Made by a program: the position numbers and the translations under genes. A DNA stretch of 64,000 nucleotides from Pseudorhodoferax soli (GTDB lineage: Bacteria; Pseudomonadota; Gammaproteobacteria; Burkholderiales; Burkholderiaceae_C): the NCBI RefSeq assembly GCF_003337555.1, contig NZ_QPJK01000009.1, forward strand, positions 310,001 to 374,000, given 5' to 3'. Position 1 is the first letter of the stretch, and every line of letters starts with the position of its first letter. The notes under the pieces were generated by a model. The model was not told the origin of the DNA. It ran no database searches and saw only the letters and a list, made by a program, of their open reading frames with translations. Positions 1-64,000 of the stretch are shown one piece after another.

Positions 1-985
1 GGACCTCGCGCGCCGCGACCTGACCGTCAACGCCATGGCCCAGCCGGCCGCTGCGCAGGGGCTGGACGGCCTGGTCGACCCGTTCGGCGGCGCCGCCGAT
101 GTGCGGGGCCGCGTGCTGCGCCATGTGTCGGACGCGTTCCGTGAAGACCCCGTGCGCATCCTGCGGTTGGCGCGCTTTGCGGCCCGCTTCGCCGATTTCA
201 CGGTGGCGCCGGCGACCCAGGTGCTGATGCGCGAGATGGTCGAGGACGGCGAGGTCGACGCGCTGGTGCCCGAGCGGGTCTGGCAGGAGCTGGCCCGTGG
301 CCTCATGGAGCGGCGGCCTTCGCGCATGTTCGAGGTCTTGCGTGCCTGCGGTGCATTGGCGCGCCTGTTGCCCGAGGTCGATGCGCTGTGGGGCGTGCCG
401 CAGCGCGCCGAGCACCATCCCGAGGTCGACACCGGCGTGCACCTGATGCTGGTGCTGGATATGGCGGCGGCGCTGGACGCGCCCTTGCCGGTGCGCTTCG
501 CCTGCCTGTGCCACGACCTGGGCAAGGCCACCACGCCCGCCGAGCTGTTGCCCCGCCACCACGGCCACGAGCAGCGCAGCGCCAAGCTGCTGCGGCGCCT
601 GGCCGAAAGACTGCGTGTGCCGACCGAATGCCGCGACCTGGCCGATGTGGTGGCGCGTGAGCACGGCAATATCCACCGGAGCGCCGAATTGGGCTCGGCT
701 GCCGTGATGCGGTTGCTCGAACGCTGCGATGCCATTCGCAAACCGGCCCGATTCGAACAGGCGCTGCTGGCATGCGAATGCGATGCGCGAGGCCGGGCCG
801 GTCTGGAAAATCGCCCGTACCCACAGCGCGCGCGTCTGCAGCGGTGCATGCAGGCGGTGCTGGCTGTGGCGACCGACAGAATCTCGGGTGAGGCTTTGGC
901 AGAGGGCCGCAAGGGGCCGGAAATCGGGGCCCGCATCCAAAAGGCGCGCGTGGCGGCTTTGGAAGAATATCTGGCGCAGGCTTGA
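1..985 (+). CDS. cca: CCA tRNA nucleotidyltransferase, 3' part (start lies before the window)
   Basis: Adds or repairs the 3'-CCA of tRNAs from CTP and ATP in the cytoplasm. The reading frame is open from base 2, and its first codons give the family signature RRDLTVNAMA at 14-40, which sits inside the nucleotidyltransferase head, so the N-terminal part is outside the window. The ATG at base 35 lies inside this motif and is not the start. Downstream, the frame carries the RNA-binding region and an HD phosphohydrolase domain (CLCHDLGKATTP, about 505-540), which marks the long bacterial multifunctional CCA protein of gamma/betaproteobacteria. It converges on the H-NS-like gene. The identification is firm; the only gap is the missing 5' end. 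Confidence 0.93.
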   Translation, partial: DLARRDLTVNAMAQPAAAQGLDGLVDPFGGAADVRGRVLRHVSDAFREDPVRILRLARFAARFADFTVAPATQVLMREMVEDGEVDALVPERVWQELARGLMERRPSRMFEVLRACGALARLLPEVDALWGVPQRAEHHPEVDTGVHLMLVLDMAAALDAPLPVRFACLCHDLGKATTPAELLPRHHGHEQRSAKLLRRLAERLRVPTECRDLADVVAREHGNIHRSAELGSAAVMRLLERCDAIRKPARFEQALLACECDARGRAGLENRPYPQRARLQRCMQAVLAVATDRISGEALAEGRKGPEIGARIQKARVAALEEYLAQA

Positions 986-1046
986 GGCAGCCCGCGAAGC
1001 CATTATGCGGGCCGGGCGCGATGGCTCGCGCCGCGGCCGCCGGTGA

Positions 1047-1337
1047 TCAGTTGATCAAATACTCTTCGCGGTTCTTGCCTTCGATCCACTTCGGCGGCTT
1101 GCCGCGGCCCGTCCAGGTGGCGCCGGTGGACTTGTCGCGGTATTTGGGCGCAACCTTCTGGCCGGCGGTGCTGCTTTTCGCAGTCTTGCGGCCGAAGACG
1201 TCGTCGGGCGTCAATGCGAACTCGGCAACCAAGGCGCGAACCTTGTCGATCGCGGACTGATTTTCACGCTGGCGCGCTTCCTCGATCTGCTTCTCGAGGT
1301 TTTCGCGCTGCTGCAGCAGTTCCTTGTAGGTGGTCAT
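1047..1337 (-). CDS. H-NS-family nucleoid-associated protein
   Basis: A 96-residue DNA-binding protein expected to bind curved AT-rich DNA and silence genes. Residues 1-45 are a charged helical segment suited to coiled-coil oligomerisation. Residues 65-96 form the C-terminal DNA-binding domain, with the H-NS core loop TWTGRGKPP at 74-82. The length and the short linker match the small H-NS paralogs (BpH3/HvrA type) common in Burkholderiales. It is monocistronic and convergent with cca, with a good -10 box upstream. Silencing of the low-GC island at 33.5-46 kb is a plausible target but is pure inference. The family is clear; which of the usual several paralogs it is cannot be told. Confidence 0.9.
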   Translation of the reverse strand: MTTYKELLQQRENLEKQIEEARQRENQSAIDKVRALVAEFALTPDDVFGRKTAKSSTAGQKVAPKYRDKSTGATWTGRGKPPKWIEGKNREEYLIN

Positions 1338-1381
1338 CGTTTTCCGTCCATATCTTCTGCCGAACCTTGGCAGGCGGGCGG

Positions 1382-1409
1382 ATTATAGGGATAAATCCAT
1401 TCGTTGCAG
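1382..1409 (-). promoter_or_regulatory. Sigma70-type promoter of the H-NS-like gene
   Basis: On the minus strand a perfect TATAAT lies at 1387-1382, about 45 bases before the ATG. A 16-base spacer separates it from CTGCAA (1409-1404), a poor -35 box. The perfect -10 in an otherwise GC-rich region supports it; the -35 is weak. Confidence 0.55.
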
Positions 1410-1459
1410 TCGACGAATTTCTCTACCGGCCGCTGGGGATTATGCAGACCCGCATTGCC

Positions 1460-2389
1460 TCAGTCGGGCACCAGGGCGAGGGCCGCATAATCGCCCACGC
1501 GGTCCCCCAATCCGGCCGGTGCGAGGATTACCCCTTGCGTCAGCGCTGGAAAATGCGCCTGGACCTGGGCTTGCAATCGGGGCAGCAAATACGCGCGGTG
1601 GTGCCAGAAGACGCTGCCGCCCAGGCTGATGCGCTGCAGATCCAGTGTGGCGACGAGGTTGTAGAGCATGCGCCCGAGGATGCGGCACAGGCCGTCGACT
1701 GTCTCCTGCGCAGCCGCATCGCCAGAGCTGGCGCGGCCCAGCCAGTCAGCCGCGTCGTGCCCGAAGCGCCGCGCAATCGCGTTGCCGGCCACCAGCGATT
1801 CCACATCGCCGCGGTTACCGCAACCGCACAGGGCGTCCTGGTCGTCGACGACGAAGCTGTGGCCGGCATGGCCGGCATTGCCGTTCTTGCCGCGCAGCAC
1901 GTGGCCGTCCACGCACAGGCCCACGCCGATGCCGGTGCTCCAGGTCACGTAGGCGCAGTCGTCCACGCCCTGCAGCGCGCCCCAGCGGCGCTCGGCCTCC
2001 AGCGCGGCGACGCAGTCGTTCTCCACGCGCAGGCGGGCGAAGCGGCGGGCCAGCGGCGCTTCCACGGGCACGCTCATCCAGTCGTTGGGCAGGCCGCGCG
2101 CCGGGCCGGCCAGGCCGCCGCAGATGTTGGGCGTGGCCAGCGCGATGCGGCCGTCCTGCTTGACGAAGGGCCCGGCCGAGGACACGCCGGCCGACTGCAC
2201 CTGGGCCGGATCCACGCCGGCCGCAGCGCACGCCGCGTCGACCAGCCGCAGGATCTGCTCGGACAGCGCCAGCGGCGTGCCGGTCTTGGCCGTGGGTTCG
2301 CTCTGGCGCGCGAGGATCTCGGGCTGGGCGCCGGCGGGCGCCAGGCCCACGGCCACCTTGGTGCCGCCGATGTCGATGCAGGCTTTCAT
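1460..2389 (-). CDS. ROK-family sugar kinase (fructokinase/glucokinase/amino-sugar kinase type)
   Basis: An ATP-dependent hexose kinase of the ROK family, 309 residues, full length. The N-terminal phosphate-binding motif DIGGTK is at 6-11 and the catalytic Asp is in ENDCVAA (about residue 125). The zinc region has GHAGH at 173-177 and CGCGNRGDVE at 188-197. The family zinc motif is CxCGxxGCxE, and here the third cysteine is Asp (D195), so zinc binding may be altered or lost. Substrate cannot be assigned: candidates are fructose, glucose, N-acetylmannosamine and N-acetylglucosamine. The gene ends a minus-strand set after the DUF2905 and MidA-type genes (13 and 8 bases apart), so it is probably co-transcribed with them. 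Confidence 0.85.
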   Translation of the reverse strand: MKACIDIGGTKVAVGLAPAGAQPEILARQSEPTAKTGTPLALSEQILRLVDAACAAAGVDPAQVQSAGVSSAGPFVKQDGRIALATPNICGGLAGPARGLPNDWMSVPVEAPLARRFARLRVENDCVAALEAERRWGALQGVDDCAYVTWSTGIGVGLCVDGHVLRGKNGNAGHAGHSFVVDDQDALCGCGNRGDVESLVAGNAIARRFGHDAADWLGRASSGDAAAQETVDGLCRILGRMLYNLVATLDLQRISLGGSVFWHHRAYLLPRLQAQVQAHFPALTQGVILAPAGLGDRVGDYAALALVPD

Positions 2390-2402
2390 GGGCTGTGTTG
2401 TC

Positions 2403-2597
2403 TCAAAGGATCTTGGAAATCAGGCTGACCACGGTGCTCAGCACAAGGGTGCTGGTCAGCGGCACGAACCATTCGCGCCCGAACAGTCGGAAGCGCAGAT
2501 CGCCCGGAAGTTTCCCGAAGCCGAGCTTGGCCAGAAAGGGTTGCAGCCAGCTGATCAGCATCAGCGCGAGAAAGACGACGAGCAGCCAGCGCAGCAT
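2403..2597 (-). CDS. DUF2905 family small membrane protein
   Basis: A 64-residue protein with two predicted membrane helices (about residues 3-20 and 44-62) joined by a loop containing GKLPGDLRFR. The signature LPGD with a basic loop, followed by a second helix rich in S, T and V, is characteristic of DUF2905, whose function is unknown. The ATG at 2597 leaves 8 bases after the stop of the upstream methyltransferase, which suggests translational coupling. It is too short to stand out alone and appears as the tail of a long overlapping frame, but family resemblance, length and spacing make it a real gene. Confidence 0.82.
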   Translation of the reverse strand: MLRWLLVVFLALMLISWLQPFLAKLGFGKLPGDLRFRLFGREWFVPLTSTLVLSTVVSLISKIL

Positions 2598-2605
2598 GGA
2601 AGGTG

Positions 2606-3733
2606 TTACAGCGTGTGGCTGCGGTCGCCGTTGGAGAAGCCGGGCGCGTCCCAGGGCACCGCGCCCTTGGCGAGGGCCAGCACCTTGAACAGTTCGCCCA
2701 TCTCGTGCTCGGCGATGAGGCGGTGCGCCATGGCGCGCTGGGGGACCGGCGCCGCCTCCATGAGCGCGGGCAGGCCGCAATTGATCAGGAAGCGGGCCTG
2801 GCTGGTGTAGCCCAGCACGTCCCAGCCGGCGTCCTGCGCGGCCACGGCGATGCCCGTGAAGTCCACGTGGGCGGTGATGTCCTTGGCGCCCAGGTCGGCC
2901 AGCGGATCGGCGTCGGCGCGGTGGGCCTGGTGGCACATCAGGGTGCCGGTGCTGCGCTGCGGGTGGTAGTACTCGGCTTCGGGAAAGCCGTAGTCGACGA
3001 GCAGCGCCGCGCCGCGCTGCACGTGGCCGGCCAGCGTGCGCACGAAGGCCTGGCCCTGCGGGTGAATCTCTGTCAGGTAGTCGTGCGGGCCGGGGATCTC
3101 GACGGGCGGGCGCAGTGCGGTGGGCCGGTCCTGCCAGGCCAGCGCACCGCCTTGCAGCGCCACGCCGCGCTCGTGCCATTGGCCGGCCACGCGGTGCAGC
3201 AGCTGCACGGGCATGGCGTCCAGCACCTCGTTGCCGACCAGCACGCCTTCGATCTGCGCGGGCAGTGCGTCGGCCCAGTGCAGCTTGCCGGCATGCCCGG
3301 CCAGGCGCGCCTGCTGGCGTGCGCGCAGCTCGGCCGACAGGTCGACGATGGTGTAGCGGCGCAGGCGCGGGCCCAGGTGCTCCAGCAGCTGGGCGGCCAG
3401 CGCGCCGGTGCCGGCGCCGAATTCCCAGACTTCGTCGGTGCCGGTGCGCTCCAGCATGTCGGCCACCTGCACGGCCAGGGCCTGGCCGAACAGCGGCGAG
3501 AGTTCGGGCGCCGTCACGAAGTCGCTGCCGCCCTCGGGCATGGCGCCGAACTTGCGGCCGGTGTTGGCGTAGTAGCCCAGGCCCGGCGCGTACAGCGCCA
3601 GCGCCATGAAGCGGTCGAAGCCGAGCCAGCCGCCGGCCGCTTCGATGGCTTGGGCGATGTGGGCCTGCAATGCGGGGCTTGCCTCGCGCGCGGGGGGGCT
3701 TCCATTAGGATGCGCGGTCTCGTTTTCGTGCAC
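2606..3733 (-). CDS. SAM-dependent methyltransferase of the MidA/NDUFAF7 (DUF185) family
   Basis: The family's human member NDUFAF7 is a mitochondrial protein arginine methyltransferase needed for complex I assembly; the bacterial substrate is not established. About 375 residues, normal length. Recognisable blocks are YAPGLGYYAN and DFVTAPELSPLFGQ near the N-terminus, and the SAM-binding EFGAGTGALA. I chose the GTG at 3733 because the minus strand has GGGGGAG (3749-3743) 9 bases upstream; the frame stays open to a TTG at 3751, but that start would contain the ribosome binding site. It is divergent from the SDR-folB pair and heads the MidA-DUF2905-ROK set. Confidence 0.85.
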   Translation of the reverse strand: MHENETAHPNGSPPAREASPALQAHIAQAIEAAGGWLGFDRFMALALYAPGLGYYANTGRKFGAMPEGGSDFVTAPELSPLFGQALAVQVADMLERTGTDEVWEFGAGTGALAAQLLEHLGPRLRRYTIVDLSAELRARQQARLAGHAGKLHWADALPAQIEGVLVGNEVLDAMPVQLLHRVAGQWHERGVALQGGALAWQDRPTALRPPVEIPGPHDYLTEIHPQGQAFVRTLAGHVQRGAALLVDYGFPEAEYYHPQRSTGTLMCHQAHRADADPLADLGAKDITAHVDFTGIAVAAQDAGWDVLGYTSQARFLINCGLPALMEAAPVPQRAMAHRLIAEHEMGELFKVLALAKGAVPWDAPGFSNGDRSHTL

Positions 3734-3750
3734 CCGTGGATTCTCCCCCA

Positions 3751-4548
3751 ATGACCCAGACCCCCGTCACCGCCGCACGCACCGTGCTGGTCACCGGCGC
3801 CGGCCGGCGCCTGGGCCGTGCCATCGCGCTGGACCTGGCCGCAGCCGGCTGGCAGGTGGCCGTGCACTACCGCGCGTCCGAAGCCGAGGCGCTGCAGACC
3901 GTGGCGGACTGCAGCGCGGCAGGCCCGGGCCGCCATGCCGCCTTCGCCTGCGATCTGGCCGACGAGGCTGCCACGCGCGCGCTGCTGCCCGCCGTGCAGG
4001 CTGTGCTGGGCCCCGTCACGGCGGTGGTCAACAACGCCTCGCTGTTCGAGCACGATGGCGCGCAGGACTTCGGCTATGCCGCGATGGAGCGGCACTGGCG
4101 CAGCAACACCGCTGCGCCCATCGTGCTGGCCCAGGTGCTGCACCAGCTGCTGGCCGCGCGCGGCGCCGGCCCGCGCAGCGGCGCGGTGGTCAACCTGCTG
4201 GACCAGAAGCTCTGGAACCCGAACCCCGATTTCCTGAGCTACACGCTGTCCAAGGCCGCGCTGGAGGCCGCCAACACCTTGCTGGCCCAGGCGCTGGCGC
4301 CGTTGCTGCGCGTGGTCGGCGTGGCGCCCGGGCTCACGCTCACCAGCCATCTGCTCAGCGACGAGGCGTTCGCCGCCGCGCACCGGCTGTCGCCGCTGGG
4401 CCGCTCGTCCACGCCCGAAGACGTGGCCGGCGCCGTGCGCTTCGCGCTGGAGAACCAGTCGCTCACGGGCACCACGCTGCTGGTCGATGGCGGCCAGCAC
4501 CTCATGAAGTTCGAGCGCGACTTCTCGATGATGGAGAAAAAAACATGA
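3751..4548 (+). CDS. Pteridine-reductase-like SDR oxidoreductase (FolM/PTR1 type)
   Basis: A 265-residue NAD(P)H-dependent short-chain dehydrogenase/reductase. The N-terminal motif is TGAGRRLG (residues 15-22), followed by HYRAS, resembling the TGxxxRLG and HYxxS motifs of pteridine reductases, where the Arg favours NADPH. The catalytic residues appear to be D151-Y164-K168. In most SDRs the first residue is Ser; PTR1 and FolM use Asp, and PTR1 (D181-Y194-K198) has the same 13- and 4-residue spacing. Together with the overlapping folB this suggests reduction of dihydropterins or dihydromonapterin. I prefer the ATG at 3751 over the GTG at 3736. The activity assignment is inference from motifs and context; SDR membership is firm. 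Confidence 0.8.
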   Translation: MTQTPVTAARTVLVTGAGRRLGRAIALDLAAAGWQVAVHYRASEAEALQTVADCSAAGPGRHAAFACDLADEAATRALLPAVQAVLGPVTAVVNNASLFEHDGAQDFGYAAMERHWRSNTAAPIVLAQVLHQLLAARGAGPRSGAVVNLLDQKLWNPNPDFLSYTLSKAALEAANTLLAQALAPLLRVVGVAPGLTLTSHLLSDEAFAAAHRLSPLGRSSTPEDVAGAVRFALENQSLTGTTLLVDGGQHLMKFERDFSMMEKKT

Positions 4549-4919
4549 CGATCAACGCCGCCGGCACCCAGACCCTGCACCTGACCGGACTGCGCTTCGA
4601 CGCCAACCTGGGCATCCTCGACTCCGAGAAGACCGCGCCGCAGCCCATCCTGGTCGATGCCGAGCTGAACCTGGGCACGCAGCCGCTGCGCCCGCGCGAC
4701 GACGACATCACCCATGTGCTGGACTACCGCAAGGTGCGCCAGATCGTCATCGACGAGTGCACGGCCGAGCATGTGAACCTGCTCGAAAGCCTGATCGGCA
4801 AGCTGGCCCAGCGCCTCATGCAGCTGCCCGGTGTGCTGGGCGTGCGCGTGAGGATCGCCAAGCTGGAAATCTTCGACGACTGCGAAGTCGCGATCCGGGT
4901 CGAAGCCGGCCAGTGGTAG
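4545..4919 (+). CDS. folB: Dihydroneopterin aldolase
   Basis: Converts 7,8-dihydroneopterin to 6-hydroxymethyl-7,8-dihydropterin and glycolaldehyde in folate synthesis. It has 124 residues, the normal length for this tunnel-fold enzyme. Family features visible are GLRFDANLGI near the N-terminus, HVLDYRKV in the middle (substrate-side Tyr) and ESLIGKLAQ, whose Glu aligns with the pterin-anchoring Glu. The ATG overlaps the SDR stop (ATGA), so the two are translationally coupled. ttcA follows 72 bases later. Identification is confident. Confidence 0.88.
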   Translation: MTINAAGTQTLHLTGLRFDANLGILDSEKTAPQPILVDAELNLGTQPLRPRDDDITHVLDYRKVRQIVIDECTAEHVNLLESLIGKLAQRLMQLPGVLGVRVRIAKLEIFDDCEVAIRVEAGQW

Positions 4920-4991
4920 CGCAAAAGGCCCCGCGCAGCGGGCCGACCCCGGCTTGGCGGAAAATCCCGCCCTTGCCCTGAGGATCCCCCT

Positions 4992-5918
4992 ATGAATGCC
5001 GCCTGGACCGCCGAAGACACTGCCGTTGCGCCTTCGCCCGAGCCCGCCCTGAAGATCGAACGCGAAACCCACAAGCTGGAGAAGCGCCTGTGCCGCCTGA
5101 CGGGCCAGGCCATCGTCGACTACAACATGGTCGAGGAGGGCGACAAGGTCATGGTCTGCATGTCCGGCGGCAAGGACAGCTACGCCATGCTGGACATCCT
5201 GCTCAAGCTGCGCGCGCGGGCCCCGATCCACTTCGACATCGTGGCGGTGAACCTGGACCAGAAGCAGCCCGGCTTTCCCGAGCATGTGCTGCCCGAATAC
5301 CTCAAGGGCCAGGGCGTGCCCTTCCACATCGAGGAGCAGGACACCTACAGCATCGTCAAGCGCGTGATTCCCGAAGGCAAGACCACCTGCGGCCTGTGCA
5401 GCCGGCTGCGCCGCGGCATCCTGTACCGCGTGGCCGACGAGCTGGGCGCGACCAAGATCGCGCTTGGCCACCACCGCGACGACATCCTGCAGACGCTGTT
5501 CCTCAACATGTTCTTCGGCGCCAAGTTGAAGGGCATGCCGGCCAAGCTAGTCAGCGACGACGGACGCCACATCGTGATCCGCCCGCTGGCCTACGTGCCC
5601 GAGCGCGACCTCGTGCGCTGGGCCGCGCACCGCGCGTTCCCCATCATCCCGTGCACGCTGTGCGGCAGCCAGGAGAACGCGCAGCGCAAGCAGGTTGCCG
5701 CCATGCTGCAGGAGTGGGAGAAGAAGTATCCGGGCCGCGTGGAGAACATGTTCACCGCGTTACAGAACGTCGTGCCTTCGCACCTGATGGACGGAACCCG
5801 CTACGACTTCAAGGGTCTGAAGACCACGGGCGTGCCCGATCCCTCCGGCGACAAGGCGTTCGACGCGGAAGACATCGCACCGCCCATTGCACCGCTGCTG
5901 CAGGTCGTCCGGCTCTGA
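4992..5918 (+). CDS. ttcA: tRNA 2-thiocytidine(32) synthetase TtcA
   Basis: Thiolates cytidine 32 of certain tRNAs in the cytoplasm, using ATP and an iron-sulfur cluster. 308 residues, family length. The PP-loop ATP-binding motif SGGKDS is at 58-63. The cluster-binding cysteines are the CGLC pair at 133-136 plus a cysteine in PCTLCGSQ near residue 222. The ALGHHRDD motif of this N-type ATP pyrophosphatase family is also present. The start at 4992 follows GAGGATC. It may share a transcript with folB. Confidence 0.95.
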
Positions 5919-5947
5919 GCGGGACCGGTGCATCGAGGAGGCATTGA

Positions 5948-6580
5948 ATGCGTGTCCAGATGCGAATGTCCATGGCGGCGGCCGTTGCGGCCGCCGTGCT
6001 GTTGTCCGGCTGTGCCACGAGCTACGTGGTCGACAACCAGGTGCAGACCTTTTCCGAACTGCGCACCGTGCCCCAGCCTGCCACCTACCGCTTCGAGCGG
6101 CTGCCTTCGCAGCAGTCGGCAGGCGGTGCGCAGCTCCAGTTGGAGGCCGCGGCCGAGCCCGCGCTGGCCAAGGCCGGCTGGGTGCGCAACGACGGCGCGG
6201 CGCGCTACAGCGTGCTGATCGGCAGCGACGTGGTGACCACCACCCAGTTCGTCGATCCGTGGGTGTACAGCCGCTTCGGCCCCTGGGGCCCCTACTACGG
6301 CCGGCGCTGGGCCGGTGGCGCCGGCTTCTACGGCTGGGGGCCGTACTGGAGCTACCGACAGGACATGTGGGACCGCAGCTACGCGCAGCGCCAGGTCAGC
6401 GTGCTGATCCGCGATCTGTCGAACCAGCAGGTGGTCTACGAGACCCGGGCCGTGCACGAATCGCGCTGGCCCAACGACCCGGCCCTGCTCACACCCATGT
6501 TCGATGCCGCGCTGAGCAGCTTCCCGCAGCCGCCTGCCGGCGTGCGGCAGGTCAACATCGAGATCCCGCTCAAGAAGTGA
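5948..6580 (+). CDS. DUF4136 family outer-membrane-type lipoprotein
   Basis: A 210-residue exported lipoprotein of unknown function. A signal peptide ends in the lipobox LSGC, with the lipidated Cys at residue 22. The residue after it is Ala, so the E. coli sorting rule would send it to the outer membrane. The mature part fits DUF4136 (early YxF motif, central aromatic and Gly-rich stretch with WGPYWSYR). A strong GAGGAGG lies 7 bases before the ATG, deciding the start over the upstream frame. It is convergent with the following oxygenase gene, with one base between the stops. Confidence 0.85.
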   Translation: MRVQMRMSMAAAVAAAVLLSGCATSYVVDNQVQTFSELRTVPQPATYRFERLPSQQSAGGAQLQLEAAAEPALAKAGWVRNDGAARYSVLIGSDVVTTTQFVDPWVYSRFGPWGPYYGRRWAGGAGFYGWGPYWSYRQDMWDRSYAQRQVSVLIRDLSNQQVVYETRAVHESRWPNDPALLTPMFDAALSSFPQPPAGVRQVNIEIPLKK

Positions 6581-6581
6581 T

Positions 6582-7493
6582 TCAGCCGTAGGTGGCTGCG
6601 AGGCGCTGGCGCAGGTAGTCGCCGGCCGTCACGGGCGCGTGGCGCGGCAGCTCGCCAGCGGGCACGCAGCCGGGGATCGCGCTGACCAGCGCGTCCGGGT
6701 TCGGGTCCAGGAAGAAGGCCACCGAGTAACGTGCGCGTGCAGGCGGCAGCACGCGGTGCGGCGTGGACACGTAGACATCGTTGGACCAGCGCATCAGGCA
6801 GTCGCCGATGTTGCAGACGAAGGCGCCGGGCAGTGCCGGCACGTCCGTCCAGCCGCCGCCGCGGCGTTGCACCTGCAGCCCGGCGACGCCGTCGGTGGCC
6901 AGCAAGGTCACGTTGCCGTAGTCCGTGTGGGCGCCGGCACCGGCCCGGCCGGCGGGCGCGTCGGCCGCGAAGCGCTCCGGGTAGTGCAGCAGGCGCAGCG
7001 TGGCCTGCGGGCGGTCCAGCTTGTCGTCGAAGAAGTCCTCGGCGAGGCCCAGGTCCAGCGCGAAGGCGCGGTGCAGCCGCCGGCCCACGGCCAGCACGGC
7101 ATCGAAGTAGGCCTGGGCCTGCGCGCGCCAGCCGTCGATGGGCGGCCAGACGTTGGATGGGCGCGTGGCTTCGTCGGTCCAGATGAGGTTGTAGGCCTCC
7201 TTGAGGTCGGGTGCGGTGGCTTCGTCCAGCGCTTCCACCCCGAGGCCCACATAGCCGCGGTTGTGGCCGTGGCGGGCGATGGCGAGCGCGTGCTTGGCCT
7301 GCGCCGGCAGTGCGAAGACCGCGTGCGCGGCCGCGAACACGCCAGCGCTGCAGGCCGCGGGAACGCCGTGGCCGGTGATGGCGAAGAAGCCGGTCTCGCG
7401 GCAGGCGCGGCCGATTGCCTGGGCGGCGGCCAGGCGCGCCGCGCCGTCGGTGCCGGCCAGCGCGGCGATGTCGATGCATGGGAAGCTGTCCAT
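6582..7493 (-). CDS. Isopenicillin-N-synthase-family 2-oxoglutarate/Fe(II) oxygenase
   Basis: A 303-residue non-haem iron oxygenase. The N-terminal DIOX_N-type region begins with FPCIDIAAL, and the catalytic jelly roll has the iron triad H189, D191 (GAHTDYGN) and H246 (STPHRVLP), with R255-x-S257 to bind the 2-oxoglutarate carboxylate. All key residues are present, so it should be active. The substrate is unknown. Bacterial homologs of this length act on diverse small molecules, and a beta-lactam role should not be read from the family name. It is divergent from the phosphatase operon, with a 53-base intergenic region. Confidence 0.86.
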   Translation of the reverse strand: MDSFPCIDIAALAGTDGAARLAAAQAIGRACRETGFFAITGHGVPAACSAGVFAAAHAVFALPAQAKHALAIARHGHNRGYVGLGVEALDEATAPDLKEAYNLIWTDEATRPSNVWPPIDGWRAQAQAYFDAVLAVGRRLHRAFALDLGLAEDFFDDKLDRPQATLRLLHYPERFAADAPAGRAGAGAHTDYGNVTLLATDGVAGLQVQRRGGGWTDVPALPGAFVCNIGDCLMRWSNDVYVSTPHRVLPPARARYSVAFFLDPNPDALVSAIPGCVPAGELPRHAPVTAGDYLRQRLAATYG

Positions 7494-7546
7494 GGGCGGA
7501 GAGCATAGCGGCGGCGCCCGCCATGGCGCACTCCTAGAATTGGCCG

Positions 7547-8185
7547 ATGGACGCCACCCGCATCATCGCCATCCGCCACGGCGAAACCGCCTGGAACGTG
7601 GACACCCGCATCCAGGGCCATTTGGACATCCCGCTCAACGACATGGGCCGCTGGCAGGCGCGCCGCGTCGGTGCGGCGCTCGCTGGCGAAGCGCTGTCGG
7701 CCATCTACGCCAGCGACCTGGGCCGGGCGCACCAGACCGCCCAGGCCGTGGCCGACCGGGCCGGCCTGCCGGTGGTGGCCGACGTGGGCCTGCGCGAGCG
7801 CGCGTTCGGAACCTTCGAGGGCAAGACCTTTGCCGAGATCGAGGCGGACTGGCCGGACCAGGCACTGCGCTGGCGCAAGCGCGACCCGGCCTTCGAGCCC
7901 GCAGGCGGCGAATCGCTGCTGCGCTTTCGCGAACGCATCGTCGGCACGCTCAACCGGCTGGCGGCACGGCATCCGGGTGGGCAGATCGTGCTGGTCGGCC
8001 ACGGCGGCGTGATGGATGTGCTCTACCGCGCCGCCACCGGCCAGGAACTGCAGGCCCCGCGCACCTGGGCGCTGGGCAATGCCGCCATCAACCGCCTGCT
8101 CTGGACGCCCGAGACGCTGACCCTGGTGGGCTGGGCCGACACGGCCCACCTGGACGGCGCGGCACTCGACGAGATCAGCGCATGA
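7547..8185 (+). CDS. Histidine phosphatase family protein (phosphoglycerate-mutase-like)
   Basis: A 212-residue cytoplasmic phosphatase of the branch-1 histidine phosphatase superfamily. The phospho-acceptor motif is AIRHGETAWN (H11), and the second catalytic His is in VGHGGVMD. Length and motif spacing resemble GpmB, CobC and broad-range phosphatases; true cofactor-dependent mutases are longer. The substrate cannot be told. It is the first gene of a three-gene operon: its stop overlaps the next ATG by four bases. Confidence 0.85.
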   Translation: MDATRIIAIRHGETAWNVDTRIQGHLDIPLNDMGRWQARRVGAALAGEALSAIYASDLGRAHQTAQAVADRAGLPVVADVGLRERAFGTFEGKTFAEIEADWPDQALRWRKRDPAFEPAGGESLLRFRERIVGTLNRLAARHPGGQIVLVGHGGVMDVLYRAATGQELQAPRTWALGNAAINRLLWTPETLTLVGWADTAHLDGAALDEISA

Positions 8186-9387
8186 GCGCAGCCCGGCCGC
8201 CCGAAGGCGCTCGCACCGCAGGCGAGGCCGAAGGTTTCCCTATGTACGCCGCCGCACGCACCGGCGATGCAGTGGCGGACATCGACACGCCCGCCCTGGT
8301 GCTCGACCTCGATGCGATGGAGCGCAACATCGCGCGCATGGCCGCGTTCGCCCGCCAGCACGGCGTGCGCTGGCGGCCCCACGCCAAGATGCACAAGTGC
8401 GCCGTGCTGGCGCTGCGCCTGGTGGCGGCCGGTGCCGTCGGCGCCTGCGTGCAGAAGACGGCCGAGGCCGAGGCGCTGGCCGCTGCCGGCGTGCAGGACC
8501 TGTACATCAGCAACGAGGTGGTCGCGCCGGCCAAGCTCGCGCGCGTGGCGCTGCTGGCGCGCAGCCTGCAGCAGCGCGGCGGCCGGCTGGCGATCGCGGT
8601 CGACAGCCCCGAAGGTGTGGACCGGCTCGCTGCTGCGCTGGCCGGCGCGCAAGACGCCATCGACGTGTTCGTGGAGATCGACGTGGGCCAGGGCCGTTGC
8701 GGCCTGCCGCCCGGCCCCGAGGCGGTGCAGCTGGCACGGCGCATCGGCGCCGCGCCACAGCTGCGCTTTGCCGGTCTGCAGGCCTACCACGGCAAGGCCC
8801 AGCACCTGCGCAGCGCCGAAGACCGGCGCGCCGCGATGGCCGCGGTGCTGCTGCTCGTGCGCGACCAGCTCGACGCGTTCGCCGAGGCCGGCCTGGCCGT
8901 GCCGCTGGTCACAGGGGCGGGCACCGGCAGCATGGCGCACGAGGCCGGCAGCGGCATCTATGGCGAGCTGCAGGCCGGCTCCTTCCTGTTCATGGATGCC
9001 GATTACGCCGGCAACGACACCGACCCGGCCCAGCCGGTGTTCGAGCATGCGCTCTTCGTCAAATCCCAGGTCATCAGCCGCAATGCGCGGCATGCGGTCT
9101 GCGATGCAGGCCACAAGAGCCATGCCATCGATTCGGGCCTGCCGCTGGTGCACCGGCCCGAGGGCGGGGCGCCCTGGCGCTACGCCAATGGCGGCGACGA
9201 GCACGGCGTGCTGCATGCCGACGATGGCCAGCCGCTGCCGGCGCTGGGGCAGGCCGTGTGGCTGATCCCTGGCCATTGCGACCCGACCGTGAACCTGCAC
9301 GACACCCTGGTCGGCGTGCGCGGCGGCCTGCTGCAGGGCCGTGTGGAGGAACTGCTGCGCGTCGATGCCCGCGGGGCCCTGGCATGA
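8182..9387 (+). CDS. PLP-dependent D-threonine aldolase-like / DSD1-family enzyme
   Basis: A fold-type III (alanine-racemase-like barrel) PLP enzyme of about 401 residues. The PLP Lys is K69 in RPHAKMHK. Near the C-terminus PGHCDPT provides a metal site: His and the Asp two residues later fit D-threonine aldolase, whereas D-serine dehydratases use His and Cys at that spacing. I therefore favour cleavage of D-threonine or D-3-hydroxy amino acids to glycine plus aldehyde. The ATG at 8182 overlaps the phosphatase stop (ATGA); an internal ATG at 8242 is possible. It also overlaps the next gene by four bases. The family is firm, the exact substrate is inference. Confidence 0.82.
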   Translation: MSAARPPEGARTAGEAEGFPMYAAARTGDAVADIDTPALVLDLDAMERNIARMAAFARQHGVRWRPHAKMHKCAVLALRLVAAGAVGACVQKTAEAEALAAAGVQDLYISNEVVAPAKLARVALLARSLQQRGGRLAIAVDSPEGVDRLAAALAGAQDAIDVFVEIDVGQGRCGLPPGPEAVQLARRIGAAPQLRFAGLQAYHGKAQHLRSAEDRRAAMAAVLLLVRDQLDAFAEAGLAVPLVTGAGTGSMAHEAGSGIYGELQAGSFLFMDADYAGNDTDPAQPVFEHALFVKSQVISRNARHAVCDAGHKSHAIDSGLPLVHRPEGGAPWRYANGGDEHGVLHADDGQPLPALGQAVWLIPGHCDPTVNLHDTLVGVRGGLLQGRVEELLRVDARGALA

Positions 9388-10325
9388 AGGCGCTGCAACG
9401 CCGCGGGTTCTGTGCGGCACTGGCGCTGGGCGCGGGTGCTGCCGTGCGGGCGGCCGGGCCGGGCCGTGTGCACGAGGTCGGCCCGGGCCGGCAGTTCGCC
9501 ACCATCGCCCAGGCCGCGCGTGCCGCGCGCGATGGCGACACCGTGGAGGTACAGGCCGGCGACTACCACGCCGATGTCGCCATCTGGCCCCAGCGCCAGC
9601 TCCTGCTGCGCGCCGTGGGCGGCCGGGTGCGGCTGCTGGCCGACGGCGCGAGCGCCGAGGGCAAGGGCATCTGGGTGGTGCGCGGCGGCGACATCCGCGT
9701 CGAGGGTTTCGACTTCGAGGGCGCCCGTGCCGCTTCGCGCAATGGCGCCGGCATCCGCTTCGAGAAGGGGCAGCTCACCGTGGTGGACTGCGGCTTCCGG
9801 GACAACGAGAACGGCATCCTGACCGCGAGCGACAGGGCGGCCGGGCTGGTCATCGAGCGCAGCCTGTTCCAGGGCAATGGGGCCGGCGACGGGCAAAGCC
9901 ACAACCTGTATGTGGGCCGCATCGCCGCACTCACGGTGACCGACAGCGCCTTCCACGACGCCCGCGGCGGCCACCTGCTCAAGAGCCGCGCCGCGCGCAG
10001 CGAGATCCACCGCAACCAGCTGACCGACAGCGATGCCGGCCAGTCCAGCTATGAGCTGGAGTTCCCGAACGGCGGCCTGGTCCATGCCAGCCAGAACCGG
10101 CTGCGCCAGGGGCCGGGCACCACCAACTCGACCATGGTGTCCTACGGCGCCGAGGGCTACCCCTGGCCCGAGAACAGGCTTGTGCTGCGCGACAACGTGC
10201 TCATCGACGACCGGCCCGCCGGCGGCATCTACCTGCGCGTGGCGCCCGGCGAGCGGGAGGTGGAGCTGCTGGGCAACCGGCTCGAAGGCGCCAGCCGCAC
10301 CCGGGCGCGCGAGCTGGCGTACTGA
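9384..10325 (+). CDS. Exported right-handed parallel beta-helix repeat protein
   Basis: A 313-residue protein with a signal-like N-terminus carrying twin arginines (QRRGFCAALALG), possibly a Tat signal, then a single solenoid domain. From about residue 60 onward there are coil-type repeats with regularly spaced N, G and V/I (FRDNENGI, IERSLFQGN, VTDSAFHD, IHRNQLTD, LRDNVLID). This is the pattern of pectate-lyase-like beta-helices. No catalytic residues can be assigned, so polysaccharide lyase or hydrolase activity is only one option. It overlaps the upstream aldolase-like gene by four bases, an odd pairing of an exported protein with two cytoplasmic enzymes. Confidence 0.78.
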   Translation: MKALQRRGFCAALALGAGAAVRAAGPGRVHEVGPGRQFATIAQAARAARDGDTVEVQAGDYHADVAIWPQRQLLLRAVGGRVRLLADGASAEGKGIWVVRGGDIRVEGFDFEGARAASRNGAGIRFEKGQLTVVDCGFRDNENGILTASDRAAGLVIERSLFQGNGAGDGQSHNLYVGRIAALTVTDSAFHDARGGHLLKSRAARSEIHRNQLTDSDAGQSSYELEFPNGGLVHASQNRLRQGPGTTNSTMVSYGAEGYPWPENRLVLRDNVLIDDRPAGGIYLRVAPGEREVELLGNRLEGASRTRARELAY

Positions 10326-10347
10326 GGCCGTCGCAGGCGCCGCGCCC

Positions 10348-11547
10348 TCAGCGCCGCGCGCCCACCAGGGCCCGCAACAACTGCCGGTTGGCTTCCTCCA
10401 CGCCGATGCCATGCGCGCGGCAGACCGCGCGCAGCGCCGGCGTGTCGTCGCCCTCCATGGCCCGCGCGGCCTGCAGCGCCGGGGCATAGGGGCCAGTGCG
10501 CTTGACGGCTGCGGCGTAGATGCGTTCGGACAGCGGCAGCCGGTTCAGCACCTGGCCCAGCGGTTCGTGCAGCAGCAGGTCGAGTTCGGCGAACAGGCCG
10601 CACAGGTAGACCTCGCGGCGCAGGCTGTCCTCGGCACCGGCGTTCAGCAGGTGTTCGGTCAGCCGCGCGCGCAGCACCATCTGGGCCTTGACGGGGCGCA
10701 GGTCGATGTCGGTGGCGGCATGCGCGCCCTGGTCGGCGAGCCAGCGGCCCAGCGCCCCGTAGCCCAGCATCATGAGCCCGTGGCGCACGGATTCGATGCC
10801 GCCGCGCCCGGCCATGGCCGCCGAGTTGGTGAACGACAGGAAGCGGTAGGCGAGCACCGGCTCCTCGCGCACCACGGCCTCGATCTGCTCCATCGACTGG
10901 TCGTCGTCCACCGCCTTGCCGGCGCGGCGGATCACCTCGCCGTCGGGCCCCACGGGCTGGTGGCGGTGCGCGTGCAGCACGTCCTCGGAAGGCCAGCCGG
11001 CGACCGCCAGCGCACCGGCCCGGTCCAGCAGCAAGCTGGCCAGGGCACGGCTTTGCACGTCCTCGTAGATCTGGCCCGGCGCGATGGCCGCACCAGCGGG
11101 CCGCCCGGCGGCGGCATCCTGCAGCGCGGTGGCCGCGGTCAGCGGCGCCACGCCCAGCATGCGCAGGAAGAAGCAGTCTTGCAGCGGCGCCCGCGGCCAG
11201 TCCTCCAGTGCGCCACGCCACACCAGCTTGAGGCCGCGTGCATGGGCCTTCTGCGTGCGCTCGTAGATGTCGGGCTCGCTGAGCCATTCATTGCGCACCT
11301 CGATCCAGTAGTCCCCGGCCGGCGCATGCGCCAGCATGTCGGACAGCAGGCGCTTGTTGTGCATGGACAGCAGCAGCTGCGGCGTGGCCATGGACGAGAG
11401 TTCCTGGAGCGCGGCGACCAGGTGCAGAGCATCGATCGCGCCGCCCTGGGCGGCCTCGACGAACAACTGCACGGCCTCGAGCTCGCGGGCCTGGTTCCAG
11501 AGTGGGCGGTAGCCCAGGGTGATGCTGCCGACGACGGATTGCGTCAT
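10348..11547 (-). CDS. EAL-HDOD domain signalling protein, EAL domain degenerate
   Basis: A 399-residue cytoplasmic protein. Residues about 8-190 resemble the N-terminal EAL-like domain of YuxH-type proteins, but the EAL triplet and the metal-binding acidic residues of a c-di-GMP phosphodiesterase are not visible. Residues about 195-390 form an HDOD domain (VREEPVLAYRFLSF, SVRHGLMMLGYGAL), which lacks the HD-GYP metal ligands. It is therefore probably a c-di-GMP-binding or scaffold regulator with no enzyme activity. It follows flgL on the same strand with 196 bases between, consistent with a role in motility control, although it may have its own promoter. Confidence 0.82.
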   Translation of the reverse strand: MTQSVVGSITLGYRPLWNQARELEAVQLFVEAAQGGAIDALHLVAALQELSSMATPQLLLSMHNKRLLSDMLAHAPAGDYWIEVRNEWLSEPDIYERTQKAHARGLKLVWRGALEDWPRAPLQDCFFLRMLGVAPLTAATALQDAAAGRPAGAAIAPGQIYEDVQSRALASLLLDRAGALAVAGWPSEDVLHAHRHQPVGPDGEVIRRAGKAVDDDQSMEQIEAVVREEPVLAYRFLSFTNSAAMAGRGGIESVRHGLMMLGYGALGRWLADQGAHAATDIDLRPVKAQMVLRARLTEHLLNAGAEDSLRREVYLCGLFAELDLLLHEPLGQVLNRLPLSERIYAAAVKRTGPYAPALQAARAMEGDDTPALRAVCRAHGIGVEEANRQLLRALVGARR

Positions 11548-11659
11548 GTCTGTTCGCGGCCCAAAAACTCAGATGTCCGTTGCGCCAGAGACCATCCCCA
11601 CCTGCAAGCCACTGGTCGAGCGGCCGCGGAGCAGGCCATGCCAGCGCAGCCGCGAAACT

Positions 11660-11743
11660 GGCTCTGCCAGGCCGCCGGGTGCGCCCCTTGAGGGGGATCG
11701 GATGGCTGCGCGCAGTGCGCCGGCCAGACGGGGTGGTTTCATT
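11660..11743. repeat. REP-like intergenic palindromic element of Comamonadaceae type
   Basis: Between flgL and the EAL-HDOD gene there is a GC-rich stretch with internal dyads: CCCCTTGAGGGG around 11684-11695, a GCTGCGCGCAG-type palindrome near 11705-11715, then GGGGTGGTTTCATTT. From memory this layout resembles a dispersed intergenic element frequent in Comamonadaceae genomes. No second copy is in the window, so the repeat nature is inferred. It may also serve as the terminator of the flg operon. Confidence 0.4.
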
Positions 11744-13009
11744 TCAGCGGAGGAAGTCGAACAGCGAGAGCTTCTGGATCGAGGCGTAGGTCTGCAGTGC
11801 AACCTGGTAGCTCGTCTGCTGGTTCTGGAAGTCCGACAGGCCCTGGATCATATCCATGTCCTCGGCGCGGGAGCGGTCGCCTTCGGCCTGCACACTGCGG
11901 TCTTCCTGGGTGTCGTGGATGCGGTCTGCGCGGTTGAGCAGGTCGCCCGCGCGGCCGCGCACGGCGCCGATGCGCTCCAGGCTGGTGTCCACCTGGGCCA
12001 GCGAGATCGCCAGCTCGTGGTTGAAGTTGGCGTCGGCGCTGGCTGCGCCCTTGGTCGAGCTTCCCGGCTCGTACATGCCGGCGATGGCGCGGTCGAGCAC
12101 GCCGAAGACGCTGGGCCGCTCGCTCGGCACCGTGGCGTCGACTTCCAGCCGGTCGCCCTCGGCCGGAACGCCCTTGACCACCATGGCGATGCCGCCCAGC
12201 GTGATGGTCTGGTTTTCCTTGTACGGCAGGCCCGTGGTGGTGACGCCGGTGGTGTTGTTGGTGACGTCGTAGCTCATCGCACCGGTGGCCGCGTCGACAT
12301 GGAAGCTCAGCGAGAAATCCGTGCCCTCGCTGCCCATCAGCGCCGCGTCCTTGACGAGGCCCACATCGGTGTACATCTTGCCGGTGTTGCCCGTGCCCAG
12401 GCTGACCTTGAACACGCCGTTGCTCTCGGGCACGTCCATCCAGGTGGCGCGGCCGTCCAGCGTGCCCGGGATGGCCACTTCGCCGGCGCCGGCCTGGCCG
12501 GCCAGGCCGTTGAAGCTGTAGTCGGGATCGGGCACGGTGCCGTCGGCACTGACCTCGAAGGGCGCGGCGGTGCTTCCCAGGCCGTGGAACAGCGGCAGTC
12601 CGTTGGCGTCCTTGCGGTTGGCCAGCGCGACCAGCTCGTCGCGCAGGCCCACCAGCTGCTTGGCGATGGTCTCGCGTTCGGTCGGGCTGTTGACGCCGCC
12701 GCCGGCCTGCACCAGCAGGTCGCGGAACTGCTGCAGCAGCCCTGTGGCGTCGCCCAGCGTGGATTCGCCGAGCTGGATGGCGCTCTTCTGCGTCTCCAGC
12801 GCGCGTTGCTCCACCGTGATGCGGGCGATGCGCGTCTGCGCGCGTTCTGCCTGCGCGGCGGAAGTGGGGTCGTCGCTGGGACGCACCACGCGCTTGCCTT
12901 CGGTCAGCTTGGCCTGCAGGTCGGCCAGGGTGGCCTGGCGCGTCTGCAGCGTCTGGCGTGCGGCGTCGAAGGTGTTGGCGGTGCCCAGGCGGGTGAAGGT
13001 ATTGGCCAT
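11744..13009 (-). CDS. flgL: Flagellar hook-filament junction protein FlgL (HAP3)
   Basis: Second of the two junction proteins linking hook and filament; secreted through the flagellar export apparatus without a cleaved signal. 421 residues, somewhat longer than the 317 of E. coli but usual for this group. The N-terminus has the flagellin-like D0/D1 helices (RLGTANTFDAARQ, RVVRPSDDPTSAAQAE), the C-terminus the matching helix (MDMIQGLSDFQNQQTSYQ), and a longer variable domain lies between. It is the last gene of flgBCDEFGHIJKL, 13 bases after flgK. Late expression with FliA is expected. Confidence 0.93.
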   Translation of the reverse strand: MANTFTRLGTANTFDAARQTLQTRQATLADLQAKLTEGKRVVRPSDDPTSAAQAERAQTRIARITVEQRALETQKSAIQLGESTLGDATGLLQQFRDLLVQAGGGVNSPTERETIAKQLVGLRDELVALANRKDANGLPLFHGLGSTAAPFEVSADGTVPDPDYSFNGLAGQAGAGEVAIPGTLDGRATWMDVPESNGVFKVSLGTGNTGKMYTDVGLVKDAALMGSEGTDFSLSFHVDAATGAMSYDVTNNTTGVTTTGLPYKENQTITLGGIAMVVKGVPAEGDRLEVDATVPSERPSVFGVLDRAIAGMYEPGSSTKGAASADANFNHELAISLAQVDTSLERIGAVRGRAGDLLNRADRIHDTQEDRSVQAEGDRSRAEDMDMIQGLSDFQNQQTSYQVALQTYASIQKLSLFDFLR

Positions 13010-13022
13010 GGCGTCTCAGTTC

Positions 13023-14915
13023 TCAGCGTGCGATGGTCGAGATCAGGCTGTCGAAGATGCTCTGTGCCACCTGCAGCATCTTCGCCGATGCCTGGTAGGC
13101 CTGCTGGAACTGGATCAGCTTGGCGGCTTCCTCGTCCAGGTTCACGCCCGAGACGCCGTTGCGCTGGGCTTCCAGCCCTTCGGCGATGGACTTGGACACG
13201 TCGGCCGCGTACTGCGCGCTCTGGGCGCGCACGCCGACGTTGGCGATCAGCGCGGCATAGCCATCGGTGAGCGGCGCCCCGTCGAACAGCTTCATGTCGC
13301 GCAGGTCCATCAGCGCCTTGGCGTTGCCGGCGTCCAGCGGGGCGTAGGCCGGGTTGATGGCGCCGACGGTCAAGGTGTCGCCGGGCTGCGGCGCGCCGCT
13401 CAGCGTGAGCGTCCAGGCCGAGGGGTTGGCGCCGTCGTAACTGATGGGCGTGCCCGGGCTGTAAATGAAGGTGCCCGGCACGTCCGAGCGCGTGTACTGG
13501 GTGCCGCTCGTGAAGGTGATGGTCACGTTGGCCGGTGCCGGCACCGATCCCGCCGCCAGCTTGCCCACCGCCAGGCCGCCGGTGTTGGTCGTTCCCATGT
13601 TGGCCTGCACCGGGCTGGCCACGGCCAGATCGCGCGGCGAGGCGAACAGCGTGTGCATGTTGCCGGCCGCCTGCGCATAGGGCCGCAGCAGGAAGCTGTC
13701 GCCGGTGGCGGCGGCGCCCGTGATGTCCAGCGCCAGGCCGTCCACGGTGGGCGGCGGGCCGGGGTCCACCGCGGGCGAGACGCCGTCGGACAGCCGCGTC
13801 ACGGTGAAGTCGGTCGGCGTGGTGAAGGTCACGCGGTAGTCGGAGGCGCGCAGCTGGCTCGGGTCGGCCACGCTGATGCCGATGCCGGCGCTGCCCGCGT
13901 TGTTGGCGAAGGCGGTGCCATCGGTCATGGCGATGGGCGTGAACAGGTTGCCGCCGGGCTCGCCGTCCAGGTCCAGCCCGAGCTTGTGCTGGTCATTGAT
14001 GACCGTGGTGATGGACACGGCCATGCGGCCCAGCAGGTTCTGCGCTTCGACCAGGTCCTCGTTCTGGAAGCGCATCAGCCCCGACAGCGAGCCGCCGCCC
14101 AGCATGCTGTCCTGCAGCTTCACCTCGGTGCTGCCGTTGACGAGCCGCAGCTCGCTGCGCGTGGAGTCCAGCGGGTCGTTTGCCACCTTGAGCTCCAGCG
14201 CGCGCGTGCCCAGCACCACGGGCTGGCTCTGCGCCACGAACACGCTGATGGTGCCGTCGTTGTTCTCCAGCGTCGTCGTCTGGACGTACTTGTTCATCTC
14301 GCTGACGAGCTGGTCGCGCCGGTCCAGCAGGTCGTTGGGCGGCTGGTCCAGGCCGACGACGGACTGGATCTGCCGGTTCACGTCGGCGATGCCGGTGATC
14401 AGCGTGTTCAGCGTGGAGACGCTGTTCTCCAGCTCCTCGGTCAGCCCGCGCTGCAGGTTGGCCAGCTGCGTGGCCGCGTCGTTGAAGCGCGAGGCCGTCT
14501 CCGAGGCACGCGTCAGCACCACGGTGCGGGCCGTCAGGTCGGTGGGTGCGCTGGCCACGTCGGAGAACGCGTTCATCAGCTCGCTGACCGAAGCGCCCAG
14601 GCCGGTCTTGCCGGTGCCGAACAGGTCCTCCAGCTGCAGCAGCTTCTCGGCACGGGACACGTCCTGCGCCGAGACCGACTTGGACAGCGCGGCCTGGCGC
14701 GTCAGGTAGGCGTCGTAGACGCGCTGGATCGACGCCACCTCCACACCCTTGCCGATGTAGCCGCCGCCGGTGTACTGGCCGTCCACCGTGGCCAGGTTGA
14801 CCACCTGGCGCGAGTAGCCCACCGTGGCGTTGTTGGCGATGTTGTGGCCGATCGTCGAGAGCGCGGCCTGGTTGGCCTGCAGCGCGCGGACACCGACGTT
14901 GAGGATGTTGCTCAT
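13023..14915 (-). CDS. flgK: Flagellar hook-associated protein FlgK (HAP1)
   Basis: First junction protein at the hook-filament boundary, 630 residues. The N-terminal flagellar rod/hook motif is ALSTIGHNIANNATVGYSRQ, and the C-terminal helix has QFQQAYQASAKMLQVAQ. The central part is a large variable domain, longer than in enteric bacteria (E. coli 547). It sits 13 bases after flgJ and 13 bases before flgL. No truncation or frameshift is seen. Confidence 0.95.
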   Translation of the reverse strand: MSNILNVGVRALQANQAALSTIGHNIANNATVGYSRQVVNLATVDGQYTGGGYIGKGVEVASIQRVYDAYLTRQAALSKSVSAQDVSRAEKLLQLEDLFGTGKTGLGASVSELMNAFSDVASAPTDLTARTVVLTRASETASRFNDAATQLANLQRGLTEELENSVSTLNTLITGIADVNRQIQSVVGLDQPPNDLLDRRDQLVSEMNKYVQTTTLENNDGTISVFVAQSQPVVLGTRALELKVANDPLDSTRSELRLVNGSTEVKLQDSMLGGGSLSGLMRFQNEDLVEAQNLLGRMAVSITTVINDQHKLGLDLDGEPGGNLFTPIAMTDGTAFANNAGSAGIGISVADPSQLRASDYRVTFTTPTDFTVTRLSDGVSPAVDPGPPPTVDGLALDITGAAATGDSFLLRPYAQAAGNMHTLFASPRDLAVASPVQANMGTTNTGGLAVGKLAAGSVPAPANVTITFTSGTQYTRSDVPGTFIYSPGTPISYDGANPSAWTLTLSGAPQPGDTLTVGAINPAYAPLDAGNAKALMDLRDMKLFDGAPLTDGYAALIANVGVRAQSAQYAADVSKSIAEGLEAQRNGVSGVNLDEEAAKLIQFQQAYQASAKMLQVAQSIFDSLISTIAR

Positions 14916-14928
14916 GCCGCGCCGGCCT

Positions 14929-15792
14929 TCATGCGTTCAGCGCGCGCTGCACCTGCAGCGTGCTGTTGATCACGCGGCTGAGCTTGCCCGCGTAGTCGGG
15001 GTCGGTGGCGTAGCCGGCGCGCTTGAGTTCTGTGGCGAAGGCCAGCGGCGAGGCGGTCTGGGTGAGCACCTTCTCGTAGCGCGGGCTGTTGGTGATCATG
15101 TTCGCGTAGTCGCGGAACGAATCCTCGTAGGAATCGTAGGCGCGGAACTTGGCCTTGACCTTGCGCGCCTCGCCGTTCACGTACTCGGTGGTCGTCACTT
15201 CGGCCACCTTGCCCGTCCAGCCCGGGCCGGCCTTGATGCCGAACAGGTTGAACGAGGAGCTGCCGTCGGCGTTCTTGATCTCGCGCTTGCCCCAGCCGGT
15301 CTCGTGCGCGGCCTGGCCCATCATGTAGTGGGCCGGGATGCCGCTTTGCTGCTCGATGCGCTCGGCCGCCTCCTGGTGCTGCTGCACGAAGCCTTGCTTG
15401 GCGCCGGCGCTGCCCGCGGGCGCGCGCGGCGCCGTGGCGCCATCGCTGGCCGGCGGCAGCACGCGTGTGTTGTCCATGGCCACCGTCTGGCGCGAGAGCT
15501 GGCGCTCGATGGCGGCCGACAGGCCGCCAGGCAGGCCGGACATGGAGACCGACAGCTGCTGGTCCAGCAGGTCCGAGCTGATCTCGGTCTGTGCGCTGTC
15601 GAGCAGGCCGGATTTGACGGTCGCGTCGCGCATGCTCTTGATCAGCTCGCGCATGAACAGCGACTCGAGCTGCTTGGCGGCTTCCTTGATGGCACCGGTG
15701 CCATCCTTGTTGGCCTGCGCCTTCAGCGCGTCCAGCGAGCGCGCGTCCGCCGCGAGGGCGTTGTTGTTGGTGGCCAGCGGCGACAGGGACAT
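14929..15792 (-). CDS. flgJ: FlgJ: rod-cap protein with peptidoglycan hydrolase domain
   Basis: Two-domain periplasmic protein, 287 residues. Residues about 30-105 are the rod-capping domain (AKQLESLFMRELIKSMRDA). Residues about 145-287 are a glucosaminidase-type hydrolase (IPAHYMMGQAAHETGWGKR), whose catalytic Glu lies in HETGWG, opening the cell wall for the rod. This is the dual-domain form of beta/gammaproteobacteria; alphaproteobacterial FlgJ has only the cap. It follows flgI with one base between, so coupled translation is likely. Confidence 0.95.
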   Translation of the reverse strand: MSLSPLATNNNALAADARSLDALKAQANKDGTGAIKEAAKQLESLFMRELIKSMRDATVKSGLLDSAQTEISSDLLDQQLSVSMSGLPGGLSAAIERQLSRQTVAMDNTRVLPPASDGATAPRAPAGSAGAKQGFVQQHQEAAERIEQQSGIPAHYMMGQAAHETGWGKREIKNADGSSSFNLFGIKAGPGWTGKVAEVTTTEYVNGEARKVKAKFRAYDSYEDSFRDYANMITNSPRYEKVLTQTASPLAFATELKRAGYATDPDYAGKLSRVINSTLQVQRALNA

Positions 15793-15793
15793 G

Positions 15794-16906
15794 TCAGATC
15801 ACCTCCAGCTCGGCGTTCAAGGCGCCGGCGGCCTTGATGGCCTGCAGGATGGCCAGCAGGTCCTGCGGCGTGGCGCCCAGCGCGTTCAGCGCGCGCACCA
15901 CGTCGCCCAGTTGCGGCGCGCCCTGCAGCTGCACCAGCTTGCCCGGTTCCTGCTTGACCGAGATGTCCGACTGCTGCGTGACCACGGTCTGGCCCTGCGA
16001 GAACGGCGCGGGCTGGCTGATCACGGGCGTGGTGGCGATGCTGACCGAGAGGTTGCCGTGCGCGATGGCGCAGGGCCCCAGCGTCACGGCCTGGTTCAGC
16101 ACGATGGAGCCGGTGCGCGCGTTGATGACCACCTTGGCCGAGGGGATGGCCATGTCGAAGCGCAGCTCCTCCAGCTCGGCGATGAAGTTCACGCGGGCAT
16201 GCGGCGCGTTGGGCGCGCGCACCTGCACCGTGCGCCCGTCCAGCGCCTGCGCCAGGCCCTGGCCGAGCTTGTCGTTGATGACGCTGGCCACGCGGCGCGC
16301 GGTCTGGAAGTCCGAGGCGTCCAGGCCCAGCGTGATGTGGTCGCCTTCCTGCAGCGGCGTGGGCACGCTGCGCTCGACCTGGCCGCCGCCCGGAATGCGG
16401 CCGGCGGACAGGTGGTTGATCTGTACCTTGCTGCCACCGGCGGCGGCACCGGCGCCCGCCACCACCAGGCTACCCTGGGCCAGTGCGTAGACCTCGCCGT
16501 CGGCGCCGCGCAGCGGCGTGGCGATCAACGTGCCGCCCTTGAGCGACTTGGCGTTGCCCATGGAGGAGACGGTCACGTCGATGGCCTGGCCCGGCTGCGC
16601 GAACGGCGGCAGCTCGGCCGTGACCAGCACCGCCGCCACGTTCTTGAGCTGCAGCTGCGAGGCCTGGTTGGCCGGCAGCACGATGCCCTGCTGCTGCAGG
16701 TAGTTGGACAGGCTCTGCGTGGTGTAGGGCATCTGCGTGGTCTGGTCGCCGGTGCCGTCCAGGCCCACCACCAGGCCGTAGCCCGTCAGCTGGTTGCTGC
16801 GCACGCCCTGGACCGAGGCCACTTCCTTGATGCGCATGGCCTGCACCGGCTGGGCCAGCAGTGCGAAGGCGAGCAGCGGAAGCAGGAGGCGCGGCAGGAA
16901 TTTCAT
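15794..16906 (-). CDS. flgI: Flagellar P-ring protein FlgI
   Basis: Forms the periplasmic P-ring around the rod. 370 residues with a Sec signal peptide (LLLPLLAFALLAQPVQA, cleaved near residue 23), then the conserved start MRIKEVASVQGVRSNQLTGY and the TQMPYTTQSLSNYL block. Its assembly needs the FlgA chaperone encoded divergently upstream of flgB. It lies between flgH (43 bases) and flgJ (one base). Normal length and intact. Confidence 0.96.
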   Translation of the reverse strand: MKFLPRLLLPLLAFALLAQPVQAMRIKEVASVQGVRSNQLTGYGLVVGLDGTGDQTTQMPYTTQSLSNYLQQQGIVLPANQASQLQLKNVAAVLVTAELPPFAQPGQAIDVTVSSMGNAKSLKGGTLIATPLRGADGEVYALAQGSLVVAGAGAAAGGSKVQINHLSAGRIPGGGQVERSVPTPLQEGDHITLGLDASDFQTARRVASVINDKLGQGLAQALDGRTVQVRAPNAPHARVNFIAELEELRFDMAIPSAKVVINARTGSIVLNQAVTLGPCAIAHGNLSVSIATTPVISQPAPFSQGQTVVTQQSDISVKQEPGKLVQLQGAPQLGDVVRALNALGATPQDLLAILQAIKAAGALNAELEVI

Positions 16907-16949
16907 GGCAGTGCTCGGAAAGAGGGGGCTGCCGCGATTGTGCGAAGTC

Positions 16950-17642
16950 TCAGAACGGCAGAACGCTCAAAAAGAACCGCGCCAGCCAGCCAATTGCCAT
17001 CGCTTCCTGCTGCTGGCCGCGCCCGCGCGATTCCACGCGCACGTTGGCCACCGCGGTGGAGGGCACGATGGAGCCGGGCAGCACGGCGCGCGGATCGACC
17101 GTGCCGGAGAAGCGCAGCACGTCCACGTTCTGGTTCACGCCGATCTGCTTCTCGCCGAGCACCGCGAGGTGGCCGTTGGGCAGCACGTCCACCACGGTGG
17201 TGGTGATGGTGCCGCTGAAGGTGTTGGCGGCGGCGGTGCCACCGCTGCCGGCGAAGCTGTTCTCGGACTCCGCGCCCACGTTGAGCTTGCCCAGGCGGCC
17301 GGCCGACAGGAAGGGAAAGGCGCTGATGCCGCTGCTCACGCTGCCGGACTTGTCCACCGAGGCGGTGCTGGTCTGGCTGGCGTTCAGGTTCTCGACGATC
17401 TGCACGGTGAGCGTGTCGCCGACCAGGCGCGGGCGCCTGTCCTCGAAGAACGGCCGGTAGCGCACCTGCGAATACAGGCCGCCCGTGGCCACGGGTGCGG
17501 CATGCGGGGCGATGGCCACAGGGCGCTGGGTCGCCGCATCGGGAAACTCGACCTTGGGCGTCTGCTGCAGCGTCTCGCACCCGGCGAGCGCGAGCGCCGC
17601 CAGGGCCAGGAGCCAGGGGCGCAGGGAAAGGGTTCTGGCCAT
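16950..17642 (-). CDS. flgH: Flagellar L-ring lipoprotein FlgH
   Basis: Builds the outer-membrane L-ring. 230 residues starting at the ATG at 17642; the frame is open far upstream, but only this start gives a signal peptide with lipobox ALAGC. Family blocks are DRRPRLVGDTLTVQIVE with NASQ after it, the VDVLPNGHLAVLGEKQ segment and the terminal SRGRGQQQEAM region. Overlapping reading frames on the same DNA are shadows. It is 8 bases from flgG. Confidence 0.95.
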   Translation of the reverse strand: MARTLSLRPWLLALAALALAGCETLQQTPKVEFPDAATQRPVAIAPHAAPVATGGLYSQVRYRPFFEDRRPRLVGDTLTVQIVENLNASQTSTASVDKSGSVSSGISAFPFLSAGRLGKLNVGAESENSFAGSGGTAAANTFSGTITTTVVDVLPNGHLAVLGEKQIGVNQNVDVLRFSGTVDPRAVLPGSIVPSTAVANVRVESRGRGQQQEAMAIGWLARFFLSVLPF

Positions 17643-17650
17643 GCCTGCTC

Positions 17651-18433
17651 CTACAGCTGCGCGAGCTTCTGCAGCATCTGGTCGGAGGTCTGCACGGCCT
17701 TGGAGTTCATCTCGTAGGCACGCTGGGTCTGGATCATGGTCACCAGCTCCTGCACCACGTTGACGTTGGAGGTCTCCAGGTAGCCCTGCTTCATGATGCC
17801 CAGGCCGTTGGTGCCCGGCGTGCCGCCCTGCGGCTGGCCCGAGGCGGCCGTCTCGGTGAAGATGTTCTGGCCGCGCGGCTCCAGGCCCGGCGGGTTGACG
17901 AAGGTCGACATGGCGATCGTGCCCACGGTCTGCGGCGCAGTGTTGCCCGGCAGCATCACGGTGACCGTGCCGGTCTCGCTGATGTTCACCGACAGCGTGT
18001 TCGGCGGGACAGTGATGCCGTTGGCCACCGGCAGGCCGTTGGAGGTGACCAGCCGGCCTTGCGAATCGACCTCGAAGCTGCCGTCGCGCGTGTAGCCCAC
18101 GGTGCCGTCGGGAAGCTGGACGTTGAAGAAGCCATTGCCGTTGATGGCCACGTCGAAGTGGTTGTCCGTCAGCTGCAGCGTGCCCTGCGTGAACTGCCGG
18201 CTGGTGGCCACGGTGCGCACGCCCAGGCCCAGCTGCAGGCCGGTGGGCAGCTGCTCGGCCTCGGTGTTGTTGGCGCCGACCTGGCGCAGGTTCTGGTAGA
18301 TCAGGTCTTCGAACACCGCGTTGGAACGCTTGAAGCCGGTGGTCGAGACGTTGGCCAGGTTGTGCGAGATGACGTCCAGCTGGGTTTGCTGGGCTTCCAT
18401 GCCGGTCTTGGAGATCCAGAGCGAATTGATCAT
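17651..18433 (-). CDS. flgG: Distal rod protein FlgG
   Basis: Major distal rod subunit, 260 residues, the near-invariant FlgG length. N-terminal motif [19 protein letters not shown], the FlgG-type [20 protein letters not shown] block, and C-terminal [20 protein letters not shown]. It follows flgF by 12 bases in the rod-hook operon and is exported by the flagellar type III system. Confidence 0.97.
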
Positions 18434-18445
18434 GGCGGTTCCTTG

Positions 18446-19186
18446 TTAGCCCTGGACGCCCAGGAGTTGGCTGGCGCTCTTGTCGCCGGCCTCGGCGAGC
18501 TGCAGCAGGCGCATCTGCGTTTCGAACTGGCGGGCGACCTGGATCATCCCGACCATGGTTTCCACGGCGTTCACGTTGGAGCCCTCCAGCGCGCCGGCGG
18601 CCATGCGCGCATTGGCGTCGTTGGCCATCGGGTCGCCCGAGGTGGTGCGGAACAGGCCGTCGTCGCTGCGCTTGAGCCGGTCGTCCGGCGTGGGCGTGGC
18701 CAGCTTCAGCCGGCCCAGGTTGGTCGGCGGCAGGTTGCCCACCTTGGCGCTGATGCTGCCGTCCGATCCCAGCGTCACCTCGGCGTTGGGCGGCACGTCG
18801 ATCGGCGCGCCGCCGTCGCTGAGCACCGGCAGGCCCTGGGGGTTCACCAGTGTGCCGGCGGACGTGATCTCGAAGGCGCCGCCGCGGGTGTAGGCCTCGG
18901 TGCCGTCCAGTCCCTGCACTGCGAACCAGGCGTTGTCGCGCGCCATCGCATCGAGGTTGCGGCCGGTGCGCTGCACCGGGCCCGGCGTGCTGTCGTGGCC
19001 GCGCGTGGTCTCCAGTGCGAACACCCGGCTGCTGGAGCCCGGGCCGTTCAGCGGCACCGATCGGAAGGTCGACAGCTCGGCCCGAAAACCGTTGGTCGAG
19101 ACGTTGGCGAGGTTGTTGGACAACACCGCCTGCCGTCCGGAGGCGGCGGTGGCGCCGGTCATCGCGGTGTAGATGATGTGGTCCAT
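18446..19186 (-). CDS. flgF: Proximal rod protein FlgF
   Basis: Proximal rod subunit, 246 residues. N-terminal MDHIIYTAMTGA and NNLANVSTNGFRAEL are typical of FlgF, with the shared YTRGGAFEI and C-terminal NAVETMVGMIQVARQFE blocks. It sits 22 bases after flgE and 12 before flgG, in the order expected for the operon. Confidence 0.96.
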   Translation of the reverse strand: MDHIIYTAMTGATAASGRQAVLSNNLANVSTNGFRAELSTFRSVPLNGPGSSSRVFALETTRGHDSTPGPVQRTGRNLDAMARDNAWFAVQGLDGTEAYTRGGAFEITSAGTLVNPQGLPVLSDGGAPIDVPPNAEVTLGSDGSISAKVGNLPPTNLGRLKLATPTPDDRLKRSDDGLFRTTSGDPMANDANARMAAGALEGSNVNAVETMVGMIQVARQFETQMRLLQLAEAGDKSASQLLGVQG

Positions 19187-19208
19187 GGCTCAATCCCGCG
19201 TGCTGGTG

Positions 19209-20432
19209 TTAACGGATGTTCAGGATGGTGTTGAGCACCTGGTCCTGGGTCTTGATGGTCTGCGCGTTGGCCTGGTAGGTGCGCTGCGCCGTCATCATGT
19301 TCACGAGCTCCTTGGTCAGGTCGACGTTGGAGTCTTCCAGCGTGCCGGCACGCACCACGCCGATGTTGCCGGTGCCCGGCACGCCGGTGGCGGTGGGCTC
19401 CAGGCCCGAGGCGGGTGTCGCCATCCACATGTTGCCGCCGATGGGCGACAGGCCCTGCTCGTTGGTGAACGTGGCCAGCTGGATCTGGCCGGCCGCCAGC
19501 GTCTTGCCGTTGGAGTACACGCCCAGCACCACGCCGCTGTCGTCGATGTTGATCGCCGTGAGCTTGCCCGAGGCCTGGCCATCGGTGACGGCCTTGGTGA
19601 CCGAGAAGCGCGAGGAGCCGTACTGCGTGGCACGTTCCAGGTTGAAGGTGACCGGGAAGGTGGTGCCGTCGGATTCGGCCAGGTTCAGCGCCGTCAGCGT
19701 GGACGAGGAGGTCAGCTCGCCGTCGTTGCCGAAGGTCATGGTGCCGCTGTTGGTCATGGCGCCACCATCCACCGAGGTCCACACGTCCCAGCTGTTGTTG
19801 GCGGTCTTGGTGAAGTAGATGCCGATGGGCACCGCGGTGCCCAGCGAGTTGTAGCCCACGGCGGAGGTGCCGTAGGTCTCGATCGGCGGGACCAGCGCGG
19901 CCGGCGCGGTGCCGGTCGGCACGGCGGCCGAGGCGTCCAGGTTGAAGCGCACGTCCAGCTGGGTGCTGCGGTCGGCCTTGATCTCGCCACCGGCCGGCAG
20001 GATCAGTGGGCCGACCACGCCGCCCGTGGGGATCACGCCGTCGGGCGTTGCGGTGATGCCCAGCAGGCTGCCGCCGTCGTTGGTGACGATCTGGCCGTCC
20101 TTGGTCAGCTTGAACGAACCGTCGCGGGTGTAGGCCCGCGAGCCGTTGGGCTGGTCGATCTGGAAGAAGCCATTGCCGTTGATGGCCACGTCTAGCGAGC
20201 GGCCGGTCACCGACAGGTTGCCCTGCGTGAACTGCTGCGACACGGTGGCCACTTCGACCCCGATGCCCTGGTTGATGCCGCCGGCCGAGCCCATGGCGTT
20301 GGCATACAGCTCGGCAAATTCGGCACGCGAGGCCTTCATGCCGGTGGTGTTGGCGTTGGCGATGTTGTGGCCGATGACGTCCAGGTTCTTGCTGGAAGCG
20401 CTCAGACCGGAGAGGCCTTGTTGGAAACCCAT
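19209..20432 (-). CDS. flgE: Flagellar hook protein FlgE
   Basis: Hook subunit, 407 residues (E. coli 402). N-terminal GLSGLSASSKNLDVIGHNIA and C-terminal VNMMTAQRTYQANAQTIK are the D0 segments; the middle is the variable surface domain. The preceding flgD encodes its assembly cap, 25 bases upstream. Hook length is set by FliK encoded at 57.5 kb. Confidence 0.97.
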   Translation of the reverse strand: MGFQQGLSGLSASSKNLDVIGHNIANANTTGMKASRAEFAELYANAMGSAGGINQGIGVEVATVSQQFTQGNLSVTGRSLDVAINGNGFFQIDQPNGSRAYTRDGSFKLTKDGQIVTNDGGSLLGITATPDGVIPTGGVVGPLILPAGGEIKADRSTQLDVRFNLDASAAVPTGTAPAALVPPIETYGTSAVGYNSLGTAVPIGIYFTKTANNSWDVWTSVDGGAMTNSGTMTFGNDGELTSSSTLTALNLAESDGTTFPVTFNLERATQYGSSRFSVTKAVTDGQASGKLTAINIDDSGVVLGVYSNGKTLAAGQIQLATFTNEQGLSPIGGNMWMATPASGLEPTATGVPGTGNIGVVRAGTLEDSNVDLTKELVNMMTAQRTYQANAQTIKTQDQVLNTILNIR

Positions 20433-20457
20433 GGAAGACTCCTGAAGCGTTGGGGGG

Positions 20458-21129
20458 TCAGAGGATGGCCTTGACGCTGCTGTAGGGCAGCGTCTTGCCG
20501 CCGGCCAGTTGCAGTGTCAGGACGTTGTTGTCGTTGCTCACGCCTTCGACGCGGGTGCGCTGCAGCGCGGTGGCGGTGACGGCGGTGTTGCTGGCGGTCG
20601 GCATCACGGTGAAGGTCAATGCCTCGCTGCCGCTGTACTTGGTGGCGTCCCACTCGAAGGCGTGGCGCCCGGCAGCCAGGCCGCCCATGTCGATGGTGTC
20701 CACCAGCGTGCCGCCGGCCGTGCGCACCTGCACCTTCACGTTGTCGGCGTTGGTGGCCAGGTCGAAGCCGCCGCGGCCCACCTTGTCCGTCACCTGCAGA
20801 GCAGAGCCCTCGGTCAGCACGTCGTGGCCGACCATCGCCGCGCCCTGCAGGGCCTGCATGGAGGCCATCTGCGCCAGCACGTTGTTGACGGTGGAGTTCA
20901 GGTTCTCGATGCCGGTGACGGTGTTGAGCTGCGCGATCTGCGAAGTCATCTGCGCGTTGTCCAGCGGGTTCATCGGGTCCTGGTTGTTGAGCTGCGCGAC
21001 CAGCAGCTTGAGGAAGCGGTCCTGCACCGCCTGCGCGCTCGAGTCGTTCTTGTTCGTGCCGCTGGTGGTTCCGGTGCCGGCGCTGCTCGTGCCGTTGAGG
21101 GAGTTCAGGACGTCGGTGCCGATGGCCAT
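20458..21129 (-). CDS. flgD: Hook-cap (hook assembly scaffold) protein FlgD
   Basis: Transient cap that directs FlgE polymerisation. 223 residues with the conserved N-terminal block QDRFLKLLVAQLNNQDPMNP and LDNAQMTSQIAQLNTV, followed by the FlgD Ig-like and Tudor-like region. It lies between flgC (27 bases) and flgE (25 bases). Intact and of normal length. Confidence 0.96.
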   Translation of the reverse strand: MAIGTDVLNSLNGTSSAGTGTTSGTNKNDSSAQAVQDRFLKLLVAQLNNQDPMNPLDNAQMTSQIAQLNTVTGIENLNSTVNNVLAQMASMQALQGAAMVGHDVLTEGSALQVTDKVGRGGFDLATNADNVKVQVRTAGGTLVDTIDMGGLAAGRHAFEWDATKYSGSEALTFTVMPTASNTAVTATALQRTRVEGVSNDNNVLTLQLAGGKTLPYSSVKAIL

Positions 21130-21156
21130 GGTGTGTGTCTTTCAGGTTGCGCGGGC

Positions 21157-21561
21157 TCACTGGCCCATCTGCAGTGTCTTGAGCAGCAGCGTCTTGGCCG
21201 TGTTCATGACTTCCACGTTGTTCTGGTAGGAGCGCGAGGCCGAGATCATGTTGACCATCTCCTCGACCGCGTTGACGTTGGAGTGCGTCACATAGCCTTC
21301 CGCGTCGGCCAGCGGATGGTTCGGGTCCAGCACCTTGCGGGCCGGCGCATCGCTTTCGGTCACCTGGCGCACGGCCACGCCGGCGGCGCTGTCGGCGCCC
21401 ATCAGCGTGGTCTGGAACACCACCTGCCGCGCCTTGTAGGGCTGGGCGTCGGGGCCGGCCACGGCGTCGACGTTGGCCAGGTTGGAGGCCACCACGTTGA
21501 GCCGTTGCGACTGGGCGCTGATGCCGCTGCCCGAGACGCCGAAGATCGAGAACATCGACAT
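21157..21561 (-). CDS. flgC: Proximal rod protein FlgC
   Basis: Proximal rod subunit, 134 residues, the usual length. The ATG at 21561 gives MSMFSIFGVSGSG and LNVVASNLANVDA; the C-terminus has NAVEEMVNMISASRSYQNN. The open frame extends upstream, but that part overlaps flgB in another frame and is not coding here. It is 11 bases after flgB. Confidence 0.95.
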   Translation of the reverse strand: MSMFSIFGVSGSGISAQSQRLNVVASNLANVDAVAGPDAQPYKARQVVFQTTLMGADSAAGVAVRQVTESDAPARKVLDPNHPLADAEGYVTHSNVNAVEEMVNMISASRSYQNNVEVMNTAKTLLLKTLQMGQ

Positions 21562-21572
21562 GGCGAAGCTCC

Positions 21573-21998
21573 TTATTGCCCCTGGATGGCCGTGAGCATG
21601 GTCTTGGCCTGGCCGTTGATGAAGCGCAGCGCGGCCTCGTAGCGCACGGTGTTGTCGACGAAGTTGGCGCGTTCGCGGTCCAGGTCCACCGTGTTCTGGT
21701 CCAGGTTGGGCTGGGCTTGCACGCTGTAGCCGAGCTCCGGATCGCTCTGGTGCGACAACTCGCCGATGCGCGAGAACGGCAGGTGGCCGGCCGCGGTGCG
21801 GGCCTGGCCGGTGGAGACCACGTAGCCCTTGTCGCCTTGCATCATGCCCTTGAGCGCATCGCCGAACTTGTAGTCGCGTGCGACGAAGCCGGGGGTGTCC
21901 ACGTTGGCGATGTTGCTCGCAATGGTGCGCTGGCGCTCCGAGCGCAGCAGCAGGGCGCGGGCCTGGAAGTCCAGCGTGCCGGTCAATTTGTCCAACAT
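21573..21998 (-). CDS. flgB: Proximal rod protein FlgB
   Basis: Proximal rod subunit, 141 residues, and first gene of flgBCDEFGHIJKL. I place the start at the ATG at 21998 because AGAGG lies 8 bases upstream; the ATG at 22004 would sit almost on that site, and the long upstream frame is non-coding leader. Motifs are RTIASNIANVDTPGF and the C-terminal RYEAALRFINGQ. The leader holds a hairpin (22024-22048) and a large dyad (22077-22138). Confidence 0.95.
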   Translation of the reverse strand: MLDKLTGTLDFQARALLLRSERQRTIASNIANVDTPGFVARDYKFGDALKGMMQGDKGYVVSTGQARTAAGHLPFSRIGELSHQSDPELGYSVQAQPNLDQNTVDLDRERANFVDNTVRYEAALRFINGQAKTMLTAIQGQ

Positions 21999-22023
21999 GG
22001 GCATCACCTCTTGCGATGGGTTG

Positions 22024-22048
22024 GCTCCGCCACGGGTGTGGACGGAGC
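22024..22048. promoter_or_regulatory. Stem-loop in the flgB leader
   Basis: GCTCCG-CCAC (22024-22033) pairs with GTGG-CGGAGC (22038-22041 and 22043-22048) around a GGGT loop, with one bulged A at 22042. Read on the minus strand it lies 26-50 bases before the flgB start, so it could form in the leader of the rod-hook mRNA. Its function is unknown. Confidence 0.45.
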
Positions 22049-22076
22049 TGGGGGTGCCGGGAATTGTGGAAGTCCG

Positions 22077-22138
22077 CCGCGGGCACGAAACCGCGATGAA
22101 GGGCGTGTTTGGCGCGCAGTTCGCGGTTTCGCCCGCGG
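22077..22138. promoter_or_regulatory. Long inverted repeat between flgB and flgA
   Basis: CCGCGGG (22077-22083) plus CGAAACCGCGA (22086-22096) are exactly complementary to TCGCGGTTTCG (22121-22131) plus CCCGCGG (22132-22138), with a two-base bulge and a 24-base loop. That is 18 paired positions in the short region from which flgB and flgA diverge. It could be a paired operator or a regulatory RNA hairpin; nothing in the sequence decides between these. Confidence 0.5.
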
Positions 22139-22191
22139 CCGGTCTGCCTACAGTTGCGGCTGTCCCATTCACGCTTGCAGGAGGTGCTCCC

Positions 22192-22893
22192 ATGGGCTTT
22201 GCTCAAAGGCTTCGCCAATGCGCGCTGCCGCTGGCCGCCGCGCTGTGCGCCCCTGCCTGGGCGCAATACGAACAGGTCAGCCAGCAATGGGTGGACCAGG
22301 CACTGGCCCAGCTGCCGGCGGACGCCAAGGGGCCGCTGCGCATGGAAGTCAGCGTGGGTGCGCTGGACAGCCGCCTCAAGCTGGCGCCCTGCGCCCAGGT
22401 GGAACCCTATCTGCCGCCCAACACCCGGCTGTGGGGCCGCACCCGGCTCGGGCTGCGCTGCGTCGACGGCGCAACGCGCTGGAGTGTGTTCCTGCCGATC
22501 ACGGTCAAGGCCTTCGGGCCGGCCTGGATGTTGCGCGGGCCGGTGGCCCAGGGCGCGGTGCTGACGGCCGCCGATGCCGAGCAGGGCGAGGTCGACTGGG
22601 CCGAAGACCGCTCGCCCGTGCTGGCCGATCCCGCGCTGTGGGTTGGCCAGATCGCCACGCGCAGCTACATGCCGGGCCAGGCCATCCGCCAGTCCATGGT
22701 GCGCGCGCCGCTGGCCTTCCAGGCCGGGGCCCAGGTGCGCGTGGTGGCCCAGGGCTCCGGTTTCTCGATCAGCTCGGACGGCCAGGCGCTGTCGGTCGGC
22801 GTGATCGGCCAGGCAGCGCGCGTGCGCATGGACAACGGGCGCATCCTGACGGGTACGGTGCTGGACGCCCGTACAGTCGAGCTGTCCATGTGA
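22192..22893 (+). CDS. flgA: P-ring assembly chaperone FlgA
   Basis: Periplasmic chaperone for FlgI. 233 residues with a Sec signal peptide ending near PAWAQ, then a SAF/CBM-like domain with RLKLAPC, NTRLWGRTRLGLRC and the C-terminal MDNGRILTGTVLDARTVEL typical of FlgA. The ATG at 22192 has AGGAGG (22179-22184) 7 bases upstream; the frame's upstream extension is not coding. It is divergent from flgB and followed by the FliA promoter of flgM. Confidence 0.94.
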   Translation: MGFAQRLRQCALPLAAALCAPAWAQYEQVSQQWVDQALAQLPADAKGPLRMEVSVGALDSRLKLAPCAQVEPYLPPNTRLWGRTRLGLRCVDGATRWSVFLPITVKAFGPAWMLRGPVAQGAVLTAADAEQGEVDWAEDRSPVLADPALWVGQIATRSYMPGQAIRQSMVRAPLAFQAGAQVRVVAQGSGFSISSDGQALSVGVIGQAARVRMDNGRILTGTVLDARTVELSM

Positions 22894-22926
22894 CCCCTGG
22901 TCACCAAGGAATTCCCATGTTGGCCC

Positions 22927-22953
22927 TCAAGTCGCTCTGGAAACTGCCGATAG
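22927..22953 (+). promoter_or_regulatory. FliA (sigma28) promoter of flgM-flgN
   Basis: TCAA (22927-22930), then exactly 15 bases, then GCCGATAG (22946-22953), against the flagellar sigma28 consensus TAAA-N15-GCCGATAA. It ends 42 bases before the flgM ATG. A late promoter for flgM, separate from flgA, is the expected arrangement for the checkpoint. Confidence 0.75.
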
Positions 22954-22995
22954 CATCTGCACGATGCCCTTTTCACAGGGGCCATGGAGAGTGCA

Positions 22996-23328
22996 ATGAA
23001 GATCGGACAGACGCCCGACCCGAACCCGGGAATCACCCCGGCCAAGCGGCCCGGGCCAGAAACGGAAGCCGCCGCCCAGGCGAAGGCGGCCGCTGTCCGC
23101 ACGCCTGCGGCCACGCCGGGCGCTTCGGTCAGCGTTTCCACGCTGGGCAAGACGCTGGAAGCCACGCGCCGCGCGGATGCAGGCGACATCGACCAGGCCA
23201 AGGTCGACGAGATCAAGGCGGCGATCGCGGACGGCAGCTACCAGATCAGCCCCGAAGCCATTGCCGACAAGATGCTCGCCAATGCGCAGGAAATGCTGCA
23301 GCCCAAGCGGGGCGCCAGCAACCACTGA
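22996..23328 (+). CDS. flgM: Anti-sigma28 factor FlgM
   Basis: Binds and inhibits FliA until the hook is finished and FlgM is exported. 110 residues. The start at 22996 (MKIGQ, the common FlgM beginning) follows GGAGAG; an in-frame ATG lies 12 bases earlier. The N-terminal half is disordered, rich in P, A and T, and the C-terminal half carries the FliA-binding helices (VDEIKAAIADGSYQIS and PEAIADKMLANAQEML). Driven by a FliA promoter, it forms the usual feedback loop with fliA at 23.8 kb. Confidence 0.93.
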   Translation: MKIGQTPDPNPGITPAKRPGPETEAAAQAKAAAVRTPAATPGASVSVSTLGKTLEATRRADAGDIDQAKVDEIKAAIADGSYQISPEAIADKMLANAQEMLQPKRGASNH

Positions 23329-23361
23329 GGCTGGGCCACAGCCTGAACCGGAGCCACCGCC

Positions 23362-23733
23362 ATGGTGGCTGACGCCTTTCTCCACCAGCTCGCCGAGGCC
23401 GAGGCGCAGCTCGATTCCCTGACCCATTTGCTGCTGCTAGGCGATGCGCCTGCCTACGAGGCGGGTGCGCTCGCGTTCCGGCAGGCCCTGGTGCAACTGG
23501 CCCATGCCGCGGCCGACCAGCCCAGGCCGGTTTCCGATGCCGTGGCCACGCGGCTGGCGCAGCTGGCGCGTGCGCTGGTGCAGCAGCGGGACCAGCTGGC
23601 GCGCCGCGCCGTGGTGGTGGCGCGCAGCCTGGCCGTGGTGTTGCCGCAGGCGCAGCCGACGTACCAGGCGCCGGGGCGCCGTGCCTCCTTCAGCGGGGCG
23701 GCGCCGCAGATCTACTCGGCGCCGGCGCGCTGA
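23362..23733 (+). CDS. flgN: FlgN-type export chaperone for FlgK/FlgL
   Basis: A 123-residue all-helical protein with Leu heptads (LAEAEAQLDSLTHLLL, LAQLARALVQQRDQLARR) and no membrane segment, fitting the FlgN fold. Sequence similarity within this family is always low, so the call rests on length, helical pattern and position 33 bases after flgM. A strong hairpin terminator follows. Confidence 0.8.
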   Translation: MVADAFLHQLAEAEAQLDSLTHLLLLGDAPAYEAGALAFRQALVQLAHAAADQPRPVSDAVATRLAQLARALVQQRDQLARRAVVVARSLAVVLPQAQPTYQAPGRRASFSGAAPQIYSAPAR

Positions 23734-23755
23734 GCGGGATCGTCCGCCGCATGCA

Positions 23756-23782
23756 AAAACGCCCTGCAGTGCAGGGCGTTTT
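23756..23782. terminator. Bidirectional intrinsic terminator between flgN and fliA
   Basis: CGCCCTGC (23760-23767) and GCAGGGCG (23771-23778) form a perfect 8-bp GC stem with an AGT loop, flanked by AAAA on the left and TTTT on the right. It serves both the convergent flgMN and fliA transcripts. Confidence 0.88.
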
Positions 23783-23846
23783 GCTTTGCATGCGACATGT
23801 CGACATGCGGCATGCGGGATGGGAAATGTGGATGCGGTGCGCCGGC

Positions 23847-24560
23847 TCAGTGCGCCCGCATCTTCGCGCGCAGCCGCGCGACGGACTGGCTGTGCAACTG
23901 GCACACGCGCGATTCGGTGACGCCCAGCACGGCGGCGATTTCCTTGAGGTTGAGGTCCTTCTCGTAGTACATGCTCATGATGTACTGCTCGCGCTCGGGC
24001 AGCGATTTGATGGCCTCCACCAATGCGCTGCGCAGGCGGTCGTTGCGCAGCAGATTCAGCGGGTCGGCCTCGGTGTCGCCGGTGTGGCGGTCGAGGAAGC
24101 CCTCGGTGTCCTCGCCGCCGCCCATGTCTTCCAGGTACACGAGCTGGGTGCCGCGCACCTTGTCCAGCAACTCCTGGTATTCGCCGAGCGCCATGCCCAG
24201 TTCGGCGGCGATCTCGGACTCCTTGGCGCTGCGGCCCAGGCGCTGTTCCACGCGCTGCACGGCGCGTTCGATGTCCTTCTGGCTCTTGCGCGAGCCGCGC
24301 GACATCCAGTCGCCCTCGCGCAGCTCGTCGATCATGGCGCCGCGGATGCGCTGGGTGGCGAAGGTCTCGAACTGCACGCCCTGGGCCGCCTCGTAGCGCG
24401 TCAGCGCCTCGGACAGGCCGATCATGCCGACCTGGATCAGGTCGTCCAGCTCCACATTGGCCGGCAGCTTGGCGATCATGTGGTGCGCCAGGCGGCGCAC
24501 CAGCGGCACGTACTGCCGGATCATGTGCTCGCGGTCGAGTTGGCCTTTGGCGGTGTACAT
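23847..24560 (-). CDS. fliA: Flagellar sigma factor FliA (sigma28)
   Basis: Sigma factor for late flagellar genes, 237 residues. Region 2 has YVPLVRRLAHHMIAKLPANV and QVGMIGLSEALTRYE, followed by the FATQRIRGAMIDELRE signature. Region 4 has LPEREQYIMSMYYEKDLNLKEIA and the helix-turn-helix VTESRVCQLHSQ. The ATG at 24560 is chosen because upstream sequence in this frame is unlike any sigma factor. It ends the flhB-flhA-flhF-flhG-fliA order and is held inactive by FlgM. Confidence 0.96.
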   Translation of the reverse strand: MYTAKGQLDREHMIRQYVPLVRRLAHHMIAKLPANVELDDLIQVGMIGLSEALTRYEAAQGVQFETFATQRIRGAMIDELREGDWMSRGSRKSQKDIERAVQRVEQRLGRSAKESEIAAELGMALGEYQELLDKVRGTQLVYLEDMGGGEDTEGFLDRHTGDTEADPLNLLRNDRLRSALVEAIKSLPEREQYIMSMYYEKDLNLKEIAAVLGVTESRVCQLHSQSVARLRAKMRAH

Positions 24561-24637
24561 GTCAGTCGCCTCCCGTCGCCTGCAAGCGGTGATGGGCGTG
24601 GTGGGCTGGTGAGGTGGAGCGTACGTGCAATTGCACC

Positions 24638-25366
24638 TCAGGCCATGAAGGGAACGGCGCCGTTCTCGAGCAGGCGCAGCGCCAGCCGGCGCACGTCGTC
24701 GCTGCGTTGCTCGGCTTGCGGTTCGCTGCGCACGGTGATCATGTCGGTCTCGCAACCCAGGAAGGTCAGGGCGCATTTTTGCAGACTTCGGCCGGTTGTA
24801 CGGGCCAATTGGTCTGCGTTCCGGAGCGACGAAGTGATGAGCGAGACGAGCGTGGGGGCCAGCCGGCCCTCCTGCTGGAATTGCTTGAGCGTGCGGTAGC
24901 CGCGCAGCAGCGCATGGCGGCCCGGGGCCACGGCCAGCACCGGCTGCGCCGCGCTGCCGGCCAGCACCGGGATCAGCAGCTCGGCGCGGGCGTAGACCAC
25001 CAGCACGCCGCAGCCCTGGAACAGCGATCCGAGCAGGTCCAGCGGCCTCGGCCGCGCCTGTCCGAGCGCGCGCAGGCCGACGGCGGCGGGCATCACGGCC
25101 CAATCGGAATCGTCGGTCGCCCCCAGCGCGCCCCAGGGCGTGTGCTGCATGAGATCGACCAGTCCGGGATGGGTGGGCGATTCCAGGCTGGTGCCGTCCA
25201 GCACCACGGGCGGATACCCATAGCTCTGCAGCGCCTGGCACAGCTGCCACAGCAAGGCCTGCTCGTGCCGCTCCTCGCCCTGGCTGACGAGCGTGATGAG
25301 CCGGGCCGGCGCGGGCGGGCGGGCCTGGCGCAGGCTGGCGCCTTGGTCTGCGAAGGCGTCAAGCAT
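24638..25366 (-). CDS. FlhG-like protein without Walker A motif (FlhF partner candidate)
   Basis: A 242-residue protein in the exact flhG position between flhF and fliA. FlhG is a MinD-like ATPase that limits flagellar number and stimulates FlhF through an N-terminal DQAxxLR helix. That helix survives (ADQGASLR, residues 6-13), but the region where SGKGGVGKT should follow reads LVSQGEERHEQALLWQL, so no ATP-binding P-loop is present. The rest keeps a Rossmann-like pattern (VVLDGT, CGVLVVYA, LTFLGCET). I place the start at the ATG at 25366, after GGCGAG, overlapping flhF by 8 bases; a GTG at 25381 is possible. Probably a non-catalytic FlhG relative; not certain. Confidence 0.7.
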   Translation of the reverse strand: MLDAFADQGASLRQARPPAPARLITLVSQGEERHEQALLWQLCQALQSYGYPPVVLDGTSLESPTHPGLVDLMQHTPWGALGATDDSDWAVMPAAVGLRALGQARPRPLDLLGSLFQGCGVLVVYARAELLIPVLAGSAAQPVLAVAPGRHALLRGYRTLKQFQQEGRLAPTLVSLITSSLRNADQLARTTGRSLQKCALTFLGCETDMITVRSEPQAEQRSDDVRRLALRLLENGAVPFMA

Positions 25367-26933
25367 GGGCGCGCTCGCCACGCAGCGGGGTCGCCCCGGC
25401 CGTCGAGAAGATGAAGTTCAGATCGGCCGCCTTGGGGTCGTAGGCCGAACGCACATTGCTGCGCATGGAGGCGGCCACCAGCTTGGCCGCATCGGCGCGC
25501 TCGAAGTCCTCGGGCACGCGCTGGCCGTTGCAGATGCCGCGCACCAGCAGCTGGTGGCGGATCGTGGCATCCAGCGCCGGGCCGAGTTTCACGGCCTCGT
25601 CCACCTTGGACAGGATGGTCTGCTGCACGCCGCCGGTCTTGAAGGCGCCCATCACGTCGTCGAGCTGGTCGCCCTGGCCGCCGGCATTGACCACCAGCAG
25701 GCGCTGCACGCCGGGCAGGTCCAGCATGTCCAGCATGCCTTGCTTGCGCGGGTCGCGCGGGGCCACGCCGGTGGTGTCCACCAGCACCATCTTCTTGTTG
25801 GCCAACAGGCCCAGCAGGTCCTGCAGCGCGGCGCGGTCGTGCGCCAGGTGCGCCACCACGCCCAGCATGCGGCCGTAGCTGCGCAGCTGCTCGTGCGCGC
25901 CGACACGGTAGGTGTCCAGCGTGATCAGGCCCACGCTGGCTGCGCCGTGCTCCTGCACGCAGTGCGCGGCGAGCTTGGCGGCGGTGGTGGTCTTGCCCAC
26001 GCCGGTGGCACCGACCAGCGCGAACACGCCGCCTTCGCTGTACAGCGGTGCGGCCGCTTCGTCGGTGTGCAGGTTGCGCTGCAGCACCTCGATGATCCAG
26101 TGCACGGCTTCTGCCGCGGAGAAATCGGCGGGCATGCGCTCCAGCAGCGCGCGCGCCAGGCTGGGGGAATAGCCGCCGCGGATCAGCTTGAGCATGAGGT
26201 TGGACTGGATCGGGTCCTGCTTGGCCTGGCCCAGCCAGGCCAGCGTGCTGAAGCGCTCCTCGATCATCTCCTTCATGGCCTGCAGCTCGTCCACGATGCC
26301 CTGCGAGGCCGGCGCCGCCACGGGTGCGGCAGGGCCGGGCTGCGGCCGGGTGCGCAGCACTTCCTTCACGAAGGGCAGGGCATGTGGCATGGGCTTGGGT
26401 GCCACCGGCTTGGGCGCAACGGCGGCCTGCGCCGCGTTTGCGGCCTCAAGCCGTTCGGCCAGCTGCGCGAGCTGCACCGAGGCAGCCGGCTTGCGCAGCG
26501 TCTGCACTTCGCGATCGGCACGCTCGGACAGCGTGGAAGGCTTGGCGATGATGGGCGCGACGGCTGGTGCGGCCGCGCGCGATGGCGCGGGCTTCGCCGG
26601 TGCCGGCGTGTTGCCCATGGCCTCGTGGCGGCGGCGCAGCATGCGCTCGCGCACATAGTCCTGGAACGACAGCGTGCTCATGGCGAGCTGCTCGGCGTCC
26701 TCGGCCACGGGCGTCTTCTCGGCGGCCATGGCCATGCGGCGCGGTGCGGGGCGGGGCGGCGCGGCCGTGGCCTGCTCGGGCGGCGCACCGACGGTGTCCT
26801 CGGCCGTGGCCATGACTTCCACGCCGGTGGCGGTCTGGCGGTTGGACAGGATCAGCGTGCCATCACCGAATGCCATCCGGGCCTTGGCCAAGGCTTCGCG
26901 CGAGGTCGCGGCGGTAAAGCGTTGAATGTTCAA
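25359..26933 (-). CDS. flhF: SRP-type GTPase FlhF, flagellar placement factor
   Basis: Determines the site and number of flagella at the pole. 524 residues: an N-terminal basic and A/P-rich B domain (1 to about 230), an N domain, and a C-terminal G domain with the P-loop GATGVGKTTTAAKLA, LITLDTYRVGAHEQL, the switch VDTTGVAPRD and SKVDEAVKLG. All GTPase motifs are intact. It overlaps flhA by four bases and the FlhG-like gene by 8. Presence of flhF argues for polar flagellation. Confidence 0.95.
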   Translation of the reverse strand: MNIQRFTAATSREALAKARMAFGDGTLILSNRQTATGVEVMATAEDTVGAPPEQATAAPPRPAPRRMAMAAEKTPVAEDAEQLAMSTLSFQDYVRERMLRRRHEAMGNTPAPAKPAPSRAAAPAVAPIIAKPSTLSERADREVQTLRKPAASVQLAQLAERLEAANAAQAAVAPKPVAPKPMPHALPFVKEVLRTRPQPGPAAPVAAPASQGIVDELQAMKEMIEERFSTLAWLGQAKQDPIQSNLMLKLIRGGYSPSLARALLERMPADFSAAEAVHWIIEVLQRNLHTDEAAAPLYSEGGVFALVGATGVGKTTTAAKLAAHCVQEHGAASVGLITLDTYRVGAHEQLRSYGRMLGVVAHLAHDRAALQDLLGLLANKKMVLVDTTGVAPRDPRKQGMLDMLDLPGVQRLLVVNAGGQGDQLDDVMGAFKTGGVQQTILSKVDEAVKLGPALDATIRHQLLVRGICNGQRVPEDFERADAAKLVAASMRSNVRSAYDPKAADLNFIFSTAGATPLRGERAHA

Positions 26934-29008
26934 TTTGCACCTCTGAGGATGGGGCCGATACGGATGGAATGCGTTTCAGGGATTTCGCTGTGCCCCAGCA
27001 CCTGCAGCCGGGGGGCGACGCGCCGTACCAGGCGCGAGATGGCGTTGCGGATCTGGTCGGGCACCAGCAGGCAGGCCGGCACGCCGAGCTCTTCCTGGCG
27101 CATGGCCACGTCGGCCGCGTTCTTGGTCAGCAGCTCGGCCACGCTCGGGTCGAGCGAGGGGCCAGCGGCGCTGCCCAGGGCCTGCACCAAGAGTCGCTCC
27201 AGTGCGGGCTCGATGGCGATCACATTGAGTTCGCGCGTCGGGCCGTAGATCTGCTGCACGATGGCCGGGGCCAGCGCGATGCGCACGCGGCGCGCCAGCT
27301 CCAGCGGGTCGCTGACGCTGCCGGCATGCTCGGCCAGCGATTCGACGATGCTGCGGATGTCGCGGATGTGCACGGATTCCTCCAGCAGCAGCTGCAGCAC
27401 CTTCTGGAACGTGGCCAGCGGCACCATCTTCGGTACCACTTCCTCGATCAATTTGGGAGCCAGACGCGTCACGTGTTCCACCAGTTGCTGTGTCTCGGTG
27501 CGGCTGAGCAGACGGGCCGCCTGCACCTGCATCAAGTGTGACAAGTGGGTGGCCATCACGGTCTCCGAATCAACGACCGTAAAGCCGGCCAATTGCGCGG
27601 CTTCCTTCTGCCGCTCGTCGATCCAGTGGGCCGGCAGGCCGAAGGCCGGGTCGGTGGTGGCGGTGCCGATCAGCGGCGTGCTGATGCCGCCCGGGTTGAT
27701 GGCCAGGTACATGCCCGGGTAGGCCTCGCCCTCGCCGACCACCACGCCGCGCAGCAGGATGCGGTAGGCGCTGGGCTTGAGCTCCAGGTTGTCGCGCACA
27801 TGCACGGCCGGCGGCAGGAAGCCCACCTCCTGCGCGAACTTGCGGCGCACGCCCTTGATGCGGTTGAGCAGGTCGCCCTGGCGCGTCTTGTCGACCAGGG
27901 TGATCAGCCGGTAGCCGAGCTCCAGACCCAGCAGGTCGACGGGCTGCAGGTCGTCCCAGCTGGCCTCGTTGTCGGCAGGTGCCGGCGGCGGGCCGGCCAC
28001 AAGCGTGCCCTCCTTGGGCTTGTTGGCCATGCGCCAGGCCAGGTAGCCCAGCACCGAGGCTACGCCCAGGAACACCACGTGCGGCATGTTGGGCACCAGG
28101 CCCAGCAGCGCCAGGATGCCGGCCACGATGCCCAGCGCGCGCGGCGAGTCGAACATCTGCGCGACGATCTGCTTGCCGATGTCCTTGTCCTTGCCCACGC
28201 GCGAGACCACCATGGCGGCCGCCACGGAGATCAGGAGGCCGGGGATCTGCGCCACCAGCGCGTCGCCGACGGCCAGCAGGATGTAGGTGTCGGCGGCCTG
28301 GCCGGCCGACAGGCCGTGCTGCAGCATGCCGATGGCGAAACCGCCGACGATGTTGATGACCAGGATCAGGATGGCGGCGATGGCGTCGCCGCGCACGAAC
28401 TTGCTGGCGCCGTCCATGGAGCCGAAGAACTCGGCCTCCTCGGCCACCTCGGCGCGGCGGCGCTTGGCCTCCTTGTCGTCGATCAGGCCGGCGTTGAGGT
28501 CGGCGTCCACCGCCATCTGCTTGCCGGGCATGGCGTCCAGCGTGAAGCGGGCCGAGACCTCGGCGATGCGCTCGGCGCCCTTGGTGATCACGATGAAGTT
28601 GATCACCACCAGCACCAGGAACACGATCAGGCCGACCGCGAAGTTGCCGCCGATCAGGAAGTGGCCGAAGGCCTCGATCACGGCGCCGGCCGCGCTCGCG
28701 CCGGTGTGGCCTTCCATGAGCACCACGCGCGTGGTCGCCACGTTCAGCGACAGCCGCATCAGCGTGGTCAGCAGCAGCACCGCCGGGAAGGCGGAGAAAT
28801 CCAGCGGCCGCACCATGTAGGCGGCCACCATCATCACCATCAGCGCCATCGCGATGTTGATGGTGAAGAAGGTGTCCAGCATCCACGTCGGGATCGGCAG
28901 CACCATGAGCGAGAGGATCGCCACCACCAGCACCGGTGCGGCGACGCCGCGCACATGCGAGGCGTGGCGCTGGAACGAGGCGAGCAGGGATTGCGGAGAG
29001 GTGGGCAT
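26930..29008 (-). CDS. flhA: Flagellar export gate protein FlhA
   Basis: Large inner-membrane component of the flagellar type III export gate, 692 residues, normal length. Eight predicted membrane helices lie in residues about 25-320, with the FHIPEP-type block RFTLDAMPGKQMAVDADLNA in the cytoplasmic loop. The C-terminal half is the cytoplasmic nonameric ring domain that docks chaperones. It overlaps flhB by one base and flhF by four. Confidence 0.97.
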   Translation of the reverse strand: MPTSPQSLLASFQRHASHVRGVAAPVLVVAILSLMVLPIPTWMLDTFFTINIAMALMVMMVAAYMVRPLDFSAFPAVLLLTTLMRLSLNVATTRVVLMEGHTGASAAGAVIEAFGHFLIGGNFAVGLIVFLVLVVINFIVITKGAERIAEVSARFTLDAMPGKQMAVDADLNAGLIDDKEAKRRRAEVAEEAEFFGSMDGASKFVRGDAIAAILILVINIVGGFAIGMLQHGLSAGQAADTYILLAVGDALVAQIPGLLISVAAAMVVSRVGKDKDIGKQIVAQMFDSPRALGIVAGILALLGLVPNMPHVVFLGVASVLGYLAWRMANKPKEGTLVAGPPPAPADNEASWDDLQPVDLLGLELGYRLITLVDKTRQGDLLNRIKGVRRKFAQEVGFLPPAVHVRDNLELKPSAYRILLRGVVVGEGEAYPGMYLAINPGGISTPLIGTATTDPAFGLPAHWIDERQKEAAQLAGFTVVDSETVMATHLSHLMQVQAARLLSRTETQQLVEHVTRLAPKLIEEVVPKMVPLATFQKVLQLLLEESVHIRDIRSIVESLAEHAGSVSDPLELARRVRIALAPAIVQQIYGPTRELNVIAIEPALERLLVQALGSAAGPSLDPSVAELLTKNAADVAMRQEELGVPACLLVPDQIRNAISRLVRRVAPRLQVLGHSEIPETHSIRIGPILRGAN

Positions 29009-30219
29009 CAGCGCGGCTCCACGGGCTTGATTTCATCCAGCGGCGCGTCCGGGTCGGCGGCGCTGGGGGCGGTCTCGGCCACAACCGTCTTGCCCAGCGG
29101 GTCCAGTTCCGGCGGCACGAACGGTTCGGGCTGTTCCTCTGGCATGGGGCCATCGCCGCGCATCGCGGCTTTCAGGCGGTAGACGTAGGCCAGGATCTGG
29201 GCCACCGCCGTGTACAGCGCCGAGGGGATCTCCCCCTCCAGCTCGGCGTGGGCGTACAGCGCGCGCGCCAGCATGGGCGACTGCAGCACCGGCACGGCAT
29301 GCAGTTGTGCCACCTCGCGGATGCGGAAGGCCAGCAGGTCCGCGCCCTTGGCGATCACCTGCGGCGCCGCCATGGTTTTCTCGTCGTAGCGCAGCGCCAC
29401 GGCGAAGTGGGTCGGGTTCATGAGCACGAAATCGGCCTTGGGCACGGCCTGGATGCTGCGGCGGTTGGCGATCTCGCGCGCGCGCTGGCGCAGCTTGCCC
29501 TTGAGCTGCGGGTTGCCCTCGGATTCCTTGTGCTCCTGCTTGACCTCCTGGTGCGACATCTTGAGGCGCGACTTGTGCAGGAACAGCTGCATCGGCACGT
29601 CGAACATGGCGACCGCGAAGACCACCAGCAGCAGCAGCGAGATGCCCTTGGTCAGCCAGTCGCCCAGCAGCACGATGGAGCGGGGCGAGGGCTGCAGCAC
29701 CATCATGGCCACGGTCTCGATGCTGCCCTTCAGGTACAGCCAGGCCACGATGCCCAGCACGATGGTGATGGCCAGCAGCTTGGCCGTCTCGACCACCTTT
29801 TCCTTGCTGAACATCTTGCCGAAGCCGCTGAGCGGGTTCAGGCGGTTCAGGTCCGGCGTGATGGGCTTGGTGGTGACGACCCAGCCGCCGGCGGCGATGG
29901 TGCTGCCCACGGCGGCCACCAGCACGATGGCGGCCAGCGCCAGCGCCACGATGAGGCCGGCCAGCGTCATGCTCTGCAGCCGGTCCAGCATCTGCAGCGG
30001 TTGCAGCAGCGTGTCGGCGCCGAAGCGCAGCTGGTGGTGCAGCGCCAGCTGCAGGCGGTTGAACATCCAGGGCGCCAGCCCCAGCAGCGCGAAGGCGCCC
30101 ACGCCCAGCACCGCCAGGTTGGACAGGTCGCGCGATCGGGCGATCTGGCCATCCTTGCGCGCCTGTTGGAGCTTGCGCTCCGACGCGGGCAGGTTGCGGT
30201 CTTGGCTGCTGGATTCCAT
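29008..30219 (-). CDS. flhB: Flagellar export switch protein FlhB
   Basis: Export gate component that switches secretion from rod/hook to filament substrates after self-cleavage. 403 residues from the ATG at 30219 (MESSSQDRN); the frame extends upstream, but only this start matches the family N-terminus. Four membrane helices lie within about 30-215. The autocleavage site NPTH is near residue 270. The C-terminal tail is longer and acidic/proline-rich (MPEEQPEPFVPPELDPLG). It follows cheZ, with a hairpin between them. Confidence 0.96.
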   Translation of the reverse strand: MESSSQDRNLPASERKLQQARKDGQIARSRDLSNLAVLGVGAFALLGLAPWMFNRLQLALHHQLRFGADTLLQPLQMLDRLQSMTLAGLIVALALAAIVLVAAVGSTIAAGGWVVTTKPITPDLNRLNPLSGFGKMFSKEKVVETAKLLAITIVLGIVAWLYLKGSIETVAMMVLQPSPRSIVLLGDWLTKGISLLLLVVFAVAMFDVPMQLFLHKSRLKMSHQEVKQEHKESEGNPQLKGKLRQRAREIANRRSIQAVPKADFVLMNPTHFAVALRYDEKTMAAPQVIAKGADLLAFRIREVAQLHAVPVLQSPMLARALYAHAELEGEIPSALYTAVAQILAYVYRLKAAMRGDGPMPEEQPEPFVPPELDPLGKTVVAETAPSAADPDAPLDEIKPVEPR

Positions 30220-30308
30220 GGATGTGGCTCGGGGTGAGCCGCATTGTCTGGAACCGGGGGCGCAACGAAAGCGCGATAAGAAGGGGCTTGGCGCCCCTAA
30301 TCCACCAG

Positions 30309-30329
30309 CCCGCGCCAGGGTGGCGCGGG
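30309..30329. terminator. Stem-loop just after cheZ (candidate terminator/attenuator)
   Basis: CCCGCGCCA (30309-30317) and TGGCGCGGG (30321-30329) form a perfect 9-bp stem with a GGG loop, two bases past the cheZ stop on the minus strand. No T-run follows, so it may be a factor-dependent terminator, an mRNA-stabilising 3' end, or an attenuator before flhB. Confidence 0.5.
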
Positions 30330-30331
30330 GG

Positions 30332-30976
30332 TCAGAAGCCCAGGCTGGCGAGCAGGTCGTCGACCTGCGATTGGTCGGTGACCACGTCTTCGCGGCTGTC
30401 GCCGTCGACCACCGGGCCCTGCAAGCCGGCGGCACGCGCGGGCGTGGCCGGCGGGACGGGGGCGGTCTGGATCAGCAGGTTGACCAGCTGCTCCTCGATC
30501 GTCGCGGCCAGGTTGACCACGCGGGCGATGACCTGGCCCGTGAGGTCGTGGAAGTCCTGCGCCATCATGATCTCGGTCAGGTGCTGGTCGATCTCGCGCG
30601 AGGCTTTGTCCACATCGCCGAGAAAGTTGTACACCACGCCACGCGCCACGGCCGCCACAGGGTCCTTGACCAGCAACTCGCCCACGCGCCGGGTTTCGGC
30701 CGCGATGAAATCGTGCTGGGTCTTGGCCTGTTCCACACGGCTCAACACCTTCTCGGCCGCCTCGCCCGTGAGCCGGGCGATGTAGGTCAGCCGGCTTTGC
30801 GCGTCGGGCAGTTCGTCGACGCTGCCGCGCAGCTTGTCGGCATAGCCCAGCTCGGCCAGGCTGTCGTGCAGCTGGCGCGTGAGCAGTCCGAGCTTGTGGT
30901 GGACGTCCTGTGTGGCGTCGTCGGGCACGGCGGGGGTGGGCGAAGCAGGCTGCGGAATCGATTCGCTGGTCTGCAT
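30332..30976 (-). CDS. cheZ: CheY-P phosphatase CheZ
   Basis: Dephosphorylates CheY-P to end the tumble signal. 214 residues, the E. coli length. The catalytic region QDFHDLTGQVI contains the active-site Gln. The C-terminal peptide DDLLASLGF is the CheY-docking tail. It is 8 bases after cheY, so it is co-transcribed with it. The phosphodonor kinase CheA is not in the window. Confidence 0.95.
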   Translation of the reverse strand: MQTSESIPQPASPTPAVPDDATQDVHHKLGLLTRQLHDSLAELGYADKLRGSVDELPDAQSRLTYIARLTGEAAEKVLSRVEQAKTQHDFIAAETRRVGELLVKDPVAAVARGVVYNFLGDVDKASREIDQHLTEIMMAQDFHDLTGQVIARVVNLAATIEEQLVNLLIQTAPVPPATPARAAGLQGPVVDGDSREDVVTDQSQVDDLLASLGF

Positions 30977-30984
30977 GGCTGCCC

Positions 30985-31368
30985 TTACAGACCGAGCTTC
31001 TTCAGGATGTGGGCCACCTTCTCCTCGAGCGTGGCCTTGGTGAACGGCTTGACGATGTAGCCGGCCGCGCCACCCTGGGCGGCTGCCACGATGTCTTCCT
31101 TGCGGGCCTCGGCCGTGACCATCAGCACCGGCAGGTGTTTGAGCTTCTCATCCGCCTTGATCTGCGTGAGCAGCTCGAAGCCGTTCATGTTGGGCATGTT
31201 GATGTCGCTCACCACGAAGTCGAAGCGGCCGTTGCGCAGCTTGTTCAGCGCGGCAACGCCGTCTTCGGCCTCCTCGGCATCGGCGTAGCCGGCTTCCTTG
31301 AGCAGGTTGCGCACGATGCGACGCATGGTCGAGAAGTCATCGACGATCAGAAAACGAAGTTCGGCCAC
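30985..31368 (-). CDS. cheY: Chemotaxis response regulator CheY
   Basis: Single-domain receiver that binds the FliM motor switch when phosphorylated. 127 residues. Acidic pocket in [12 protein letters not shown], phospho-acceptor Asp in [12 protein letters not shown], switch Thr in MVTAEA and the conserved Lys in YIVKPFT are all present. The target peptide FLSQEEVDALL is at the N-terminus of FliM at 59.5 kb. It lies 61 bases after motB, where many Burkholderiales instead carry cheA, cheW, receptor, cheR, cheD and cheB. Confidence 0.97.
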
Positions 31369-31429
31369 GGTTGCCCCTCGTGATTGGCGTTGACGGAATG
31401 AAGGCGCATGGATCGAGCTCTCGGTGTCC

Positions 31430-32401
31430 TCATGGTGGGGTGCCTTTCGGGGCCGGGCCAGGCCCGGTTTCGAACAGCGGCGCGCCCTGCGTTGGCGTAG
31501 TCGGGGCTATTGTGGCATCACCAGCGGGCGCACTGCCCATCAGGCGCTCCTCTGCCTCGCGGGTCAGCACGGTCAGGGTGATGCGGCGGTTGACGGGCGC
31601 ATTCGGCGTCTTGGGCTCCAACGGGCTGCTGGCGGCGAGGCCGACCACGCGGCCGAGCTTGGCGTCGGGCATGCCGGCGGCCACCAGCTCGCGGCGCGAG
31701 GCGTTGGCGCGGTCGGCCGACAACTCCCAGTTGCTGTAGCCGCGCTCGCCGTTGCCGTAGGGCGTGGCATCGGTGTGGCCGGCCAGGCTGATGCGGTTCT
31801 CCACATCGTTCAGCGCCGCCCCGATCTCGCGCAGGATGTCGCGCATGTAGGGTTTCACCAGCGCGCTGCCGCTGTCGAACATGGGCCGGTTCTGGTCGTC
31901 CACGATCTGGATCTGCAGCCCGTCCGGCGTGGTCTCCAGCCGGATCTGCGAGCGGTATTCGTTGAGCTTGGGCGTGTTGGTGATCAGCGCCTCGATGCGG
32001 GTGCGCAGGTCGGCGATGCGCCGGGCATCCTGGCGCGCCGCCTCGGCCTTGGCCTGCTGGGCGCTCTGGCGTTTCCTGGCGGTGTCGTCGGCCTGGCCGC
32101 GCGCGGTCTGGCCCACCTTCTCGGTCAGGTCCTTGCCGCCGCCGGGCAGGATGGAATTGCTGGAGCCGGCACCGGTGCCGCCCATCAGCGCCACCTTGAG
32201 CGGGGCGTTGAAGTAGTCCGACAAGCCCTTGCGGTCGCCCTCGGAGGTCGAGCCCAGCAGCCACATCAGCAGGAAGAAGGCCATCATGGCCGTCACGAAG
32301 TCGGCGTACGCGATCTTCCACGCCCCGCCATGCGCCGCATGGCCGGACTTCTTGATCTTCTTGACGATGATCGGTTGGAGTTTCTTGGCGTCGCCGGCCA
32401 T
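31430..32401 (-). CDS. motB: Flagellar stator protein MotB
   Basis: Peptidoglycan-anchoring stator subunit, 323 residues. Single membrane helix around residues 28-48 ([20 protein letters not shown]) with the proton-carrying Asp at its start. The plug segment is followed by an OmpA-like domain ([30 protein letters not shown]). It is 14 bases downstream of motA and of normal length for the group. Confidence 0.96.
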
Positions 32402-32415
32402 GGCTCAGGCTCCCG

Positions 32416-33273
32416 CTACTTCTTCTTCACGTGCGCTTCCAACTCGGCAAAGCTGGGGCGCTCGGTCGAGAACAGCACCTTGCGGCCGAACTCGATGGCG
32501 GTGGACGGGTTGTAGCCCTGCATGCTGGCCAAGAGCGTGGTCTTGATGCACTGCAGTTCCTTGGCGGCGTCCTCGCTCTTTTGTTCCAGCAGGCCGCCGA
32601 GCGGTTCCACCACGCCGTAGGCCAGCAAGATCCCGAGGAAGGTGCCCACCAGCGCGGAGGCGATCATGCCGCCCAGCACAGCCGGTGGCTGGCCGACCGA
32701 GCCCATGGTGTTCACCACGCCCAGCACGGCGGCCACGATGCCGAAGGCCGGCAGCGCGCCGGCCAGGCGCGCGATGGCAGCCACCGGGGCATGGGCTTCC
32801 TGGTGGTGGGTCTCGATCTCGCTGTCCATCAGCGACTCGATCTCGTGCGCGTTGAGGTTGCCCGACACCATCATGCGCAGGTAGTCGGTCATGAACTCCA
32901 CGACATGGTGGTCGCTGCCCACCGTGGGGTATTTCTTGAAGATCTCCGACTGCTCGGGCTCTTCCACGTCCTTCTCGATCGCCATCAGGCCCTCCTTGCG
33001 GGCCTTCTGCAGAATGTCGTAGAGCAGCGCCATGAGCTCCAGGTAGCGCTCCTTGGTGAACTTGGAGCCCTTGAACGCGGTGGGCAAGGCCTTGAGGGTG
33101 GCCCGGAGCACCTTGGGCTGGTTGTTCACCGCGAACGCACCCAGCGCGCCGCCGAAGATGGTGATCAGCTCGAACGGCAGTGCCGTCAGGATCACGCCGA
33201 TGTTGCCGCCGTGAAAGACATACACCCCAAAGATGCAGCCCATGGCGACGACGTAGCCGATGATGACGATCAT
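32416..33273 (-). CDS. motA: Flagellar stator protein MotA
   Basis: Proton-channel stator subunit, 285 residues. Four membrane segments: two N-terminal (about 4-22 and 30-50) and two C-terminal (LAGALPAFGIVAAVLGVV and MIASALVGTFLGILLAYG). The large cytoplasmic loop between carries the FliG-interacting charges. It heads the motAB-cheYZ unit. Unusually, flhDC is not upstream; the glycosylation island starts there instead. Confidence 0.96.
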   Translation of the reverse strand: MIVIIGYVVAMGCIFGVYVFHGGNIGVILTALPFELITIFGGALGAFAVNNQPKVLRATLKALPTAFKGSKFTKERYLELMALLYDILQKARKEGLMAIEKDVEEPEQSEIFKKYPTVGSDHHVVEFMTDYLRMMVSGNLNAHEIESLMDSEIETHHQEAHAPVAAIARLAGALPAFGIVAAVLGVVNTMGSVGQPPAVLGGMIASALVGTFLGILLAYGVVEPLGGLLEQKSEDAAKELQCIKTTLLASMQGYNPSTAIEFGRKVLFSTERPSFAELEAHVKKK

Positions 33274-33330
33274 GTGCGGTGCAGGTGGTGGCGGAGCGGA
33301 GGCCTTTGGCGGCCCAGTACAGGGCCGAAG

Positions 33331-33349
33331 CCCAAGCTATTTGCTTGGG
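33331..33349. promoter_or_regulatory. Stem-loop in the motA/island intergenic region
   Basis: CCCAAGC (33331-33337) and GCTTGGG (33343-33349) form a perfect 7-bp stem with a TATTT loop. It lies 58-76 bases before motA, read on the minus strand. The 250-base region 33274-33523 holds no gene; I find no convincing sigma28 site in it. The hairpin could be a leader structure or an operator. Confidence 0.4.
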
Positions 33350-33523
33350 AATGTATCGGATGAACCCCGGGATACGAAGATTTTGAAACGCCAATAAGCG
33401 GCGCAAAGGTGACGTACATCGGCTGGAGGCGGGAGGGCCGCACGATGGGCGGTCCTAATAGAGCGCTATCCGCGCCTATATCCAGGCTTTCCCGGTTGGA
33501 TCGTGCGCTATTCTCGGAAGCCC

Positions 33524-35182
33524 ATGCCTGCCTCGCCGACCCTGCCGAATCTCACCGACAACGCCACCGCGCCTGCCTCCGCCAGTGTCGCGGCCAGGAT
33601 GCTGGAGGCCAAGCAATGCGAGGCGCGCAAGGACCTCGCGCGCGCGCTGCTGTGCTACATGGACGTGCTTGCGCAGGAGCCACGCCATATCGAGGCCTGG
33701 TGCGCCGTCGGCCACATCATGGTGCTGTCGCAGGACTGGCAGAAGGCCATTCCCGCGCTGGAGATCGCACTGCAGCTGCGCCCGGGCCAGCCGCACGCGC
33801 GCCGGCTGATGGCGCTGGCCATGTTGCAGGTCGGCCGGGCCGACGAGGCGCGCGCAATGATCGAAGAGGCCGCGCGCAGCGGCGGCGATGCCTCCGTGTG
33901 GGTGCTGCGGGCCTCGATTTTGGGCACCATCGACCGCGATCCGGCGCGCACGCGCGTCGTTTTCGAGGACTGGGGCCGCCGCTTCGCCGACCCGCTCACG
34001 CGCAAGTCCAAGCCCTTCTCCCGCGCCGGCCAGGATCCGCTGCGGCGCCTGCGCATCGGCTATGTCACAGCCGACTTCCGGCAGCACTCCGTGGCCTTCT
34101 TCATGCGTCCGGTGCTGCAACACCACGACCCTGCCCAGGTCGAAGTCCACGTGTATTCGAGCGGCCCGACCGACGCCGTCACTGCGCAGCTGCAGGCCCT
34201 GGTGCCGCACTGGCACGACGTGCGCGAGCTGGACGACGCAGCCCTGTACCACAAGATCCGGGCGGACCGCGTTGATGTGCTGATCGACCTGTCCGGTCAC
34301 ACGACCGGCAACCGGCTGATGGTGTTTGCCGGGCGCGCCGCGCCGGTGCAGGTCACCTGGCTGGGCTTCATGCAGACGCTGGGCATGCAGGCCATGGACT
34401 GGCGGCTGACCGACTGGGGCGCCACCCCGGCCGGGCACGAGGCCTTCTACACCGAGAAGCTGTTTCGGCTTGCATGCCTGGCCAGCTACTGCCCGCCGCC
34501 CGACGTGCCGCTGCGCGCGCGGCCGCCGATGCTGGACAACGGTTTCCCGACACTGATCTCGCTGAACAACTCCGTCAAAGTCACCGATGCCATGCTGCGC
34601 GTGTGGGCGCGCGTCCTGGCAGCCCGGCCGGACGCGCAACTGGTGCTGATGGTCAAGGAGACCAACGACGAGGCCGCCCGCGCCGTCATGCAGCCGCGCA
34701 TCGAGGCCGCGGGCCTGCCGTCGGAGCGCGTGGCCGTGCTGTCGCAGCTACCGCTGGCGGACTTCATGAAGCTGGCCGCCTTCGCCGACATCGCCGTGGA
34801 CACCGCGCCGCTGTCAGGCGGCACCACCACCATGCATGCGCTGTGGATGGGCCTGCCGGTGGTCGCGTTGAACGCCGTCCGGGCCATCGATGCCGCCAGC
34901 GCCCGCACGCTGCAGGGCATCGGTCTTGGACGCTGGGTGGCGGCCGATGAGGACGCGTACGTGGCTCTCGCGCTGGACCTGTTGGCCGATGCCGACCGGC
35001 TAGAACGCGAGCGCGGCGCTGCGCGTGCGGCGCTGCAGGCCAGCGTGCTGATGGACTACCGCGCGCGCACGACCGAGCTGGAGCAGGCTCTGCGCCTGAT
35101 GTGGGCCAACCACGTTGGCGGCCATGCGCCGCGCGCCATGGATCTGGGCTGGGACGTCGCCCGCGCGATGGCCAAGGCATGA
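33524..35182 (+). CDS. SPINDLY/O-GlcNAc-transferase-like glycosyltransferase (GT41) with TPRs
   Basis: Candidate protein O-glycosyltransferase, 552 residues. Residues about 20-160 form three TPR-like helical repeats for substrate protein binding. The catalytic part has the GT41 motifs RIGYVTADFRQHSV (H188 at the position of the OGT active-site His), LIDLSGHTTGNR, PVQVTWLGFMQTLG, NNSVKVTD (K352, nucleotide-binding Lys) and SGGTTTMHALWMGLPVV (431-447). All expected blocks are present. I prefer the ATG at 33524; a GTG at 33503 is in frame. It is the first gene of the plus-strand island next to motA and is the obvious candidate to modify flagellin. The donor sugar is unknown. The specific flagellin target is inference from context. 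Confidence 0.85.
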   Translation: MPASPTLPNLTDNATAPASASVAARMLEAKQCEARKDLARALLCYMDVLAQEPRHIEAWCAVGHIMVLSQDWQKAIPALEIALQLRPGQPHARRLMALAMLQVGRADEARAMIEEAARSGGDASVWVLRASILGTIDRDPARTRVVFEDWGRRFADPLTRKSKPFSRAGQDPLRRLRIGYVTADFRQHSVAFFMRPVLQHHDPAQVEVHVYSSGPTDAVTAQLQALVPHWHDVRELDDAALYHKIRADRVDVLIDLSGHTTGNRLMVFAGRAAPVQVTWLGFMQTLGMQAMDWRLTDWGATPAGHEAFYTEKLFRLACLASYCPPPDVPLRARPPMLDNGFPTLISLNNSVKVTDAMLRVWARVLAARPDAQLVLMVKETNDEAARAVMQPRIEAAGLPSERVAVLSQLPLADFMKLAAFADIAVDTAPLSGGTTTMHALWMGLPVVALNAVRAIDAASARTLQGIGLGRWVAADEDAYVALALDLLADADRLERERGAARAALQASVLMDYRARTTELEQALRLMWANHVGGHAPRAMDLGWDVARAMAKA

Positions 35183-35192
35183 GGGCGGACCC

Positions 35193-36359
35193 GTGAGCAG
35201 CCGGCCCCCTGCGATCGCCGTGCCGCTGCTGGTGCCGGACCTGCCCGCGCCGCAGCAGTTGCTGCCATACCTAGAGCGCATGCATGCGGCACGCCACTAT
35301 TCCAATTTTGGGCCGCTGGTCGGCGAACTGGAGCAGCGCCTCGCGCAGGGCCAGTCGGCCGAGGTCGTCACCGTCGCCAGCGCGACGCTGGGCCTGGAGC
35401 TCGTGCTGTCGGCGCTGGCGCTGCCGCCACGCTCGCGCGTGCTGGTGCCGGCACTGACCTTTGTCGCCACCGCTACGGCCGTGGCCCGTGCCGGACACGT
35501 GCCGGTGCTGTGCGACGTGGACGCCGCCAGTTGGCTGCTGACGCCGACGATCGCCGCGCGTGCGGTCCGCGATCTCGGCGCGCAGGCGGTGCTGCCCGTG
35601 GCGACATTCGGCGCACCGCAGGACATGCGCGCCTGGGCGGCGTTCGAGCAGGCCACCGGCCTGCCCGTCGTCGTCGATGCCGCCGCCGCGTTCGGCAGCC
35701 AGACCCTGCAAGGCGCGGCCGGCAGGCTGGTGTTCAGCCTGCACGCGACTAAGAGCCTGCCGGCCGGCGAGGGGGGCGTGGTGGTCAGCAGCGACGCCGC
35801 GTTGATTGCGCGGGTGCGGCAGCTGTCCAATTTCGGCATTCAACTGCAGCCCGGCGGCTCGGTCCCGGTCGGCCATCTGGCGGCTGTCGGCACCAACGCC
35901 AAGCTGAGCGAGTACCACGCTGCCGTGGGGCTCGCCGCGCTGGACCGTTGGGATGAAGGCGCGCAGCGCCGGCGCCATCTGCTGGCGCGGCTGCGTGCGG
36001 CGCTGGACGCGGCCAGCGGCGGCGCACTGGGCTGGCAAGACCTCGGCCCGCAGCCGCTGGCGGCGCCCGTCGCGCTGTGCGTGCGCCTGGGCAGCGCGGC
36101 GCGGCGCGTGCAACTCGAACGGCTGTGCAAGCGCCTGGGCATCCTGACGCGCCGCTGGTACCAGCCGTTGCTGAGCGAGGTCCAGGGCGGCACGCAGCGG
36201 TGGGAGGCCGGCGCGTTGCCGAACGCGCGCGCCATCGCGCAGGACCTTCTGGGCCTGCCCTTTTTTCCTGCCATGGACGAGGCCCAACAGGCATTGCTGG
36301 CAACCGTGGTTCGGGAAGTGTTTTGTGCGGCCGCCACACCAGCGGCGGCCGCGGTTTGA
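35193..36359 (+). CDS. DegT/DnrJ/EryC1/StrS-family sugar aminotransferase
   Basis: PLP-dependent transaminase expected to convert a keto-sugar nucleotide to an amino sugar. 388 residues. The PLP Lys is K187 in LHATKSLPAGEGG, and the pyridine-binding Asp is D162 in VVVDAAAAFG. I chose the GTG at 35193 because GAGGG lies 7 bases upstream; the frame is open to 35115 within the preceding gene. It follows the glycosyltransferase stop by 10 bases. Amino sugars such as viosamine are made by this family in Pseudomonas flagellar islands (VioA). No dehydratase or nucleotidyltransferase is encoded nearby, so the keto-sugar must come from elsewhere. Confidence 0.85.
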   Translation: MSSRPPAIAVPLLVPDLPAPQQLLPYLERMHAARHYSNFGPLVGELEQRLAQGQSAEVVTVASATLGLELVLSALALPPRSRVLVPALTFVATATAVARAGHVPVLCDVDAASWLLTPTIAARAVRDLGAQAVLPVATFGAPQDMRAWAAFEQATGLPVVVDAAAAFGSQTLQGAAGRLVFSLHATKSLPAGEGGVVVSSDAALIARVRQLSNFGIQLQPGGSVPVGHLAAVGTNAKLSEYHAAVGLAALDRWDEGAQRRRHLLARLRAALDAASGGALGWQDLGPQPLAAPVALCVRLGSAARRVQLERLCKRLGILTRRWYQPLLSEVQGGTQRWEAGALPNARAIAQDLLGLPFFPAMDEAQQALLATVVREVFCAAATPAAAAV

Positions 36360-36388
36360 CGCCACACATTCATTGATGGAGAGATAAC

Positions 36389-36616
36389 GTGGAAACGATG
36401 CAGGCATTCATTGACAAGTTCCTCGAGGCCGTCGATTTCGAGACATCGGTCGAAGTGACGGAGACGACCCCGCTGGCGGACCTGCCCGAATGGGATTCCC
36501 TCGCCGCGCTGGGCGTGATCGTGATGGCCGACATGGAGTACGGCAAGACCATTGCTGGCGAAGACCTCAAGAAATGCACGACCGTGGGCGACCTGGGTCG
36601 CCTCATTGCCGGCTGA
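36389..36616 (+). CDS. Acyl carrier protein
   Basis: Small acidic carrier, 75 residues. The phosphopantetheine attachment Ser is S37 in EWDSLAALG. The GTG at 36389 follows GGAGAG with good spacing and gives METMQAF. It is distinct from housekeeping AcpP, which has the DSLD/VELVMA signature, so it is probably dedicated to this island. It is followed 17 bases later by a KAS III and then an SDR, so the carrier, condensing enzyme and reductase are adjacent. Confidence 0.88.
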   Translation: METMQAFIDKFLEAVDFETSVEVTETTPLADLPEWDSLAALGVIVMADMEYGKTIAGEDLKKCTTVGDLGRLIAG

Positions 36617-36633
36617 GCCGGCGCGAGACAGCC

Positions 36634-37686
36634 ATGCCATACGTTTGCATCGACAACGTGCGGATCGCTGGCATCGCGAGCTGCGTGCCTCGCAATGCCG
36701 TTTCCAATCTGGACTGCCCCCCGGAGCGCCTTGCGGAGCGCCAGCGCCTGGTGCGCAACATCGGCATCGAGCACCGCCGCCTCGCCGATGCCGACGTATG
36801 CCTTTCGGATCTGACACAGCATGCCGCTGAACGGCTGCTCTCGGATCTGGGATGGTCGCGCGATGAAGTCGACGCCGTGATCGTCGTGACGCAGTCGCCC
36901 GATCATCCCTATCCCGGTAACGCGATCCTGCTGCAGGACCGTTTGGGCCTTCCTCAGAGTTGCCTGGCCTTCGACATCAACCTGGGTTGTTCCGGCTATC
37001 CCTATGGCTTGTTCGTGCTGGCGAGCATGATGTCCGCTGGCAAGCTCAAGAAGGCGCTGCTGCTGGTTGGCGACAAGTCGACCAATCCGAATTCGGAGGA
37101 CCAGGGTTTCGTCGTGCTCTTCAGCGACGCCGGCACGGCGACTGCGCTGGTCTACGACGATGCCGCGCCGCGCATGCATTTCGACCTGAACAGCGATGGC
37201 AGCGGCTACCGAGCGATCTATTGCCCGGCTGGCGGCAACCGCGTGCCGATCCAACCTGAACATCTGGTGCCCAAAGCCGACGACGCTGGCGTGGTGCGCC
37301 GGGCGGTGGACATCGTGCTGGACGGCCCGGCCATTCTGAATTTCTCGATCACGCGCATTCCGCCAGCTGTCGAGTCGCTGCTGCGGCAAGCCGGGGTTGC
37401 GGCCGAGCAGGTGGACTACTTCTTTTTGCACCAGGCCAATCGCATGATCAATGAGACGATCCGCAAGAAGCTCCGCTTGCCGCCTGAGCGGGTGCCTTCG
37501 ACGTTGCGCGAGTTCGGCAACACCAGTTCGGCCTCCATCCCCATCACGATGACGGTGGCGGCTGGCGGAGCGCTGGCCGCGGGCGGACAGCGGGTTGTCA
37601 TGAGCGGCTTCGGTGTCGGCCTGTCATGGGCCAGTTGCCTGGTCGACTTCGGGCCGACCGTGATGTCGCCGCTGGTGGAGGTCTGA
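36634..37686 (+). CDS. 3-oxoacyl-ACP synthase III (KAS III/FabH-like)
   Basis: Condenses an acyl-CoA with malonyl-ACP. 350 residues. The catalytic triad is C119 (NLGCSGYPYG), H266 (FLHQANRM) and N296 (EFGNTSSAS), so it should be active. It differs from housekeeping FabH around the active-site Cys and in having PAILNFSITRIPP, resembling the dedicated KAS III of flagellar glycan clusters. The ATG at 36634 lies 17 bases after the ACP stop; the longer frame upstream overlaps the ACP and is non-coding. Substrate chain length is unknown; a short 3-oxoacyl such as acetoacetyl would fit the pathway model. Confidence 0.87.
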   Translation: MPYVCIDNVRIAGIASCVPRNAVSNLDCPPERLAERQRLVRNIGIEHRRLADADVCLSDLTQHAAERLLSDLGWSRDEVDAVIVVTQSPDHPYPGNAILLQDRLGLPQSCLAFDINLGCSGYPYGLFVLASMMSAGKLKKALLLVGDKSTNPNSEDQGFVVLFSDAGTATALVYDDAAPRMHFDLNSDGSGYRAIYCPAGGNRVPIQPEHLVPKADDAGVVRRAVDIVLDGPAILNFSITRIPPAVESLLRQAGVAAEQVDYFFLHQANRMINETIRKKLRLPPERVPSTLREFGNTSSASIPITMTVAAGGALAAGGQRVVMSGFGVGLSWASCLVDFGPTVMSPLVEV

Positions 37687-37690
37687 ATTC

Positions 37691-38449
37691 ATGCAAGTGA
37701 CCAACCCGTTTGCATTGACGGGCCGAAGGATCCTGGTGACGGGCGCCAGCTCCGGCTTGGGTCAGGCCGCGGCTGTCGCCATTGCAGCCATGGGCGGTGA
37801 GGTCATTGGCATAGGGCGGGACGCCGCGCGGCTCGAACGGGTCGGCGCGGAGCTTGCCGCGGCGGGTCCCGCCGCCCATCGCATGTTGCGCGCCGACCTG
37901 ACCGATGCTGCGCAGCGAGAGGCCTTGCTGGAGCAACTTGGTGCGCCTGTGCAAGGTGTCCTGCACTGCGCAGGTATCTCGCGCCTGAGCCCTGTACGGC
38001 TGATGACGGAAAACCATCTGCGCGAGGTGCAGGCCATCAACTTCGATGCCCCCGTGATGCTGACGCAGGCGTTGCTCAAGCGTGGTTTGGTGGCACCGGG
38101 CGGTTCGCTGGTGTTCGTGTCGTCGATCGCAGCGCATATCGGTGTGGCCGGCGTCGGCGCTTACTCGGCGACCAAGGCCGCGTTGATCGCGTTTGTGCGC
38201 TGTCTGGCCATGGAGGTCGTCAAGCGCAAGATCCGCGCAAACTGCTTGTCGCCTGCTCTGGTCGAGACGCCATTGCTGGAAGCAACCGCGCGCGTGACCG
38301 GCGGATTGGAAGACGAGCGCAAGAACTACCCACTGGGTTTCGGCAAGCCGGAGGATGTGGCCAACGCAGCCGTGTTCCTGCTGTCCGATGCGAGCCGCTG
38401 GATCACCGGAACGACGCTGGTCATGGACGGCGGACTGACGATTTCGTGA
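37691..38449 (+). CDS. SDR family oxidoreductase, probable 3-oxoacyl-ACP reductase
   Basis: NAD(P)H-dependent reductase, 252 residues. Cofactor motif TGASSGLG (18-25), HCAGIS, and the catalytic S145, Y158 and K162 (GAYSATKAAL). The C-terminus VMDGGLTIS is FabG-like. It starts 4 bases after the KAS III stop, in the order ACP, KAS III, reductase. The Pseudomonas syringae viosamine island has an equivalent trio for a 3-hydroxybutyryl group. Reduction of the KAS III product to a 3-hydroxyacyl-ACP is the likely role; a sugar-nucleotide reductase is the main alternative. Confidence 0.84.
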   Translation: MQVTNPFALTGRRILVTGASSGLGQAAAVAIAAMGGEVIGIGRDAARLERVGAELAAAGPAAHRMLRADLTDAAQREALLEQLGAPVQGVLHCAGISRLSPVRLMTENHLREVQAINFDAPVMLTQALLKRGLVAPGGSLVFVSSIAAHIGVAGVGAYSATKAALIAFVRCLAMEVVKRKIRANCLSPALVETPLLEATARVTGGLEDERKNYPLGFGKPEDVANAAVFLLSDASRWITGTTLVMDGGLTIS

Positions 38450-38451
38450 CC

Positions 38452-38601
38452 ATGGGTTCTGATCGCTGCCAGGCCTTGATCGTCGGTGCGCGCGGCTTTG
38501 GCCGCGAAGTTCGTAGCGCAGCCATCTATTTCCTATCCGACACCAGCCGTTGGGTCACGGGCACAGCCCTGGTAATGGATGGCGGGCTGACGGCGCTCTG
38601 A
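38452..38601 (+). pseudogene. Chimeric 49-codon remnant: acyltransferase start fused to an SDR end
   Basis: A short ORF that is not a normal protein. Codons 7-20 read QALIVGARGFGREV, matching the nucleotide-binding start of NeuD/PglD-type acyltransferases (compare NLIIIGAGGFGREV in the gene at 39784). Codons 23-49 read SAAIYFLSDTSRWVTG and then TALVMDGGLTAL, matching the C-terminus of the SDR just upstream (NAAVFLLSDASRWITG, TLVMDGG) but not identical to it. It is best explained as a deletion that joined the start of one acyltransferase gene to the end of a second SDR gene, in frame. It begins two bases after the intact SDR stop. It may be translated, but function is unlikely. Confidence 0.75.
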
Positions 38602-38614
38602 GCACGAACCGGAA

Positions 38615-38683
38615 ATGAACGATATGCAGCGCAATCTGCTGACTGGACCGGGCAACCTGGCGCGGTGCTTCGCCTTCCGTTGA
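38615..38683 (+). other. 22-codon ORF in the deletion scar
   Basis: An ATG at 38615 opens 22 codons (MNDMQRNLLTGPGNLARCFA...) ending three bases before the Rieske gene start. I recognise no family. It could be the end product of the same deletion, a leader peptide coupling translation into the oxygenase, or chance. Confidence 0.2.
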
Positions 38684-38686
38684 AGC

Positions 38687-39787
38687 ATGGCCACCGGTCT
38701 GATTGAGCCCTGCCTCTACAGGGACCCCGCGCACCATGCGCAGGAGTTGCACGGGTTGTTTCGGCAGTCCTGGGTGTTTGCCGGTTTGCTGCTGGAATTG
38801 CAGGGGCTTGCGCACCAGGTCGTGCGCATCGCGAACACGGAGGTGCTGCTGCAATGCGACAGGAGCGGCAAGCCGCGTGCGTTCCTGAACGTCTGCGCGC
38901 ACCGTCATGCCCAGCTGTGCAGCCCGGGCAAGCATGAAGGCGCGGTGCGCTGCCCTTATCACGGCTGGGTCTATGACCGGGAGGGTGTCCCCGTGGGCAT
39001 TCCGGGCAAACAGGCATTCCCCGAAGTGGTGGCGCAGCCGGAGCAGTACCGGCTGGCCGAGTTCAACTGCGAAGCCGTCGGGCAGTTTGTCTTCGTGCGC
39101 CTGGCGAGCGCAGGCCCTGGCCTGCGCGACTGGTTGGGCACGCAATACGAATTTCTGGAGCGTGCCAGCCTGGGCATGAGCGGCATCACCGACGAGTTCC
39201 GCAAGAGCGTGGACGCCAACTGGAAGGTCGTCATCGAAAACTCGCTGGAGGGCTATCACGTGCCCGCCGTGCATTCCACCACCTTCATGCAGGTGGACGG
39301 CATGAGCCGCGAGGAAGCCGCCCCTGTTTTCTTTCTGGGCGACCCGCGCCACAGCCACCTGGAGCACCCGGCCAACGCGGACTGGGTCGCCAGTTTCGCG
39401 CGCATGGAGCGCAAGATCGGCCGCTGGCCCTGGCGCTTCGAGCACTACACGCACCGCCTGATCTTCCCGAACCTGACGGTCACGTCCTTCATGGGCTATA
39501 GCTTCCACATCCAGCGCTTCGACCCCACCGCGCCGGAACTGACCACCGTGCATTCGCGCACCACGGGCGTGAAGTTCGAGGGCGGCACGGAAATGGGTCG
39601 CAAGATGATGGAGCGCATCTACGCCGACGGCCAGGCCTTCACCGACAAGGTGTTCGGCGAGGACAGCGGCATCTGTGCCAAGGTGCAGGCGGGTTTGCGC
39701 AACGCGCAGCGGCTGGCGGTGCTGGGCGAAGGCATCGAAGACCGCGTGCGGCATTTCCAGCGTGCGTATGTGGCGGCGACGAAATGA
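38687..39787 (+). CDS. Rieske non-haem iron oxygenase, alpha-subunit type (module 1)
   Basis: Probable oxygenase that hydroxylates or demethylates a small molecule using O2 and reductase-supplied electrons. 366 residues. The Rieske [2Fe-2S] ligands are C70-x-H72 and C89-x2-H92 (NVCAHRH, CPYHGW). The mononuclear iron site is in NSLEGYHVPAVH with H191 and H196 and E188 at the bridging position. No reductase or ferredoxin gene is nearby. It overlaps the acyltransferase gene by four bases (ATGA). Compare the second Rieske gene at 41741. The substrate is unknown; a glycan or its acyl group is inferred from context. Confidence 0.86.
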   Translation: MATGLIEPCLYRDPAHHAQELHGLFRQSWVFAGLLLELQGLAHQVVRIANTEVLLQCDRSGKPRAFLNVCAHRHAQLCSPGKHEGAVRCPYHGWVYDREGVPVGIPGKQAFPEVVAQPEQYRLAEFNCEAVGQFVFVRLASAGPGLRDWLGTQYEFLERASLGMSGITDEFRKSVDANWKVVIENSLEGYHVPAVHSTTFMQVDGMSREEAAPVFFLGDPRHSHLEHPANADWVASFARMERKIGRWPWRFEHYTHRLIFPNLTVTSFMGYSFHIQRFDPTAPELTTVHSRTTGVKFEGGTEMGRKMMERIYADGQAFTDKVFGEDSGICAKVQAGLRNAQRLAVLGEGIEDRVRHFQRAYVAATK

Positions 39788-40485
39788 AGAACCTCATCAT
39801 CATTGGCGCAGGCGGATTCGGGCGCGAGGTTTTGATGACGGCCATCGACAACCCGTGCAATGGCGCGGATTGGCTCATCAAGGGCTTCCTCGACAACCGC
39901 CCAAACATCCTCGACGGTTTCGCGCAGGATGCGAACAAAGTGGCCTATGCCATAGATTTTTCCGAAGAGAAGCGCATGCGCTACCGCCGGGACCATCCCA
40001 TCCTCGGCGACCCGCTGACCTACGAACCACAAGAAGGCGATGTCTTCCTTTGCGCACTGGGTGATCCCGCCCAGCGGCGGAAATACGTCGAACCATTGCT
40101 GGCCAAAGGCGCCGAGTTTGTCCGCCTGGTACATCCGCTAGCGGCGGTTTCCGCCTTTGCCAGCGTCGGGCCGGGCAGCATCATTGGCGCTTATGTCAGC
40201 CTGTCGCCCGATTGCCATGTCGGCCAGCACTGCACCGTCAGTTACGGTGCAGTGCTGGGGCACGACACCACGGTTGCGGATTGGGCGGAAATAGGCACGC
40301 GCTGCCTCGTCAGCGGCAATGTCAAGATTGGCTCTGCCGCTCGCGTCTATCCGGGCGCGATCATCATCCCGAAAGCACACATCGGCGAACACGCCGTGGT
40401 CGCCGCAGGCAGCGTCGTATTCAAACCCGTCAAGGCACACACCACCGTGATGGGCAACCCGGCACGAACATTCAATTGGAAATAG
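39784..40485 (+). CDS. Left-handed beta-helix acyltransferase, NeuD/PglD type (module 1)
   Basis: Probable sugar N- or O-acyltransferase, 233 residues. Residues 1-75 form a Rossmann-like N-terminal domain beginning IIIGAGGFGREV. From about 115 to 225 there are hexapeptide repeats (VGPGSIIGAYV, IGTRCLVSGNVKIG, VYPGAIIIPKAHIG). The catalytic His candidate is in GHDTTV. The last residues TVMGNPAR are typical of the fold. Its start overlaps the Rieske stop by four bases. The acyl donor could be acetyl-CoA or the island's acyl-ACP. Confidence 0.86.
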   Translation: MKNLIIIGAGGFGREVLMTAIDNPCNGADWLIKGFLDNRPNILDGFAQDANKVAYAIDFSEEKRMRYRRDHPILGDPLTYEPQEGDVFLCALGDPAQRRKYVEPLLAKGAEFVRLVHPLAAVSAFASVGPGSIIGAYVSLSPDCHVGQHCTVSYGAVLGHDTTVADWAEIGTRCLVSGNVKIGSAARVYPGAIIIPKAHIGEHAVVAAGSVVFKPVKAHTTVMGNPARTFNWK

Positions 40486-40492
40486 GCTTTTG

Positions 40493-41728
40493 ATGTCTTT
40501 TGACCTCAGCAACTATGACTTGAGCGCTGCTGCCACGCAAAAGGCACGAGAAAAGCTGATCGACGTGGTCAACCGGTGCCGAAATGATCGCTACGCCTTC
40601 TTTCCGGAGAACGTCTTCGAGATGGTGGCTGGGCCACAGGCACCGCGCGTGGTGGTGTTCAGCACCCGTGGCCCGGATTGCGGTCACCATGTTGAGCAGA
40701 TTTCGGCTGCAGCCCGGCTCAAGGGAGGCTATATCGAGGCGCTGGTGCATGACCCAAGCGATACCGAGAACCGCAACAATCCAGCCTTGTCGGCCTACAA
40801 ACAAATCACGTTGGAAGAGTTCTTTGCCGACACGGCTGCTTTTGCCGGCTGCTTGATCGTTGACCGCACCAGCACTTGGTATCCAGCCGTCCGCTACAAG
40901 ACCAAGCTCAAGCAGGCTGGCTTCAATGTGCTGCGGCAGGAGCAATTCCTCAATGCACCCGGCTTGGAGGCCAGTGGCGGCTTCTACCGCGAACACGCCG
41001 ACGTCATGCTGAATCGGTTCGAGGAATTCCTGGCTTTGGAGCGGATTTGGGGGGACGCTTTCTCGCGCCAGACCTATTACTACGCATTGGCATCGTTCAT
41101 CAGCATGAACTACCAATACTTCGCATTCCATTGCGGAGATCACCTGCAAAGTTATTTTTCTCCGGATATTGACCTGAAACTGGGTCCCGACACCGTCTAT
41201 GCAGACTGCGGCTCGCATGACGGCCGGGAAGTCCTTATTTTTTCCGAAAGGGTCAAGCATCAATTCAAAGCCGTGCATGCCTTTGAACCGGATCGCCGCA
41301 ACTTTGTCCTGCTATCAAACACCGTGACCCGCCACATCGCACAGCATGGTGCGTTGCCGATCTATTGCCATGAATTGGGCGTGTTTGATCGCGATGGCTA
41401 CCTGCATGCAGAGGGCCATGGCACGCAGGTCGTCATCACGGAGCAAACGGAAACGGCTGGCGCGGGCCTGCATGTTTGCAAGCTGGACAACATGCTCGAC
41501 GAACTTGGGCACCTGCGCCTGGAAATCGAAGGCGCGGAACTTGCCGCCCTGCATGGTGCACGCCAACTCATCCTCAAGCACCGCCCCACCATGACGGTGT
41601 CGGTTTACCACAAAGCCTCGGATTTCCTGGAACTGCCCCGTTTCATCGAAGAGACCGGCCTGGACTACCAACTTTCCCTGCGCCATCAATCGCTGGAGCC
41701 CGGCGTGCTCTGCATTTACGCGGTTTGA
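40493..41728 (+). CDS. FkbM-family methyltransferase with N-terminal extra domain (module 1)
   Basis: Probable SAM-dependent O-methyltransferase, 411 residues. Residues about 235-400 are the FkbM domain, with motif I VYADCGSHDGRE, HAFEPDRRN and LRLEIEGAE (341-349). In FkbM the last motif is normally KxDxEGxE; here the Asp is Glu (E344). Residues 1-210 form a separate domain (VVVFSTRG, YIEALVHDP, LIVDRTSTW) with a Rossmann-like rhythm that I cannot name. I chose the ATG at 40493 over the TTG just before it. It follows the acyltransferase by 7 bases and precedes the second Rieske gene by 12. Confidence 0.8.
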   Translation: MSFDLSNYDLSAAATQKAREKLIDVVNRCRNDRYAFFPENVFEMVAGPQAPRVVVFSTRGPDCGHHVEQISAAARLKGGYIEALVHDPSDTENRNNPALSAYKQITLEEFFADTAAFAGCLIVDRTSTWYPAVRYKTKLKQAGFNVLRQEQFLNAPGLEASGGFYREHADVMLNRFEEFLALERIWGDAFSRQTYYYALASFISMNYQYFAFHCGDHLQSYFSPDIDLKLGPDTVYADCGSHDGREVLIFSERVKHQFKAVHAFEPDRRNFVLLSNTVTRHIAQHGALPIYCHELGVFDRDGYLHAEGHGTQVVITEQTETAGAGLHVCKLDNMLDELGHLRLEIEGAELAALHGARQLILKHRPTMTVSVYHKASDFLELPRFIEETGLDYQLSLRHQSLEPGVLCIYAV

Positions 41729-41740
41729 GAAAAGCTTGCC

Positions 41741-42877
41741 ATGCTGCCCTTGCTCAGACCCTTTCACTACACCGATAGCGACTGGTTCGCGCAGGAACAA
41801 ACCCGCATCTTCGGTCGTCTATGGATTCTTGCGGCGGTCAAGCCAATGCTGGCCAAACACCGCGACTACCGCACGCTGACACTGGCCGGCAAGCAGGTCG
41901 TGCTGCAGAACCATGATGGCGTCATCCGTGCATTCAGCAACGTCTGTCGCCATCGCATGGCCCGGATCCAGAACGAGGAATTCGGCAACCGCGCGATGGT
42001 GTGCCCGTACCACAACTGGGCCTACGATGCGTGCGGCAAGCTGATCCACACCCACCGCGATCCAGCGGTATTCGGCTTCACGCCAGAGGAAACCGCCGAC
42101 ATCGGCCTGCCGCAATACGCCGTGGCAACCATCGGCAGTTTGGTGTTCGTCAATTTGAGCGACGACCCGCTGCCGATCGAGGAGCAATTCGACGACCACA
42201 CGCGGGAACTGCTGGAACGCTACACGGCGCAGATGGACAGCAGCTTCATCTACACCCGCTACGAGGGCGCGTTCAACTGGAAGACCGGCATGGAGAACAT
42301 CAAGGATGCACTGCATGTCCCTTGCCTGCACAAATCGACCTTCCCCACGTATTTCCGAGTCGACGTCATGGGGGATGAAGCCTTCCATGGCCGCGACAGC
42401 ACATACCTGCCGCGCGATGACAGCCTGCGGCAAGCCACGTCCAGCGGCGGCCTCCGTTTCGCCCAGGATGGGGATGCTCCAGCGCACGAATGGAAACGGC
42501 TGGTGCATCGCCTGGACTGCCAGGGAAACTACCTGACGTTCCATCTTTTTCCCAATGTCAATCTGATGATCGTGGACGGCAGTTCGTTTGCCATCCAGAT
42601 CTACAACCCGCTGGCCGCGGGACGTACTGAAATGCAGATGATGGTGGCATTGACCAGGCCTGTGGACGACTTCTCCTACAAGCCGGTGGTGCTGTGGGAG
42701 CATCTGGTCAGCGACATGACGGTGTTGCAGCAGGACATCGACTGCCTGGAAGCCTTGCAGACCGGGCTGGCATCCGCCCAGGACCACGGGTTCATCCATG
42801 GTGCTTATGAAACTGGCATCCTCGATTTTCAGGCTGCCTGTCTCCGGCAGATGCAGGTTGCGGAGAAGCCGCAATGA
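41741..42877 (+). CDS. Rieske non-haem iron oxygenase, alpha-subunit type (module 2)
   Basis: Second oxygenase of the island, 378 residues. Rieske ligands are C69-x-H71 (NVCRHRM) and C88-x2-H91 (CPYHNW). The iron site is ENIKDALHVPCLH with D189, H192 and H197, closer to the classical bridging Asp than in the first copy. It is only distantly similar to the module 1 enzyme, so a different position or substrate is likely. Its stop overlaps the next acyltransferase ATG by four bases, the same arrangement as in module 1. No electron-transfer partner is encoded here. Confidence 0.86.
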   Translation: MLPLLRPFHYTDSDWFAQEQTRIFGRLWILAAVKPMLAKHRDYRTLTLAGKQVVLQNHDGVIRAFSNVCRHRMARIQNEEFGNRAMVCPYHNWAYDACGKLIHTHRDPAVFGFTPEETADIGLPQYAVATIGSLVFVNLSDDPLPIEEQFDDHTRELLERYTAQMDSSFIYTRYEGAFNWKTGMENIKDALHVPCLHKSTFPTYFRVDVMGDEAFHGRDSTYLPRDDSLRQATSSGGLRFAQDGDAPAHEWKRLVHRLDCQGNYLTFHLFPNVNLMIVDGSSFAIQIYNPLAAGRTEMQMMVALTRPVDDFSYKPVVLWEHLVSDMTVLQQDIDCLEALQTGLASAQDHGFIHGAYETGILDFQAACLRQMQVAEKPQ

Positions 42878-43503
42878 AAAAATTGTGGCTCTTCCATGCG
42901 GGCGGCGATCTGGAACACATACGGCACGAAATCCTGCGGGACGGGCAATATGAAATATCCGGCGTGCTTGAGTTGGAAGAGGGTGGTTATGGCGTGCCCC
43001 AGCCCCCGGATAAAGCCATCCTGGCGCAAGTGCGCCAGGACGGGGCTGCCTGTTTCATCATCGGCGATGCGCGGCTGCTCAACCAATCCCGCCTTGCGGC
43101 CTACATGGCGATAAAGGCGGGGGGGGTACGCATCATCCCGCTGAAAGCGCCGAGTAGCTCCGTCGCGGATGGCGTCAAACTCCGCGAAAACGTGTGGACC
43201 GGCCATGCCGCACGGGTGCTGCCCGGCGTCAGCATCGGTGCCAATACCTGGGTGATGCAAAACAGCGAGTTGGGCACCAACTGCAAGGTCGGCAGTTCCT
43301 GCTGGATAGGCCCGAATTGCCAAATCTCCGAGCGCGCGACTCTAGGCAAGAATTGCACGCTGGGGCACGGTACCGTCATCGGCCCGGCTGTGGCGCTTCC
43401 CGACTGGAGCACCATCGGAAACAACGTCACCATCACGCAATCCCCCGATACCACGCTGTTCATCGACCCGCGCTTTCGCGCGCCGGTTCGTATTTTCAAT
43501 TGA
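42874..43503 (+). CDS. Left-handed beta-helix acyltransferase, NeuD/PglD-like (module 2)
   Basis: Probable acyltransferase, 209 residues. The N-terminal domain (LWLFHAGGDLEHIRHEI, AACFIIGDARLL) resembles PglD_N but lacks its GxGGxG loop. Hexapeptide repeats run from about 95 to 190 (VLPGVSIGANTWVMQ, LGTNCKVGSSCWIG, LGKNCTLGHGTVIG). The LGHGTVIG block holds the likely catalytic His. It overlaps the Rieske gene by four bases and precedes an FkbM gene by 11. Confidence 0.8.
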   Translation: MKKLWLFHAGGDLEHIRHEILRDGQYEISGVLELEEGGYGVPQPPDKAILAQVRQDGAACFIIGDARLLNQSRLAAYMAIKAGGVRIIPLKAPSSSVADGVKLRENVWTGHAARVLPGVSIGANTWVMQNSELGTNCKVGSSCWIGPNCQISERATLGKNCTLGHGTVIGPAVALPDWSTIGNNVTITQSPDTTLFIDPRFRAPVRIFN

Positions 43504-43514
43504 TAGAGAGCGAT

Positions 43515-44732
43515 ATGTATCCAGTCAATTTCTCTGCATTCATGACGGAAGAGGACACGCTCCACGCCATCGGAGAAACCCATAGGGTTTTGGAGGATAT
43601 TTATCAATGCTGGGAACAGCAGGGAACTCCCGCACTCAAAAATCTGGAGCATCCCCTTCTCTCCGACATCGACCCTGGAAGGTCGCATCCCATCGTCTTG
43701 TTGAGCGCATCCAATGGCCACGCCTGGCATTTCATTGCGCAAGCGTGCCGCAATCTCAATGTGATTGGCATCATAGACAATTATCGTGTTGGACAGGTAG
43801 AGTGCGGCATTGCAATTGGCGCGGACGAGTCCTTGTACGATTTGAAGCGCCAGCATCCTTCGCTTGTAACGGTGAACCTCGCGGTCGGTCCGGCCGGTAT
43901 CCTGCATTTCCGTGTCTTAGCGGCACACGCCGGAGTGCCGTGCCTGGAACGCCCGGAAGGCCTTAGGAAGCTATCCATTCACCCTACCCACTTCTCGGAG
44001 CACGAAATCGGTGAAAAGACCATTTCCATGCTTCCGGCGCTTGTTTCGGCATCGCTGGCGGGCGGGTTGGCCGACAAGCTTTCCGAACTCACCTGCCTGC
44101 GCATCCTGTTGTACAGGATCACGCTGCGCAGGGAATTTGCATGGTCGGTCTGCATCGGCATGGAGCAGAACATCTACTGCCCGAGCATATTCAACTATAC
44201 CGACAACGAAACACTTGTGGATGGCGGCGCCTTTACCGGCGACACCATCTCGTCATTTCTGAAAATCGTCGGCGGTTGGTACAACCGCATCCATGCGTTC
44301 GAGCCCGATTCCGAGAATTATGCTGAATTGGACAAAGCACTCTGCAAGCTGCCGCGTACCTATTCCTATGTGAGGGGGCTGGCTGCAAAGGCCGAGACAT
44401 TGCGGTTCTCATCCCACGGCTCACCGGGTTCTCATCTGGATGAGCAGGGAACTTCTGAAGTAAAGGTGGTAGCGCTGGATGAGGTTGTCGATGAGGTGGT
44501 TACATTTTTTAAACTTAATGTCGAAGGAGCTGAGGTCGCCGCTCTGGAAGGAGCGAAACGAACGATCTCGACCCATCGACCAAAAATTGCCGCAAGCGTG
44601 GATCACTTGCCGGATGATTTGATAACCATCCCTGAAAAAATCAGAGACATTGAATCTGGTTATGACGTTTTCATCCGCCATCACTCCAATGAGTACTGGG
44701 GCGCATATTTGTACGCCCGGCCAAAGTCCTGA
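43515..44732 (+). CDS. FkbM-family methyltransferase with N-terminal extra domain (module 2)
   Basis: 405 residues. The C-terminal FkbM domain has motif I LVDGGAFTGDT (234-244), HAFEPDSEN and FFKLNVEGAE (331-340). The Asp of the KxDxEGxE motif is Asn (N335), so activity is less certain than for the third copy. Residues 1-210 resemble the N-terminal domains of the other two FkbM proteins (IVLLSASNG, VIGIIDNY), with a shared helical stretch before the methyltransferase (CLRILLYRITLRR). The ATG at 43515 follows GAGAG; the frame upstream overlaps the acyltransferase and is non-coding. The local GC is the lowest of the window. Confidence 0.8.
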   Translation: MYPVNFSAFMTEEDTLHAIGETHRVLEDIYQCWEQQGTPALKNLEHPLLSDIDPGRSHPIVLLSASNGHAWHFIAQACRNLNVIGIIDNYRVGQVECGIAIGADESLYDLKRQHPSLVTVNLAVGPAGILHFRVLAAHAGVPCLERPEGLRKLSIHPTHFSEHEIGEKTISMLPALVSASLAGGLADKLSELTCLRILLYRITLRREFAWSVCIGMEQNIYCPSIFNYTDNETLVDGGAFTGDTISSFLKIVGGWYNRIHAFEPDSENYAELDKALCKLPRTYSYVRGLAAKAETLRFSSHGSPGSHLDEQGTSEVKVVALDEVVDEVVTFFKLNVEGAEVAALEGAKRTISTHRPKIAASVDHLPDDLITIPEKIRDIESGYDVFIRHHSNEYWGAYLYARPKS

Positions 44733-44798
44733 ACACCGGCGTTGAGTTCTGCTGTCGACTGTCGTTGTCGAACCCATAATCAACTGAAAGAACGAGCC

Positions 44799-45974
44799 AT
44801 GAAAACCGATATCGATGACATCAGAAAAAAGGTGGTACAGGCCGCAGCAGCGAACTATTCCCCGCCGAAAATTGAAGCGCTTGCCGAACGCCCGGTTTTC
44901 CTGATGGGCCCAACCTCGACCATTGGCAGTTTGTTCGGGAAACAGGTGGCAGCCGCGACGCGCGTGGTCGCCGCGGTCGACGACATTTCGAAAGACGCCT
45001 CGATTCATGGCGCTCCCCGCTGGACGAGCGCGGAATTTCTGGAGCGGGCCAAGAAATATCCCAATGCCATCGCCATCGATTTTTCCGGCGGCCCGTACGT
45101 GCGTTGGCTGGTCACCCGCCTTTGCGAGGACGCCGGCGGGGTGGAGCGGCGGGATTTTGCCTTGGTGGCGAATCAATTGAAGCTGAGTGCCGTCTTCGAG
45201 ACGTGCGATGTGTACCGTGATCGCACCTTGGGGCGCATGGACGAGTTTCTCGCCGTCGCGGATCGATTCACCGATGAACTCAGCCGGGCAACATTGTATT
45301 CAAATCTACTGTTTCGCCTGACCTGCGATCGTGATCATCTGCTGCCGGTGTGGAACCCTTACGATGAATATTTTGCCAGAGCGGACCATGGTCAGACGGT
45401 CACTTTCAAACCGGGGTTGAACGAGCATTTCGTGGATTGCGGAGCCCACCAGGGCACGATTATCCAAAGGCTGTTGGGGGCCACGGGAGGACGCTACAAG
45501 AGCATCACCGCGTTCGAGCCGGATCGCATCAATTTTGAAAAGCTCCAGAATCTGGTGCCGATGCCCTTGCCCAATTACAAACCGATCAACAAGGCGGTTT
45601 CCAATAAGCACGAAAAGCTGCGTTTCGTGGAAACCGGCACGATGTCGAGTTACGTTTCCGCCAACGGCAACACCGTCGTCCAGACGACCACGTTGGACGA
45701 TGAAGTCGAGCAGGCCACCTTCCTCAAGATGGATATCGAGGGCTTCGAAAGCAAGGCATTGCAAGGGTCGACGCGGCTGCTCGCACAGCGACCGCGGGTC
45801 GCTGTTTGCGTGTACCACCTCGCACATGATTTGCTGGATGTGTTGAGTGTGCTGGACAAGAACGTCGAGAACTACCACTACAAGTTGCGCCAGCACTACG
45901 CCGGCTGGTATTACGACTTGGTCCTGTACGGGTCGCCGGTCGATGGAGTCGACGCTCCGTCTTGGGCCGCTTGA
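44799..45974 (+). CDS. FkbM-family methyltransferase with N-terminal extra domain (third copy)
   Basis: 391 residues. The FkbM domain has motif I FVDCGAHQGT (211-220), TAFEPDRIN and LKMDIEGFE (309-317), the canonical motif with Asp, so this is the most probably active copy. The N-terminal domain (PVFLMGPTSTIG, RVVAAVDDISK, AIAIDFSGG) looks like a nucleotide-sugar or cofactor-binding Rossmann fold, followed by a helical segment (ATLYSNLLFRLT) shared with the other two. I prefer the ATG at 44799 after GAAAGAACGAG. It stands alone without its own Rieske/acyltransferase pair and is the last intact island gene before the flagellins. Confidence 0.82.
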   Translation: MKTDIDDIRKKVVQAAAANYSPPKIEALAERPVFLMGPTSTIGSLFGKQVAAATRVVAAVDDISKDASIHGAPRWTSAEFLERAKKYPNAIAIDFSGGPYVRWLVTRLCEDAGGVERRDFALVANQLKLSAVFETCDVYRDRTLGRMDEFLAVADRFTDELSRATLYSNLLFRLTCDRDHLLPVWNPYDEYFARADHGQTVTFKPGLNEHFVDCGAHQGTIIQRLLGATGGRYKSITAFEPDRINFEKLQNLVPMPLPNYKPINKAVSNKHEKLRFVETGTMSSYVSANGNTVVQTTTLDDEVEQATFLKMDIEGFESKALQGSTRLLAQRPRVAVCVYHLAHDLLDVLSVLDKNVENYHYKLRQHYAGWYYDLVLYGSPVDGVDAPSWAA

Positions 45975-46150
45975 GCGCAGCACATTGCCAAATGAACGTG
46001 GGCGTCCGAGCCCCCGTCATTGCGATGCTGGGTTTGACGGGCGAAGGTCAACTCTTCATCTTTCGTGGAGAGTAGGCACGGCCGACGCTGGTGGTGGCTC
46101 AAGCAGTTCCTTGTGGGCGCAGCGGGCGACCCCGTGGCAACCGTGGGCAG
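45975..46150. other. Gene-free stretch after the island
   Basis: No convincing ORF. Overlapping frames on both strands here have no family features. It separates the last FkbM gene from the cheB-like remnant and may contain the end of the island. Confidence 0.4.
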
Positions 46151-46343
46151 TTGCGCGTCAACGTGCGGCGCCTGGTGGCACCCGCCGAGGCTGCGCATCT
46201 GGTGCCGGCGGCCAAGCACACAGCCGACGTGATCCTGCTGCCCGGCCCCGCCCGGCATGTGCGATGGCGCAGACCTCCGGGCCGTGGTTGCGATCGGGAT
46301 GTCGGCTGGCGGCACCCAGGCGCTGGATGCGATCGCCCAGGAG
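46151..46343 (+). pseudogene. Frameshifted remnant of a CheB-type methylesterase gene
   Basis: Three frames read in turn give the linker and active-site start of CheB: RVNVRRLV...KHTADVILLP in frame 2 (46154-46230), then AMAQTSG in another frame around 46264, then RAVVAIGMSAGGTQALDA in a third (from about 46278). Intact CheB proteins of this type read roughly KHTADVxLP, AMxxTxExVVAIGAS(T/A)GGTxAL, with the Ser of GxS as nucleophile. Only about 65 codons survive: no receiver domain before and no catalytic His/Asp region after. This is a decayed fragment beside the flagellins, hinting that chemotaxis genes once lay here. Confidence 0.6.
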
Positions 46344-46373
46344 ACCGTGAAGCAGCGGCAGGCCGCAACGCAG

Positions 46374-46393
46374 AACGGCCCCGCAGGGCCGTT
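46374..46393 (-). terminator. Stem-loop downstream of the first flagellin gene
   Basis: AACGGCCC (46374-46381) and GGGCCGTT (46386-46393) form a perfect 8-bp stem around CGCA, 20 bases past the flagellin stop on the minus strand. No T-run follows, so it may be a weak terminator or an mRNA 3'-end stabiliser. Confidence 0.55.
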
Positions 46394-46413
46394 CGTGCAG
46401 CGTGGGCGCGGCC

Positions 46414-47616
46414 TTACTGCTGCAGCAACTGCAACACCTGCTGCGGCAGCTGATTCGCCTGGGCCACCATCGCTGTGCCCGCCTGCTGCAGGATCTGCGT
46501 GCGCGACAGGTTGGCGGTTTCCTTGGCGAAATCGGCGTCGACGATGCGTCCGCGCGCAGCGGCCAGGTTCTCGATCTGGATCTCGATGTTGGCCACCGAA
46601 CTCTCGAACCGGCTCTGTAGCGCACCGAGGTCGGCGCGCGCGTTGTTGACCTGGTCGATGGCGCCGTCGATCTTCTTCAGCGCCACCCAGGCGTCACGCT
46701 GCGTGGCGATGGTCATGGTGTCGATGCCCTGCAGCGACTTCGGATCGGTTTCGGCGGCGACCGTCGGGGTGAAGCCCGTGTCCGCCGCGCTGAAGCCGGT
46801 GAAGGTCACGGCCTTGGGCACGCCGGCGGTGTCCAGCTGTCCCGACATGATGTCGATCGAGTACAGGCCGGTTTCTTCGCGTGTCAGGAAGGCGGTGACT
46901 CCGGTGTCGGCGGACTTCCGGTTGATCGCCTCGACGATCTGGCCCATGCGCTCTGCGCCGGAGCTCGCGGACTGGATCGGCCCCAGGTCGATGGCCGAGG
47001 CGCCGGCGACCTGGACGCTCAGCGAGCCGGCCGCAAGCGGCTCCAGGTTGGTGACGACGGCCGCGTCGATGCCGGCCGCGCTGCCGGTCGCGTAGGCGAT
47101 GCGCGAGAGCCCGTCGGCGGTGGTGTCGGTCAGCGCGCCGACGGTGATGTTGTCGCCCGAGTTCGCGCCGACCTGGAACACGGCACCCGAGAACGTGCCG
47201 TCCAGGATCTTGGTGCCGTTGAAGGTGGTCTGCTTGGCCACGCGGTCGACTTCGTCGATCAGCTGCGCCACTTCTGCTTGCAGTGCCGCGCGGTCGGCCT
47301 TGCTGTTGGTCGCGTTGCCGGCCTGCACCGCCAGTTCGCGCATGCGCTGCAGCATGTCGCCGACCTTGCCCAGCGCGCCTTCGGCCGTCTGCGCCAGCGA
47401 AATGCCGTCATTGGAATTGCGCGCCGCCACGGTCTGGCCGCGCACTTGGGTGTTCATGCGCTCGGCAATGGCCAGGCCTGCGGCATCGTCCTTGGCGCTG
47501 TTCACGCGCAGGCCGGACGACAGGCGCTGCATGGAAGTCGCCAGCGAGCCTTGGGACGTGCCCAGGTTGCGCTGGGCATTCAGCGAAACGATGTTGGTGT
47601 TGATGGTCGAGGCCAT
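46414..47616 (-). CDS. fliC: Flagellin FliC, copy 1 (minus strand)
   Basis: Filament subunit, 400 residues. The start is the ATG at 47616 (MASTINTNIVSLNAQRNLG) after GCAGGAG; the frame's upstream extension is non-coding. N-terminal D0/D1 (SSGLRVNSAKDDAAGLAIAE) and C-terminal D1/D0 (ARGRIVDADFAKETANLS) are well conserved; the short middle is the variable surface domain with several Ser/Thr that could carry O-glycans. It is divergent from a close paralog 350 bases away. Exported by the flagellar type III system with FliS as chaperone. Confidence 0.95.
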   Translation of the reverse strand: MASTINTNIVSLNAQRNLGTSQGSLATSMQRLSSGLRVNSAKDDAAGLAIAERMNTQVRGQTVAARNSNDGISLAQTAEGALGKVGDMLQRMRELAVQAGNATNSKADRAALQAEVAQLIDEVDRVAKQTTFNGTKILDGTFSGAVFQVGANSGDNITVGALTDTTADGLSRIAYATGSAAGIDAAVVTNLEPLAAGSLSVQVAGASAIDLGPIQSASSGAERMGQIVEAINRKSADTGVTAFLTREETGLYSIDIMSGQLDTAGVPKAVTFTGFSAADTGFTPTVAAETDPKSLQGIDTMTIATQRDAWVALKKIDGAIDQVNNARADLGALQSRFESSVANIEIQIENLAAARGRIVDADFAKETANLSRTQILQQAGTAMVAQANQLPQQVLQLLQQ

Positions 47617-47966
47617 GCGGTTACTCCTGCGTGTCCGGGGTGGTGGGACCGGTTCGGGATGCGGGAGGCGTCCCGTCGGCGCCCACGTTCCTGGGCGTGC
47701 TGGCAATTTTGGAGAGGCGCGGCCAACGCATACGCTTGAAAAGCGTTCGAAATTTCCGCCTTTTCTGCGCTCTGGATGCAACAGGGGCTCAAGTTTTCGC
47801 CAGGGGGTCCGAAAACCTGTGCAATGGGTTCGCAAGGACCTGTTGGCCGGCACAGTGGAAGAGAAAGTCCTTTGAATTCAATGGTTTCTCCCCGCCACCG
47901 GTCAGGGCGGCCAGCGCGGTGCTGGCGTTGTGATCGGCGTTTTGCCGCTATTTTTGGAGTCTTCTC
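47617..47966. promoter_or_regulatory. Divergent flagellin promoter region
   Basis: 350 bases without a gene between the two flagellin starts. Each gene has its own ribosome binding site (GCAGGAG for the minus copy, TTTGGAG for the plus copy). A perfect dyad ACGCTT-GAA-AAGCGT is at 47732-47746. FliA control is expected, but I find no clean TAAA-N15-GCCGATAA match on either strand; TCAA followed by GCC at 12 bases occurs in both directions, a poor fit. So the promoters are not resolved. Confidence 0.45.
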
Positions 47967-49166
47967 ATGGCCTCGACCATCAACACCAACGTCGTTTCGC
48001 TGAATGCGCAGCGCAACCTGGGTTCTTCCCAAAGCTCTTTGTCGGTTTCCATGCAGCGCCTGTCATCCGGCCTGCGCGTGAACAGCGCGAAGGACGATGC
48101 TGCCGGCCTGGCGATTTCCGAGCGCATGAACACGCAGATCCGCGGCAACACGGTCGCGGCGCGCAATGCCAACGACGGCATCTCGCTGGCGCAAACCGCT
48201 GAAGGCGCGCTGGGCAAGGTCGGCGACATGCTGCAGCGCATGCGTGAACTGGCGGTGCAGGCCGGCAACGCGACCAACAGCACGGCCGACCGCAAGGCGC
48301 TGCAGGCCGAAGTGGCCCAGCTGATCGACGAAGTCGACCGGGTGGCCAAGCAGACCAGTTTCAACGGTGCCAAGATTTTGGATGGCTCGTTCTCTGGCGC
48401 CGTGTTCCAGGTCGGTGCCAACTCTGGCGACAACATCACCATCGGCGCGCTGACGGACTCAACGGCCGACGGCCTGTCGAAGATCGCCTACTCCACCGGC
48501 AGCGCCGCCAACATCAACGCGGAAACGGTGGTCACGGGTTTTGACACCGAGATCGCGGACGGTACGTTGAGCATCGCGGTCGCTGGCACCACAGTGGAGC
48601 TGGGCACCATCAGCGCCGCCAGCTCCGGCGCCGAGCGCCTGGGTCAGGTCGTCGAGGCGATCAACCGCAAGTCCGCCGACACTGGCGTGACCGCCTTTTT
48701 GACGCGCAACAACGATGGCACCTACACCGCCGAAGTGATGTCGTCCAAGCTCGACGCGAACGGCGACCCGGAAGCCGTGACATTCACCGGCTTCGCCGCT
48801 GCAGATACTGGCTTCGTGCCGGCAGTCACTGCTGCGACCGGCGACAACATCGAGGGCATCGATACCCTGACCGTCGACACGCAGGCCAATGCCTGGGTCG
48901 CACTCAAGAAGATCGACAGCGCGATCGACCAGGTCAACAACGCCCGTGCCGACCTGGGTGCCCTGCAAAGCCGCTTCGAGAACTCGGTGGGCTCCATCGA
49001 GATCCAGGTGGAAAACCTCTCGGCTTCCCGCGGCCGCATCGTGGACGCTGACTTCGCCAAGGAAACCGCCAACCTGTCGCGTACCCAGATCCTGCAGCAG
49101 GCCGGTACCGCCATGGTGGCCCAGGCCAACCAGCTGCCCCAGGGCGTGCTGGCCCTGCTGCAGTAA
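47967..49166 (+). CDS. fliC: Flagellin FliC, copy 2 (plus strand)
   Basis: Filament subunit, 399 residues, start MASTINTNVVSLNAQRNLG. The ends are nearly identical to copy 1 (RMRELAVQAGNATNS, QILQQAGTAMVAQANQLP), and the middle is clearly divergent in stretches although NRKSADTGVTAFLTR is shared. This suggests a duplication followed by drift in the surface domain. It begins the fliC-fliD-fliS-fliT run and ends with its own terminator. Whether both flagellins go into one filament cannot be told. Confidence 0.96.
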   Translation: MASTINTNVVSLNAQRNLGSSQSSLSVSMQRLSSGLRVNSAKDDAAGLAISERMNTQIRGNTVAARNANDGISLAQTAEGALGKVGDMLQRMRELAVQAGNATNSTADRKALQAEVAQLIDEVDRVAKQTSFNGAKILDGSFSGAVFQVGANSGDNITIGALTDSTADGLSKIAYSTGSAANINAETVVTGFDTEIADGTLSIAVAGTTVELGTISAASSGAERLGQVVEAINRKSADTGVTAFLTRNNDGTYTAEVMSSKLDANGDPEAVTFTGFAAADTGFVPAVTAATGDNIEGIDTLTVDTQANAWVALKKIDSAIDQVNNARADLGALQSRFENSVGSIEIQVENLSASRGRIVDADFAKETANLSRTQILQQAGTAMVAQANQLPQGVLALLQ

Positions 49167-49179
49167 GCAGCCACCGAGG

Positions 49180-49204
49180 AGCATCCGGGAATCGGGTGCT
49201 TTTC
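49180..49204 (+). terminator. Intrinsic terminator of flagellin copy 2
   Basis: AGCATCCG (49180-49187) and CGGGTGCT (49193-49200) form an 8-bp stem with one T-G wobble and a GGAAT loop, followed by TTT (TTTT counting the last stem base). It lies 13 bases after the stop and would uncouple abundant flagellin mRNA from fliD. Confidence 0.75.
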
Positions 49205-49282
49205 GGCGCTTTCGATGGCGGGCACGGGTGCTACCCTGTCCGCCGTTTTGCGTTTGTGCGCTTTGAGCGCTAGGAGATTGGC

Positions 49283-50716
49283 ATGGCAATCACATCGGTC
49301 GGTATCGGCAGTGGCCTCGAGGTCGAGGACATCATCAGCAAGCTGGTGGCGCTGGAGAAGAAGCCGCTCGAAGGATTGCAGGCCAAGGCCGAAAAGATCC
49401 AGACCAAGGTGTCTTCCTTTGCCGAGATCAAGTCGCTGGTCTCCACCTTGCAGGATGCAGCCTCCAAGCTGGCACTGGACAGCGGCTGGAATGCGCTGGC
49501 GGTCAAGTCGTCCAAGGAATCGGCGGTTTCGGTCAGCGTCTCCGGCATCGCTGCCGCCACCAGCTTCTCGGTCGGCGTGCAGAAGCTGGCGCAGTCGCAA
49601 TCCACCGTGTCCACTGCCATCTCCGCGGGCGGCACCATCGGTTCGGGCCAGCTGACACTGGAGCTGGGCAGCTGGAATGCCGGGGTGTTCACCGCCGGCA
49701 CGGCGGCAGCTGTCAATGTCACGGTCGGTGCGAACGACACGCTGGCCCAGGTGGCTGCCAAGATCAACGACTCCGGCGCCGGGGTCGTGGCCACGGTGTT
49801 GAGCGACGCCTCCGGCGACCGCCTGATGCTGCGCTCCAAGGACACCGGTGCGGTCTCCGGCTTCCGCATCACCGCCGCTGACAGCGACGGCAACAACGCC
49901 GACAACGCCGGCCTGTCGCGGCTGGCGTTCGACCTGGCCCAGCCCACAGTGGGCATGGCGGCCAACACCTACCAGGCCGCGCAGGACGCGGTGGCGACGA
50001 TCAACGGCATCACCGTGACGTCGGCCAAGAACCAGCTGGTCAATGCCGTGCCGGGCCTGACGATTTCGCTGAACGAGGTCACGCCTGTCGGCGCCGACGC
50101 GCTGATCACCAGCACCGTCGACAAGGAGGCGATGACCAAGAACATCCAGGAGTTCGTCGACGCGTACAACGCGATCAACACGCTGCTGGCCGATTCCACC
50201 AAGTACGACAGCGAGACCAAGACGGCGGGCGACCTGCAGGGCGACTCCACGGCGGTGGGGCTGCGCAACAGCCTGCGTTCCGTGCTCACGGCGAACGGGG
50301 GCAGCGGCAACGTGTTCAATTCCTTGTCCGACATTGGCATCACGATGGCGCGCGACGGCAACCTGGCCATCAACGGCTCCAAGCTCAGCACCTCGCTGGG
50401 TGACCTGGAGAACGTCAAGAAGCTCTTCATCCAGCGCAATGAGGATGGCAGCAGCACGGGCTTGGCCGCGCGCATGAAGAGCTATACCGGCACCTTGCTG
50501 TCGTTCGACGGCTTGCTCAACAACAAGACCGATGCGCTGGGGCGCGAGTCCGATCGCAATCTGGACCAGCAGGACAAGATCAACGACCGCGCCACCCTGG
50601 CCGAAGCCCGGCTGCGCAAGACCTACACCGCGCTGGACGTGAAGATGGGCTCGCTGCAGGCCCTGGCCAACTACATGGACCAGCAAGTCTCGCAGTGGAA
50701 CAAGAAGAACGACTGA
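49283..50716 (+). CDS. fliD: Flagellar filament cap protein FliD (HAP2)
   Basis: Pentameric cap that folds flagellin at the filament tip. 477 residues, close to E. coli (468). The N-terminal D0/D1 signature is SVGIGSGLEVEDIISKLVALE, with coiled-coil termini and two variable middle domains (FSVGVQKLAQSQS, NGITVTSAKNQLVNAVPGLTI). The C-terminal helix YTALDVKMGSLQALANYM matches the family. It lies after the flagellin terminator, with a GGAGATT ribosome binding site upstream of the ATG. Confidence 0.95.
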   Translation: MAITSVGIGSGLEVEDIISKLVALEKKPLEGLQAKAEKIQTKVSSFAEIKSLVSTLQDAASKLALDSGWNALAVKSSKESAVSVSVSGIAAATSFSVGVQKLAQSQSTVSTAISAGGTIGSGQLTLELGSWNAGVFTAGTAAAVNVTVGANDTLAQVAAKINDSGAGVVATVLSDASGDRLMLRSKDTGAVSGFRITAADSDGNNADNAGLSRLAFDLAQPTVGMAANTYQAAQDAVATINGITVTSAKNQLVNAVPGLTISLNEVTPVGADALITSTVDKEAMTKNIQEFVDAYNAINTLLADSTKYDSETKTAGDLQGDSTAVGLRNSLRSVLTANGGSGNVFNSLSDIGITMARDGNLAINGSKLSTSLGDLENVKKLFIQRNEDGSSTGLAARMKSYTGTLLSFDGLLNNKTDALGRESDRNLDQQDKINDRATLAEARLRKTYTALDVKMGSLQALANYMDQQVSQWNKKND

Positions 50717-50741
50717 GGCGGATTTTTCACGCGCACAACGC

Positions 50742-50768
50742 TTGAGTCCGGGCACGGCCTGCCGATAA
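50742..50768 (+). promoter_or_regulatory. FliA (sigma28) promoter of fliS-fliT
   Basis: A perfect -10 GCCGATAA (50761-50768) with TTGA (50742-50745) exactly 15 bases upstream, against TAAA-N15-GCCGATAA. It ends 22 bases before the fliS ATG, leaving a very short leader. It would drive fliS-fliT late, together with flagellin. Confidence 0.75.
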
Positions 50769-50790
50769 CCACAACATCAACGACAGTTTC

Positions 50791-51219
50791 ATGGGCTCTT
50801 CGATGTTCACTTCGGTCAGTTCCCGCTCCGCAGCGGCCTACAAGCGCGTTGGCACCCAGACCAGCGTGGAAGGCGCCAGCCCCCATCAGCTGATTTGCCT
50901 GCTTTATGAGGCCTTGCTTGGCGCATTGCGCCAGTCCCACGCAGCCACAATGCGTGGCGACAACGAGACCAAGGGCAAGGAAATCGGCAAGGCCGTGCGC
51001 ATCCTCGAGGAAGGCCTGAAGGCCGCCCTCAACGACGCAGCAGGCGGCGAGCTGGCGACCAACCTGCGCGGTGTCTACAACTACAGCATCAGCCGACTCA
51101 CAAGAGCCAACATCCACAACGACGCGCCGATGATCCAAGAAGTGATTGACCTGATCGTGCCGGTCTACGGCGCCTGGAAGAGCATTGCCAACCCAGCCGG
51201 CCAGCCGGCCGTTTCCTGA
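50791..51219 (+). CDS. fliS: Flagellin export chaperone FliS
   Basis: Binds the C-terminus of flagellin and prevents premature polymerisation. 142 residues. Motif region RSAAAYKRVGTQTSVEGASP, then LICLLYEALLGAL and the helix KAVRILEEGLKAAL, as in the four-helix FliS fold. An internal ATG at 50803 (MFTSVSS) matches the usual FliS beginning and is equally likely as the start; neither has a strong ribosome binding site. It is 8 bases before fliT and has its own FliA promoter. Confidence 0.93.
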   Translation: MGSSMFTSVSSRSAAAYKRVGTQTSVEGASPHQLICLLYEALLGALRQSHAATMRGDNETKGKEIGKAVRILEEGLKAALNDAAGGELATNLRGVYNYSISRLTRANIHNDAPMIQEVIDLIVPVYGAWKSIANPAGQPAVS

Positions 51220-51227
51220 GCAGCACC

Positions 51228-51527
51228 ATGTCGCACATGCTCATCGACTACTACAAGGCCATCGAGGACAGCAGCGTCAAGATGCTGCGGGCCGCCCAGC
51301 AGGAAGATTGGGACGAGGTGGTGCGCCATGAGGGCGCCTGCGCGGTGCTGATCGAGCAGCTGCGCCACCAGTCGCAGACCGAGCAGCTGACGGCCGAGCA
51401 CCGCAAGGAGAAGGCGCGCATCATGCAGCGCATCCTGCGCAACGACGCCGAGATCCGCTGCCTGACGGAGCCCTGGCTCACGCAGTTCGAATACATGATG
51501 GAAAGCCGCCCGCAGCTGCTGCACTGA
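51228..51527 (+). CDS. fliT: FliT-type flagellar chaperone
   Basis: A 99-residue helical protein. FliT chaperones FliD and in enterics also restrains FlhDC. Sequence conservation in this family is weak; the call rests on position right after fliS, size, and three amphipathic helices (MLIDYYKAIEDSSVKMLRAA, LTAEHRKEKARIMQRIL). A strong bidirectional terminator follows 39 bases later. Confidence 0.8.
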   Translation: MSHMLIDYYKAIEDSSVKMLRAAQQEDWDEVVRHEGACAVLIEQLRHQSQTEQLTAEHRKEKARIMQRILRNDAEIRCLTEPWLTQFEYMMESRPQLLH

Positions 51528-51565
51528 GCCAGACCAGCCGGTGGCCCTGCGCCACCGCCAAAGCA

Positions 51566-51590
51566 AAGAGCCGCCCGATGGGCGGCTCTT
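51566..51590. terminator. Bidirectional intrinsic terminator between fliT and fliE
   Basis: AAGAGCCGCCC (51566-51576) and GGGCGGCTCTT (51580-51590) form a perfect 11-bp stem with a GAT loop. It separates the convergent fliDST and fliE transcripts. Confidence 0.85.
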
Positions 51591-51614
51591 GTCGTTTGAG
51601 GGGTGTGCGGGGGC

Positions 51615-51938
51615 TCAGACCTGCATGTTCATGATGTCCGTGTAGGCCTGCACCATGCGGTTGCGCACGTGCAGCGTGGCCTGGAAGCCGATCTGCGCCT
51701 TCTGGATCGCCACCATGGTCTCTTCCAGGCTGACCTGCGGGTTCTCCAGCTGCACCTCGCGCGAGAGCCGGCCGGATTCGCCCTGGGCGCCGCTCACGGA
51801 CACCAGCGCGCTCTTGAGCGCGGTGGAGAAGCCGGCCTGCTCCTTGGGCTCGGCCACGACGCCGCGCGCGGCCGCGCCAGCCGCCGGTGCCGGGCGGGCG
51901 ACGGCGGAGCCGATCGAGGGGGTGAGGCGAAGATCCAT
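51615..51938 (-). CDS. fliE: MS-ring/rod adaptor protein FliE
   Basis: Connects the MS-ring to the proximal rod, 107 residues, normal length. The C-terminal two-thirds hold the conserved helices (LENPQVSLEETMVAIQKAQI, FQATLHVRNRMVQAYTDIM). The N-terminus is a disordered A/P-rich segment. It is transcribed alone, divergent from fliF with a 176-base region between, as in E. coli. Confidence 0.95.
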   Translation of the reverse strand: MDLRLTPSIGSAVARPAPAAGAAARGVVAEPKEQAGFSTALKSALVSVSGAQGESGRLSREVQLENPQVSLEETMVAIQKAQIGFQATLHVRNRMVQAYTDIMNMQV

Positions 51939-52114
51939 GGCGCAGTCCTGGCAGGTGTGATGGCGGCAATCCTAGTGGCCGCCAGCCGCCGCCATGGGCC
52001 GAAATGCTGGCCAATCCGCGCGCTTATCCGGCGAAGAATCCGGCCGGATCTCAGAATAATCCGCCGCATCACTCCCAATGCGTACGTCCGCCCCGCGCGG
52101 CGTGCCCCAAGACG

Positions 52115-53875
52115 ATGTCTGCCGTTGCCGAACTTCCTGCCGGTCCTCTGGTCCCCGCTCCCGCGGAACCCGCTGCCGCGGGTGCGCTCGCCAAATCGCC
52201 GCTGGCCGAGCGGCTGGCACGGCTCGACCGCGCCCAGCGCATCCGGCTCGGGCTGGGCATCGGCCTCTTGCTGCTGGTCATCGTGGCGGGCTTCATGATG
52301 GGCAACCGCACCGCCTACCGAACGCTCTACAACGGCCTGACGGACAAGGACGGCGGCGCCATCGTGGCCCAGCTCACGCAGATGAACGTGCCCTACAAGT
52401 ATTCGGAGAACGGCGGCTCCATCCTGGTGCCGGAAGACCGTGTGCACGACGCACGCCTGCGCCTGGCCTCGCTGGGCCTGCCCAAGGGCTCGGTCACGGG
52501 CTTCGAGCTCATGGAGAGCAACCGCTTCGGGATGACGCAGTTCCAGGAGCGGCTGACCTTCCAGCGCGGCCTGGAAGGCGAGCTCACGCGCTCGATCCAG
52601 TCCATCGCGTCGGTGGAAAGTGCGCGCGTGCACCTGGCGCTGCCGAACCAGAACGGCTTCTTCCGCGAGCAGCAAAAGCCCTCGGCCTCGGTGCTGATCA
52701 CGCTGCGCGCAGGCCGCACCCTGGACCGTGCGCAACTGGCTGGCATCGTGCACCTGGTGGCCTCCAGCGTGCCCGAGATGAACCCCTCGGCCGTCAGCGT
52801 GCTCGACGACACCGGCAAGCTGCTCTCGGGCGCGCCCGAGTCGGGCAGCGGCGTGGATGCGCAGCAGCTGCAGTACGTCTCGCTGATCGAGCAGCAGTAC
52901 ACCCGCCGCATCATGGACATCCTGGAGCCCGTGGTCGGCCGCAACAACGTGAAGGCCCAGGTCACGGCCGAGGTCGACTTCTCCCAGACCGAGCAGACCA
53001 GCGAGCAGCACCGGCCCAACCTGTCGGCCGACGCCAGCGCCGTGCGCAGCCAGCAGGTGGTGGAAACCACCACCGGCCCGCAGGCGGGCCAGCCCTCGGG
53101 CGTGCCGGGCGCGGTGTCCAACCAGCCGCCGCAACCGGCTGCGGCGCCCATCAACGGCCAGGCCCAGCAGCTCCAGGCCTCTGGCGGCGCCCAGGGCGGC
53201 CCCAGCAACAGCAAGCGCGAGTCCATCACCAACTACGAGGTCGACAAGACCGTGCGCGTGGTGCGCGGCGGCTCCGGCGGCATCAAGCGCCTATCGGCCG
53301 CCGTGGTGGTCAACCACCAGGCCGCCACCGACGAGAAGGGCAACCCGACCACGCGGGCGCTGACGGCCGACCAGATCACCCAGATGACGGCGCTGGTGCG
53401 TGAAACCATTGGTTTCAGCCAGGACCGCGGCGATTCGGTCAACATCATGAATGCCGCCTTCGTGCAGACGGTGGAGCCGAGCGACCAGCGGCCGCTGTGG
53501 CAGCAGGTCGCCACGGTGGAGAACCTGCGCAGCTTCGCCTGGCCCATCGGCATGCTGCTGCTGGCCCTGGTCGTGCTGTTCGGCCTGGTGCGCCCCGGCT
53601 TCAAGGCCATGCAGCCGCCCAAGCCCGCGCCGGCGCTGGCCGACGGCAGCGGCACCCCGGGCGGCCCGGATGGCGGCGGGCAGCTCGACGCACTGGTGGC
53701 CGACGACGCCGAGCGCCCGGCGCTGGGCGGCCCGGCCCTGGGCGATGCTGTCGAACTGCAGCCCACCGACCACCAGCTGCGCCTGGAAGCGGCGCGCAAG
53801 CTGGCGCTGGAGAATCCGATCGCGGTGGCCAACATCGTGAAGGACTGGATCAACGGCGAATCCGCTTCTTCCTGA
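52115..53875 (+). CDS. fliF: Flagellar MS-ring protein FliF
   Basis: Inner-membrane ring that nucleates the basal body, 586 residues. The first membrane helix is at about 44-63 (GLGIGLLLLVIVAGFMMG) and the second near 475-495 (WPIGMLLLALVVLFGLV). The ring-building motifs lie between (YRTLYNGLTDKDGGAI, PEDRVHDARLRLASLGLPKG). The C-terminus VANIVKDWI is the FliG-binding peptide. I chose the ATG at 52115; the open frame upstream is non-coding. First gene of fliFGHIJKLMNOPQR. Confidence 0.96.
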   Translation: MSAVAELPAGPLVPAPAEPAAAGALAKSPLAERLARLDRAQRIRLGLGIGLLLLVIVAGFMMGNRTAYRTLYNGLTDKDGGAIVAQLTQMNVPYKYSENGGSILVPEDRVHDARLRLASLGLPKGSVTGFELMESNRFGMTQFQERLTFQRGLEGELTRSIQSIASVESARVHLALPNQNGFFREQQKPSASVLITLRAGRTLDRAQLAGIVHLVASSVPEMNPSAVSVLDDTGKLLSGAPESGSGVDAQQLQYVSLIEQQYTRRIMDILEPVVGRNNVKAQVTAEVDFSQTEQTSEQHRPNLSADASAVRSQQVVETTTGPQAGQPSGVPGAVSNQPPQPAAAPINGQAQQLQASGGAQGGPSNSKRESITNYEVDKTVRVVRGGSGGIKRLSAAVVVNHQAATDEKGNPTTRALTADQITQMTALVRETIGFSQDRGDSVNIMNAAFVQTVEPSDQRPLWQQVATVENLRSFAWPIGMLLLALVVLFGLVRPGFKAMQPPKPAPALADGSGTPGGPDGGGQLDALVADDAERPALGGPALGDAVELQPTDHQLRLEAARKLALENPIAVANIVKDWINGESASS

Positions 53876-53888
53876 ACGGAGTAAGAAC

Positions 53889-54884
53889 ATGGATGAAGAA
53901 GGTCTGACCGACGCCGCCATCTTCCTGATGTCGCTGGGCGAAGAAGAAGCGGCCGAGGTGTTCAAGCACCTCTCGCCCAAGGAGGTGCAGCGCCTGGGCG
54001 AGACCATCGCCCGCACCCGCACCGTGCCGCGCGAGCGCGTGGAGTCGGTGGTCAGCAAGTTCACCGAGACCGCCAGCCGCCAGAGCCTGCTGGTGTCCGA
54101 CACCGGCGACTACGTGAAGAATGTGCTGCGCCGCGCGCTGGGCGACGACAAGGCCTCGCTGCTGATCGACCGCATCCTGCAGGGCGGCGACATCTCCGGC
54201 ATCGAAAGCCTCAAGTGGATGGACCCGCTGTCCGTGGCCGAGTTGCTGCGCAACGAGCACCCGCAGATCGTGGCCGCCATCGTCGTGCACCTGGACCACG
54301 AGCAGGCCGCCGGCGTGCTCAAGCACCTGACCGAGCGCCTGCGCAACGACGTGCTGCTGCGCGTGGCCACGCTGGAGGGCATCCAGCCCACGGCGCTGAA
54401 GGACCTCAACGAGGTGCTGTTCAAGGTGCTGGCCGGCGGCGACAAGATCCGCAAGTCCTCGCTGGGCGGCGTCAAGGCCGCGGCGGAGATCATCAACTTC
54501 CTGGGCACCAACGTGGAGGGCACGGTGATCGAGTCCATCCGCGGCCACGACCCGGACCTGGCGCAGAAGATCATGGACAAGATGTTCGTCTTCGACGACC
54601 TCTTGAACCTGGACAACAAGTCCATGCAGCTCATGCTCAAGGAAGTGCAGTCCGATGCACTCATCGCCGCCCTCAAGGGCGCCGCGCCCGAGCTCAAGGA
54701 GAAGATCCTGGGCAACATGTCCAGCCGTGCCGCGGAGTCCATGCGCGAAGACCTGGAGTCGCGCGGCCCGATGCGCCTGTCCGAGGTCGAGGCGCAGCAG
54801 AAGGAAATCTTGAAGACCGTGCGCCGCCTGGCCGACGAAGGCCAGATCGTGCTGGCCGGCGGCGGCGATGACGCCCTGATCTGA
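53889..54884 (+). CDS. fliG: Flagellar motor switch protein FliG
   Basis: C-ring subunit that interacts with the MotA stator; 331 residues, the E. coli length. Domains N, M and C are all visible; the M domain has the EHPQ motif (LLRNEHPQIVAAIV), and the C domain the torque helix with charged residues (MFVFDDLLNLDNKSMQLML, KSMQ). It is 13 bases after fliF and overlaps fliH by one base (TGATG). Confidence 0.97.
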   Translation: MDEEGLTDAAIFLMSLGEEEAAEVFKHLSPKEVQRLGETIARTRTVPRERVESVVSKFTETASRQSLLVSDTGDYVKNVLRRALGDDKASLLIDRILQGGDISGIESLKWMDPLSVAELLRNEHPQIVAAIVVHLDHEQAAGVLKHLTERLRNDVLLRVATLEGIQPTALKDLNEVLFKVLAGGDKIRKSSLGGVKAAAEIINFLGTNVEGTVIESIRGHDPDLAQKIMDKMFVFDDLLNLDNKSMQLMLKEVQSDALIAALKGAAPELKEKILGNMSSRAAESMREDLESRGPMRLSEVEAQQKEILKTVRRLADEGQIVLAGGGDDALI

Positions 54885-55612
54885 TGTCCACTGCCCACCA
54901 CCGCATGTACACCCGCTTCATCCCTGGCGAGGAGATCGGCGTGGTCGCGGCCTGGAAGTTCGGCCGCCTGGGCGGCGACGAGCCGGAGCCGGAGCCGCTG
55001 CTGGAGGCTGCGCCGCCCGCGCCGGAGCTGGAACCCGAGCCCGAGCCGGAGCCCGAGGAAGCCCGCCTGCAGCGCGCCTACGACGCCGGCCATGCCGCCG
55101 GCTATGCCAGCGGCCATGCCGATGCGGCGCGTGTGGGCCACGAGCAGCTGGACGCCTATGTCGGGGGCCAGGGCCGCGAGAACGCGGCCCAGCTGGCGGC
55201 CGTGGTGCAGCAGTTGCAGCAGCGGCTGGCGGACTGCGAGCAGCGCCAGGCACGCCAGGTGCTGGATCTGGCCGCCGAGCTGGCACGCCAGATCGTGCGC
55301 CGCGAACTGAGCGTGCAGCCCGATGCCGTGCTGCCCGTGGTGCGCGAGGCGCTGGCGCTGCTGGGCACGGAGCACAAGGCCGCCACCGTGAAGCTGCATG
55401 CCGAAGACCTCGCGGTGGTGGAGACAGCGCTGCGCGAGGAGCACGCGGCGCTGCAGGTGAACTGGATGGCCGACGCCCAGGTGGAGCGGGGCGGTTGCCT
55501 GGTCGAGTCCGCGGGCACCGTGGTCGACGGGCGGCTGCCGGCGCGCTGGCGCCGGGCGCTGGCACAGCTGGGCCTGGACGCGCCCTGGCAGCAGGAAGCT
55601 GGCGATGCCTGA
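54884..55612 (+). CDS. fliH: Export ATPase regulator FliH
   Basis: Stator-like partner that holds the FliI ATPase at the export gate. 242 residues. The N-terminus has [10 protein letters not shown], giving the Trp residues that bind FlhA/FliN, followed by an acidic EPEPEPE linker, then the GxxxG segment [20 protein letters not shown] typical of FliH, and the C-terminal domain ([20 protein letters not shown]). It overlaps fliI by 8 bases. Confidence 0.93.
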
Positions 55613-57020
55613 AGTAGACGCCCCTGCAGCCTCCTGGGATGGCCTGCTGGACACCGCCCTGGCGCGCGTGCGCGCCGGCACCACGCTGGAAGTGCGGGGC
55701 ACGCTCACGCGGCTGGCCGGCCTGGTGCTGGAGGCCACGGGCGTGCGCGTGCCGGTCGGCTCGCAGGTCCACATCCAGATGCCGGGCCAGGCCCCGGTGC
55801 TGGCCGAGGTCGTGGGCTTCGCGGGCGAGCGCGCCTTCCTGATGCCGGCCGGCGATGTGCATGGCCTGTCGCGCGGCGCCAGCGTCACGCCGGCACCGCC
55901 CTATGTGCCCATGCCGCGCCTGGGCGATGTGCCAGACGGCGCGGCTCCGCCGGCCGAGGGTGTGCTGCGCCTGCCGCTGGGCGACGGCTTGCTGGGCCGC
56001 GTGGTCGACGCCCAGGGCCTGCCCATGGACCACCAGGGGCCGGTGCGCGATGTGCGGGCCCTGCCGATGGACCGCCAGCCCATCAACGCGATGGACCGCG
56101 ACCCCGTGCGCACGGTGCTGGACACCGGCGTGCGCGCGATCAACGCCATGCTCACCGTGGGCCGCGGCCAGCGCCTGGGCCTGTTCGCCGGCTCCGGCGT
56201 GGGCAAGAGCGTGCTGCTGGGCATGATGGCGCGCTACACCGCGGCCGACGTGATCGTGGTCGGCCTGATCGGCGAACGCGGCCGCGAGGTCAAGGAGTTC
56301 GTCGAGGACATCCTGGGCGAGGACGGCCGAGCGCGTTCTGTCGTGGTGGCCGCGCCGTCCGACGCGCCGCCGCTGCTGCGCATGCAGGGCGCAGCCTATG
56401 CCACCGCCGTGGCCGAATACTTCCGCGACCAGGGCAAGCATGTGCTGCTGCTCATGGATTCGCTCACGCGCTACGCCATGGCCCAGCGCGAGATCGCACT
56501 GGCCATCGGCGAGCCGCCCGCCACCAAAGGCTACCCGCCCTCGTGCTTCGCCAAGCTGCCGGGCCTCGTGGAGCGCAGTGGCAACGGCAAGGACGGCCAT
56601 GGCTCGATCACGGCCTTCTACACCGTGCTGTCCGAGGGAGACGACCAGCAGGACCCGATCGCCGATGCGGCGCGCGCCATCCTGGACGGGCACATCGTGC
56701 TGTCGCGCGCGCTGGCCGAGTCGGGCCACTACCCGGCCATCGACATCGAGCAATCGGCCTCGCGCGTGATGCACAACGTGGTGAGCCAGGAGCACTTCCT
56801 GCTGGCCCGGCATTTCCGCGCCGTCTACTCGCGCTACCAGAAGGGCCGCGACCTCGTGCAGATCGGCGCCTACGCGCCCGGCGCCGACCCGCAGCTCGAC
56901 GAAGCCGTTCGGCTGGCGCCCGGCATGGCCGAGTTCCTGCAGCAAGACATGTTCGCCTGCTCGCCGATGCAGCAGAGCGTGCGCCAGATGGCAATGGCAC
57001 TCGATCCCGACGGGGCCTGA
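55605..57020 (+). CDS. fliI: Flagellum-specific ATPase FliI
   Basis: Hexameric ATPase of the flagellar export apparatus, related to F1-beta. 471 residues. Walker [16 protein letters not shown], Walker B region [15 protein letters not shown] and the family block [18 protein letters not shown] are intact. The overlap with fliH and close spacing to fliJ (5 bases) show one operon. Confidence 0.97.
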
Positions 57021-57025
57021 GCAGC

Positions 57026-57494
57026 ATGTCCAAGCAACTGCTCAAGACCCTGGCCCTGGCCATCGAACTGGCCGAGCGCCGGCGCGATGCCGCCAGCCGG
57101 GCGCTGGGCCAGGCCCAGCAGCGCCGCGTCGCGGCCGAGCAGCAGCTCGCTCAGCTGAGTGGCTACGCCCAGGAGACCGAGCAGCGCTGGGAATCGCAGG
57201 CACGCATCAGCGCGCTGCCCGAACTCATGCTGCACCACCACCGCTTCATGGCCAGGCTGGACGAGGCCATCGCCATGCAGCGCCGCGCCGTGGCCGAGCA
57301 ACTGCGCCGCGAGGAGATGGCGCGCCAGGCGCTGCTGCAGGCCGAGTTGCGCGTGGCGACGCTGCGCCAGGCGGTGCTCCGCAAGGAAGAGGCGATGGCC
57401 GTGGTGCAGACACGCCGCGACCAGCGGCAGACCGATGAAATGGCCGCCGTGCGCCACGCCCTGACGCGGCGCCAGCAGGCCGAGGAGGAAGAAC

Positions 57495-57505
<11 letters not shown>
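57026..57505 (+). CDS. fliJ: Flagellar export central-stalk protein FliJ
   Basis: A 159-residue coiled-coil protein that inserts into the FliI hexamer and escorts chaperones. Almost entirely helical with long heptads (ELAERRRDAASRALGQAQQ, ALLQAELRVATLRQAVLRK). The ATG at 57026 lies 5 bases after fliI; longer frames upstream are shadows of fliI. It overlaps fliK by 11 bases. Low family conservation, but position makes the call safe. Confidence 0.92.
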
Positions 57506-58814
<1,309 letters not shown>

Positions 58815-58817
58815 AGA

Positions 58818-58841
58818 AGGCAAGCTATATATGCCTGTTTT
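58818..58841 (+). terminator. Weak stem-loop after fliK
   Basis: AGGCA (58818-58822) and TGCCT (58832-58836) flank an AT-rich loop, followed by GTTTT. The stem is only 5 bp, so termination would be partial. The region 58815-58929 also contains two ATCCGGG copies and may hold a promoter for fliL-R; I see no clear sigma28 site. Confidence 0.35.
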
Positions 58842-58929
58842 CCCAGCCTAATCCGCTGATCGGTCTGTCGATCCGGGTCAATAATCCGGGCAGAACCGAT
58901 CCCAGCCCCGAAGACAAAAGGAAATCGCC

Positions 58930-59496
58930 GTGTCCGCTCCTGCTGCCGCCGACGCCGCACCCAAGCCCAAGGGCAAGAAGCCCCTGATCCTGGGTGTCGT
59001 GGCTGTCCTGTTGCTGGCCGCGGCTGGCGCGGCCTGGATGCTGCTCGGCCGCGGCCACGCCGACGAGGAAGAGGCGGACGCTGCGCCGCCCGCCGCCCAT
59101 GCCAAGAAGGGCAAGGAGGCGCAACCGCCCGTCTACCTGCCGCTGGAGAACATGGTGGTGAACCTGGCCGACGCCGGTGGCGAGAAGTTCGCCCAGGTCG
59201 GCGTGACGCTGGAGGTCATGGACCAGAAGACCTCCGACCAGGTCAAGGCGCACCTTCCCGGCATCCGCAGTTCGGTGCTGATGCTGGTGTCGCAACGGAC
59301 CTCGGAAGAGCTGCTCACGCGCGACGGCAAGGAAAAGCTCGCCCACGACATCCTGCGCGAAGCCTCGGCGCCATTGGGCTATGAGGTCGAGGAAGACGAG
59401 CCGCCGGCCCCGGAAGGCAAGCCGCGCAAGCGTCCGCGCCCAGCCGCGTTCAACCCGATCTACCGCGTGCTGTTCTCCAGTTTCATCATCCAGTGA
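58930..59496 (+). CDS. fliL: Flagellar basal-body protein FliL
   Basis: Stator-associated inner-membrane protein that supports torque. 188 residues, one membrane helix at about 20-40 (LILGVVAVLLLAAAGAAWML), then a short acidic/A-rich linker and the periplasmic domain (VYLPLENMVVNLADAGGEKF, VLFSSFIIQ at the C-terminus). The GTG at 58930 has AAGGAA 7 bases upstream. It begins the fliLMNOPQR part of the operon. Confidence 0.94.
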   Translation: MSAPAAADAAPKPKGKKPLILGVVAVLLLAAAGAAWMLLGRGHADEEEADAAPPAAHAKKGKEAQPPVYLPLENMVVNLADAGGEKFAQVGVTLEVMDQKTSDQVKAHLPGIRSSVLMLVSQRTSEELLTRDGKEKLAHDILREASAPLGYEVEEDEPPAPEGKPRKRPRPAAFNPIYRVLFSSFIIQ

Positions 59497-59505
59497 AGCC
59501 ATGCC

Positions 59506-60507
59506 ATGAGTGAGTCGTTCCTTTCGCAGGAAGAGGTCGATGCCCTGCTGGAGGGGGTGACTGGCGAGAGCCAGAAGGATGTCGAGGAGGTCGTCGAGAC
59601 CGGCGAGATCCGCAACTACGACATCTCCAGCCAGGAACGCATCGTCCGTGGCCGCATGCCGACCATGGAAATCGTGAACGAGCGCTTTGCGCGCAACTTC
59701 CGCGTCGGCCTGTTCAACCTGATCCGGCGCAGCCCGGAGATTTCGGTGGGCACGGTGACCGTGCAGCGCTACAGCGCCTTCCTGCGCGAGCTGGCCGTGC
59801 CGACCAACTTCAACATCATGGCCGTGCGCCCGCTGCGCGGCAGCGGCCTGGTGGTGTGCGAACCCTCGCTGGTGTTCGGCGTGATCGACACGCTGTACGG
59901 CGGCGCCGGCAAGTACCAGACGCGCATCGAGGGCCGCGAGTTCTCGGCCACCGAGCAGCGCGTGATCAACCGGCTGCTGGACGTGATCTCGGGCGAGTAC
60001 AAGAAGGCCTGGCACGGCATCTACCCGCTGGAGCTGGACTACCAGCGCTCGGAGATGCAGCCGCAATTCGCCAACATCGCCACGCCCAGCGAGATCGTGG
60101 TGTCCACCGCGTTCCAGCTGGAGATCGGCGACATCGCCGGCGTGATCCATGTCTGCATCCCGTACTCCACGTTGGAGCCGATCCGCGATGTGCTGTATTC
60201 GTCCACCCAGGGCGATTCGGTCGAGGTCGACCGGCGCTGGGTCTCGGTGCTGTCGCGCGAGATCCAGTCGGCCGAGGTCACGCTGGTGGCCGAGCTGGCC
60301 CGGGCCGATGCCACGGTGGAGCAACTGCTGGCCATGAAGCCGGGCGATTTCATCGAGCTGGAGCGCCAGCCCAGCATCACCGCCACCATCGGCGGCGTGC
60401 CCATCTTCAATTGCCAATACGGCACCCACAACGCCAAGTACGCGATCCGCATCGAGGAATGCCTGCGCGGCAACGACACCCACCCTGAGGACCGCCATGG
60501 CCACTGA
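59506..60507 (+). CDS. fliM: Flagellar motor switch protein FliM
   Basis: C-ring subunit bound by CheY-P. 333 residues, the E. coli length. N-terminal CheY-binding peptide FLSQEEVDALL, the central CheC-like domain (RNYDISSQERIVRGRMPTME) and the C-terminal SpoA domain (PGDFIELERQPSITATIGGV). It overlaps fliN by 11 bases. The intact CheY-binding peptide implies chemotactic control in spite of the missing che genes here. Confidence 0.97.
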   Translation: MSESFLSQEEVDALLEGVTGESQKDVEEVVETGEIRNYDISSQERIVRGRMPTMEIVNERFARNFRVGLFNLIRRSPEISVGTVTVQRYSAFLRELAVPTNFNIMAVRPLRGSGLVVCEPSLVFGVIDTLYGGAGKYQTRIEGREFSATEQRVINRLLDVISGEYKKAWHGIYPLELDYQRSEMQPQFANIATPSEIVVSTAFQLEIGDIAGVIHVCIPYSTLEPIRDVLYSSTQGDSVEVDRRWVSVLSREIQSAEVTLVAELARADATVEQLLAMKPGDFIELERQPSITATIGGVPIFNCQYGTHNAKYAIRIEECLRGNDTHPEDRHGH

Positions 60508-60925
60508 AGATCCCAAAGACAACGCAGAAGAAGATCCGATGGCCGCCTGGGCCGAGGCGCTGGAGGAGCAGAAGACCGCCACGCCCGACCCCGAGCAGGG
60601 CGGCCCGCTGTCCGGAGCCGAGGCACCGCGCCAGGCCTTCAACAAGGACGGCACCATGCAGGACATCAACATGGTGCTGGACATCCCGGTCACCCTGTCG
60701 GTGGAGCTGGGCCGCGTGAAGGTGCCGATCAAGTACATCCTGCAGCTGGCCCAGGGCTCGGTGGTCGAGCTCGACGCGCTGGCCGGCGAGCCCATGGACG
60801 TGCTGGTCAACGGCTACCTGATCGCCCAGGGCGAGGTGGTGGTCGTGAACGACAAGTTCGGCATCCGCCTGACCGACGTGGTGACGCCCTCGGAGCGCCT
60901 GCGCCGCGTCAGCCGCGGAGGTTGA
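60497..60925 (+). CDS. fliN: Flagellar motor switch protein FliN
   Basis: C-ring base subunit, 142 residues. The C-terminal SpoA domain is clear (VTLSVELGRVKVPIKYILQL, GSVVELDALAGEPMDVLVNG, GIRLTDVVTPSERLRR). The N-terminal 60 residues are an acidic disordered segment. Overlaps fliM by 11 bases; 6 bases before fliO. Confidence 0.96.
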   Translation: MATEDPKDNAEEDPMAAWAEALEEQKTATPDPEQGGPLSGAEAPRQAFNKDGTMQDINMVLDIPVTLSVELGRVKVPIKYILQLAQGSVVELDALAGEPMDVLVNGYLIAQGEVVVVNDKFGIRLTDVVTPSERLRRVSRGG

Positions 60926-60931
60926 GGGCCG

Positions 60932-61270
60932 ATGTCGATTTCCTCGCAGACCCTGCTGGTCGTGGCCCTGTTCGTGGCCGCGCTGTGCACGCTGCCCTGG
61001 GCCGTCAGGTGGCTGCAGCGGCGCGTGCAGGGCGGCATGGCCGCCGCCGGCCCCGCCTCGCGCCTGGTCGGCGCGCTGGCCGTGGGGCCGCAGCAGCGCG
61101 TGGTGACGGTGGAGGTGGGCCCCCCCGGTGCGCGCACCTGGCTGGTGCTGGGCGTGACGGCGCAGTCGGTCAATCTCCTGCACAGCATGCCGGCCGGTGC
61201 GCTCGACTTTGCCGGGGCGCTCGTCAAGGCCGAGGCCGCACCGGTGCCTGCGCCCGAGGCCAGGCCATGA
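60932..61270 (+). CDS. fliO: Flagellar export gate assembly protein FliO
   Basis: Assists assembly of the FliP ring. 112 residues with one N-terminal membrane helix (LLVVALFVAALCTLPWAV) and a small cytoplasmic domain (VGALAVGPQQRVVTVEVG, WLVLGVTAQSVNLLH) typical of FliO. Its stop overlaps the fliP ATG (ATGA). Confidence 0.9.
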   Translation: MSISSQTLLVVALFVAALCTLPWAVRWLQRRVQGGMAAAGPASRLVGALAVGPQQRVVTVEVGPPGARTWLVLGVTAQSVNLLHSMPAGALDFAGALVKAEAAPVPAPEARP

Positions 61271-62007
61271 AGCCGCGCCTGGCGCTGCTGGCCGGGCTGG
61301 CCCTGCTGGCCGGGCCGGCGCTGGCGCAGAACAACGCGCAGCTGCCGCTCATCATCGGCAGCGGGCCGGGCGGCAGCAGCTATTCGGTGCCGATCCAGAC
61401 GCTGCTGTTCTTCACGGCGCTGTCTTTCCTGCCGGCGGTGCTGCTCATGATGACGGGCTTCACGCGCATCGTGATCGTGCTGTCGCTGCTGCGCCAGGCG
61501 CTGGGCACGCAGTCGGCGCCGCCGAACCAGGTGGTGGTCGGCCTGTCGCTGTTCCTCACGCTGTTCGTGATGGGGCCGACGCTGGACAAGGTGTACCAGG
61601 AGGCCTACGTGCCCTTCACCAACAACAGCCTGAACTTCGAGCAGGCGGTGGCGCGCGGCGAGGCGCCGATGCGCGAGTTCATGCTCAAGCAGACGCGCCA
61701 GTCCGACTTCGCGCTGTTCGCCCGGCTCGCGCAGCTGGACGCATCCGTCACGGCCGAGACCGCGCCGCTGCGCGTGCTGGTGCCGGCCTTCGTGACCAGC
61801 GAGCTCAAGTCGGCGTTCCAGATCGGCTTCATGATCTTCATCCCCTTCCTGGTCATCGACATCGTCGTGGCCAGCGTGCTGATGTCGCTGGGCATGATGA
61901 TGCTGTCGCCGGTGCTGGTTGCGCTGCCGTTCAAGCTCATGGTCTTCGTGCTGGCCGACGGGTGGAACCTGTTGATCGGCTCGCTCGCGGCGAGCTTCGC
62001 GCGATGA
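61267..62007 (+). CDS. fliP: Flagellar export gate protein FliP
   Basis: Core channel subunit of the export gate, 246 residues, with a cleavable signal peptide (LALLAGLALLAGPALAQ) as in E. coli FliP. Four membrane segments and the conserved blocks MMTGFTRIVIVLSLLRQALG, PAFVTSELKSAFQIGFMIF and LMSLGMMMLSPVLVALPFKL. It overlaps fliO and fliQ by four bases each. Confidence 0.97.
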   Translation: MKPRLALLAGLALLAGPALAQNNAQLPLIIGSGPGGSSYSVPIQTLLFFTALSFLPAVLLMMTGFTRIVIVLSLLRQALGTQSAPPNQVVVGLSLFLTLFVMGPTLDKVYQEAYVPFTNNSLNFEQAVARGEAPMREFMLKQTRQSDFALFARLAQLDASVTAETAPLRVLVPAFVTSELKSAFQIGFMIFIPFLVIDIVVASVLMSLGMMMLSPVLVALPFKLMVFVLADGWNLLIGSLAASFAR

Positions 62008-62273
62008 GCCCGCAATTCGTCCTCACGCTGGGCCAGGAGGCGCTGACGCTGTTGCTCATGGTGTCCGCCCCGGTGCTGGCGATCGTGCTCGTGGTGGGGC
62101 TGGTGATCAGCATCTTCCAGGCCATCACGCAGATCCACGAGGCCACGCTGTCCTTCGTGCCCAAGCTCATCGCCGCGCTGCTGGTGCTGGCCCTGGCCGG
62201 GCCCTGGATGCTGACCACGCTGGTGGACTACATCCGGCGCATGATCGAGATGATTCCCCAGCTGCCCCAGTGA
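62004..62273 (+). CDS. fliQ: Flagellar export gate protein FliQ
   Basis: Small gate subunit, 89 residues, two membrane helices in a hairpin (ALTLLLMVSAPVLAIVLVVG and LIAALLVLALAGPWMLTTL) with the linking QAITQIHEATLSFVPK block. It overlaps fliP by four bases and precedes fliR by 6. Confidence 0.97.
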   Translation: MSPQFVLTLGQEALTLLLMVSAPVLAIVLVVGLVISIFQAITQIHEATLSFVPKLIAALLVLALAGPWMLTTLVDYIRRMIEMIPQLPQ

Positions 62274-62279
62274 GCTGAC

Positions 62280-63047
62280 GTGATCACCTTCAGCGAAGCG
62301 CAGCTGGTGGCCTGGATCTCGCCGATCCTGTGGCCCTTCCTGCGCGTGCTGGCGCTGTTCACGGCGATGCCGATCTTCTCCATGCGGGCCGTGCCCATGC
62401 GCGCGCGCGTGGCCCTGGCGTTCCTGATCGCCGTGGCGGCCCAGCCCACGCTGGCCGGCCAGCCCATCATCGGCATCAACAGTCCGCAGGCGCTGGGTGC
62501 GGTGGTGCAGCAGGTCGGCATCGGGCTGGCCATCGGTTTTGCCGTGCGGCTGGTGTTCACCGCCGTCGAGTTGGCCGGCGAACTCGTGGGCCTGCAGATG
62601 GGGCTGAACTTTGCGGCCTTCTTCGACCCGACCAGCAATGCGCAGGTGAGCGCGGTCTCGCGCTTCCTGGGCACCATGTCGATGCTGCTGTTCATCGTGG
62701 TCAACGGCCACCTGATGGTGCTGATGGCCGTGATCCGCAGCTTCGAGGCCTTTCCGGCCGACGGCAATTTCCTGGATTCGCTGGCCCGGCTGCAGATGCA
62801 CGGGCTGGGCCGCGAGATCTTCGCGAGCGCGTTGTGGATGGCACTGCCCATGATCGGCCTGCTGCTGTTCGTCAACCTCACGCTGGGCATCGTCTCGCGC
62901 GTGGCGCCGCAGATGAACGTGTTCGCCGTGGGCTTTCCGGTCACCCTGGTGATGGGGCTGATCGGCATCGCGGCGACGCTGCCGCTCATGGACCAGCCCA
63001 TGATGGCGTTGATGGAGCGCACCATCGCGCTGTTCGGGCCGCGCTAG
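62280..63047 (+). CDS. fliR: Flagellar export gate protein FliR
   Basis: Gate subunit completing the FliPQR helical channel. 255 residues, six predicted membrane helices; conserved blocks PFLRVLALFTAMPIFSMRAV and RVAPQMNVFAVGFPVTLVMG. GTG start at 62280. It ends the operon; the next gene's GTG overlaps its stop by one base (TAGTG), so alkB may be read through. Confidence 0.96.
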   Translation: MITFSEAQLVAWISPILWPFLRVLALFTAMPIFSMRAVPMRARVALAFLIAVAAQPTLAGQPIIGINSPQALGAVVQQVGIGLAIGFAVRLVFTAVELAGELVGLQMGLNFAAFFDPTSNAQVSAVSRFLGTMSMLLFIVVNGHLMVLMAVIRSFEAFPADGNFLDSLARLQMHGLGREIFASALWMALPMIGLLLFVNLTLGIVSRVAPQMNVFAVGFPVTLVMGLIGIAATLPLMDQPMMALMERTIALFGPR

Positions 63048-63697
63048 TGGCGCAGGGGGCGCTGTTCGACGAGCCGCCGCAGCAGGGCGTCGTGGTGCTG
63101 GGGCGCGAGGCCTGCGTGCTGCGCGGCTTCGCACTGCCCTGGGTGGAGCGGCTGCTGGCCGCACTGACCGAAGTCGAGCGCACCGCGCCGCCGCGCCACA
63201 TGGTCACGCCGGGCGGGCTGGCCATGTCGGTGGCCAACACCAATTGCGGGGCGCTCGGCTGGGTCTCGGACCGACGCGGCTACCGCTACAGCAGCACCGA
63301 TCCCGCCAGCGGCCTGCCCTGGCCGGCCATGCCGCAGGCCTTCGCCGAACTGGCGCTGGCGGCTGCTGCGGCTGCGGGTTTCGTGGGGTTTGCCCCCGAC
63401 GCCTGCCTGGTCAACCACTACCGGCCCGGCACACGCCTGTCGCTGCACCAGGACAAGGACGAGCGCGACCACCGCGCGCCCATCGTCTCGGTCTCGTTGG
63501 GCATGCCTGCGGTGTTCTTGTTCGGGGGGCACGCGCGCGCCGACCAGGCCGCGCGCGTGCCGCTGCACCATGGTGACGTGGTCGTCTGGGGTGGTGTGGA
63601 CCGCCTGCGCTTTCACGGCGTGCTGCCGCTCAAGGAGTTGCCGCACCCGCTGCTGGGCGCGGAGCGCATCAACCTGACGCTGCGTCAGGCGGGCTGA
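63047..63697 (+). CDS. alkB: AlkB-type DNA/RNA alkylation repair dioxygenase
   Basis: 2-oxoglutarate/Fe(II) dioxygenase that repairs 1-methyladenine and 3-methylcytosine by oxidative demethylation. 216 residues, the same as E. coli AlkB. Iron ligands H and D in LSLHQDKDERD, the distal His in RFHGVLPL and the 2-oxoglutarate Arg pair in ERINLTLRQ (RxxxxxR). Substrate-lid region SDRRGYRYSS matches family. The GTG start overlaps the fliR stop by one base; upstream frame is a shadow of fliR. An unusual operon position for a repair gene. Confidence 0.92.
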   Translation: MAQGALFDEPPQQGVVVLGREACVLRGFALPWVERLLAALTEVERTAPPRHMVTPGGLAMSVANTNCGALGWVSDRRGYRYSSTDPASGLPWPAMPQAFAELALAAAAAAGFVGFAPDACLVNHYRPGTRLSLHQDKDERDHRAPIVSVSLGMPAVFLFGGHARADQAARVPLHHGDVVVWGGVDRLRFHGVLPLKELPHPLLGAERINLTLRQAG

Positions 63698-64000
63698 GTC
63701 GCGCTGGCTGCGTCGAGCGCGGCGGTTTCGCTCGCTGCCAGCTGCAGTGCGGCCGCCTTGGCGAAGCTCTCGACCTGGCGCACGCTGGTGGCGCTGGCGA
63801 TCGGCGCGGTCACGCCCTCGCGCGCGATCAGCCAGGCCAGTGCCACCTCGGCCGGCGTGGCGCCGTGGGATGCGGCCACGCTGTCCAGCGCGTCGAGGAT
63901 GGCGGTGCCGCGCGCGCCGAGGTACTTGGCCACGCCCCTTTCGCGCGCGCTGCCGGCCAGGTCGGCGGCGCTGCGGTACTTGCCCGACAGGAAGCCCGAG
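63685..64000 (-). CDS. Aldo/keto reductase, C-terminal part (start lies beyond the window)
   Basis: NAD(P)H-dependent reductase. The frame is open on the minus strand from the window end: SGFLSGKYRSAADLAG, then AKYLGARGTAILDALDSVAA, VALAWLIAREGVTAPIASAT and SVRQVESFAKAAALQL, matching the C-terminal cofactor-binding half of the AKR family (PIASATSVRQ is the 2'-phosphate-binding segment). Only about 105 residues are in the window. Its stop overlaps the alkB end by 13 bases, tail to tail. Confidence 0.85.
   Translation of the reverse strand, partial: SGFLSGKYRSAADLAGSARERGVAKYLGARGTAILDALDSVAASHGATPAEVALAWLIAREGVTAPIASATSVRQVESFAKAAALQLAASETAALDAASATQPA

What the first reader, a model, noticed from the sequence alone, without database searches (positions are those of the whole stretch)
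33524..45974. Candidate flagellin-glycosylation island with an unusual enzyme set
Between motA and the flagellins lies a plus-strand run of 11 intact genes: GT41 glycosyltransferase, DegT aminotransferase, ACP, KAS III, SDR, two Rieske oxygenases, two beta-helix acyltransferases and three FkbM methyltransferases. Known islands (Pseudomonas aeruginosa a-type, P. syringae viosamine) share aminotransferase, ACP, KAS III, SDR, acyltransferase and methyltransferase functions. Rieske oxygenases and a SPINDLY-type transferase are not part of those as I know them. Together they predict an acylated, methylated and oxidised amino sugar on flagellin. The target is inferred from position only.
Basis: partly seen in the sequence, partly recalled or inferred. 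Interest (0 to 1): 0.88.

Follow-up and report, generated by a model that had tools for sequence, protein, structure and literature searches.

The report
Flagellin-sugar island with Rieske oxygenases
Twelve genes beside the flagellin genes most likely build an unusual oxidised amino sugar and attach it to the bacterial flagellum; similar gene sets, oxygenase included, turned up in several dozen other genomes, so this is a little-described variant rather than a one-off.

Summary
The genes are real: twelve (not eleven) open plus-strand genes between motA and two flagellins. A flagellin-sugar island is well supported. All five same-genus genomes carry GT41 genes in the same slot beside motA, without this acyl/Rieske module, and equivalent modules lie beside flagellin in Xylophilus, Delftia, Acidovorax SUPP3334 and Paracidovorax, and within 10 kb in five Xanthomonas.

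The claimed oddity is weaker than stated. SPINDLY-type GT41 is in print for enterobacterial flagellin islands (PMC4875605), and a Rieske gene is listed in the Xanthomonas flagellar cluster (PMC3826837). The module ACP-KAS III-SDR-NeuD-Rieske recurs: all 9 other order genomes with a close KAS III also have a Rieske gene in the fetched 20 kb.

Against: only 11 of 35 named genomes have a strong flagellin within 15 kb of the module.

What looks new is a Rieske sub-group tied to these modules, a paired NeuD-fold protein without a conserved catalytic histidine, and a chimeric scar ORF at 38452-38601. Chemistry and target are inferred, not shown.

The parts
33524..35182 (+). GT41 (SPINDLY/O-GlcNAc-transferase type) glycosyltransferase with TPR repeats; ATG start 33524, longest frame from 33503
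   Evidence: Pfam PF13844 5.8e-42; nearest solved proteins 5djs 1.3e-80 and plant SPINDLY 7y4i 5.7e-76
35193..36359 (+). DegT/DnrJ/EryC1/StrS sugar aminotransferase; start at 35193 is my guess, longest frame from 35115
   Evidence: PF01041 1e-63
36389..36616 (+). acyl carrier protein, 75 aa, DSL phosphopantetheine motif (motif recalled)
   Evidence: PF00550 9.2e-05, 23.1 bits against cut-off 20.8
36634..37686 (+). beta-ketoacyl-ACP synthase III; ATG 36634 chosen by me, longest frame from 36490
   Evidence: PF08541 1.6e-28, PF08545 2.3e-13
37691..38449 (+). SDR, 3-oxoacyl-ACP reductase-like
   Evidence: PF13561 1.7e-50; 71% to L141 and L142, 49% to Xylophilus L051
38452..38601 (+). 49-codon scar ORF: NeuD-like start joined to SDR-like end
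38687..39787 (+). Rieske oxygenase RO1
   Evidence: PF00355 1.3e-14 and PF00848 3.6e-21; C-x-H/C-x2-H and E-x2-H-x4-H motifs present
39784..40485 (+). NeuD/VioB-type sugar N-acyltransferase, overlaps RO1 by 4 bases, His160 present
   Evidence: TIGR03570 over cut-off; nearest solved protein VioB 7txp 3.8e-24
40493..41728 (+). FkbM-family methyltransferase 1; ATG 40493 chosen by me
   Evidence: PF05050 2.5e-07, TIGR01444 over cut-off
41741..42877 (+). Rieske oxygenase RO2
   Evidence: PF00355 5.1e-15 and PF00848 6.1e-17; motifs present; 88% to Xylophilus
42874..43503 (+). LbH2: NeuD/PglD-fold hexapeptide protein, overlaps RO2 by 4 bases; acyltransferase role not shown
   Evidence: PF00132 2.6e-20; below TIGR03570 cut-off; model mean pLDDT 94.3; His not conserved
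43515..44732 (+). FkbM-family methyltransferase 2; ATG 43515 chosen by me, longest frame from 43194
   Evidence: PF05050 2.5e-15
44799..45974 (+). FkbM-family methyltransferase 3; ATG 44799 chosen by me, longest frame from 44742
   Evidence: PF05050 1.3e-11, TIGR01444 over cut-off
32416..33273 (-). motA, left border of the slot
   Evidence: PF20560 2e-33; 98-99% identical in 5 same-genus genomes
46414..47853 (-). flagellin 1, proposed acceptor (longest frame; the true start is probably later)
   Evidence: PF00669 1.1e-46, PF00700 1.8e-28
47967..49166 (+). flagellin 2, proposed acceptor
   Evidence: PF00669 1.7e-48, PF00700 3.9e-27

Best explanation
A flagellin-glycosylation island of the viosamine type with an added oxidation step. 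Proposed order, inferred from families unless marked: (1) DegT turns a nucleotide 4-keto-6-deoxy sugar into a 4-amino sugar (a strong RmlB lies elsewhere in the genome: shown). (2) ACP, KAS III and SDR build a short 3-hydroxyacyl-ACP. (3) NeuD moves that acyl group onto the amino group. (4) The Rieske oxygenases hydroxylate the acyl group or the sugar next to it, with electrons from partners encoded elsewhere; LbH2 is a partner of RO2 that holds or further acylates the product. (5) FkbM enzymes add O-methyl groups. (6) GT41, the only glycosyltransferase of the island, puts the sugar on Ser/Thr of the adjacent flagellins. The island looks like a mosaic with a joint at 38452-38601.
For: All parts present and open. 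Key residues present: Rieske and 2-His motifs, NeuD His. NeuD closest to VioB among solved proteins. P. syringae precedent with mutants and mass spectra (PMC3927599 passages). Slot beside motA holds GT41 in 5 of 5 same-genus genomes. Same slot and nearly the same genes in Xylophilus. Strong flagellin within 15 kb of the module in 11 of 35 named genomes and 3 of 9 unnamed order genomes found by KAS III (G332, G168, G091). Flagellar genes in 9 of 35 module loci against 0 of 45 other Rieske loci of the same scan. GT41 has a DegT within 400 bases in 18 of 27 cases.
Against: No chemistry was tested. Of the 35 named genomes, 21 have the module on another contig than any strong flagellin, one 517 kb away, one has no flagellin match at all; fragmented assemblies blur this. 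One module lies beside a pilin-like gene. No sigma-28 site upstream of the island. LbH2 lacks a conserved histidine; NeuD relatives keep theirs in only 28 of 42 rows. No glycosyltransferase specificity can be read from GT41.
Confidence: 0.6

Rival explanations
1. The sugar is made for another acceptor (type IV pilin, O-antigen, another glycoprotein), and the place beside flagellin is incidental or flagellin is one of several targets.
For: 24 of 35 named genomes have no strong flagellin within 15 kb of the module (one of these is Xylophilus, where a flagellin end lies at the contig edge). Rhodanobacter L109 has a distant module and no flagellin match in its genome. In L046 (G172) two GT41 frames lie between the module and a pilin-like gene.
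Against: In this genus the slot beside motA always held GT41 (5 of 5), and the same slot is used in Xylophilus and Delftia. SPINDLY-type GT41 is already linked to flagellin islands (PMC4875605).
Confidence: 0.17
2. Same island and acceptor, but the Rieske enzymes do something other than acyl hydroxylation: O- or N-demethylation, ring-carbon oxidation, or N-oxidation of the amino sugar.
For: Nearest solved proteins include demethylases and carnitine monooxygenase besides ring dioxygenases; the best NCBIfam model, far below cut-off, is glycine betaine monooxygenase. FkbM methyltransferases sit between and behind them.
Against: Rieske genes go with the ACP-KAS III-SDR-NeuD block also where no FkbM match was found: 25 of 40 loci have an FkbM match and all 40 a Rieske match, which is by construction for 36.
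Confidence: 0.3
3. The island is decaying: a recombination or deletion removed a second SDR and the pathway no longer works.
For: Scar ORF 38452-38601; 35 of 40 module loci have two SDR genes.
Against: All twelve genes are open with Rieske motifs kept; five loci, L141 and L142 among them, whose SDR is the closest, also have one SDR near KAS III, so one may be enough.
Confidence: 0.08

Closest known systems
Xanthomonas flagellar-cluster genes XCV2000-XCV2013 (PMC3826837, table passages seen); probably overlaps the ten-gene gigX flagellin-glycosylation island of X. oryzae, known to me only through passages of PMC8657755 and a reference entry
   Same: Aminotransferase, ACP, 3-oxoacyl-ACP synthase, two SDRs, acetyltransferase, Rieske protein and a glycosyltransferase inside the flagellar cluster; the module is present in five Xanthomonas genomes here
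   Different: One Rieske per module there, two different ones here; no GT41 match in those five Xanthomonas loci within the held flanks; here a second SDR is lost and FkbM1 is inserted
P. syringae viosamine island (PMC3927599, abstract and passages)
   Same: Aminotransferase, methyltransferase, KAS III, NeuD-type acyltransferase, SDR, ACP; tested in mutants by mass spectrometry
   Different: Seven genes, none named as a Rieske or GT41 protein in the passages; VioT is a 1,173-aa transferase
Enterobacterial flagellin glycosylation islands (PMC4875605, passages)
   Same: GT41 with SPINDLY domain, DegT, FkbM, ACP and FabG-type genes beside flagellin
   Different: The words Rieske, dioxygenase and oxygenase do not occur in its main text
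NamH, muramic-acid N-acetyl hydroxylase (PMC10050696, passages)
   Same: Precedent for a Rieske protein that turns the N-acetyl group of an amino sugar into N-glycolyl
   Different: UlaG plus Rieske domain; the present proteins carry the Ring_hydroxyl_A catalytic domain: perhaps a like job, a different family

Membership tests
Flagellin glycosylation island | Sugar-making and transfer genes within or beside the flagellar cluster | tested here: met
   motA on one side, two flagellins on the other
Flagellin glycosylation island | Flagellin shown to carry the sugar | not testable with these tools
   needs mass spectrometry
Viosamine-type island | Aminotransferase, ACP, KAS III, SDR and NeuD/VioB-type acyltransferase together | tested here: met
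Viosamine-type island | dTDP-4-keto-6-deoxyglucose supply (RmlB) in the genome | tested here: met
   TIGR01181 500.4 bits against 365.1 at C9:79297-80298
Viosamine-type island | VioT-type transferase | not tested
   no VioT sequence was compared; the island's only transferase is GT41
GT41 glycosyltransferases | Glyco_transf_41 domain with TPR repeats | tested here: met
GT41 glycosyltransferases | UDP-GlcNAc as donor | not testable with these tools
   donor specificity cannot be read here; DegT adjacency in 18 of 27 suggests an amino sugar
Rieske oxygenases, ring-hydroxylating alpha type | C-x-H, C-x2-H cluster ligands and D/E-x2-H-x4-H iron site (motifs recalled) | tested here: met
   both window proteins; Pfam PF00355 and PF00848
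NamH/CMAH-type N-acyl hydroxylases | UlaG-type plus Rieske domain without Ring_hydroxyl_A | tested here: not met
   PF00848 present, no UlaG-type match in Pfam
NeuD acyltransferases (second protein, LbH2) | TIGR03570 over cut-off and conserved catalytic His | tested here: not met
   64.6 against 160.8 bits; His in 2 of 39 relatives; fold alone agrees

The most novel reading that the evidence does not exclude
A Rieske sub-group, not discussed in the papers I could search, has evolved with ACP-KAS III-SDR-NeuD modules to oxidise the acyl group of a protein-bound 4-amino sugar. Each RO2-type enzyme works with its own NeuD-fold partner that has lost the acyltransferase histidine and acts as a substrate-holding or product-passing subunit. 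Modules move between flagellin, pilin and other acceptors and recombine inside SDR genes, giving surface proteins new oxidised sugars.
Probability: 0.33. Interest if true: 0.72.

Novelty: new variant of a known kind. Interest (0 to 1): 0.5.

Why it matters
If true, oxygen-dependent hydroxylation is a regular step in making surface-protein sugars in a scattered set of Burkholderiales and Xanthomonadales, among them plant-associated species where flagellin sugars bear on immune recognition. It also gives a testable function to a Rieske sub-group that family models name only as ring-hydroxylating, and shows how such islands can change by recombination between modules.

Tried and rejected
Rejected: that GT41 plus Rieske is unique here. 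Rejected: that a Rieske gene goes with every related KAS III; at 34-39% KAS III identity one of three loci has one (L151; L152 none in 20 kb; L153 is cut by a contig end right beside KAS III). Rejected: that the module marks flagellin loci everywhere.

Led nowhere: sigma-28 scan, three weak sites against 0.45 expected, one of them just before fliS, none upstream of the island; class-level RO2 search, only the own genome of 369; papers holding Rieske with flagellin and glycosylation island, none, with flagellin glycosylation, one off-topic. One search gave 42 papers of which 15 were listed and none read further except PMC3826837. The RO2 model is modest (mean pLDDT 76, part of the catalytic region under 50) and I draw nothing from it; of the five LbH2 models the best has 94.3, the worst 65.6.

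Bias told: all 35 module loci of the public scan, and L045, were reached through a Rieske query, so only the KAS III searches speak to how regular the Rieske is. The scan kept 80 of 110 confirmed loci. ACP plus KAS III were required to call a locus a module. Tree: two fragments of L053 were dropped, 104 of 106 rows kept; the program warns of long branches. The 35-genome flagellin count used only matches of E 2.5e-28 or better and left out weaker, FlgL-like ones; it also left out some further strong matches on contigs without the module, which cannot change a same-contig distance. The L053 locus has NeuD, RO1 and RO2 in pieces; left as is.
Full report
What is there. 33524-45974 holds twelve open plus-strand genes: GT41 glycosyltransferase, DegT aminotransferase, ACP, KAS III, SDR, Rieske oxygenase RO1, NeuD, FkbM1, Rieske oxygenase RO2, a second hexapeptide protein (LbH2), FkbM2 and FkbM3. 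RO1/NeuD and RO2/LbH2 overlap by four bases (coordinates). To the left lie motA, motB, a response regulator, cheZ, flhB, flhA and an SRP54-type GTPase gene (probably flhF); to the right two divergent flagellins, fliD, fliS, fliT, fliE, fliF and fliG. The same-order genome G303 has a contig of the same length (1,585,987) as a Massilia phyllostachyos record, so the order is Burkholderiales in GTDB terms; this is inference.

Is the flagellin link more than position? In the five other held genomes of the genus motA is 98-99% identical. The stretch next to it holds one to four GT41 matches (29-36% identical to the window's), in three of the five with a DegT match. In L145 the contig ends inside the slot after 4.3 kb; in the other four the flagellins are reached. 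None has an ACP, KAS III or Rieske match there, and the best RO2 match anywhere in these genomes is E 1.1e-19 to 5.6e-16, no better than in unrelated genomes. So the slot is a variable glycosylation locus of the genus and the Rieske module a local acquisition. FliC1 and FliC2 are 74-78% identical to two relatives (L147, L148) where fliD, fliE, fliG and motA are 92-99%. In Xylophilus ampelinus eleven of the twelve genes (FkbM2 missing) plus a second SDR lie between a flagellin end and motA. In two Delftia records, Acidovorax SUPP3334 and Paracidovorax KAS III is 0.6-3.5 kb from a flagellin, in five Xanthomonas 9.4-9.7 kb; in Acidovorax A1169 and Xenophilus it is on another contig.

How general. 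A search with RO2 found 8 of 399 order genomes, own included, at E 1e-30; one of the seven others (G316) has two distant Rieske genes without ACP or KAS III, and one (G087) is a 3.9-kb contig that starts inside an SDR. In the class sample only the own genome of 369 matched. A scan of public genomes kept 80 loci, of which 35 hold both ACP and KAS III. With five unnamed-genome loci that makes 40: all have SDR and NeuD matches, 37 DegT, 32 LbH2, 25 GT41, 25 an FkbM. A Rieske query was the way in for 36 of them. The fairer test is KAS III: 10 of 399 order genomes, own included, and all nine others have a Rieske gene in the same fetched 20 kb, RO2-type in five, nearest to RO1 in four (two of these at only 27-30% identity and in a group of their own in the tree). 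In a phylum sample, 8 of 398 (own included, three already met), one new close module (L150, 49% KAS III) has two Rieske-LbH pairs, while of three loci at 34-39% one has a Rieske gene and no NeuD match. So the Rieske belongs to this sub-type of module, not to all KAS III clusters.

Tree. In a maximum-likelihood tree of 104 Rieske proteins, the 52 module rows share one side of a starred branch (100/98) with five others; 47 non-module rows are on the other. The five are two Xanthomonas Rieske-LbH pairs without KAS III (L069, L078), a short contig (L058), and two long-branched rows (L084, L088). Window RO1 groups with Xylophilus, G151, G168 and Methylovorus; RO2 with Xylophilus, Methylovorus and Methylobacillus glycogenes. 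The module label needs five changes, so one origin is not shown.

Mosaic and scar. RO1, NeuD, FkbM1, RO2, LbH2 and FkbM3 are 74-88% identical to Xylophilus, but KAS III and SDR are closer to G151 (L141: 72 and 71%) than to Xylophilus (54 and 49%); GT41 and DegT are 58-59% to Xylophilus. Between the blocks lies the ORF 38452-38601. Window 38381-38510 matches the SDR-to-NeuD junction of L141 (73% over 133 bases), and 38533-38591 matches SDR ends again (80% to L141, 79% to L142, weaker to L051). The simplest reading is a recombination or deletion between two SDR genes that left a NeuD start joined to an SDR end and removed a second SDR. The match does not tell the donor of the second half, and an assembly error is not excluded.

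Mechanism. P. syringae gives the tested precedent: its island makes dTDP-N-(3-hydroxy-1-oxobutyl)-2-O-methylviosamine, and deletion of vioR removes that sugar from flagellin (PMC3927599, abstract and passages). Here NeuD is closest to VioB among solved proteins and keeps the histidine that aligns with VioB's (its catalytic role is recalled), and a clear RmlB is in the genome. Rieske genes beside NeuD suggest oxidation of the acyl group, as NamH does on muramic acid (PMC10050696, passages), but these enzymes are of another Rieske family; the nearest solved ones are ring-hydroxylating dioxygenases, demethylases and carnitine monooxygenase. The job may be alike, the family is not, and demethylation or N-oxidation stay open. 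LbH2 is modelled with a NeuD-like Rossmann part plus beta-helix, but the histidine is kept in 2 of 39 relatives, while LbH2 follows the RO2-type gene in 32 of the 35 loci that have one. I call it a partner of unknown role. NeuD itself keeps the histidine in 28 of 42 aligned rows, many of the others having tyrosine.

Against. Only 11 of 35 named genomes have a strong flagellin within 15 kb, 12 if the flagellin end at the Xylophilus contig edge is counted, and 3 of the 9 order genomes. In 21 of the 35 it is on another contig, in one 517 kb away, and one genome has no flagellin match. One module lies beside a pilin-like gene. Flagellar genes were found in 9 of 35 module loci against 0 of 45 other Rieske loci of the same scan, but those controls are not matched for taxonomy. 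The acceptor here is supported by place and by the genus comparison, not proved.

Known or new. GT41 with SPINDLY domain in flagellin islands is in print (PMC4875605, passages). A Rieske protein in the Xanthomonas flagellar cluster is in print as a table row (PMC3826837, passages). Searches for Rieske with flagellin and glycosylation island, with flagellin, ACP, aminotransferase and glycosyltransferase, with flagellin glycosylation, and a broader one (15 of 42 listed) showed no paper that discusses it; the library lacks most subscription papers, and the gigX paper was not held. I rate it a new variant of a known kind; the interest lies in the Rieske sub-group, its LbH partner and the scar.

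Noticed in passing
L146 2242-9027; L149 8013-14792: Two same-genus genomes hold four GT41 matches in tandem in the motA slot, so the slot seems to collect protein glycosyltransferases.
   Followed up: partly
L046 14128-18348: A module with two GT41 frames next to a type IV pilin-like gene, which hints at a pilin target in that genome.
   Followed up: partly
L109 3981-10639: Rhodanobacter has DegT-ACP-KAS III-Rieske-SDR-NeuD-KAS III-Rieske but no flagellin match in its genome.
   Followed up: no
L069 10001-11627; L078 10001-11636: Rieske-LbH pairs of the module type without ACP or KAS III in two Xanthomonas genomes.
   Followed up: no
NeuD genes of L054, L055, L066, L067, L071, L072 and others: The histidine position of NeuD is tyrosine in Massilia- and Acidovorax-type modules, so acyl transfer there may work differently.
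   Followed up: no
L053 7989-12912: In Methylobacillus glycogenes NeuD, RO1 and RO2 match in pieces, by frameshift or sequencing error.
   Followed up: no
own genome C5:457246-457656 and C5:500534-500938, outside the window: Two more flagellin-family matches on another contig hint at a second flagellar gene set.
   Followed up: no
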